This document shows positions 1 to 32,266 of a DNA stretch of 32,266 nucleotides, in pieces. This DNA is from Deltaproteobacteria bacterium (GTDB taxonomy: Bacteria > Desulfobacterota > Binatia > UBA12015). The notes beneath the pieces were generated by a model, which worked only from the letters and a program-made list of their open reading frames with translations, had not been told where the DNA came from and did not search any database. How positions within the stretch are numbered: position 1 is the first letter of the stretch; every line of letters begins with the position of its first letter. Where the stretch lies: the NCBI GenBank assembly GCA_016874795.1, contig VGTG01000059.1, positions 1 through 32,266 of the forward strand, in the 5' to 3' direction. A program made the translations under genes and the position numbers.

Positions 1-153
1 CACGCGGCAAAGCCGCGCGAAGCTTCCTCGGTCATCGCCGAGGGGGACCCGTCCCCCTCCTTCACGCGGCAAAGCCGCGCGAAGCTTCCTCGGTCATCGC
101 AGAGGGGGACCCGTCCCCCTCCTTCACGCGGCAAAGCCGCGCGAAGCTTCCTC
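1..153. repeat. 62-bp tandem repeat, about 2.5 copies, with internal hairpins
   Basis: Copy 1 covers 1-62 and copy 2 covers 63-124; they differ at one base (C at 39, A at 101). A third, partial copy covers 125-153. Each unit holds GCGGC-AAA-GCCGC (5-bp stem), the palindrome GAAGCTTC, and AGGGGGAC-CC-GTCCCCCT (8-bp stem). The first copy starts at the window edge, so the array may be longer. No gene is visible in 1-226. The array sits directly upstream of prfA. It could be a REP-like dispersed repeat or a terminator of an upstream gene; neither can be decided here. Confidence 0.85.
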
Positions 154-226
154 CCCCTGTGCTCGCCCTTGGCTCGCAGCTCTCGTTCGAGCGTATGCGC
201 CACGCGCCAGGTAGATTGGCAGCCGC

Positions 227-1287
<1,061 letters not shown>

Positions 1288-1291
<4 letters not shown>

Positions 1292-2199
1292 CCGTCCGCG
1301 AGGCGCTCGCCGCGGCCGAGCGCCGGCTCGGCGCGGCCGGCTGCGAGACCGCCTGGCTCGACGCCCGCGTCCTTCTCTCGCACGCGACCGGCTGGAGCGA
1401 GACGCGGATCGTCGCGGAAGGGCGCGATTCGCTCTCCCCGGAGGCGGAGGCCGCGTTCGAGGAAGCGCTCGGCAGGCGCGAGCGGCGCGAGCCGGTCGCG
1501 TACGTCACCGGGAGGAAGGAATTCCGCTCGCTCGACTTCGCGGTCGACGCGCGCGTTCTCGTTCCGCGGCCGGAGACGGAGCTCCTGGTCGAGTCTGCTC
1601 TCGAGCTCCTGCGGAAGCGCGCCGCGGAACGGGACCGGGACCTCGTCGTGGTCGACGTCGGCACCGGCAGCGGGGCGATCGCGGTCTCGATCGCGCACGC
1701 GCTCGCGGAAGCGAAGCTCCGCGCCTCGGTTCGCCTGGTCGCTCTCGACCGGTCCGGGGAAGCGCTCACCGTCGCCGTCGAGAACGCGCGCCGGCTCCTC
1801 GCTCCGCCGCGCTCCGTCCGTTTCCTGCGGAGCGACTTGACGAGCGCCCTGCGCGGCGCCTCGGTCGACCTGGTCGCGGCGAACCCGCCCTACGTCGCGC
1901 CGGCGGAGCTCGCGACGGCGCCGCCGGAGCTCGCGTACGAGCCACGCCTCGCTCTCGACGGGCGGGGGGTGGACGGTCTCGCCGTCGTCGAGCATCTCCT
2001 CGCCGACTCCCGCCGCGTGCTGCGGCCGGGCGGCCGGATCCTCTGCGAGATCGGCTCCACGCAAGGCGAAACCGCGCTTCGAAGGGCCGAAAGCTCGGGC
2101 TTCGAGTCCGCGAAGCTGCTACGAGATCTTTCGGGGGTCGCGCGCGTCCTGGTGGCGGAAGTTCCGGGGGCGTCCGGCGAAGAAGTGCGACGGCCGTAG
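1288..2199 (+). CDS. prmC: Release factor glutamine N5-methyltransferase
   Basis: PrmC (HemK) methylates the glutamine of the GGQ motif in RF1 and RF2 using SAM. The chosen start is GTG 1288, which overlaps the prfA stop as GTGA and gives 303 residues, the usual size. Longer upstream readings only run antisense-like through prfA. The SAM-binding loop is [12 protein letters not shown], starting at residue 122. The catalytic NPPY is at 199-202, in the context [10 protein letters not shown]. The N-terminal helical domain includes the family-typical [10 protein letters not shown] and [11 protein letters not shown] segments. It lies second in the prfA-prmC-murA string. Confidence 0.96.
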
Positions 2200-2223
2200 C
2201 GGCCTCGAAGCGAGGGGAGGAGA

Positions 2224-3645
2224 ATGGACGAGATCATCATCCGCGGCGGACGGCCGCTCGCGGGCACGACCCTGGTGAGCGGTGCAAAGAACGCCGCACT
2301 CCCGATCCTCTTCGCGTCCATCCTTTCGCCGGAGCGCTGTCGTCTCGAGAACGTGCCGAAGGTCGCCGACTGCCGCACGGCACGCCATCTCCTCGAGCGG
2401 ATCGGCGTCGAGCTCGTCGAGCTCGAGGAAGCCGGCTCCGCGGTCGTCCTCCGCACGCCGACGATCCTGAGCTACGAGGCGCCGTACGAGCTCGTCAAGA
2501 CCATGCGCGCCTCGTTCCTGGCGCTCGGACCGCTCCTCGCGCGCTTCGGCGCAGCACGCGTCGCGACGCCGGGCGGCTGCGCGATCGGCAGCCGGCCCGT
2601 CGATCTCCACCTCGAAGGCATGGCGCGGATGGGCGCCGACGTCCGGCACTCGCACGGCTACGTGGAGGCGAGCGCGCCGAGTCGCGGCGAGTCGCCTGCG
2701 CGGCTCCGCGGAACGCGAATCGCGTTGCCGTTCCCGTCGGTCGGCGCGACCGAGAACCTGATGCTCGCGGCTTCGCTCGCGATCGGGACGACCGTGATCG
2801 AGAACGCCGCGCGCGAGCCGGAGATCGTCGATCTCGCCGAGGTGCTCTCGGAGATGGGCGCGCACGTCGGCGGCGCGGGGTCGTCGGTGATCGAGGTGCA
2901 CGGGCGCGACGAGCTCGGCGGCTTCTGCCACCGCGTCATTCCCGATCGCATCGAGGCGGGCACGTTCCTGATCGCGGCCGCTGCGACGGGAGGTGACGTG
3001 ACGGTGCGCGGCGCACGCAGCGAGCATCTCGGGAGCCTCCTCGAAGCGCTCTCGGGCGCCGGGGTGGATCTCGAGACGGAGGGCGACGCGATCCGCGTGC
3101 GTGCGAGCCGCGGCCTCCGCGGCATCGACGTCGCGACGGCGCCATTCCCCGGCTTCCCGACGGACCTGCAAGCGCAGCTCATGGCGTTCCTCTGCCGCGC
3201 GGAGGGCGAGAGCGTCATCACCGAGACGATCTTCGAGAACCGCTTCATGCACGTGCAGGAGCTCGTCCGCCTCGGGGCCGACATCCGCGTCGACGGCTCG
3301 AAGGCGACGGTGCGCGGCGTTCCATCGCTCGAGGGCGCCGAGGTGATGGCGACGGATCTCCGCGCGAGCGTCTGCCTCGTCGTCGCGGCTCTCGGTGCCG
3401 CGAACACGACGCGTCTGCAGCGCGTGTACCACCTCGATCGCGGCTACGAGCATCTGGAAGAGAAGCTGACGGCGCTCGGCGCCGACCTGCGGCGCGTGCG
3501 CGGGCCGGCGGCGACGTTCGCGCACACTTTCGGCGATGAAAGCGGGGATGGTGCGGGGAGCTCCGGAGCGTCGAACGGGAGCGTCGAGGGGGGCGAGCCG
3601 CCGGTGCTGCACGCCGGCGCGCGGGGGGACGGCTCCGCCTCGTGA
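2224..3645 (+). CDS. murA: UDP-N-acetylglucosamine 1-carboxyvinyltransferase
   Basis: MurA transfers enolpyruvate from PEP to UDP-GlcNAc, the first committed step of peptidoglycan synthesis, in the cytoplasm. ATG 2224 follows a good Shine-Dalgarno (GAGGGGAGGAG). The N-terminus has the SGAKNAALPIL motif. The PEP-binding, fosfomycin-sensitive cysteine is C119 in PGGCAIGSRPVDLH. The region FPTDLQAQ carries the catalytic aspartate. The usual C-terminal fold ends near YHLDRGYEHLEEKL...LRRVRG. About 45 more residues follow, rich in Gly, Ser, Ala and Glu, making the protein 473 residues instead of about 420. The stop overlaps the GTG of hisD by 4 nt. The tail occupies the place where many relatives have hisG. 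Confidence 0.96.
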   Translation: MDEIIIRGGRPLAGTTLVSGAKNAALPILFASILSPERCRLENVPKVADCRTARHLLERIGVELVELEEAGSAVVLRTPTILSYEAPYELVKTMRASFLALGPLLARFGAARVATPGGCAIGSRPVDLHLEGMARMGADVRHSHGYVEASAPSRGESPARLRGTRIALPFPSVGATENLMLAASLAIGTTVIENAAREPEIVDLAEVLSEMGAHVGGAGSSVIEVHGRDELGGFCHRVIPDRIEAGTFLIAAAATGGDVTVRGARSEHLGSLLEALSGAGVDLETEGDAIRVRASRGLRGIDVATAPFPGFPTDLQAQLMAFLCRAEGESVITETIFENRFMHVQELVRLGADIRVDGSKATVRGVPSLEGAEVMATDLRASVCLVVAALGAANTTRLQRVYHLDRGYEHLEEKLTALGADLRRVRGPAATFAHTFGDESGDGAGSSGASNGSVEGGEPPVLHAGARGDGSAS

Positions 3646-4955
3646 AGCTCGTCGTCCGGACGACCGAGCCGCGCTTCGCGTCGTTGCGGCGTCGCCTCGC
3701 CGAGCGCGGAACGGCGCTCGAAGCGTCGGTCGAGCCTGCGGTGCGGCGGATCCTCGACGACGTGCGCAAGCGCGGCGACGCGGCGGTCGCAGCCGCGACG
3801 CTCCGCTTCGATCGCGTGCGCGTTCCGCCTTCGCGGCTCGTGATCGAGCGCGACCGGATGCGCGCGGCGTGCGACGAGCTCTCGCGCGCGGACCTCGGCG
3901 CGCTCCGCCTCGCGGCGAAGCGCATCGGCTCGTTCCACGCGCGGCAGCTCGAGCGCTCGTTCCGCTACCGCGACGGGCTCGGTGTCCTTCTCGGACAGGA
4001 GATCCGTCCGCTCGCGCGCGTCGGGCTCTACGTCCCGGGCGGGACGGCCTTCTATCCGTCTTCCGTGCTGATGAACGCGATCCCGGCGCGCGTTGCGGGC
4101 GTGCGCGAGGTGATCGCGGTCTCGCCGCCGCACGCAGGCGGCGAGCCGCCGACGCTCCTCGCCGCGGCGTACCTCGCCGGCGTCGATCGGATCTATCGCG
4201 TCGGCGGCGCGCAAGCGGTCGCTGCGCTCGCGTTCGGGACGCGCCGCATTCCACGCGTCGACAAGATCGTCGGGCCGGGAAACGCGTACGTCGCGACGGC
4301 GAAGCGGCTCGTCGCGGGGCTCGTCGGCATCGACATGGTCGCGGGACCGAGCGAGGTCGTCGTCGTCGCGGACGCGCACGCGGAGCCCGAGCTCGTTGCT
4401 GCGGACCTTCTCGCGCAGGCGGAGCATGGGACGGACTCGACCGCGATTTGCTTGACGCCGAGCGCGCGCGTCGCCGCGGGAGTGGAGCGCGCTCTCGAGG
4501 AGCAGCTCGCGGTCCTGCCGCGCGGCGCTCTCGCGCGGAAGGCGCTGCAGAAGCACGGTGCAGTGATCGTCACGCGGAGCCTCGGGGAAGCGGTCGAGCT
4601 CGCAAACGAGCTCGCTCCGGAGCACCTCGAGCTCGCCGTGCGCGAGCCGGCGCGCCTCGTCTCGAAGATCGAGCACGCGGGCGCGATCTTCCTCGGCCAT
4701 TCGACGCCGGAGGCGTTCGGCGACTACCTGGCCGGTCCGAACCACGTCCTGCCGACGGGCGGCTCGGCGCGCTTCGCTTCGCCGCTCGGCGTGTACGACT
4801 TCCTGAAGCGGACGAGCGTGATCCAGGCGGGACCGCGGGCGCTCGCGCGGCTCGGAGGCCCCCTGCGGCGTCTCGCGGCGATGGAAGGGCTCGACGCGCA
4901 CGGCGCCGCGGTCGCGAAGAGGCTCGGTCGGACCCGCGTGCGACGCTCGGCCTGA
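3642..4955 (+). CDS. hisD: Histidinol dehydrogenase
   Basis: HisD oxidises L-histidinol to L-histidine in two NAD-dependent steps, the last reactions of histidine synthesis. It has 437 residues, a normal length, starting at GTG 3642, which overlaps the murA stop. The motifs seen are VGLYVPGGTAFYPSSVLM, GPGNAYVATAKR and MVAGPSEVVVVAD. The zinc and catalytic residues are Q259 and H262 in LAQAEHGTDS, E327 and H328 in APEHLEL, D361 in FGDYLAGPNHVLPTGG, and the C-terminal EGLDAHG histidine. It is separated from the other his genes (10320-13134) by about 5.4 kb of unrelated genes. Confidence 0.97.
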   Translation: MKLVVRTTEPRFASLRRRLAERGTALEASVEPAVRRILDDVRKRGDAAVAAATLRFDRVRVPPSRLVIERDRMRAACDELSRADLGALRLAAKRIGSFHARQLERSFRYRDGLGVLLGQEIRPLARVGLYVPGGTAFYPSSVLMNAIPARVAGVREVIAVSPPHAGGEPPTLLAAAYLAGVDRIYRVGGAQAVAALAFGTRRIPRVDKIVGPGNAYVATAKRLVAGLVGIDMVAGPSEVVVVADAHAEPELVAADLLAQAEHGTDSTAICLTPSARVAAGVERALEEQLAVLPRGALARKALQKHGAVIVTRSLGEAVELANELAPEHLELAVREPARLVSKIEHAGAIFLGHSTPEAFGDYLAGPNHVLPTGGSARFASPLGVYDFLKRTSVIQAGPRALARLGGPLRRLAAMEGLDAHGAAVAKRLGRTRVRRSA

Positions 4956-4971
4956 TCGAGCCTCGGCGACG

Positions 4972-5424
4972 GTGGCGGTCGCGATCTTCACGTACGGGAC
5001 GCTCGCGTTCCCGCGGGTGTTCCAGGCCGTCACGGGCCAGACGTTCGTGTCCGCCGTCGCGTGGCTCTCCGGCCACGAGCGCTTTCGCGTCCGCGGCGAG
5101 TCGTATCCCGGCCTGCTCGAGACGCGTCGCCGCGCCGTGCGCGGACGCGTCTACTTCGAAGTCGATCCGGAGACCGTCGCCGTCCTCGATCGCTTCGAGG
5201 GCTCGCTGTACGGGCGAAGAGGCGTCACCGTAACGCGTATGGACGGCGGAGCGTGCCACGCGGAGTGCTGGATCGTCCCCGCCGAGCGCGCGCACGCGCT
5301 GGAGCGAGTGCCGTGGGATCCGGTGCTCTTCGCGCGGCGGGACCTACGCGCGTTTCTCGCCGCTTGCGGCGCTTTCCGAGCCGGACGGCGCGCTTCGGCC
5401 GAGACGCCGGCGAAAGGCGCTTGA
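4972..5424 (+). CDS. Gamma-glutamylcyclotransferase (AIG2-like) family protein
   Basis: The protein has 150 residues starting at GTG 4972, 16 nt after hisD. The N-terminal FTYGTL and the substrate loop SYPGLL are hallmarks of the gamma-glutamylcyclotransferase fold. The glutamate in LDRFEGSLYGRR fits the catalytic acid position of this family. Members act on gamma-glutamyl amines or peptides such as gamma-Glu-Cys-type compounds, releasing 5-oxoproline; the substrate here is unknown. No signal peptide is seen, so it is probably cytosolic. It opens the non-his block that separates hisD from hisB. Family assignment is firm and the exact activity is not. Confidence 0.85.
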   Translation: MAVAIFTYGTLAFPRVFQAVTGQTFVSAVAWLSGHERFRVRGESYPGLLETRRRAVRGRVYFEVDPETVAVLDRFEGSLYGRRGVTVTRMDGGACHAECWIVPAERAHALERVPWDPVLFARRDLRAFLAACGAFRAGRRASAETPAKGA

Positions 5425-5476
5425 CCCGTTGCACGACCGCGATGTAGGCGCGGGGCGCGCATTCGCGAGACCGCCG

Positions 5477-6955
5477 ATGAGCCGAAGCGCTTCTCCTCTC
5501 CTCCATCCATTCAGCCGCCGCCGGTTCCTGCGCGCGATGGGCACCTTCGCCGGCGGCGTCGCGTTCGCACCGCAGCTTCTCGCCGGCTGCGGCGGCTCGT
5601 CCGGGTCGGAAGCCGCCGTTCCGCTCACGGTCGATCCTTCGGTCCCGTGGTGGCTGCAGAACAACTTCGGTCCCGTCTCGGGCGAGGTCGAAGCATTCGA
5701 CCTGCACGTCGAGGGCCGGCTTCCGCCGGAGCTGAACGGACTCTACGCGCGGAACGGGTCGAACCCGCAGAGCGGCGCCTCGCAACACTGGTTCCTCGGC
5801 GACGGCATGCTGCACGGCGTCCAGCTCCAGGCGGGGCGCGCGCTCTGGTACCGAAGCCGCTACGTCCGCACGCCGCTCTACGAGCAGGGGCTCGACATCG
5901 ACGACATCGGCGCGCCGCTCGGTCCGAACAACCAGGCGAACGTGAGCCTCGTGCACCACGGCGGACGCCTCCTGACCTCGGGCGAGGTCGGCGCGCCGTT
6001 CCGGATCGATCCACGCGATCTCGGCACGATCGGAGTGCACACCTTCGACGGACGGCTCAACACGTCGTTCACGGCGCATCCGAAGATCGACCCGGCGACG
6101 GGCAACATGCATTTCTTCGGCTACTTCTTCGTGCCGCCATACTTGACGTACCACGTCGCGGATCCGAGCGGCGCGATCGTGCACAGCCAGGAGATCCCGG
6201 TCACGGCCGGCACGATGATCCACTCCTTCGCGATTACCGATCGCGACGTGATCTTCTGGGAGCTGCCGGTTCTCTTCGACATCGGCGCGATCGGGACTGG
6301 CGGCGGCTTCCCCTTCGGCTGGGACGCGAGCTACGGCGCACGGATCGGCATCCTGCCGCTCGGCGGCAACGGGGACCAGATCCGCTGGGTCGAGATCGAC
6401 CCGTGCTACGTCTTCCACGAGCTGAACGCGCACCGCGAGGGCGACGACGTCGTGATCGACGTGAGCCGCCACGACTTCATGATGAACGGCGAGCGCTTCG
6501 GCAGCGATCCGCTGCACGTGCACCGCTGGCGCGTGAGCACGGCAGGTTCGTCGTTGACGTTCCGCGACGAGCGCGTCGTCGACCGCGGCCTCGAGTTCCC
6601 GGTGCACGACCGCCGCTTCACCGGGCGGCCGACGCGGCACGGCTGGTTCACGGTGGCGCGGGACCATCCCGACACGCTCGACTTCGGCGGCGTCGCACAC
6701 CTCGACTACGCGACCGGCGATCTGCGCACGTGGGATCCCGGACCGAACCGCCACATCGGCGAGACGTTCTTCGTCCCGGGCGGGGCGGGCGAGGGCGAGG
6801 GCTGGCTGATGACGTTCACGTACGATCACGCGCGCGACACGAGCTCGTTCCTCGTGCTCGAGGCGCAGGACGTCGAGGCCGGCCCGGTCGCCGAGGTCTC
6901 GCTGCCGCGCCGCGTGCCGTACGGGTTCCACGGGATCTGGGTGCCGGAGGCGTAG
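5477..6955 (+). CDS. Carotenoid oxygenase (RPE65/CCD family), Tat-exported lipoprotein candidate
   Basis: Carotenoid cleavage oxygenases are Fe(II) beta-propeller enzymes that split conjugated double bonds of carotenoids or stilbenes with O2. The four iron-binding histidines are visible: H201 (TAHPK), H249 (MIHSF), H314 (VFHEL) and H485 (YGFHG). The N-terminal region contains LNGLYARNGSNPQ, typical of the family. ATG 5477 is preferred over the in-frame ATG 5429 because it places a twin-arginine motif (SRRRFLRAMG) near the N-terminus. A hydrophobic stretch and a lipobox (LLAGC) follow, so the mature enzyme may be a Tat-exported lipoprotein. The length is 492 residues, normal for the family. 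No carotenoid-synthesis genes are in the window, so the substrate is open. Confidence 0.9.
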   Translation: MSRSASPLLHPFSRRRFLRAMGTFAGGVAFAPQLLAGCGGSSGSEAAVPLTVDPSVPWWLQNNFGPVSGEVEAFDLHVEGRLPPELNGLYARNGSNPQSGASQHWFLGDGMLHGVQLQAGRALWYRSRYVRTPLYEQGLDIDDIGAPLGPNNQANVSLVHHGGRLLTSGEVGAPFRIDPRDLGTIGVHTFDGRLNTSFTAHPKIDPATGNMHFFGYFFVPPYLTYHVADPSGAIVHSQEIPVTAGTMIHSFAITDRDVIFWELPVLFDIGAIGTGGGFPFGWDASYGARIGILPLGGNGDQIRWVEIDPCYVFHELNAHREGDDVVIDVSRHDFMMNGERFGSDPLHVHRWRVSTAGSSLTFRDERVVDRGLEFPVHDRRFTGRPTRHGWFTVARDHPDTLDFGGVAHLDYATGDLRTWDPGPNRHIGETFFVPGGAGEGEGWLMTFTYDHARDTSSFLVLEAQDVEAGPVAEVSLPRRVPYGFHGIWVPEA

Positions 6956-7035
6956 GCGCCCGCGCTTCATGTGCCGTCGGTAGGTACGCGCGCGACTTCC
7001 GCGGACCGCGAGGCGGGGTTACGCTGCGACAGGTC

Positions 7036-7359
7036 GTGGCGGTCCCGTTCGATACGCTCGCCTACGCGCGCCGGCTCAAGGCGGCCGGGTTCTCCGAGCC
7101 GCAAGCCGAGGCGCAGGCGGAGGCCCTCGCCGCCGCGATGACGGATACACTCGCGACCAAGTCGGACCTCGAGCATCTGGGGTCGGAGCTCCGGCAGGAG
7201 ATGGGAGCGATGCGCGAGGAGCTGCGCTCGGAGTTGCATCGTGAGATCGGTCTTCTCCGCTCGGAGATGCGGGAGATGGAGACTCGGCTCACGGTCCGAC
7301 TCGGCGGAATGATGGTCGGAGGCTTCGGCGCCCTCGCCGTCCTCGTGGAGGTGCTGTAG
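7036..7359 (+). CDS. Small coiled-coil membrane protein, DUF1640/CCDC90-like
   Basis: The protein has 107 residues. GTG 7036 gives MAVPFDTLAYARRLK, the N-terminus expected for DUF1640-type proteins. Next comes a region like GFSEPQAEAQAEAL and a segment starting TLATKSDLEHL. A heptad-rich coiled coil then runs over about residues 35-85, and a short hydrophobic C-terminal segment (MMVGGFGALAVLVEVL) probably anchors it. Bacterial members are widespread, are often found near mobile or toxin-antitoxin-like loci, and have no settled function; eukaryotic relatives (MCUR1/CCDC90) are mitochondrial. The gene lies 80 nt after the carotenoid oxygenase and 13 nt before the substrate-binding protein gene. 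Confidence 0.75.
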   Translation: MAVPFDTLAYARRLKAAGFSEPQAEAQAEALAAAMTDTLATKSDLEHLGSELRQEMGAMREELRSELHREIGLLRSEMREMETRLTVRLGGMMVGGFGALAVLVEVL

Positions 7360-7372
7360 CCTCTCTTTCGCG

Positions 7373-9394
7373 GTGGCGACGAATCCGGGAGGGCGACGGG
7401 GAACGAGGGGACTCGTCGCGTTGCTCGTGCTCCTCGCGTGCAGCAACAACCCCTACCCGGACGCCGACGCCGAGCGGAAGGTCCTCTACCTCCCGTTCGC
7501 GCAGACGCCGAAGACGCTCGACCCCGCCGTGGCGTACTCGACCGCGGATCACGAGGTCACGGGCCCCGTGCACAGCACGCTCCTCGAGTACGCCTACCTC
7601 GCGCGGCCGTACCGTCTGATCCCGGGGCTCGCGGAGGAAATTCCCGAGCCGCGCGACCTCGGCGACGGCCGGGTCGCGTACCGCTTCCGCCTGCGCCCGG
7701 AGCTCCTCTTTGCGGAGGACCCCTGCTTCGCGCTCGGCGGCGAGGGCGCGCGTACACGCCGCATCGTCGCGTCGGATTTCGCGTTCGAGCTGATGCGGCT
7801 CGGCGATCCGGCCGTCGGCAGCCCCGTCCAGACGACGTTCGCCCGCCTCGTCGGCTTCGAGGAGTTCTCGAAGCGCCTCGCTTCGCTGCGCGAGAGCGAT
7901 CCCGCATTCGCGAAGGAGCGCATCGACCGCCAGTACGCGGCTGCCGGCGGCATCGAGGGCGTGCGCGTCCTCTCCGATCGGGAGCTCGAGATCGTCCTGG
8001 CCGAGCCGTACCCGCAGATCCTCTTCTGGTTCGCGATGGAGTTCACGGCGCCGATCCCGTGGGAGGCGATCGCCTACTACGATGGCGAGGGCGGGCGTCC
8101 GCTCTTCGCGGAGCATCCGGTCGCGAGCGGTCCGTTCCGCATCGCGCGATACGAGAAGCGGAGCCGCATCACGCTCGAGCGGAACGAGAGCTGGTACGGC
8201 GTGCGCCATCCGGAGTGGCGCGCGCCCGGCGCGACCTACCCGGAGACGGGCTCGCCCGAGGACGAGGCCGCGGGCCTCCTCGAAGCAGCCGGAAAGTCTC
8301 TTCCGCTCGTCGAGCAGGTCGACCTCGTGCTCGAGAAGGAGGCGATGCCCGCGTTCAACAAGTTCCTGCAGGGCTACTACGACGAGTCGTCGATCGTCGA
8401 GGAGCGCTTCGACCAGATCGTCGCCGAGGGGAACCTCTCGCCCGAGATGGCGAAGCTCGGGATGCGGCTCCGGAAGTCGATCGTCCCCGCCGTCTACTAC
8501 CTCGGCTTCAACATGGACGACGCGGTGCTCGGGCGCGACGGCGGCGAGCGCTCGCGGAAGCTTCGCCAGGCGATGAGCCTCGCGATCGACTCGCGCGAGT
8601 TCATCGGCATCTTCATGAACGACCGCGGGATCCCGGCCGACTCGCCGATCCCGCCCGGGATCTTCGGGCACGGCGCGGCTTCTCCGAATCCCTATCGCGC
8701 ACCCGACCTGGAGCGCGCGCGAAAGCTCCTCGAGGAGGCGGGCTACGGCGGCGGCGTCGATCCGAGCACCGGACGGGCTCTTCGCTTGACGTTCGACACC
8801 TCCGACACGACCGCGCGCGGCCGGCTCCGCTTCCAGTTCTTCGTGCAGTCATGGCGGAAGCTCGGCATCGACGTCGAGATCGCGGCGACGAACTACAACC
8901 AGTTCCAGGACAAGGTGCGGAAGGGCGCGTACCAGCTCTTTCTCTGGGGCTGGGTCGCGGACTATCCGGATCCGGAGAACTTCCTCTCGCAGCTCTGGGG
9001 TCCGCTGGGACGGTCGGTCAGCGGCGGCACGAACACCGCGAACTTCGCCGATCCGAAGTACGACGAGCTCTTCCTCGAGATCCGAAACCTGCCGGACGGT
9101 CCGGAGCGGCTCGATCGCATTCGACGCATGGCCGAGATCGTCGAGCAGGAGCGACCGTGGATCGAGCTCTTCTATCCGGAGGACTACACGCTCTACCACG
9201 GTTGGCTCCAGAACGTGAAGCCGCTCGGGATGTCGTTCTCGACGCTGAAGTACCTCGACGTCGAGCCCGCTCCGCGCGCGGAGCTGCGCCTCGCATGGAA
9301 CGAGCCCGTGACGTGGCCGGCGTGGGCTCTCGCCGTGCTCGCCGTCGTGGCGATCGCGCCCGCGGTCGTCACCTACTTCCGCGAGAGGCAATGA
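7373..9394 (+). CDS. Peptide-type ABC transporter substrate-binding lipoprotein (SBP_bac_5)
   Basis: Family 5 solute-binding proteins capture oligopeptides, dipeptides or nickel and deliver them to an ABC importer. GTG 7373 is followed by a basic stretch, a hydrophobic helix and a lipobox-like LLAC near residue 22, so it is probably a lipoprotein. Family features include FAQTPKTLDPAVAYS, ASGPFRIARYE, YLGFNMDD, LRQAMSLAIDSREF and LFLWGWVADYPDPENF. At 673 residues it is longer than usual (about 500-550). It ends in an extra hydrophobic helix (AWALAVLAVVAIAPAVVTYF), which would give it two membrane anchors. Its stop overlaps an ATG (ATGA) as if a permease gene followed, but that frame ends after seven codons. 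No permease or ATPase gene is present. Confidence 0.9.
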   Translation: MATNPGGRRGTRGLVALLVLLACSNNPYPDADAERKVLYLPFAQTPKTLDPAVAYSTADHEVTGPVHSTLLEYAYLARPYRLIPGLAEEIPEPRDLGDGRVAYRFRLRPELLFAEDPCFALGGEGARTRRIVASDFAFELMRLGDPAVGSPVQTTFARLVGFEEFSKRLASLRESDPAFAKERIDRQYAAAGGIEGVRVLSDRELEIVLAEPYPQILFWFAMEFTAPIPWEAIAYYDGEGGRPLFAEHPVASGPFRIARYEKRSRITLERNESWYGVRHPEWRAPGATYPETGSPEDEAAGLLEAAGKSLPLVEQVDLVLEKEAMPAFNKFLQGYYDESSIVEERFDQIVAEGNLSPEMAKLGMRLRKSIVPAVYYLGFNMDDAVLGRDGGERSRKLRQAMSLAIDSREFIGIFMNDRGIPADSPIPPGIFGHGAASPNPYRAPDLERARKLLEEAGYGGGVDPSTGRALRLTFDTSDTTARGRLRFQFFVQSWRKLGIDVEIAATNYNQFQDKVRKGAYQLFLWGWVADYPDPENFLSQLWGPLGRSVSGGTNTANFADPKYDELFLEIRNLPDGPERLDRIRRMAEIVEQERPWIELFYPEDYTLYHGWLQNVKPLGMSFSTLKYLDVEPAPRAELRLAWNEPVTWPAWALAVLAVVAIAPAVVTYFRERQ

Positions 9395-9414
9395 AGAGGC
9401 GGATCGCGAGATGA
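9391..9414 (+). pseudogene. Seven-codon ORF, possible remnant of a dppB/oppB-type permease start
   Basis: ATG 9391 overlaps the stop of the substrate-binding protein gene as ATGA and reads MKRRIAR, then TGA. DppB/OppB-type permeases commonly begin Met-Lys-Arg followed by basic residues and are often coupled this way to a preceding binding-protein gene. The frame stops at once, so I read this as the 5' stub of a lost permease. The match is only seven residues long, so chance is a real alternative. Confidence 0.35.
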
Positions 9415-9418
9415 AGAT

Positions 9419-9438
9419 GCGCTCGCGAACGCGAGCGC
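9419..9438. terminator. Perfect GC hairpin between convergent genes
   Basis: GCGCTCGCG-AA-CGCGAGCGC is a perfect 9+2+9 palindrome; allowing a 4-nt loop, the stem is 8 bp, all G/C. It lies in the 104-bp gap between the plus-strand binding-protein gene and the minus-strand membrane-protein gene. It could therefore end transcription from both sides. There is no T-run on either strand, so intrinsic termination is uncertain. Confidence 0.35.
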
Positions 9439-9439
9439 G

Positions 9440-9502
9440 GTGACGTCGCGGAGCGCCGACGAGCTCCTCGCCGTCGTCGACCGCCTCGGTGACCTCGTTT
9501 AG
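9440..9502 (+). pseudogene. 20-codon ORF, possible 3' remnant of a deleted gene
   Basis: GTG 9440 to TAG 9502 reads a 20-residue peptide containing ADELLAVVDRLGDLV, an ordinary protein-like amphipathic composition. Its GTG overlaps a preceding TGA. Together with the seven-codon stub at 9391 it could mark the two ends of a deletion that removed transporter genes. It has no recognisable domain and may be meaningless. Confidence 0.2.
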
Positions 9503-10254
9503 GCCGACGGCTCCGCGACTTCGGAGAGGTCGTCGTAGAGGATCGCGAGCGCCAGCCCGCACCACATCACCGAAACGATCACGCCCACGAAGAGGAGGGC
9601 GAGTCCGGCGAGAGCGATCGCGATGGCGAGGGCGGCGAAGACCGTGAGCTGTCCGAAGATCGGCCCCGTTCGTTGCCAGCTTCGTTGCAGAGCTTCGAGC
9701 GCCCCGACGTCCTCTTCGACGATGATGTAGGGAACGAAGAGGAATCGGAGCGCGAGAAAGAGCGGCAGGAGCGCGAGGACGCTACTCGCCGCGAGGAACC
9801 CGGCGGACTGGCCGACCAGGCCGATCATGATCGCGACCGCGAGCGGCAGGCTCGCGACGACGAGCACGAGCGAGAGGAGGGCGTTCGTCAGCACACACGT
9901 CCCGAACGCCCTCTGCAGGGGAAGGAAGAGATCGCTCACCTCGACGCGCCCGCCACGCGCCGCGACGAGGTAGACGTAGTAGAGACCGAAGCTGAGCGGC
10001 CCGATGATCACGAGCTGGTACAGGAGGATCAGCACGTTGCCGAGGCCACCGAAGTCGAACCTCGACGGGATCAGGAACGCCGCGAAGATCGCGAACGCGA
10101 GGAGGAAGCGGCCGAGCTGCTCCCAGAGCTTCGGCCAAGCCCGTCGGAACGCGGAGAGCGCGCTCGGGGCTGCGGCTGCTTCGAGCGTGGTCACCGTACG
10201 TCGTTTCGGTCGTTCCCGGCCGTCTCTGTAGTTCTCCGTCCTCGCCGTCGACAC
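9499..10254 (-). CDS. Polytopic membrane protein, DUF975-like or GDPD-membrane-domain-like
   Basis: The protein has 251 residues with about five long hydrophobic blocks: LGRFLLAFAIFAAFLIP, VLILLYQLVIIGPLSFGLYY, NALLSLVLVVASLPLAVAIM, FLAASSVLALLPLFLALRF and FAALAIAIALAGLALLFVGV. The motif VPYIIVEEDVGALEALQRSW matches the P-x-I-I-V-E-x-x-x-x-x-E-A-L-x-x-S-W pattern of a broad family of bacterial membrane proteins that includes DUF975 and the membrane domain of some glycerophosphodiesterases. No catalytic residues are seen. ATG 10254 is used; GTG 10194 is an alternative that removes 20 polar residues. It is divergent from hisB (65-bp gap) and convergent with the substrate-binding protein gene. 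Its function is unknown. Confidence 0.75.
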   Translation of the reverse strand: MSTARTENYRDGRERPKRRTVTTLEAAAAPSALSAFRRAWPKLWEQLGRFLLAFAIFAAFLIPSRFDFGGLGNVLILLYQLVIIGPLSFGLYYVYLVAARGGRVEVSDLFLPLQRAFGTCVLTNALLSLVLVVASLPLAVAIMIGLVGQSAGFLAASSVLALLPLFLALRFLFVPYIIVEEDVGALEALQRSWQRTGPIFGQLTVFAALAIAIALAGLALLFVGVIVSVMWCGLALAILYDDLSEVAEPSA

Positions 10255-10319
10255 GAGCGTCGAACCGCGAGAGTCGTGCGACCTCGCACCTCCTGGGCTC
10301 GTATGTCAAGATCGCGGCC

Positions 10320-10979
10320 ATGGCAGGGCGGAGCCCGAAGAAGAAGACGAAGACACGGGCGCGAGCGCCTCGCGCAGCCGCGCCTGCTTCGAGCGGGCGC
10401 CGCGCCTCCGTGGCCCGGACGACGCGCGAGACGAGCATCTCGGTCGAGCTCTCGCTCGACGGCTCCGGCCAAGCGAAGATTTCGACCGGCGTCCCGTTCC
10501 TCGACCACATGCTCGAGCTCTGGAGCAAGCACGGGTTCTTCGACTTGACCGTCGCCGGGACGGGCGACCTCGAGGTCGACCAGCACCACACGGTCGAGGA
10601 TGTCGGGCTGACGCTCGGCCAGGCGTTTCGCGAGGCCCTCGGCGACAAGGCGGGAATCCGCCGCTTCGGGCAGGCGACCGTGCCGCTCGACGAGGCGCTC
10701 GTCTCCGTCGTCGCGGACCTCTCGGGCCGGCCGTATCTCGTCTACGAGCTCGAGCCCGGCCAGGAGCGCGTCGGCGCCTTCGACACCGGGCTCGTGCACG
10801 ACTTCCTCCTCGCGTTCGTCAACGAAGTGCGGATGAACCTGCACATCGACTGCCTGCGCGGCCGGAATCCGCACCACATGATCGAGGCGGCCTTCAAGGG
10901 CCTCGGGCGCGCCCTCGACGCCGCGACGCAGCGCGATCCGCGCTTGACGGGAGTGCTCTCGACCAAGGGCCTCTTGTGA
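10320..10979 (+). CDS. hisB: Imidazoleglycerol-phosphate dehydratase
   Basis: HisB dehydrates imidazole-glycerol phosphate to imidazole-acetol phosphate using Mn-binding histidines. The motifs seen are VPFLDHML, DLEVDQHHTVEDVG, VPLDEALV, DTGLVHDFLLAF and GRNPHHMIEAAFK, which together supply the metal ligands. With ATG 10320 the protein is 219 residues and begins with about 30 residues rich in Lys, Arg, Ala and Ser that the family lacks. GTG 10410 would give 189 residues and a more typical N-terminus, so the start is uncertain. This is a single-domain dehydratase without the N-terminal phosphatase found in E. coli HisB. Its stop overlaps the GTG of hisH. Confidence 0.96.
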   Translation: MAGRSPKKKTKTRARAPRAAAPASSGRRASVARTTRETSISVELSLDGSGQAKISTGVPFLDHMLELWSKHGFFDLTVAGTGDLEVDQHHTVEDVGLTLGQAFREALGDKAGIRRFGQATVPLDEALVSVVADLSGRPYLVYELEPGQERVGAFDTGLVHDFLLAFVNEVRMNLHIDCLRGRNPHHMIEAAFKGLGRALDAATQRDPRLTGVLSTKGLL

Positions 10980-11632
10980 TCGCGATCGTCGACTACGGCG
11001 TCGGCAACCTGCGGAGCGCCCAGAAGGGGCTCGAGCGGGCGGCGGCGGAAGAAGGGCTCGCCGTCGACGTGCGCGTCACCGGCTCGGCCTCCGACATCGA
11101 GCGCGCGGAAGCGGTCGTGCTTCCCGGAGTCGGCGCTTTCGGCGCTTGCATGTCGAGCCTCGAAGGAGCGGGGCTGACCGACGTCGTCGTGCGCGCCGCG
11201 GGCTCGGGTCGTCCCTTCTTCGGCATCTGCGTCGGCATGCAGATCCTCTTCGAGGAGAGCGACGAGTTCGGCCGCATCGCCGGGCTCGGCGTGCTGCCGG
11301 GACGCGTCGTTCGCTTCCGCTCGACGGACGTCAAGGTGCCACACATGGGGTGGAACGGGCTTCGCCTGCACGGTGCAGCGCCGATGCTCGCCGGGATCGA
11401 CGAAGGGACGCACTACTACTTCGTGCACTCGTACTACGCCGAGCCTTCGGATCCGGACGTCGTCGCGGCGACCGCCACCTACGGCGACGAGGAGTTCACC
11501 GCGGCGGTCTCGCGCGACGCCGTCTTCGCGACGCAGTTCCACCCCGAGAAGAGCCAGGACGCCGGCATCCGGCTCCTCCGGAACTTCGTCCGCTCCGCCT
11601 CGGCGCCGGTCCGCGTGGCCGTTCCCGCGTGA
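10976..11632 (+). CDS. hisH: Imidazole glycerol phosphate synthase, glutaminase subunit
   Basis: HisH hydrolyses glutamine and passes ammonia to HisF, forming imidazole-glycerol phosphate and AICAR. It starts at GTG 10976, overlapping the hisB stop, and has 218 residues. The class I glutamine amidotransferase triad is visible: C85 in FFGICVGMQILFE, and H189 with E191 in ATQFHPEKSQ. The N-terminal DYGVGNLRS and LPGVGAFG loops are typical. The stop overlaps the GTG of hisA by 4 nt, so hisB, hisH and hisA are translationally coupled, with the partner hisF one gene further on. Confidence 0.97.
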   Translation: MIAIVDYGVGNLRSAQKGLERAAAEEGLAVDVRVTGSASDIERAEAVVLPGVGAFGACMSSLEGAGLTDVVVRAAGSGRPFFGICVGMQILFEESDEFGRIAGLGVLPGRVVRFRSTDVKVPHMGWNGLRLHGAAPMLAGIDEGTHYYFVHSYYAEPSDPDVVAATATYGDEEFTAAVSRDAVFATQFHPEKSQDAGIRLLRNFVRSASAPVRVAVPA

Positions 11633-12369
11633 GGTCCTTCGCGGCCATTCCCGCGATCGACCTGCGGGGCGGTCGCTGTGTGCGCCTCGTGCGCGGCGAC
11701 TTCGCGGCGGAGACGACGTACGGCGACGATCCCGTCGCGATGGCGCGACGCTGGGCGGACGAGGGTGCCGAGCGACTGCACGTCGTCGACCTCGACGGCG
11801 CGGCGCGCGGCGAGCGCGCGCACCGCTCCGTCATCGCGCGCATCTGCGCCGCGCTCGCCATCCCCGTGCAGGTTGGCGGAGGTCTTCGCGACATCGACGC
11901 GATCGCGAGCGTGCTCGAAGCAGGTGCGGAGCGCGCGATCCTCGGGACCGTCGCCGTGAGCCGGCCCGAGCTGGTCGACCAGGCGTGTGCTCGCTTCCCG
12001 GGTCGGATCGCCGTCGGCATCGATCAGCGCGAGGGACGCGTCGCGACCGCGGGCTGGCTCGCCGACTCGGCCGCGGGTCCGCTCGAGGTCGCGCGACGCG
12101 CCGAAGCGGCGGGCGCCGCGGCGATCGTCTTCACCGACATCTCGCGCGACGGCACGGGCGCCGGAGCGAACCTCGAAGCGACGGTCGAGCTCGCGAACGC
12201 GCAGTCGGTCCCGGTGATCGTCTCCGGCGGCGTCGCTTCGATCGACGACGTGCGAAGCGCGCGTGCCGCGTACGACGCGGGCGCGAACCTCGCGGGCATC
12301 ATCATCGGACGCGCCCTCTACGAGGGGCAGGTGCGGCTCGCGGAAGCCGTCGCCGCGGCGGCGGGGTAG
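11629..12369 (+). CDS. hisA: ProFAR isomerase (phosphoribosyl-formimino-AICAR-P isomerase)
   Basis: HisA is a (beta/alpha)8 barrel that carries out the Amadori rearrangement of ProFAR to PRFAR. GTG 11629 overlaps the hisH stop and gives 246 residues. The acid/base aspartates fit D11 (AIDLRGG) and D132 (VGIDQREG). The phosphate-binding loops are VQVGGGLRD and VIVSGGVAS, and TDISRDGT is the strand-6 motif. No sign of the dual HisA/TrpF enzyme PriA can be judged from sequence alone. The gene lies 3 nt before the hisF ATG. Confidence 0.96.
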   Translation: MRSFAAIPAIDLRGGRCVRLVRGDFAAETTYGDDPVAMARRWADEGAERLHVVDLDGAARGERAHRSVIARICAALAIPVQVGGGLRDIDAIASVLEAGAERAILGTVAVSRPELVDQACARFPGRIAVGIDQREGRVATAGWLADSAAGPLEVARRAEAAGAAAIVFTDISRDGTGAGANLEATVELANAQSVPVIVSGGVASIDDVRSARAAYDAGANLAGIIIGRALYEGQVRLAEAVAAAAG

Positions 12370-12372
12370 GCG

Positions 12373-13134
12373 ATGCTCGCCCGTCGCATCATCCCGTGCC
12401 TCGACGTCAAGGCGGGGCGCGTCGTCAAGGGGATCGGCTTCGTCGGCCTCCGCGACGCCGGCGACCCGGTCGAGGTCGCGACGCGCTACGACGCGGAGGG
12501 CGCGGACGAGCTCTGCTTCCTCGACATCACCGCCTCGCACGAGGAGCGCGGGATCCTGCTCGACGTCGTTCGCGAGACGGCGGAGCGCTGCTTCATGCCG
12601 CTGACGGTCGGCGGCGGCGTGCGCACCGAGGACGACATTCGCACGCTGCTCCGCGCCGGTGCGGACAAGGTCTCCTTCAACACCGCGGCGGTCGCGGATC
12701 CGACCGTCGTCGCGCGCTCGGCAGAGCGCTTCGGAACGCAGTGCATCGTCGTCGCGATCGACGCGAAGCGCGTCCCCGGTGAAGCGCGCTGGGAGGTCTA
12801 CACCCACGGCGGACGTCGCGCGACCGGGCTCGACGCCGTCGAGTGGGCCGTTCGCTTGACGGAGGGCGGCGCCGGGGAGGTGCTGCTCACCAGCATGGAC
12901 CGCGACGGCACACGCGACGGCTACGACCTCGAGCTGACGTCCGCGGTCTCCGACGCGGTCTCGGTCCCGGTGATCGCCTCGGGTGGAGCCGGCAACCTCG
13001 AGCATCTGCACGAGGGACTGGTGAAGGGGCACGCGAGCGCCGTCCTCGCCGCTTCGATCTTCCACTACCAGGAGTACTCGATCCGCCACTGCAAGGAGTA
13101 TCTGCGCGAGCGCGGTGTGCCGGTCCGTCTCTAG
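12373..13134 (+). CDS. hisF: Imidazole glycerol phosphate synthase, cyclase subunit
   Basis: HisF uses the ammonia made by HisH to close the imidazole ring. It has 253 residues, a normal length, starting at ATG 12373. The catalytic aspartates are D11 ([11 protein letters not shown]) and D130 (VVAIDAKR), in their canonical numbering. Other family marks are [42 protein letters not shown] and VIASGGAGN. Its TAG stop lies within a CTAG that borders a MITE-like element; the same stop would exist in the uninterrupted sequence. It is the last his gene here. hisG, hisC and hisI/hisE are not in the window. Confidence 0.97.
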
Positions 13135-13296
13135 TGTCCCGTTCCTGAAGTTCGGCGCATAAGGCTGCGAGGGATTTTCGTCGCTGCCGAGTCGCGACGA
13201 CGAGGGAATATTGGGCATATTTCGAGGAGGAGCAACGAAGGCAGCGGCGAAAAGAGCCGCAGAATTATGTGGCGAACTTCAGGGACGGGACACTAG
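13131..13296. mobile_element. MITE-like palindromic element flanked by CTAG repeats
   Basis: The termini form inverted repeats of about 38 bp: CTAGTGTCCCGT then CCTGAAGTTCG on the left, and its near-exact complement CGAACTTCAGG then ACGGGACACTAG on the right. Further in, TTTTCGTCGCTGCC pairs with GGCAGCGGCGAAAA with one mismatch, and the centre holds AATAT-TGGGC-ATATT. The element is about 158 bp and has no ORF. It is clearly less GC-rich at its centre than its surroundings. CTAG occurs at both ends (13131-13134, 13293-13296) and could be a 4-bp target duplication fitting an IS5-like YTAR site. No transposase is in the window. As a long hairpin it may also terminate transcription after hisF. 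Confidence 0.8.
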
Positions 13297-13311
13297 GAGC
13301 CGGTACGAGCG

Positions 13312-14334
13312 ATGACCCCGGAGCAGACCGCCGAGTCTCGAGAGGACAGGCTCCGCCTCCGCGCCGGCGCGGTTTCGCTCGCCGTCGGCATCGCGCTTCT
13401 CGTCGTCAAGTATTTCGCGTGGCTGTGGACCGGCTCGGCCGCGATCCTCTCCGACGCGCTCGAGTCGATCGCGAACGTCGCCGGCGCCCTGTTCGCGTTC
13501 GGCGGCTTGCTCTTCGCGCGCCGTCCCGCGGACGCGGGCCATCCGTACGGCCACGGGAAGATCGAATACATGAGCGCCGTCTTCGAAGGCGGCCTGATCG
13601 CCTTCGCCGCGATCTTCATCGTCTGGTACGCGATTCGCGAGATCATCCTCGGCGCGGAGGTGGAGGCGGTCGACCTCGGGCTGGCCCTCACCATCGGCGC
13701 GGGACTCGTGAACGCGTCGCTCGGCTGGTGGCTCGTGCGTGTCGGCGAGCAGACGCGATCGGTCGCGCTCGTCGCGGACGGGCGGCACGTCCTCTCCGAT
13801 TTCGTGACGAGCGTCGGCGTCGTGCTCGGACTCGGGCTCGTCCGCGTGACCGGCATGGCGCTCTTCGATCCGCTGGCCGCTCTGGTGGTCGGCCTGAACC
13901 TGGCGTGGACGGGCATCGGCGTCGTCCGCCACGGCGCGGGCGGTCTTCTCGACGAGGAGGACGCGGTGGTCCTGCGGCGGCTCGTCGGCGCGTTCGAGGC
14001 GAGCGTGTTTCCGGGGATCATCCGCGTGCACCGGCTCCGCGCGATCCGCTCCGGTCGCGAGACGCACGCGGACGCGCATCTGATCGTGCCCGAATACTGG
14101 ACCGTCGAGCGCGCTCACGAAGCGGTCGCGGAGTTCACGAAGCACGTCCTCGCGACGGACGACGTCGAAGGGGACATCGTGTTCCACACGGACCCCTGCG
14201 CGCGGGCGTTTTGCGCGGTGTGCGACGTCGCGGATTGCCCGGTCCGCCGCGAGGCGTTCACGGGGAGGCCGCCGCTGACCGTGGAGGAGGCGCGGCTCGC
14301 GGAGCCGCTCCCGTGGAGGCGCCCGGCTCCGTGA
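13312..14334 (+). CDS. Cation diffusion facilitator family transporter
   Basis: CDF proteins export divalent metals (Zn, Co, Ni, Fe, Mn or Cd) in exchange for protons across the inner membrane. The protein has 340 residues from ATG 13312. It has the transmembrane metal-site motifs SDALESIAN (D48, helix II) and ADGRHVLSDF (H159, D163, helix V), the loop HPYGHGK, and a cytoplasmic C-terminal domain. The C-terminus is unusual: DPCARAFCAVCDVADC adds four closely spaced cysteines after the domain, a possible metal-sensing patch. Without the upstream MITE-like element, the ATG would lie 15 nt after hisF behind a GGAG ribosome site at 13296-13299. The gene may therefore once have been co-transcribed with the his genes. 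The metal specificity is unknown. Confidence 0.92.
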   Translation: MTPEQTAESREDRLRLRAGAVSLAVGIALLVVKYFAWLWTGSAAILSDALESIANVAGALFAFGGLLFARRPADAGHPYGHGKIEYMSAVFEGGLIAFAAIFIVWYAIREIILGAEVEAVDLGLALTIGAGLVNASLGWWLVRVGEQTRSVALVADGRHVLSDFVTSVGVVLGLGLVRVTGMALFDPLAALVVGLNLAWTGIGVVRHGAGGLLDEEDAVVLRRLVGAFEASVFPGIIRVHRLRAIRSGRETHADAHLIVPEYWTVERAHEAVAEFTKHVLATDDVEGDIVFHTDPCARAFCAVCDVADCPVRREAFTGRPPLTVEEARLAEPLPWRRPAP

Positions 14335-14344
14335 CCGCGTGCGC

Positions 14345-14503
14345 GGTCGGCCCGGCCGGTCGTGCGCGCCGGAGGACGATCCAGCCGGCGCGCTCGGTCT
14401 CGATGCGAAATCCTTCTTCGGCGACGAGACGGCGCGCGTACTCGCGGTAGGACGCCTCGGTGTCGAGGCCGGGCAGAAGCCGGATGTCGACCGGGAAGCG
14501 ATT
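14345..14503 (-). pseudogene. In-frame 3' remnant of the DUF2079 gene
   Basis: Directly after the TGA at 14506-14504 the same minus-strand frame continues as protein-like sequence: NRFPVDIRLLPGLD, SYREYARRLVAEE and GWIVLRRARP, running to about 14345. DUF2079 proteins commonly end in a short soluble tail with a 'G-x-x-V-L-R-R' finish, so this looks like the original C-terminus, detached by a deletion and stop codon. Beyond 14345 the frame runs into the convergent end of the cation-transporter gene and stops at 14258. Confidence 0.5.
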
Positions 14504-15400
14504 TCAATACTCGATCGAGCGCTGCGGCGCGAACGACGAGAGGAGGTTCAGCGCGATCTCGCTCGCGGCGGCGATCAGGACGTCGGGTGCGAGGAGACTC
14601 GTCCCACCGAAGGGGAGGAAGGTCCCGCGCAGGTACGCTCGCCCTTCCGGGCCGAACATCCTCTCGAGCAGGATCGTCGGGTCGGCGACGAGGGCTTGGC
14701 CCACCGCGAGCCAGCTCCGGCCGAGATGACGGTAGCGGCCGAACGCGTTCGAGCCGCCCGGGTTGAGCGCCGGCAGGATCACGAAGAAGCACGTCGCGAA
14801 CCAGGCGAGCCCGGCGGCGAAGAGCGCCGCGCCGACCTTGCGCAGCCCTTCGAGCAGGAGGACCACGCCGAGCATCGCGACGACGAGCGCCGCGTTCTCC
14901 TGCGTCGCGAGCATCAGCAGGCTCGCGAGGAGAAGGGCGGGCGCGTCCGCGCCCAGACGCCGTCGGGCCACGAGGAAGAGCGGGATCATCCCCGAGGCCA
15001 CGAGGAGCGCCTGGACGACGATCAGCGTCTCGGGCCCGTCATGGATCCAGTACAGGGCCGCGATCGGGAGGAGGATGAGATTGACGTGGTCGGCGAGGTG
15101 GTTCGTCGAGTGCGGCGGGAACGCGACCATGTAGGTGTACTCGAACCAGCGGCCGTGGGCTGTGTTCCAGGTGACGTGGTGCTGGAAACCCAGGTCGTGG
15201 GCGTTCGACTGGAAGGAGAGGTGCCGCAGGATGCCGAGGCCGCCGAGCTCGACCGCCCAGGCGGCGGCGAGAACGAGCGCGAGGCCGAGCCCGAGAGGGA
15301 CGCGGCTCTCGACGGAGGGCTCCGCCCGGCTCTTTCCGATTCCCGGCACCCGCGACGCTCGGCTCGCGACGCAGATACCCGGTCGGGATCGGGAGGACAA
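14504..15400 (-). pseudogene. DUF2079-type membrane protein, internally deleted and truncated
   Basis: The frame gives 298 residues from TTG 15400 (GTG 15349 is an alternative that fits the first membrane segment better). DUF2079 proteins are polytopic, glycosyltransferase-like membrane proteins of about 450-600 residues. Visible family marks are NAHDLGFQHHVTWNTAHGRW, LIVVQALLVASGMIPLFLVA, LATQENAALVVAMLGV, YRHLGRSW and a final ALNLLSS. The usual block with a D-F-H-P motif between the ARRRLG helix and the ATQENAAL helix is missing, about 40-45 residues. The frame stops at SIEY, where relatives continue through more membrane helices. In-frame C-terminal sequence resumes after the stop. I read it as a decayed gene; an assembly error is the alternative. 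Confidence 0.6.
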
Positions 15401-15590
15401 TGCGGGCGCAGATCATGACGCAGACTCCCTCGCTTCCCTGTGCCGTCGACACCGTGATAATCGAAGCCGCTCTAAGCTCGAAGCCCGCGGCTGCCGCCGC
15501 GGGGCGCTCCCACGTGCGTCTCCCGAAGCGGCGGCCCCTTGCGCCAGGGAGAGGCCATGCGCGATCGTGGATCCAAGCACGTCGGTGTCG

Positions 15591-18500
15591 ATGGGGGGGG
15601 GGCTCGTCGCCCTCGTGGTGGCCCTTGCGACGATTCTCGTCGCGGCTCGGCCTTCCGAAGCGAGCTTCGTCACCTTCGAGAGCGGACACGTTCGCCCGCT
15701 CGCACTGACGCCCGACGGCTTGCGGCTTCTCGCCGTCAACACGCCGGACAACCGCCTCGAGATCTTCGACGTCGACGCGAATGGCGACTTGACGCACGGC
15801 GGCGCGGTGCCGGTCGGTCTCGAGCCGGTCGCGGTCTCGGTGCGCTCGGACGGCAGCGAGGCGTGGGTCGTCAACCACTTGTCGGACAGCGTCAGCATCG
15901 TCGACCTGACGTCGGTGCCGCCCCGTGTCGAGAGGACACTTCTCGTCGGCGACGAGCCTCGCGACGTCGTGTTCGCGGGCGCCGGCCTCGGGCGCGCCTT
16001 CATCACGACCGCGCACCGTGGGCAGAACACGCCCTTCCACTCGACGATCGAGACGACCCTGCGCGCGCCCGGCGTCGGCCGCGCCGACGTCTGGGTCTTC
16101 GACGCGGCGAACCTCGGCAGCCCGATGGGCGGGACGCCGCTCACGATCGTCACCCTCTTCGGCGACACGCCGCGCGCTCTCGCGGTCAGCCCGGACGGGA
16201 CGCGCGTCTACGCCGCCGTTTTCCACTCCGGCAACCGCACGACGACGGTCTCCGAAGGCGTCGTGTGCGATGACGGCAACCTGAACAACAACACCGTACC
16301 GGGTCCGTGCACTCTCTCCGGCACGAGCTATCCGGGTGGCCTGCCGCTGCCGGAGAGGAGCTCGGACGGCGTCGGCCGGCCCGAGACCGGGCTGATCGTC
16401 CGATTTCACGCCGCCTCGGGCCAGTGGCGCGACCAGCTGAACCGCAACTGGAACAACGGCGTCAAGTTCAACCTCCCCGATCGCGACGTCTTCGTGATCG
16501 ACGCGACGCAGAACCCGCCCGCGCAGCTCGCCGGCCCGGCCGGCTTCTTCGCCGGCGTCGGTACCGTGATCTTCAACATGATCACGAACCCGGTGGACGG
16601 GACGGTCTACGTGACGAACACGGAGGCGCGGAACGAGGTCCGCTTCGAAGGCCCGGGGATTCTCGGCGGCAGCACGGTGCGCGGACACCTCCACGAGTCG
16701 CGCGTCTCCGTCCTCGCGGGCGGCACGGTCACGCCGCGCCATCTGAACAAGCACATCGACTACGGCGTCGTCCCGAGCGCCCCGGGCGTCGAGGCTTCGA
16801 GCCTCGCGACGCCGCTCGGCATGGCGATCACGGGCGACGGAGAGACGCTCTACGTCGCGGCGTTCGGCTCGAGCAAGGTCGGTGTGTACGACACCGACAT
16901 GCTCGAGCTCGACACGTTCACGCCGGCGGCCGTGCCGCACATCGACGTGACCGGCGGCGGTCCGAGCGGTCTCGTCCTGAACGAGGCGAAGAGCCGTCTG
17001 TACGTCTTCACCCGCTTCGACAACTCCGTCTCGGTGATCGACACGGGCACGAACGACGAGCTGCAACACATCGGCGTCTACAATCCCGAGCCGGTCAGCG
17101 TCGTCGGCGGACGACCGCTCCTCTACGACGCTTCCTTCACGTCGAGCAACGGCGAGGCGTCGTGCTCGAGCTGCCACATCTTCGGCGATCTCGACAGCCT
17201 CGCGTGGGATCTCGGCAATCCCGACGACGTCGTCCTGGAGCAGGAGAATCCCTTCCGCGTGACCGATCCGCTCGGCAGCTCGTTCCCGGACCACCATCCG
17301 ATGAAGGGTCCGATGACGACGCAGAGCCTGCGCGGCATGGCGAACCACGGCCCGATGCACTGGCGCGGCGATCGCTCCGGCGCGAACGACCCCGGCGGCA
17401 GCGCGTTCGACGAGGACGCGGCGTTCAAGCGGTTCAACGTCGCGTTCGAGGGCTTGCTCGGGCGCGAGGGTCCGCTGACGGCGGACCAGATGCAGGACTT
17501 CACCGACTTCATCCTGCAGGTGACCTATCCGCCGAACCCGATCCGCAACCTCGACGACAGCTTGAACGACGACCAGGAGGCGGGACGGGACTTCTACTTC
17601 AACAGCTCACCGTCGGACGTCTTCCAGACGTGCAACGGCTGCCATGTCCTCGACCGCGCGCAGGGCTTCTTCGGCGGCGACGGTCGCTCCAGCTTCGAGA
17701 ACGAGCCGCAGCTCCTGAAGATCGCGCACCTACGCAATCTCTACCAGAAGATCGGCATGTTCGGGATGCCGCAGATCCCGTTCGTCAACGGCGGCGACAA
17801 CGCGCACAAGGGCGATCAGATCCGCGGCTTCGGCTTCTTGCACGACGGCAGCATCGACACGATCTTCCGCTTTCACGACGCGATCGTGTTCAACCAGTGC
17901 ATTCCGGTCTTCGGCTGCATCAATGCCGGCGGCTTCCCGAACGGCGCGGAGGGCGATCCGCTGCGGCGGCAGGTCGAGGCGTTCATGTTCGTCTTCGACA
18001 GCGACCTCGCGCCGATCGTCGGGCAGCAGGTGACGCTTTCGAGCACGAGCGGATCCGATGCGGGAGCGCGGATCTCGCTGCTGATCTCGCAGGCGGAAGC
18101 GGACTACTTCATCGGCTCGAAGAGCTGCGATCTGGTCGTGAAGGGCTACGTCGCGGGCGAGCCTCGCGGCTGGCTCTACGATCCGGACACCAACGGCTTC
18201 GAGAGCGATCGCCTGGCCGAGACGTTGCTGAGCGACGCGGCTCTGCGGGGCCTCGCTTCGGTTCCAGGGCAGGAGCTCACGTACACGTGCGTTCCGCCCG
18301 GGTCGGGAGAACGGATCGGCATCGATCGTGACGAGGACGGAGTCCTCGACGGCGACGAGAGCGGCGGCGGCGGAGGACGCTGCCCGCCGGCGCCCGTGGT
18401 GGGCTGCCGCGCACCGGGTCGGTCGGACCTGCAGATCAAGGGCGTGGCCGGCAAGGAGAAGCTCACCTGGAAGTGGCTCCGCGGCGCGCAGACGGACGTC

Positions 18501-18872
18501 GCCGACTTCGACGACCCCGTGGGCACGTCGACCACCTACGACCTGTGCCTCTACGCGGACGGCGAGTTCGTCGCCGAGCTGAGCGTGCCGTCGCCGACCG
18601 GCTGGAAGGCCGTCGGCAGCGGCTTCAAGTACTCCGACAAGACGCTCTCGAACGACGGCATCCAGACGATCCAGCTGAAGGCGGGTGCAACGGAGAAGGC
18701 GAAGATCACGGTCCTCGGGAAGAAGAGCGGGCTGCCGTTGCCGCCGATCCCGCCGCCCGGCTTCGCTCTGCCGTTCACGGTGCAGCTCGACAACGACGCG
18801 GGCGAGTGCTGGGAGTCGACCTTCCCGGCGGCGCTCGTGAACGGTGGCGGAGAGCTCCGAGCGCGGTTCTGA
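15591..18872 (+). CDS. Secreted YVTN beta-propeller / di-haem cytochrome c peroxidase-like protein
   Basis: As read it has 1093 residues. An N-terminal hydrophobic stretch (LVALVVALATILVAA) is a probable signal peptide. The first half has propeller repeats such as PLALTPDGLRLLAVN, PVAVSVRSDGSEAWVVN and PRALAVSPDGTRVYAAV. The second half has two haem c sites, C525-x-x-C528-H529 and C681-x-x-C684-H685, plus FLHDGSIDTIFRFHD, which recalls the di-haem peroxidase/MauG family. An Asp-rich DRDEDGVLDGDE linker (about residues 912-923) leads to a C-terminal beta-rich domain of about 160 residues. It is likely periplasmic or surface-exposed with a redox role. The start is uncertain: ATG 15557, behind GGGAGAGG, would give a better signal peptide if the ten-G run at 15593-15602 had nine Gs. 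Confidence 0.88.
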   Translation: MGGGLVALVVALATILVAARPSEASFVTFESGHVRPLALTPDGLRLLAVNTPDNRLEIFDVDANGDLTHGGAVPVGLEPVAVSVRSDGSEAWVVNHLSDSVSIVDLTSVPPRVERTLLVGDEPRDVVFAGAGLGRAFITTAHRGQNTPFHSTIETTLRAPGVGRADVWVFDAANLGSPMGGTPLTIVTLFGDTPRALAVSPDGTRVYAAVFHSGNRTTTVSEGVVCDDGNLNNNTVPGPCTLSGTSYPGGLPLPERSSDGVGRPETGLIVRFHAASGQWRDQLNRNWNNGVKFNLPDRDVFVIDATQNPPAQLAGPAGFFAGVGTVIFNMITNPVDGTVYVTNTEARNEVRFEGPGILGGSTVRGHLHESRVSVLAGGTVTPRHLNKHIDYGVVPSAPGVEASSLATPLGMAITGDGETLYVAAFGSSKVGVYDTDMLELDTFTPAAVPHIDVTGGGPSGLVLNEAKSRLYVFTRFDNSVSVIDTGTNDELQHIGVYNPEPVSVVGGRPLLYDASFTSSNGEASCSSCHIFGDLDSLAWDLGNPDDVVLEQENPFRVTDPLGSSFPDHHPMKGPMTTQSLRGMANHGPMHWRGDRSGANDPGGSAFDEDAAFKRFNVAFEGLLGREGPLTADQMQDFTDFILQVTYPPNPIRNLDDSLNDDQEAGRDFYFNSSPSDVFQTCNGCHVLDRAQGFFGGDGRSSFENEPQLLKIAHLRNLYQKIGMFGMPQIPFVNGGDNAHKGDQIRGFGFLHDGSIDTIFRFHDAIVFNQCIPVFGCINAGGFPNGAEGDPLRRQVEAFMFVFDSDLAPIVGQQVTLSSTSGSDAGARISLLISQAEADYFIGSKSCDLVVKGYVAGEPRGWLYDPDTNGFESDRLAETLLSDAALRGLASVPGQELTYTCVPPGSGERIGIDRDEDGVLDGDESGGGGGRCPPAPVVGCRAPGRSDLQIKGVAGKEKLTWKWLRGAQTDVADFDDPVGTSTTYDLCLYADGEFVAELSVPSPTGWKAVGSGFKYSDKTLSNDGIQTIQLKAGATEKAKITVLGKKSGLPLPPIPPPGFALPFTVQLDNDAGECWESTFPAALVNGGGELRARF
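15593..15602 (+). repeat. Run of ten G at the start of the propeller/cytochrome gene
   Basis: Ten consecutive Gs directly follow the AT of the possible start ATG 15591. The ATG at 15557 reads into the gene's frame only if one G is removed or two are added. Such tracts can slip in replication or be miscounted in sequencing. Confidence 0.9.
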
Positions 18873-18957
18873 CGAGCGAGCGCGGCGAGCCCGCCGCAGA
18901 GGCCCGAAGTGGGGCCGCCATTGACGCTGGAGAGGGTTTTCACGAAGATCTGAGCCG

Positions 18958-20484
18958 ATGGCGGCCCCGGAGTCTCGCGACCGGAACGATCGTCGGTGGC
19001 GTGGATTCGTTCAGGCGAGCGCCAAGATCGCCGGCGACGGCGAGCCTGCGGACCTCTTCGGCGCGATCCTCGACGCGGTCATCACGCTCTTCGATCTCGA
19101 AGCGGCGAGCATCGGCCTCGTCGATCCGACCGGCAGCCGCGTCCGGTTCGTCCTCTCGCGCGGCCCGGCGAAGCTCGACGAGTTCGAGGTCGAAACGGGC
19201 GTCGGAATCGCCGGCTGGGTCGCGCAGACGGGCGAGGGCCTGATCGTCAACGACGTCGCGAACGACGAGCGCTTCTTCGGCGGCATCGACGAGAAGACGG
19301 GCTTCCGGACGCGCGCGATCCTCTGCGCGGCTCTCAAGACCGAGGAGCGCATCGTCGGCATCATCGAGGCGATCAACCCGAAGCGACGCGACGAGTTCGT
19401 GGAGAGCGACCTCGATCTGCTGAACGCGTTCGGCGGCGTCGCGGCGAACGCGCTCGAGCGGGCGCGGACGCTTTCGACCCTTCGCGGGACGAACGCGGAG
19501 TTCCGCGCGGAAGCGGGCGAGCGTTACCGGCTGGTGCTCGGGAAGAGCCCGACGATGCAGAAGGCGCTCGAGCTCGCTCACACGGCGGCGGGCTCCTCGA
19601 GCACCGTGTTGCTGCTCGGCGAGAGCGGCACTGGGAAAGAGGTCGTCGCACGCGCGATCCACCAGTGGAGCGCGCGGGCGAACGCTCCGTTCATCGCGGT
19701 GAACTGCACGGCGCTCAGCGCAGAGCTTCTCGAGAGCGAGCTCTTCGGTCACGAGCGCGGCTCGTTCACCGGCGCGATCGCACAGCGGAAGGGACGCTTC
19801 GAGCTCGCCGACACCGGCACTCTCTTCCTGGACGAGATCGGGGAGCTCGCGCCGACGCTGCAAGCGAAGCTTCTGCGCGCGCTCCAGGATCGCGAGTTCC
19901 AGCGCGTCGGCGGCGAGAGGACGATCCGCGTCGACGTTCGTATCGTCGCCGCGACGAATCGCGACCTGCGCGCCGCGGTGCGCGCGCGGACGTTCCGCGA
20001 GGACCTCTACTACCGGCTGAACGTCATCGCGATCGAGCTTCCCTCTCTCCGCGAGCGGCGGGAGGACGTGCCCGAGCTCGTCGATCACTTCGTGCATCAC
20101 TTCGCCCGCGAGATGAACCGGACGGGGCTCGGCGTTTCGGACGAGGCTCTGTCGGCGCTGCGGACGTACCCGTGGCCGGGGAACGTGCGCGAGCTGCAGA
20201 ACGCGATCGAGCGGGCGATCGTCCTCGCGCGCGGGACGGAGATCCTGCTTTCGGATCTTCCGCGGGACATCAGCGAGCCGCTCTCGGAGGCGGTGAGCGC
20301 CGCGGCGGGGCTGGACGGCGTGCCCGAGGAGCTCGAGCTCCGTGAGGCGGTGGACGTCTTCACGAAGGTCCGCATCTCGCAGGCTCTGGCGTCCACGGGC
20401 GGTAGCCAGACGGCCGCGGCGCGCAAGCTCGGTCTGCCGCAGTCGAATCTTTCGCGGTTGATGAAGCGTCTCGGCTTGCGATGA
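18958..20484 (+). CDS. Sigma-54-dependent transcriptional activator, GAF-AAA-Fis HTH
   Basis: Enhancer-binding proteins of this class hydrolyse ATP to open sigma-54 promoters. The 508-residue protein has an N-terminal GAF domain (about residues 25-175) for ligand or redox sensing. The AAA+ domain has Walker A GESGTGKE from G221 and Walker B LFLDEIGE with D292-E293. Its sigma-54 contact loop is GSFTGA (268-273), a Ser variant of the usual GAFTGA. The end of the AAA+ domain is WPGNVRELQNAIERA. A C-terminal Fis-type helix-turn-helix runs SQTAAARKLGLPQSNLSRLMKRLG. It has no receiver domain. Its stop overlaps the next ATG (ATGA), making it the first gene of a coupled five-gene string. It may control that string, but no full sigma-54 promoter was found. 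Confidence 0.95.
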   Translation: MAAPESRDRNDRRWRGFVQASAKIAGDGEPADLFGAILDAVITLFDLEAASIGLVDPTGSRVRFVLSRGPAKLDEFEVETGVGIAGWVAQTGEGLIVNDVANDERFFGGIDEKTGFRTRAILCAALKTEERIVGIIEAINPKRRDEFVESDLDLLNAFGGVAANALERARTLSTLRGTNAEFRAEAGERYRLVLGKSPTMQKALELAHTAAGSSSTVLLLGESGTGKEVVARAIHQWSARANAPFIAVNCTALSAELLESELFGHERGSFTGAIAQRKGRFELADTGTLFLDEIGELAPTLQAKLLRALQDREFQRVGGERTIRVDVRIVAATNRDLRAAVRARTFREDLYYRLNVIAIELPSLRERREDVPELVDHFVHHFAREMNRTGLGVSDEALSALRTYPWPGNVRELQNAIERAIVLARGTEILLSDLPRDISEPLSEAVSAAAGLDGVPEELELREAVDVFTKVRISQALASTGGSQTAAARKLGLPQSNLSRLMKRLGLR

Positions 20485-20861
20485 GCAACGGGAGCTCGAC
20501 GCAGTTCCGGGTGATCGCAGCGTTCACCGGGTTCATCGGCGCATGGCTGCCGTTCTTCCTGCATGGTCCGATCCCGGAGAAGCTCGATCGCGTGCGGATC
20601 AACGGCGCGCTCGCCGTCTGGGGCTGGTTCGTCGCGCGGATGCTGATCGGCGTCGTCGTGGGAACGACGACTTGGCCGCGGATCGTGTGGGTGCGCGGCG
20701 CGCTGTTTGGATTCTTGATGATGCTGCCCACGGGAATCATCTCGCTCGCGACGCCGGGGTGCGGTCCCGAGTGCATGGCGGCGAACCTCTCGACGGGCGC
20801 CCTGGTCGGCGTGCTCGCGGGCGGCGCGGCGTGGTTCTTGACGGGGCGGCATCACGGATGA
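20481..20861 (+). CDS. Small four-helix membrane protein of unknown function
   Basis: The protein has 126 residues from ATG 20481, which overlaps the preceding stop (ATGA). Four hydrophobic segments are visible: VIAAFTGFIGAWLPFFLHG, GWFVARMLIGVVVGTTTW, RGALFGFLMMLPTGIISLA and GALVGVLAGGAAWFL. Two cysteines (PGCGPECM) sit in the loop between helices 3 and 4 and could form a disulphide or bind a metal. I do not recognise a named family. Its stop also overlaps the next ATG. It is therefore tightly coupled between the sigma-54 activator and the tandem cyclase, where it might be a membrane anchor or sensor; that is inference. Confidence 0.8.
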   Translation: MSNGSSTQFRVIAAFTGFIGAWLPFFLHGPIPEKLDRVRINGALAVWGWFVARMLIGVVVGTTTWPRIVWVRGALFGFLMMLPTGIISLATPGCGPECMAANLSTGALVGVLAGGAAWFLTGRHHG

Positions 20862-23800
20862 GCGCGCGGCGCGCCCTCGATCGTCGTCGCGCTGCGGTGC
20901 TGTTCGCAGATATCGTGGGGTTCACCGCGCTCTCCGAAAGCGCCGGTGTCGAACACGCCTACGCCGTCGTCACCGGCTGCCTGAAGCTGCTCGATGGCGT
21001 GGCCCGCCAGCACGGGGGCGTCGTCGACAAGTACCTTGGTGACGCCTTGATGGCGGTGTTCGGGATACCTGCTCCACTCGACAACCCTTCGGCCGCGGCG
21101 ATCGGCGCGGCGCTCGAGATGCAGCGTACGGTCGACGCCTACAATCGACAGGTCCAGGCGCCGGTGCCACTGCTCCTCAAGGCCGGCGTGAACACGGGCA
21201 TGATGACAGCGGGCGATCTGCTCAGCGACGTCGTGCGTGAGTTCCACGTCATGGGCGACGCCGTCAACATTGCGGCGCGGTTGAAGGAGCGCTCGGTGCC
21301 CGGCGCGGTCTATGTCGGCGGCGACGCCGCCAACGAGGCCGGAGATCGCTTCCGCTTCGATCCCCTGCCGCCGCTCGCTCTCAAGGGCAAGTCGGCAAGC
21401 GTCGCGGCATACGCAGTCCTTGGCTCCTCGGACGACGAGCGCGCCGTGTGGCCGGAGACCACTTCGTTCACGCCGCTCGTCGGTCGCAGGCACGAGCTCG
21501 CGGTGCTCCGCGCGTCGCTGGGTGCGTTGGCCGACGGCACCGGTGGAGTGGTGGCGCTCTTCGGCGAGGCCGGAATCGGCAAGACGCGGCTGCTGTACGA
21601 GCTGGCGGCGGGTGCGGCGGATGCGACACCGCCGAGCGCTGCGCTTGCCGCCGCCCGAACAGTCGGAGCGGCGGTGGAAGCGCTCGCGTCCGCGGCCGGG
21701 CCCATCGCGATCGCGCTCGACGATGCGCACGAGCTGGACATCGACGCAGTTGCGATATCCGAGCTCTTCGCGCACGTTGCGTCGCGTCCGGTCCTGCTCC
21801 TTCTTGCGGGGCGAGACGGCGGCGCGACCGAGCACGTGCGCGACGCGGCCGAGGGCCGCGGTGTGCGCTACCAGGAGCTTCGTCTCGGGCCACTTTCCGA
21901 CGGCGAAGCTGCCGATTTGCTGGAGCGGGTCCAGGCGGGCGCGGAGCTCGCGGACGAGGCCCGCTCTCTCGTCCTCGAGCGCGCGCGCGGCAACCCTTTC
22001 CGTCTCGTTTTCGGAACTCTCCTCGCACCCGCTCTCGAGTCGGAGCGAGGACACGCGGCGATCGGTGTCGAGCGCTCGAGCGAATCGGAGCGGCGGCGTG
22101 CGACGGTCATGTTCGCCGACATCTCGGGCTTCACGGCGCTCTCGGAGCGGCTCGATCCGGCGGAGGCGTACGACGCCGTCACCGGCTGCCTTCGGCTGCT
22201 GCACGCGACGGCGGAGAAGCACGGCGGAACCGTCGACAAGTACCTGGGCGACGCCGTGATGGCCGTCTTCGGTGTGCCGATCGCGATCGAGGACGCGCCG
22301 TGCGCCGCCATCAATGCCGCGATCGAGATGCGCCGCAACGTGCGCGCCTACAACGAGCAACGTGCGTTTGCGACGCCGCTCGACGTGCACATCGGGATCG
22401 ACACCGGCCTCGGCATCGCCGGCGACGTGAGTGGACCCCTGCTGCGCGAGTTCGCGCTGATGGGGGACTCCGTCGGTCGTGCGTCGCGGCTCACCTCGCT
22501 CGCGCCGAACGGCCACGTCTATCTCGGGGAGGAGACGGTACGCGCGGTGCGCCACCGCTTCGCCGTCCAGCCGGTCGAGCCGGGGGAGGGGAAGGGCGGT
22601 GCGCCGGGTGATGTCGTCTACGACCTGTTGTCCGAGCGCGAGCAGATACATCGTCCACGTCTGGGCCGCGGCGAAACGCTATTCACCGAGCTCGTCGGCC
22701 GTACGGAAGAGGTCGACCTCCTGCGCGCCGCCGTGAAGGACCTCGCGTCCGGTCGTGGCGGCATCGCGGGAATCTTCGGCGATCCCGGCATCGGGAAGTC
22801 GCGTCTTCTCGAAGAGCTACGGGCAGAGGCCGCTGCGCGGAATGTCCGGTGCCTCGACGCACGCTCTCTCGCGATCTTTGCGCCGGTACGCTTCCACCCG
22901 TTCGTCGACTTGCTGCACGCTCTGACGGGCATCGCCGGAGACGATGACGAGACTGCGCTCGGCAAGCTGGCCGACGCGACCCACTCCCTTCTTGGGGAGG
23001 CGGCCGAGGAGATTCTGCCCTTCCTAGGAGTCGTGCTGGGGCTCCGCCTACCGCCGGAGATGCAGGCTCGCGTCGACGCCGTCAAGGGCGACGCGCTCGA
23101 CCGTCTCCTCTTGCGAGCCGTCCGCGAGCTTTTCGAAGGACTCGCAGCGGCGGCTCCGCTCGCGGTGGTATTCGAAGACCTCCACTGGGCGGATCGGTCT
23201 TCGGTCGAGATGCTCGCGAGCCTGCTGCGGATGGTGCATGAGACGCGAATCCTGTTCGTCTTCGCCGCGCGCCCGGGTTTCCCCGAAAGCGCCGGGCTCG
23301 TCTCGGAGACAGCGATGGAGGTCGGCGGCGACCGCTACCGTCCGCTCGAACTCCGGCCGCTCGATCGCTCGGGCGTGCGCCGTCTCCTGGCCGGGTTGTT
23401 TGCGCATGGAGAGATGCCCCGGGCGCTACGCGAGCGACTCGAGACCCACACCGCGGGAAGCCCGCTCTTCCTCGAAGAGCTCGTGCGTACTCTCGTCGAG
23501 CAGGGTGTCCTCGAAGCCGTCGGTGACAAGCTGCAGGCGACTGCGGCGCTGGAGAGCGTCAGCGTTCCGGGCACGGTGCAGGAGGTCATCCTGTCACGTG
23601 TCGACCGCCTCGATCCGAGTGCCAAGCAGATCCTGCAGCTCGCGGCGGTGATCGGCCGTAGCTTTTCCGACGGGCTCCTTACGCGCGTCGCGTCGGAGCC
23701 CACACGCGTGCCGGAGGCGCTGCGCAAGCTGCTCGATGCGCAGCTTCTCGTCGAGCGGGCACGCGAGGGCCGGAGTGAGCTCGCCGTCAAGCATCCCATG

Positions 23801-25462
23801 ATCCAGGAGGTCACGTACGAGGCGATCCTCGAGTCGCGCCGCGAGGAGTTGCACCGCGCGGTTGCTGCGGCGATCGAGGTGGAGTCCGACGCGGGCGATC
23901 CCGCGCGTCACGGCCTGCTCGCCTATCACTACAGCCGGGGCCGCGACCTCGGCCGCGCCGAGGACCATCTGCTGCGCGCCGGCGATGACGCGGCGCGGGC
24001 CGGTGCGTCGGCCGAGGCCGTCTACTTCTTCGAGGAAGCATCCCGCCTCTACCTTGCTCGTCACGCTGACGGCGGAGATCCCGCGAAGCGAGTCGAGCTC
24101 GAGAAGAAGCTCGCGACCGCCTACTTTTACCGCGGCCGTCTGGTCGATGCCGGCGAACAGTTCAATCGCGCCCTGGGCCGCCTCGGAATCCGCATCCCGC
24201 GCGGCCGCGGCGATCTGAACCTGAGCCTGTTGCGCTCGCTGCTGGCCTCTCTGGCGCCGCTTTACTTGCCCCTCGGGCGCCGCCGCCCGCCGGCGAGCGC
24301 GTACGACCTCGAGGTGCTCGAGCTGATGCTCGATCGCGCGCGTGCGCAGACGACCGGCGATCCGACGCGCTTCGTCGTCGACACCCTGGAAGCCCTCCGT
24401 CATCTCAGCCGTCTCGACCCTGCGACGGTGCCTGGGGCGTGCTCCCTCTTTGCCAGCACAGCGGGCCTCTTCGCGTACAGCGGCCTATCGTTCGACATCA
24501 GCGAGCGCTTTCTGCGGGTCGCCGAGAGGTACCTCGACCCGGACGACGCTACCGAGGTTCTGGTGTTCCAGATGATGCGGTTCACGCACGGATTCCTCGC
24601 TGGCAACTGGGAGAAGGAGCTCGAGATCGACGGCGCGCTGCTCGATGCCGGCGTCGGTCGCGGGCAACTCTGGGACGTGGCGACCCATCTCGGGCTCGAG
24701 GGCACGAAGCTCGTCCTGCAGGGCCGCTTCGCCGAGGCTGAGGAGCGGGTCGCACGTATCGCGGCGATCGAGGATCGCTACGACTACGACCTTGCGAGCT
24801 CGAATCGGCATAGCGTGCGCGTCTCGCTGCTGCTCGAGCAACGCCGTCTCCTCGACGCACTCGAAGCCGCCGAGGTGTATCTCATCGAACACGACGAGCC
24901 GCTGCTGAACGTGATCGCGTTGGGGCTCAAGGCGAAGATCGAGGTACTGCTCGGCGACCTTCCGGCGGCGAGTGCCACATTGGCGGATGCGGACGCTCTG
25001 ATGGCGCGTCTCGGTCGCATCCCGCCCCTTCAAAGCGTGCACTGCGCGCGTTCGAAGCTCCTCCTGGAGCTGGCGCGGAGCGAAGCGGAACCTGCCCCTC
25101 GGCGCGCGCACGGCTTCGTCGCGGCGCGGCGAACCGCGCGCAAAGCGGTACGTCTCGCGATGCGGGTCGCATGGCTGCAGCCGGAAGTCTTCCGCAGCGC
25201 CGGCACGTGCTGCTGGCACGCCGGACGGCCGCGACAGGCGTTGCGCCTCTGGAGGCACTCGCTCGGTGCCGCGCAGCGGCTGCAGGCTGGGGCGGAAACC
25301 GCCCGGACGCAGCTCGAGCTCGCGCAGCGGCTGATCGCCGCCGGGCGCGGTGGCGAGGTGGTCGACGGCCGGAGCGCACGCCAGCACATGATGGATGCGC
25401 GGCGGTACTTCGAGCGCGCGGGACTCGAGGAGGAGCTTTCGATCGCCGGCAGCGCTGCATGA
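20858..25462 (+). CDS. Giant tandem class III cyclase / AAA-type ATPase / TPR-like protein
   Basis: ATG 20858 overlaps the previous stop and gives 1534 residues. Cyclase domain 1 has metal aspartates D18 (FADIVGFTALSE) and D62 (KYLGDALMAVFG), adenine-type lysine K58, and transition-state N137 and R141 (GDAVNIAARL). A short ATPase module follows: Walker A GEAGIGKT (K242), Walker B LDDAH (D288-D289), ending near ARGNPFRLVF. Cyclase domain 2 closely resembles domain 1 and keeps D421, D465, K461 and R544, but has G540 in place of the catalytic Asn (GDSVGRASRL). A full ATPase follows with Walker A GDPGIGKS (K647) and Walker B VVFEDLHWAD (D774), then a helical TPR-like region to the end. No membrane helix is seen. 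It probably makes cAMP under control of the ATPase modules; the signal is unknown. Confidence 0.93.
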   Translation: MSARRALDRRRAAVLFADIVGFTALSESAGVEHAYAVVTGCLKLLDGVARQHGGVVDKYLGDALMAVFGIPAPLDNPSAAAIGAALEMQRTVDAYNRQVQAPVPLLLKAGVNTGMMTAGDLLSDVVREFHVMGDAVNIAARLKERSVPGAVYVGGDAANEAGDRFRFDPLPPLALKGKSASVAAYAVLGSSDDERAVWPETTSFTPLVGRRHELAVLRASLGALADGTGGVVALFGEAGIGKTRLLYELAAGAADATPPSAALAAARTVGAAVEALASAAGPIAIALDDAHELDIDAVAISELFAHVASRPVLLLLAGRDGGATEHVRDAAEGRGVRYQELRLGPLSDGEAADLLERVQAGAELADEARSLVLERARGNPFRLVFGTLLAPALESERGHAAIGVERSSESERRRATVMFADISGFTALSERLDPAEAYDAVTGCLRLLHATAEKHGGTVDKYLGDAVMAVFGVPIAIEDAPCAAINAAIEMRRNVRAYNEQRAFATPLDVHIGIDTGLGIAGDVSGPLLREFALMGDSVGRASRLTSLAPNGHVYLGEETVRAVRHRFAVQPVEPGEGKGGAPGDVVYDLLSEREQIHRPRLGRGETLFTELVGRTEEVDLLRAAVKDLASGRGGIAGIFGDPGIGKSRLLEELRAEAAARNVRCLDARSLAIFAPVRFHPFVDLLHALTGIAGDDDETALGKLADATHSLLGEAAEEILPFLGVVLGLRLPPEMQARVDAVKGDALDRLLLRAVRELFEGLAAAAPLAVVFEDLHWADRSSVEMLASLLRMVHETRILFVFAARPGFPESAGLVSETAMEVGGDRYRPLELRPLDRSGVRRLLAGLFAHGEMPRALRERLETHTAGSPLFLEELVRTLVEQGVLEAVGDKLQATAALESVSVPGTVQEVILSRVDRLDPSAKQILQLAAVIGRSFSDGLLTRVASEPTRVPEALRKLLDAQLLVERAREGRSELAVKHPMIQEVTYEAILESRREELHRAVAAAIEVESDAGDPARHGLLAYHYSRGRDLGRAEDHLLRAGDDAARAGASAEAVYFFEEASRLYLARHADGGDPAKRVELEKKLATAYFYRGRLVDAGEQFNRALGRLGIRIPRGRGDLNLSLLRSLLASLAPLYLPLGRRRPPASAYDLEVLELMLDRARAQTTGDPTRFVVDTLEALRHLSRLDPATVPGACSLFASTAGLFAYSGLSFDISERFLRVAERYLDPDDATEVLVFQMMRFTHGFLAGNWEKELEIDGALLDAGVGRGQLWDVATHLGLEGTKLVLQGRFAEAEERVARIAAIEDRYDYDLASSNRHSVRVSLLLEQRRLLDALEAAEVYLIEHDEPLLNVIALGLKAKIEVLLGDLPAASATLADADALMARLGRIPPLQSVHCARSKLLLELARSEAEPAPRRAHGFVAARRTARKAVRLAMRVAWLQPEVFRSAGTCCWHAGRPRQALRLWRHSLGAAQRLQAGAETARTQLELAQRLIAAGRGGEVVDGRSARQHMMDARRYFERAGLEEELSIAGSAA

Positions 25463-26976
25463 CGCGAAGTTGGGCGCTTGGCTGCACACTGCTGTCTGCC
25501 GGCTGCTACGGTGTCGCCTTCCCGCCAGTCGGCTGGCACCTCGCCGCGTGGGTGACTCTCGTCCCCTTCTTCCTCGCTCTGCGTGGCGCCGGGGTGCGGC
25601 GAGCGGTCGGGCTGGGCGCGGTCTGGGGGATCGTCGCGGCATACTCGGTCGGCACCTGGATGCCGGTCGCGATCACGCGCTACTATGCGCAGCCGGTAGC
25701 CGTCGGAGTTTTGGGCTTCGTGCTTTGCGCCCTCGTCACCGTGGCTCCCTACACGGTCGCCTTCGCCTTGCTGTATCGGCGCGTCGCCGGACGGACCGGT
25801 GCGCTGGAGGTCCTCGTCGCCGCTGCGATGTGGACCGCGACGGAGTTCTGGCGGGCGGTTTCTCCCGCCGGGAATCCCTGGTCGCTCAGCGGCTACTCCC
25901 AGGTTCCCGTCCTTCCACTCGTGCAGATTGCCGACGTGACCGGTGTATTCGGCATCTCCTTCCTCGTCGCGGCGGCCAACGCAGCACTTGCCGGCCTGTG
26001 GTGGACCCTGGGTGACTCCGCCGTCGAACGACGGCGCTCGCTTCGTGGGGCGGCTTTTGCCGCGGCTGCTTTCACGGTCGTCCTCGCGTATGGGGAGGTT
26101 CGACTGGGCGCGCCCGCCGAGGATGCCGCGGCGGTTCCGGTCGCCGTCGTCCAAGGAGACCTCGACCTGGGCTCGCAGTGGCGCCCCGAGCTCTATGGGG
26201 AGAATCTGGAAGCGTACCTCCGCTTGACGGATGCAGCGCTCGAGCGGCGGCCCGCACCTCTCGTCATCTGGCCGGAAAACGCGCTCTCCTTTTTTCTCGA
26301 GAAGGAAGCGGCCTATCGGCGGGTGATCGCAAACGTGCTCGCCGCGCACGGAGCCGAGCTTCTCACCGGCGGGCCGCGTACGGAGCCTTCGGCGGGCCGC
26401 AAGGCGCGCTACCAGAATGCAGCGTTTGTCGTCGGGCCGCACGGCGCGATCCGCTCCACCTACGAGAAGCAGTACCTCGTCCCATTTGCCGAGTACTTCC
26501 CGCTGCCGGCTCTCGACGCCATGCGGCGGCGCTTCGGTCGCGTGCGGGAGTTCGTCCCTGGCACGCGACACACCCCGTTGCCGACGCCCGCGGGTCGGGC
26601 CGGCGTCCTGATCTGCAACGAGGCGCTCTACGGCGACGTCGCGCGCGAGCGCGTGCTGAGCGGCGCCGAAATCCTGGTCAACCTCAGCAACGATGGGTGG
26701 GTGGGCGAGCCGCAGTACGCGGCAATCGCGTTCGAGATGTCTCGGCTTCGCGCGGTCGAGGCGCGGCGCTGGCTCGTGCGCTCCTCGACCTCCGGTCCAT
26801 CGGCAGTGATCGATCCGCTCGGCCGTGTCGTCGTGGGGGCGGCGCTCGACGAGCAGGCGGTCGTCGAGGCGTCGGTCGCGCCTCGCACCGAGAGGACGCC
26901 GTATACGCGCTTCGGCGACTTCTTCGGCTGGGCGTGCTCGGCGGTGGCGCTCGCGGCAGCGGTGCGTCGTGCTTGA
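25459..26976 (+). CDS. lnt: Apolipoprotein N-acyltransferase (Lnt family)
   Basis: Lnt adds a third acyl chain from phospholipid to the N-terminal cysteine of lipoproteins, at the periplasmic face of the inner membrane. ATG 25459 overlaps the cyclase stop (ATGA) and gives 505 residues. The first half has several membrane helices and the motif SPAGNPWSLSGYSQ. The second half is a nitrilase-like domain with the full catalytic triad: E273 (VIWPENAL), K337 (YEKQYLVPFAEYFP) and C386 (VLICNEALYGD). NLSNDGWVG and RWLVRSSTSGPSAVID complete the pattern. A C-terminal hydrophobic stretch ends the protein. Placement in a signalling operon with a lipid-modifying enzyme is unusual; this may be a specialised paralog rather than the housekeeping copy. 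Confidence 0.94.
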   Translation: MTRSWALGCTLLSAGCYGVAFPPVGWHLAAWVTLVPFFLALRGAGVRRAVGLGAVWGIVAAYSVGTWMPVAITRYYAQPVAVGVLGFVLCALVTVAPYTVAFALLYRRVAGRTGALEVLVAAAMWTATEFWRAVSPAGNPWSLSGYSQVPVLPLVQIADVTGVFGISFLVAAANAALAGLWWTLGDSAVERRRSLRGAAFAAAAFTVVLAYGEVRLGAPAEDAAAVPVAVVQGDLDLGSQWRPELYGENLEAYLRLTDAALERRPAPLVIWPENALSFFLEKEAAYRRVIANVLAAHGAELLTGGPRTEPSAGRKARYQNAAFVVGPHGAIRSTYEKQYLVPFAEYFPLPALDAMRRRFGRVREFVPGTRHTPLPTPAGRAGVLICNEALYGDVARERVLSGAEILVNLSNDGWVGEPQYAAIAFEMSRLRAVEARRWLVRSSTSGPSAVIDPLGRVVVGAALDEQAVVEASVAPRTERTPYTRFGDFFGWACSAVALAAAVRRA

Positions 26977-28150
26977 AGCGCGCTCCGTGCTCGCTCGCCG
27001 GGCCGAGAGCCTCGCGGCGTCAGGTGCCTCGCTCACTCTCTGCGTCCCGGGATCGCCACCGTTGCACGTGGGTCAGCCGCCGGCGCGAGCGGTGGTGACG
27101 CTCCGGACGCCGACGGCACTCGTTGCCCTCGAGCGCGGCGACCACCTCGCACTCGCCGAGGCGTTCCTCGCGGGCGAGATCGACGTCGACGGGTCGCTGA
27201 ACGAGGTGATGAAAGTAACCGAGCAACTGCAGCTCGACGCGAGCGGCTTCGACCGGCTGCAGCTCGGGCTGCGTCTTCTTCTGCGAGACCGGTTGGCCTA
27301 CGACCGGGAATCGATCGCGTTCCACTACGACCGCCCGGTGGAGTTCTTCTTGCCCTGGCTCGACCGCTGGCGCTGCTATTCGCACGGTCTCTATGCGTTT
27401 CCGGAGGAGCCGATCGACGCCGCGATGGCGCGCAAGATGCAGACGGCGATCGACTCCCTCGGCCTCGAGCCCGGGATGGACGTGCTCGACATGGGCGGCG
27501 GCTGGGGATGCTTCGTCGAGTACGCGGGCCTCCGTGGCATCCGCGTCCATGCGATCACCATTTCCGAGGTCCAGCACCGATTCGTGACGGACTTGATCGA
27601 GCGATTACGGCTGCCGTGCACGAGCACGCTGGTGCATCTCCACGTCTATGAGCCCCCACAACGCTTCCACGGGGCGGTGTTCATGGGCACGCTCGAGCAC
27701 GTCCCCGAGTACGATCGCGTCGCCTCATTCCTCGCCAGGCACCTGGCGCCGCAGGCTCGGGTCTGGGCGGACTTCTGTGCGCAGCGCACCGACTTCACGA
27801 TCGGGCGGTTCATGAAGCGCTACATCTGGCCCGGTCCAATCACTTACGTGGACCCAGCGCGGCTCGTCCGCGCATTGCTTCGTCACGGCTTCAACGTGCA
27901 CGAGCTACGCGACGATACGCTGAGCTATGCATGCACGGTGCGTGACTGGGGCGATGCTCTGGAAGCGAATGGCGCGGCGCTTGGTTGCGACTTCGGCGAG
28001 CCCGCAGTGCGCGCGTTTCGGCTCTTCCTGCGCGGCTCGCTCCATTTCCTGACGACCGATCGGACGCAGGCGTATCACCTCGTCGCCGGACGCGGCGCCG
28101 CTTCGCTGCCGAGCGGAGCGACTGCGTCGGCGGTGACGCGCGGCTCGTAG
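26969..28150 (+). CDS. Cyclopropane-fatty-acid-synthase-like SAM methyltransferase, divergent
   Basis: GTG 26969 overlaps the lnt stop by 8 nt and gives 393 residues, the CFA synthase size. The layout matches that family: an N-terminal lipid-binding-like domain, the entry FHYDRPVEFFLPWLD, SAM loop VLDMGGGWGCF (172-182), GTLEHVPEYD (E243) and KRYIWPG. However, the residues that hold bicarbonate in E. coli Cfa differ. YSCAYW becomes YSHGLY (His139 for the Cys), and the later active-site His aligns with A267. The protein may therefore methylate acyl chains without making a ring, or use another lipid. The gene ends the coupled string, and its last 76 bp overlap the convergent desaturase gene, which could supply unsaturated acyl substrates. 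Confidence 0.88.
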   Translation: MLEARSVLARRAESLAASGASLTLCVPGSPPLHVGQPPARAVVTLRTPTALVALERGDHLALAEAFLAGEIDVDGSLNEVMKVTEQLQLDASGFDRLQLGLRLLLRDRLAYDRESIAFHYDRPVEFFLPWLDRWRCYSHGLYAFPEEPIDAAMARKMQTAIDSLGLEPGMDVLDMGGGWGCFVEYAGLRGIRVHAITISEVQHRFVTDLIERLRLPCTSTLVHLHVYEPPQRFHGAVFMGTLEHVPEYDRVASFLARHLAPQARVWADFCAQRTDFTIGRFMKRYIWPGPITYVDPARLVRALLRHGFNVHELRDDTLSYACTVRDWGDALEANGAALGCDFGEPAVRAFRLFLRGSLHFLTTDRTQAYHLVAGRGAASLPSGATASAVTRGS

Positions 28151-28983
28151 TGGACGACGGCACCCACGGCCGGGACGACTTCGCACGAGCCGATCGCCTC
28201 GAGAAGGGCGCGCCAGATGGGACGCTGGTCCTCGCGATACCGCGCCCCGAGCATCGGACGGATCGCGGCAGCTGCCTCGCGCAAGCGATAGTGAGGAATC
28301 GCCGGGAACAGGTGATGCACGACATGGCAGCCCGCGTCGTGATGCAGGCGCTCGAACAGGCCGTAGCGGCGATCGACGGTCGAGAGCGCGCCCTTCTCGA
28401 ACGTCCACCCGCCATTGCGATACCACGGTAGCGAGGCGTCCGTGTGGTGCAGGTAGGTCACGAGGTCGATCCACACGACGAATACGAGATACGGTCCGAC
28501 GTACCAGCGGACGAGTGCGACGGGCCCGGCGAACAGTGCGCTCGTGAGGAGTACGACCAGGAACGCCCCGCAGAGCACGACACTCGTGGCAACTCGGCGC
28601 CTCTCGCGCGGGCGGAAGAGCACGCTGCGGGGGCGGAAGTGGGAGCCGATTCGATTCGGAGAGCGTCGGGCGAGGTAGAACGGAAACGCCAGCAACGGCA
28701 GGCGAAAGCGCAGGAAGCGCACGTGTGCGGGCAGCGCATCGACCTCCGCCGCGGTGAGAGGGTGCCAGCCTTCGTCGCGCCCGATGTCGCCCGTGTGGCG
28801 GTGGTGAATGCGGTGGCTCAGCCGCCAAGCGTGGTAGGGCACCAGCAGCGGTGTATGGGTCAAATGACCGACGAGCGTATTGATCCACGGACGCCGCGAG
28901 AAGGAGCCGTGCCCGCAATCGTGCCCCACGACGAAGAGCGCCCAGAGAATCGTTCCCTGGGCGAACCAGAAGAGCGGTACCAA
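28075..28983 (-). CDS. Membrane fatty acid desaturase, plant FAD2/FAD3-like
   Basis: These di-iron membrane enzymes insert double bonds into lipid-bound acyl chains. The three histidine boxes are present: GHDCGHGSF, HRIHHRHTGD and CHVVHHLFP, with LVPYHAWRLSHR as in plant omega-6/omega-3 desaturases. The largest frame with a permitted start begins at TTG 28983 and has 302 residues. The protein-like sequence continues in frame 42 codons further upstream, so this start probably cuts off real N-terminal sequence. The C-terminus overlaps the methyltransferase gene by 76 bp on the other strand. Together with that gene and Lnt it suggests membrane-lipid tailoring. Electron donors are not encoded nearby. 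Confidence 0.9.
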   Translation of the reverse strand: MVPLFWFAQGTILWALFVVGHDCGHGSFSRRPWINTLVGHLTHTPLLVPYHAWRLSHRIHHRHTGDIGRDEGWHPLTAAEVDALPAHVRFLRFRLPLLAFPFYLARRSPNRIGSHFRPRSVLFRPRERRRVATSVVLCGAFLVVLLTSALFAGPVALVRWYVGPYLVFVVWIDLVTYLHHTDASLPWYRNGGWTFEKGALSTVDRRYGLFERLHHDAGCHVVHHLFPAIPHYRLREAAAAIRPMLGARYREDQRPIWRALLEAIGSCEVVPAVGAVVHYEPRVTADAVAPLGSEAAPRPATR

Positions 28984-29109
28984 CGCCGCCGGGGCGTTCC
29001 AGCTGAGAACGTAGAGGCCGGCGAGCAGCCCGAAGTCGACCGCGAGGTGGAGCAGCGAGCGCGCCGTCGAGGGAACGAGGCAACGCTCCGGGATCGCCGA
29101 CTTGATCGA
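28984..29109 (-). other. In-frame 5' extension of the desaturase without a start codon
   Basis: Reading the desaturase frame upstream of TTG 28983 gives SIKSAIPERCLVPSTARS, then LLHLAVDFGLLAGLYVLSW, then NAPAAL joining VPLFWF. The A-I-P-x-x-C segment and the following helix match the conserved N-terminus of FAD2-like desaturases. No ATG, GTG or TTG occurs in this frame before the stop at about 29151, and the neighbouring gene's stop codon is at 29132-29134. The gene is either 5'-truncated at a junction or uses an unusual start such as ATC or CTG. Confidence 0.7.
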
Positions 29110-29131
29110 CCTGCAGTCGCGGCTTGTGGCT

Positions 29132-32100
29132 TCAGGGCCCGTACGAGCCCTCGATCACGATCGACGCCGCGCGATAGCCGAAGCACTGGTTGCAGGCCGC
29201 GATGCTCGCGGCGTCGTCGCCGCAGGCGTCGAGCGGCGCGGGGAGCAATCCCTCGCACGGCTTCTCGAGCGCTTCCCGCAAGGTCTGCGCCGACTTCGCG
29301 AGCTTCATCGCCGCCTGCGGATCCGTTGGCGGGACGGTGCCGAGAGGCGCATCCGAGCCGAGGCAGAGCGCGGCCGAGTCGCCGCTGATCTTCCCGTCGT
29401 TGAAGCGATCGAGGCAGTTCCGCATCGCCCCCGCTGCGGCCGCCGTGTAGGTGACCACCTGCTTGCCGATCTTCTTCTGGCAGGCGAGCCGCTTCGGGTC
29501 GTCGACCTCCGTCACGTCGCCGTACGAAAGCTCCGTGATGAAGGCCGTCGCGAAGGCGGCACGGGAGGTGAGGCACTTCATCAGCGCGTTCAGGTTCGAT
29601 CCGCACGCGTCGATCTGCGTGAGCTGCGTCGCGTCGCACTTCTTCTCGATCGACTTTCTGGCGCTCGCGACCGCGGCGGCGATCTTCTCCTCGGTCTTGT
29701 CGTCCTCCGGAGGCGTGCCGAGCCCGAGGTTGCCGCGGCAGACCGGGTCCGGCGGACCCGCGAGCTTCCCGCTCGCGATCCGGTCGAGACACGAGGTCAC
29801 CGCCTTCGCATAGCCCTTGAAGAGGTTCTCCGCGCCCTTGCCGACCGCATCCTGACACGCGTTCGCCTCGCCGGGCGGCGCGGCCGGCGCCTCCGGCGCG
29901 AAGGCCGCGCAGAACGGCGTCGGATCGCAGGCGTTCCCGAGCCCGTCCTCGTCGGTGTCGAACTGGTCGGGGTCCGACTGCTCGACGCAGATGTCGCTCG
30001 AGTCGAAGACGCCGTCGCCGTCCTGGTCGCCGTCGACGAGGACGACGACGTCGCTCTGGTCGCCGTCCTCGTTCACGTCGCTCGCGAGATCACCCTCGAA
30101 CGCGTCGCGGTACACGATCGGCGCGCCGATGAACGTCGTCGGCAGCGGCGGGAGGCGGAACTGGCCGTTGAACGTCTTCACGATCTGCGTCCGCGCGGAG
30201 CGCACGCTGAAGATCTGCACGACCGTGTCGTTCGCGTCGCCGTCGCCGTCGAGGTCCTGGTTGCCCTGGTCTGCCTCGCGCGTCAGGAACGCGACGGAGT
30301 CGCCGAGGATCTTGTACGGCAGGCCGGGCTCGCAGCCCGGCTGCTCGCACTTGATCGTCGCCTGCTGGGTGTCGATCGTCTGGTTCGTCACGAGGTCGTA
30401 GATCCGCATGACGAGGTCCGTGCAGTCGCCGTCGGTGTTGTCGAACGGGATCTCGTTCTGGTTGAGGCAATCGAGGCGGAACACCCCGTCCTCGCTGTCG
30501 CGGAACGCGATCAGATTCCCGGACACCTCGAAGTCGACGACGTTTCGCCCGATCTCGATCGATCCGGGAACGCCCTGTCGGTGCACGGCGAGGGCGAGAT
30601 CCGCGTTGCCGTCGAAGTCGGTGGCACGCAACTTCAGGGAAACGGCGACGCCCTGACACGTGCCTCCCGGGCAATCTCCCCCGTCGTCGCAGGCGTCGCC
30701 GTCGGCGGAGCCGCCGGAGCAGACGTCCGTCGCGCCGACGTCGAGCGCGTCGACGCCGACGATCTCCGGCGGCGAAGCCGGCGCCGCGAGCGACGTCACG
30801 ACGAGCGTGTCCTCGGCGAGGGTGCCGTCTCCGTCGGCGTCCCCCGCGGTGAGATTCTCAGGGGCGGCGAGCGCCATGATCTGCGACGAGAGCGCGAGCT
30901 TGTTGGCGAACGCCGACGCGTCGTCGAGGGCGACGAGAGCGTCGGACGCCGCCTCATAGAGCGAGACGCTGGGGAAGAGCGTCCCGAAGGCGGTCGACGG
31001 CCGGATGAACGCCGCGCGACCGCTGGCCACCGAGGCGAGCTTCGCCGCCGAGGGCGCCCCGGCAAGGCCTGGACGGAGCTCTCCGGTCGCGGTGTCGAAG
31101 GCCTGTAGCGCGCTCTCGCGCGCGTAGACCTCGCCCGAATCCTGGTCGCCGTTCTGCACGTACACGTGCTCGCTGTCCGGGCTGATCGCGAGCCCGACGT
31201 TCGCGAGCCCGACGAATCCGCCCCCGAGGAACCGGTTGAAAGCGAGCGTCCCGGTCGCCGTGTTGCGATCGAACGCCGCGATCTGCGCCTGCGAGTTGAC
31301 GGTGTAGAGCGCGATTCCGTCGGGACTCACCTCGACGCTTCGGAGGTCGTTCAGGCCGCCGACCCCCGGGCTGCCCTGGGCGACGCTGGCGACGAAGGTC
31401 AGGGTGCCCGCCAAGAGGTCGCGCGAGAAGGTCGTGACGGCGCTCTCGTTCTGCGCGACGGCGTAGACGAAGCGGCCGTCCGGACTCACCGCCACGTCGA
31501 TGACGCCGTCGAGCACAGTGCCGCCGTTGCCGTTGTCGACCAGATCTTGGAGCTCGGTGATCTCGGAGGTGTCGTTGAGGCGCGAGAAGGCCTTCACGCG
31601 ATCGCTCCCGTGTACGGCGACGTAGACGTTGCGGCCGTCCGGGCTCGTCGCGACGCCGCGCGGCGAGAGGAAGTTCGGGATGCAGACCCGCGTCGGCGAG
31701 GGAACGCAGCCGACGTTGTGTTGCAGCGTCTTGTTGAGCACGAGCGCCGGCGGGATCACGAGAGCCGTCGTTTCCGAGACGTCGAAGGCGCTGACGGTGT
31801 TGCCGCTCGGCGATACCGCGTACAGCGAAGCGCGCTGGGTGAGGATCGTGCCGTCCGGCGTGAACGGAGTGACGGCGAGACGCCTCGCTCCCACGGCCGC
31901 GGCGGTCGTCTCGTTCGCGCCGATCCCGACCGTGATCTGATCCGGGCCGATGCCGAGGCGGAAGGCGCCGACGAGGCCCGCGCTCGGAGCCGCCAGGTAG
32001 AGGATCCTTCCCGACGGGCTGAAGACGACACCGTCCGATCCGTTGGTGAGGCCACATTGCCCGCGCCTGCCGGGAACGCCGATGAGTACGGGCGAACCCG

Positions 32101-32266
32101 TCGCGCCGTCGCGCCGCCGGACCCGCAGCTCGCCGCAACCGGCCGTTGCCAACGGGCTCGTCGTCGCGACCAGGCGTCCGTCCGGGCTCACGGCGACGTC
32201 CATGCCCGACTCGATCAGGCCGCTCGGCGCCTGGAAGCCGACCTCCGGCTGGCGGAAGTAGACGAG
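29132..32266 (-). CDS. Secreted beta-propeller protein with Asp-rich and tandem Cys-rich repeats (5' end outside window)
   Basis: The frame is open to the window edge, so the N-terminus and any signal peptide are missing; 1044 residues are visible (ATG 32203 is probably internal). The first part has propeller-like repeats such as VAVSPDGRLVATTS, GVATSPDGRNVYVAV, VAVSPDGRFVYAVA and VEVSPDGIALYTVN. The middle has a Cys-rich ADGDACDDGGDCPGGTC segment and Asp-rich calcium-type repeats (DGDQDGDGVFDSSDIC, DTDEDGLGNACD) as in thrombospondin type 3. The C-terminus has two Cys-rich repeats (29857-29519 and 29482-29135), each starting CQ and ending SYG. It is probably an extracellular or outer-surface protein. 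No enzyme motif is seen and its function is unknown. Confidence 0.85.
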   Translation of the reverse strand, partial: LVYFRQPEVGFQAPSGLIESGMDVAVSPDGRLVATTSPLATAGCGELRVRRRDGATGSPVLIGVPGRRGQCGLTNGSDGVVFSPSGRILYLAAPSAGLVGAFRLGIGPDQITVGIGANETTAAAVGARRLAVTPFTPDGTILTQRASLYAVSPSGNTVSAFDVSETTALVIPPALVLNKTLQHNVGCVPSPTRVCIPNFLSPRGVATSPDGRNVYVAVHGSDRVKAFSRLNDTSEITELQDLVDNGNGGTVLDGVIDVAVSPDGRFVYAVAQNESAVTTFSRDLLAGTLTFVASVAQGSPGVGGLNDLRSVEVSPDGIALYTVNSQAQIAAFDRNTATGTLAFNRFLGGGFVGLANVGLAISPDSEHVYVQNGDQDSGEVYARESALQAFDTATGELRPGLAGAPSAAKLASVASGRAAFIRPSTAFGTLFPSVSLYEAASDALVALDDASAFANKLALSSQIMALAAPENLTAGDADGDGTLAEDTLVVTSLAAPASPPEIVGVDALDVGATDVCSGGSADGDACDDGGDCPGGTCQGVAVSLKLRATDFDGNADLALAVHRQGVPGSIEIGRNVVDFEVSGNLIAFRDSEDGVFRLDCLNQNEIPFDNTDGDCTDLVMRIYDLVTNQTIDTQQATIKCEQPGCEPGLPYKILGDSVAFLTREADQGNQDLDGDGDANDTVVQIFSVRSARTQIVKTFNGQFRLPPLPTTFIGAPIVYRDAFEGDLASDVNEDGDQSDVVVLVDGDQDGDGVFDSSDICVEQSDPDQFDTDEDGLGNACDPTPFCAAFAPEAPAAPPGEANACQDAVGKGAENLFKGYAKAVTSCLDRIASGKLAGPPDPVCRGNLGLGTPPEDDKTEEKIAAAVASARKSIEKKCDATQLTQIDACGSNLNALMKCLTSRAAFATAFITELSYGDVTEVDDPKRLACQKKIGKQVVTYTAAAAGAMRNCLDRFNDGKISGDSAALCLGSDAPLGTVPPTDPQAAMKLAKSAQTLREALEKPCEGLLPAPLDACGDDAASIAACNQCFGYRAASIVIEGSYGP
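29135..29857 (-). repeat. Two tandem Cys-rich repeats of about 115 residues in the propeller protein
   Basis: Repeat 1 (from 29857) has the order CQDAVG, SCLDRIASGKL, VCRGN, KKCDA, DACGSN, KCL and ends ITELSYG. Repeat 2 (from 29482) has CQKKIG, NCLDRFNDGKI, LCLGS, KPCEG, DACGDD, ACNQC and ends VIEGSYG. At least six cysteines keep their place, which suggests three conserved disulphides per repeat. A spacer of about 12 residues separates them. Confidence 0.8.

Follow-up and report, generated by a model that had tools for sequence, protein, structure and literature searches.

The window analysed here is one whole contig of 32,266 bases (C59) from a 360-contig genome of 6.27 Mb with an estimated completeness of 96.7%. 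Towards its right end, the minus strand carries a coding-like frame for a DesB-like fatty-acid desaturase (28075 to 29112; 345 codons plus a stop), for which homology is clear from codon 29106 downwards. The upstream neighbour on the same strand is a beta-propeller gene of the Lactonase family (29132 to 32266), which ends in S-Y-G-P followed by a TGA stop (29134–29132) and whose frame is open to the contig end. Two other genomes of the same family serve as main references: G005, which belongs to another genus and has a desaturase 68% identical to that of the window, and G010. The neighbour is 66% identical to its counterpart in G010 and 63% to that in G005, with tblastn giving 66% and 61%, respectively. 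A cyclopropane-fatty-acid-synthase-like (CFA-like) methyltransferase gene lies on the plus strand (26975 to 28150, with 26975 as the first base translated). Its product matches CMAS with 104.6 bits and NCBIfam models only below their cut-offs, and is 77% identical to that of G005. This gene is convergent with the desaturase gene, and the two share 76 coding bases at their 3' ends (28075–28150), compared to 82 in G005. Next to it, also on the plus strand, an apolipoprotein N-acyltransferase-like gene (lnt; 25474 to 26976, with an approximate start) scores 278 bits against a cut-off of 132.9 for TIGR00546 and is 70% identical in G005. Together with the genes for NtrC, a small protein and a cyclase, which come first, the lnt, CFA-like, desaturase and neighbour genes make up a block (18958 to 32266) that is collinear with contig C13 of G005.

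The desaturase belongs to the FA_desaturase family of Pfam (PF00487), scoring 127.2 bits against a gathering cut-off of 29.7. It has the three histidine boxes (HDCGH, HRIHH and HVVHH) and the membrane helix fold. The NCBIfam equivalogs for Delta5 DesA and Delta10 DesB reach 53.9 and 36 bits, respectively, below the curated cut-off of 500. A structure model built with 24 homologues has a mean pLDDT of 85 and a pTM of 0.84. It predicts helices at residues 16–38 (pLDDT about 88–95) and 42–63, and fits chain 8xks_K, which is named a desaturase-domain protein by sequence search, with a TM of 0.81 over the query and 24% identity. Among the best 80 of 573 loci, the best outside matches are cyanobacterial, with 46–53% identity over most of the length. 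PMC2593844 gives FVVGHDCGHXSFS, HGWRISHRTHHXNTGN and IHHXIGTHVAHHIF as the standard of the cyanobacterial Delta15 (omega-3) desaturases and AHECGH as the first box of the microsome-type Delta12 clade. The first box of the window, FVVGHDCGHGSFS at residue 60, fits the first DesB box exactly, and its GHDCGH core departs from the AHECGH of the microsomal FAD2-type Delta12 enzymes. In the second and third boxes, HAWRLSHRIHHRHTGD and LHHDAGCHVVHHLF, the histidines and some of their neighbours are kept and several other positions differ from the standard, hence the designation ‘DesB-like’ rather than DesB. An earlier, sequence-only reading of this locus had pointed out the conserved AIPERC segment and the first helix, both of which we recover, but its comparison with FAD2 needs a small correction: the enzyme is closer to the cyanobacterial omega-3 (Delta15, DesB) group. 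The best reading, in which regioselectivity is judged by sequence likeness, is that of an ordinary omega-3/Delta15-type DesB-like membrane desaturase. In a tree of the best 80 of 573 homologues and G005, the desaturases of the window and G005 are sisters (100/95) on terminal branches of 0.46 and 0.59, and their group takes in 68 further rows at 93/93, unstarred; long branches and an unusual make-up were flagged for both target rows and the root serves for drawing only. This tree, with the best 80 of 573 homologues and G005, gives no support for a donor nested inside the cyanobacteria.

The desaturase gene lacks a usual start codon where its protein is expected to begin. According to the codon listing, the minus-strand frame that stops at 28075 holds a single ATG, GTG or TTG, namely TTG 28983 (28981–28983), which encodes residue 44 within the predicted helix 42–63. 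Above it, the frame is open to the TGA at 29157–29155 without any ATG, GTG or TTG, just as the sequence-only reading had it. The conserved N-terminal segment thus left without a usual start (28984 to 29106, minus strand) comprises the IKSAIPERC motif and the first predicted membrane helix (residues 16–38). Across 29165–28976 of the minus strand, only three ATG, GTG or TTG triplets occur in any frame: GTG 29158 in the frame of the neighbour, TTG 29083 in another frame that is not that of the desaturase either, and TTG 28983. A frame correction that would yield a usual start upstream was sought in this interval and found in no frame. The 15 bases from the stop of the neighbour to a CTG (29117 to 29131, minus strand) are likewise devoid of a usual start in all frames. 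No sigma-70-like promoter was found in 28900–29400, and a single terminator-like site (minus strand, 28990–28973; 0.2 expected) falls within the desaturase coding region. Searching the genome for another copy of the joint gave none (the next best match spans 26 bases, E 0.02), and no direct repeats were found within 28950–29250. Six short inverted pairs in the latter interval are taken for chance occurrences in GC-rich DNA.

Codon usage indicates that the start-less segment is coding-like. A model trained on 20 stretches of 20 kb from the same genome plus the window, with the tested gene included, yielded 249 gene-like frames, some of which are surely false (e.g., an antisense frame at 29954). 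Of these, 111 have at least 20 open codons before their first usual start, and among them the desaturase ranks first when the 20 codons preceding the TTG are scored (0.78 bits per codon). The best coding stretch of its upstream region extends over 41 codons (21.5 bits). One frame (at 5493 of locus L202, contig C20) collects more total bits (34.3 vs. 21.5). In this putative beta-helix-protein-like gene, the coding signal moves from one frame into another near 5335, which looks like an internal frameshift. As one such broken-looking frame turned up in the 20 sampled stretches, this assembly or genome does seem to contain small indels.

The comparison with homologues leads to the same picture. 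We collected 81 rows, i.e., 80 loci of the GTDB genome collection (the best 80 of 573) and G005, and set one (L120) aside, as its match begins at residue 44, too late to be informative. All 80 informative rows have an ATG, GTG or TTG in frame upstream. Column counts were made on the 71 aligned homologues with at least 45% identity, again without L120 and drawn from the best 80 of 573 loci and G005. The A, I and P of the motif are present in 69, 70 and 71 of these, respectively, and the C of ERC in 69. Codon listing, codon-usage score and these 71-row columns together bear out the sequence-only claim of a coding-like desaturase N-terminus without a start. That reading also described the homology as fading about 20 bp from the stop of the neighbour. 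The fading is real, but the distance needs correction, as the good in-frame similarity stops at codon 29106 (the I of IKSAIP), 25 bases from that stop.

The same segment is under constraint. Between the window and G005, the first 43 desaturase codons show a dN of 0.36, a dS of 0.68 and an amino-acid identity of 60%, while the remaining 302 codons show a dN of 0.24, a dS of 0.86 and an identity of 69%. The frame is otherwise free of internal stops. Relaxed constraint at the N-terminus was sought at those columns in which 85% or more of 70 homologues (from the best 80 of 573) agree: the window deviates at 5 of 15 N-terminal columns vs. 35 of 157 elsewhere, which is not significant (Fisher p 0.34), and G005 deviates at 3 of 15 and 41 of 157. 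Since the rest of the desaturase is intact and constrained and there is no excess of N-terminal deviations, any loss would be recent or unreal. In the absence of signs of long-term decay, either a lesion is recent, or it is absent from the organism, or a rare start is used.

G005 allows the joint to be compared. Its neighbour ends in S-Y-G-P and a TAG, one base after which a GTG follows. A second GTG is located seven codons after the first, ahead of P-L-R-E-L-R-A-A-V-P, and either of both may be the start. In both genomes, the reading frame of the desaturase is shifted by +1 from that of the neighbour. The distance from the stop of the neighbour to the IP motif is 37 bases in the window vs. 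49 in G005, i.e., 12 bases shorter. The missing start, the conserved N-terminus and the conserved synteny and frame relation are direct observations. Upstream of codon 29106, the residues of the window do not follow the family (71 homologues from the best 80 of 573): the column of S 29109 holds D, E or Q in 71/71, that of C 29115 holds L, F or I in 71/71, and that of R 29112 holds Q (n = 49), K (n = 14), A (n = 5), R (n = 2, one of which is G005) or N (n = 1). The minus-strand bases CTG CAG G (29110 to 29116) encode the family residues L-Q in an adjacent frame, with one possible extra base, according to the profile columns and offset scoring. Dropping one base at 29110/29111 places L-Q in the two preceding columns, where these residues occur in 62/71 and 49/71 homologues (best 80 of 573). 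This match amounts to 9.5 bits, a score that, per frame tried, a fraction of 0.0014 of sites picked at random from the sampled stretches also reaches; the statistics are weak, as seven offsets were looked at and two columns were picked post hoc, so that the corrected figure is about 0.01. With a third column, the score declines to 7.0 bits, and with a fourth to 3.1 bits. We regard this as moderate evidence that one base, 29110 or 29111, is extra. Its removal still leaves the 15 bases without an ATG, GTG or TTG, so a second change or one compound change would be needed. The sequence-only reading had proposed a deletion or insertion joint within 29110–29131. A small indel in or near this stretch is partly supported by the 12 missing bases and the off-frame L-Q.

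The explanation that we favour, and consider probable, is a small local lesion that damaged the first codons of an ordinary DesB-like desaturase, either by real decay or by a consensus error. The gene is located directly downstream of the beta-propeller gene, an arrangement also seen in another genus of the family, and the 25 bases between the stop of the neighbour and codon 29106 would carry the lesion, being without a start, 12 bases fewer than in G005 and probably having one base extra at 29110/29111. As to its nature and age and its effect on expression, we infer the following. A recent real mutation, as a first step of gene decay, is a tentative option, and a consensus or strain-mixing error of the assembly is a somewhat doubtful one. 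The sequence as written would give little or no full-length enzyme. The coding-like character of the 20 codons before TTG 28983 is also compatible with a gene that is still translated, which weighs against a lesion.

A functional desaturase with a rare near-cognate start is an unlikely alternative, though the best placed after a lesion. The most suitable codon would be ATC 29106 (29104 to 29106, minus strand), giving fMet-KSAIPERC; a second ATC is listed at 29094–29092. ATC is a permitted start in translation table 11. Its position at 29106 coincides exactly with the beginning of the in-frame similarity and the frame downstream is constrained, but every informative homologue has an earlier usual start (80/80, from the best 80 of 573 loci and G005). 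Some homologues have a TTG or GTG within a few codons of this position; these are probably internal, and a very short N-terminus is possible. Upstream of ATC 29106, the 16S tail finds no better pairing than −3.7 kcal/mol, at a spacing of 1, although such weakness says little, since Shine-Dalgarno pairing is also weak for several other genes of the window. Overall, this pairing does not decide between the start candidates (−3.7 for ATC 29106, −5.0 kcal/mol for TTG 28983). Ribosomes that end the neighbour 25 bases upstream might perhaps re-initiate at the ATC, and weak initiation would then keep the desaturase low. That the start-less sequence is both correct and functional in this manner, with ATC 29106 deliberately keeping the desaturase level low and perhaps served by ribosomes that re-initiate behind the neighbour, strikes us as quite improbable. 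A functional non-canonical start does have a precedent in the GTC of Streptomyces sigR (PMC5472188). A limited literature search returned no measured initiation efficiency for ATC starts.

That 29110–29131 is a recombination joint at one end of an acquired block including the lipid genes, as the sequence-only reading put forward, is very unlikely. The block is patchy. A desaturase (E 1e-30) is present in only two of 148 genomes of the class, those of the window and G005, and at E 1e-50 in one of 395 genomes of a phylum sample, the window’s own, G005 evidently not having been drawn. Three genomes of the same genus (G001–G003) have no close counterparts of NtrC, the CFA-like enzyme, the desaturase and the neighbour, the four genes searched there. 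Close counterparts of NtrC (E 1e-100) occur in three of the 14 family genomes searched (the window’s own, G005 and G010). In G010, the neighbour (66%) ends in Y-G-P-N-P and is followed by an lnt relative (51%) without any desaturase, and in G005 the block and the his genes are located on separate contigs (C13 vs. C4). Against an edge at the joint, however, G005 has the same adjacency and frame relation of desaturase and neighbour, and the collinear stretch continues past the joint in either direction. A recombination junction implies different DNA on one side in relatives, and G005 is homologous on both. When the joint is compared with this syntenic relative, as the sequence-only reading suggested, it is found to be kept, with a GTG start and no block edge. 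The identities of the block to G005 (NtrC 78%, small protein 65%, cyclase 73%, lnt 70%, CFA-like 77%, desaturase 68%, neighbour 61%) resemble those of native genes (hisD 73%, hisF 84%, hisA 78%, hisB 76%, hisH 76%, murA 68%, CDF 65%), and the ranges of 61–78% for the block vs. 65–84% for these seven native genes show no sign of a recent transfer. As the joint is common to two genera and the block is no closer to G005 than native genes are, 29110–29131 does not mark where a recently acquired block ends, and the sequence comparison with G005 largely refutes this reading.

A candidate left edge of the block is instead situated between 14.3 and 19.0 kb. In its left half, the window has the gene order of contig C58 of G001 (murA to CDF), and murA is 78% identical to that of this same-genus genome vs. 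68% to that of G005. The names his, murA, CDF and others left of 18.9 kb are presumptive, being readings of the sequence rather than results of a family search; the right-hand genes take theirs from the Pfam and NCBIfam matches. Within 13134–18958, this native his/murA cluster is joined to the block that G005 has on a different contig. The connectors are a putative CDF-like transporter, a putative glycosyltransferase-like frame and a long beta-propeller-like frame. If the patchy block has a real left edge at all, it would lie here. Sequence comparison does point to a breakpoint behind the neighbour, one that is older or separate and would have arisen in an ancestor or in the line of G010. It does not explain the missing start, since G005 shares the arrangement of the window. 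The G010 cluster itself (L177; contig C48, 6672–19229) is rearranged, with neighbour, lnt and cyclase on one strand and the CFA-like gene, small protein and NtrC on the other; identities are 78% for NtrC, 32% for the CFA-like protein and about 50% for lnt and cyclase.

A shortened desaturase that truly starts at TTG 28983 is highly improbable. This TTG is the sole usual start in the frame and has the strongest pairing with the 16S tail among the candidates (−5.0 kcal/mol), yet at a spacing of 1. It encodes residue 44 of the predicted helix 42–63, and a start there would remove the predicted first membrane helix (16–38), a part that is constrained relative to G005 (dN 0.36, dS 0.68) and conserved across the family. 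It is therefore a poor candidate, and its late position makes it unlikely as the native start. A +1 ribosomal frameshift at the stop of the neighbour (GGG CCC TGA A, in which CCC slips to CCT), producing a fusion protein, is scarcely credible: the desaturase frame is indeed shifted by +1 from that of the neighbour and reads on where the neighbour stops, and the G005 neighbour likewise ends in CCC and a stop (GGA CCC TAG C), but G005 has a GTG of its own, G010 keeps the proline followed by NP and a stop with no desaturase behind, so that a conserved protein end explains the proline, and fusing a probably exported beta-propeller to a membrane enzyme would be topologically unlikely. The slip-prone stop context (29132–29140) is probably a by-product of the conserved S-Y-G-P end.

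The cyanobacterial relatives show a peculiarity in their starts as well. In 58 of the 67 rows of cyanobacterial desB-like loci (L055–L125, from the best 80 of 573), no ATG occurs in the open frame before the motif, and in 33 of the 67 a single GTG is all that could serve as a usual start, its surroundings often resembling ttcGTGCAATC. Not counted among these 67 are G005, ten rows that come from other groups (Spirochaetota, Actinomycetota and others) or have no stated group, the late-matching L120, and L128 and L133, which are titled cyanobacterium and are only about 30% identical. The start of the cyanobacterial omega-3-type desaturase thus appears to be conserved as GTG, and a weak GTG start might be part of the control of this gene. 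None of the papers listed by a literature search contained ‘GTG start codon’, which is no proof of its being unreported. A functional ATC start in the window, if true, would take to an extreme the preference for a weak start that this desaturase family already seems to have. With a real near-cognate start, the gene could be used to test whether weak start codons control membrane-lipid desaturation at the level of translation. The finding is largely ordinary and mostly a matter of annotation hygiene. A gene caller limited to ATG, GTG and TTG reports a 302-residue protein from TTG 28983 without the first membrane helix, and sequence alone cannot tell whether the organism has a working copy of the desaturase.

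Among known systems, plant or microsomal FAD2 (Delta12) belongs to the same superfamily and presumably has a similar AIP..C segment. The cyanobacterial omega-3 (Delta15) acyl-lipid desaturase DesB is closer: the window resembles it in the first box and by 46–53% identity (best 80 of 573), but differs in having no usual start and in the second and third boxes outside the histidines, and stands apart, together with G005, from the other 68 rows of the group in the tree. With regard to the start, Streptomyces sigR is likewise a coding frame that has no usual start at the expected beginning of its protein. In the case of sigR, the ribosome-binding site is strong, with an extensive AGGAGGTG site, and the GTC start has been proven by experiment (PMC5472188), neither of which applies to the window desaturase. 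The nearest counterpart is the desaturase of G005, which has the same neighbours, gene order and frame relation, and differs by a GTG one base past the stop of the neighbour and by 12 additional bases at that point.
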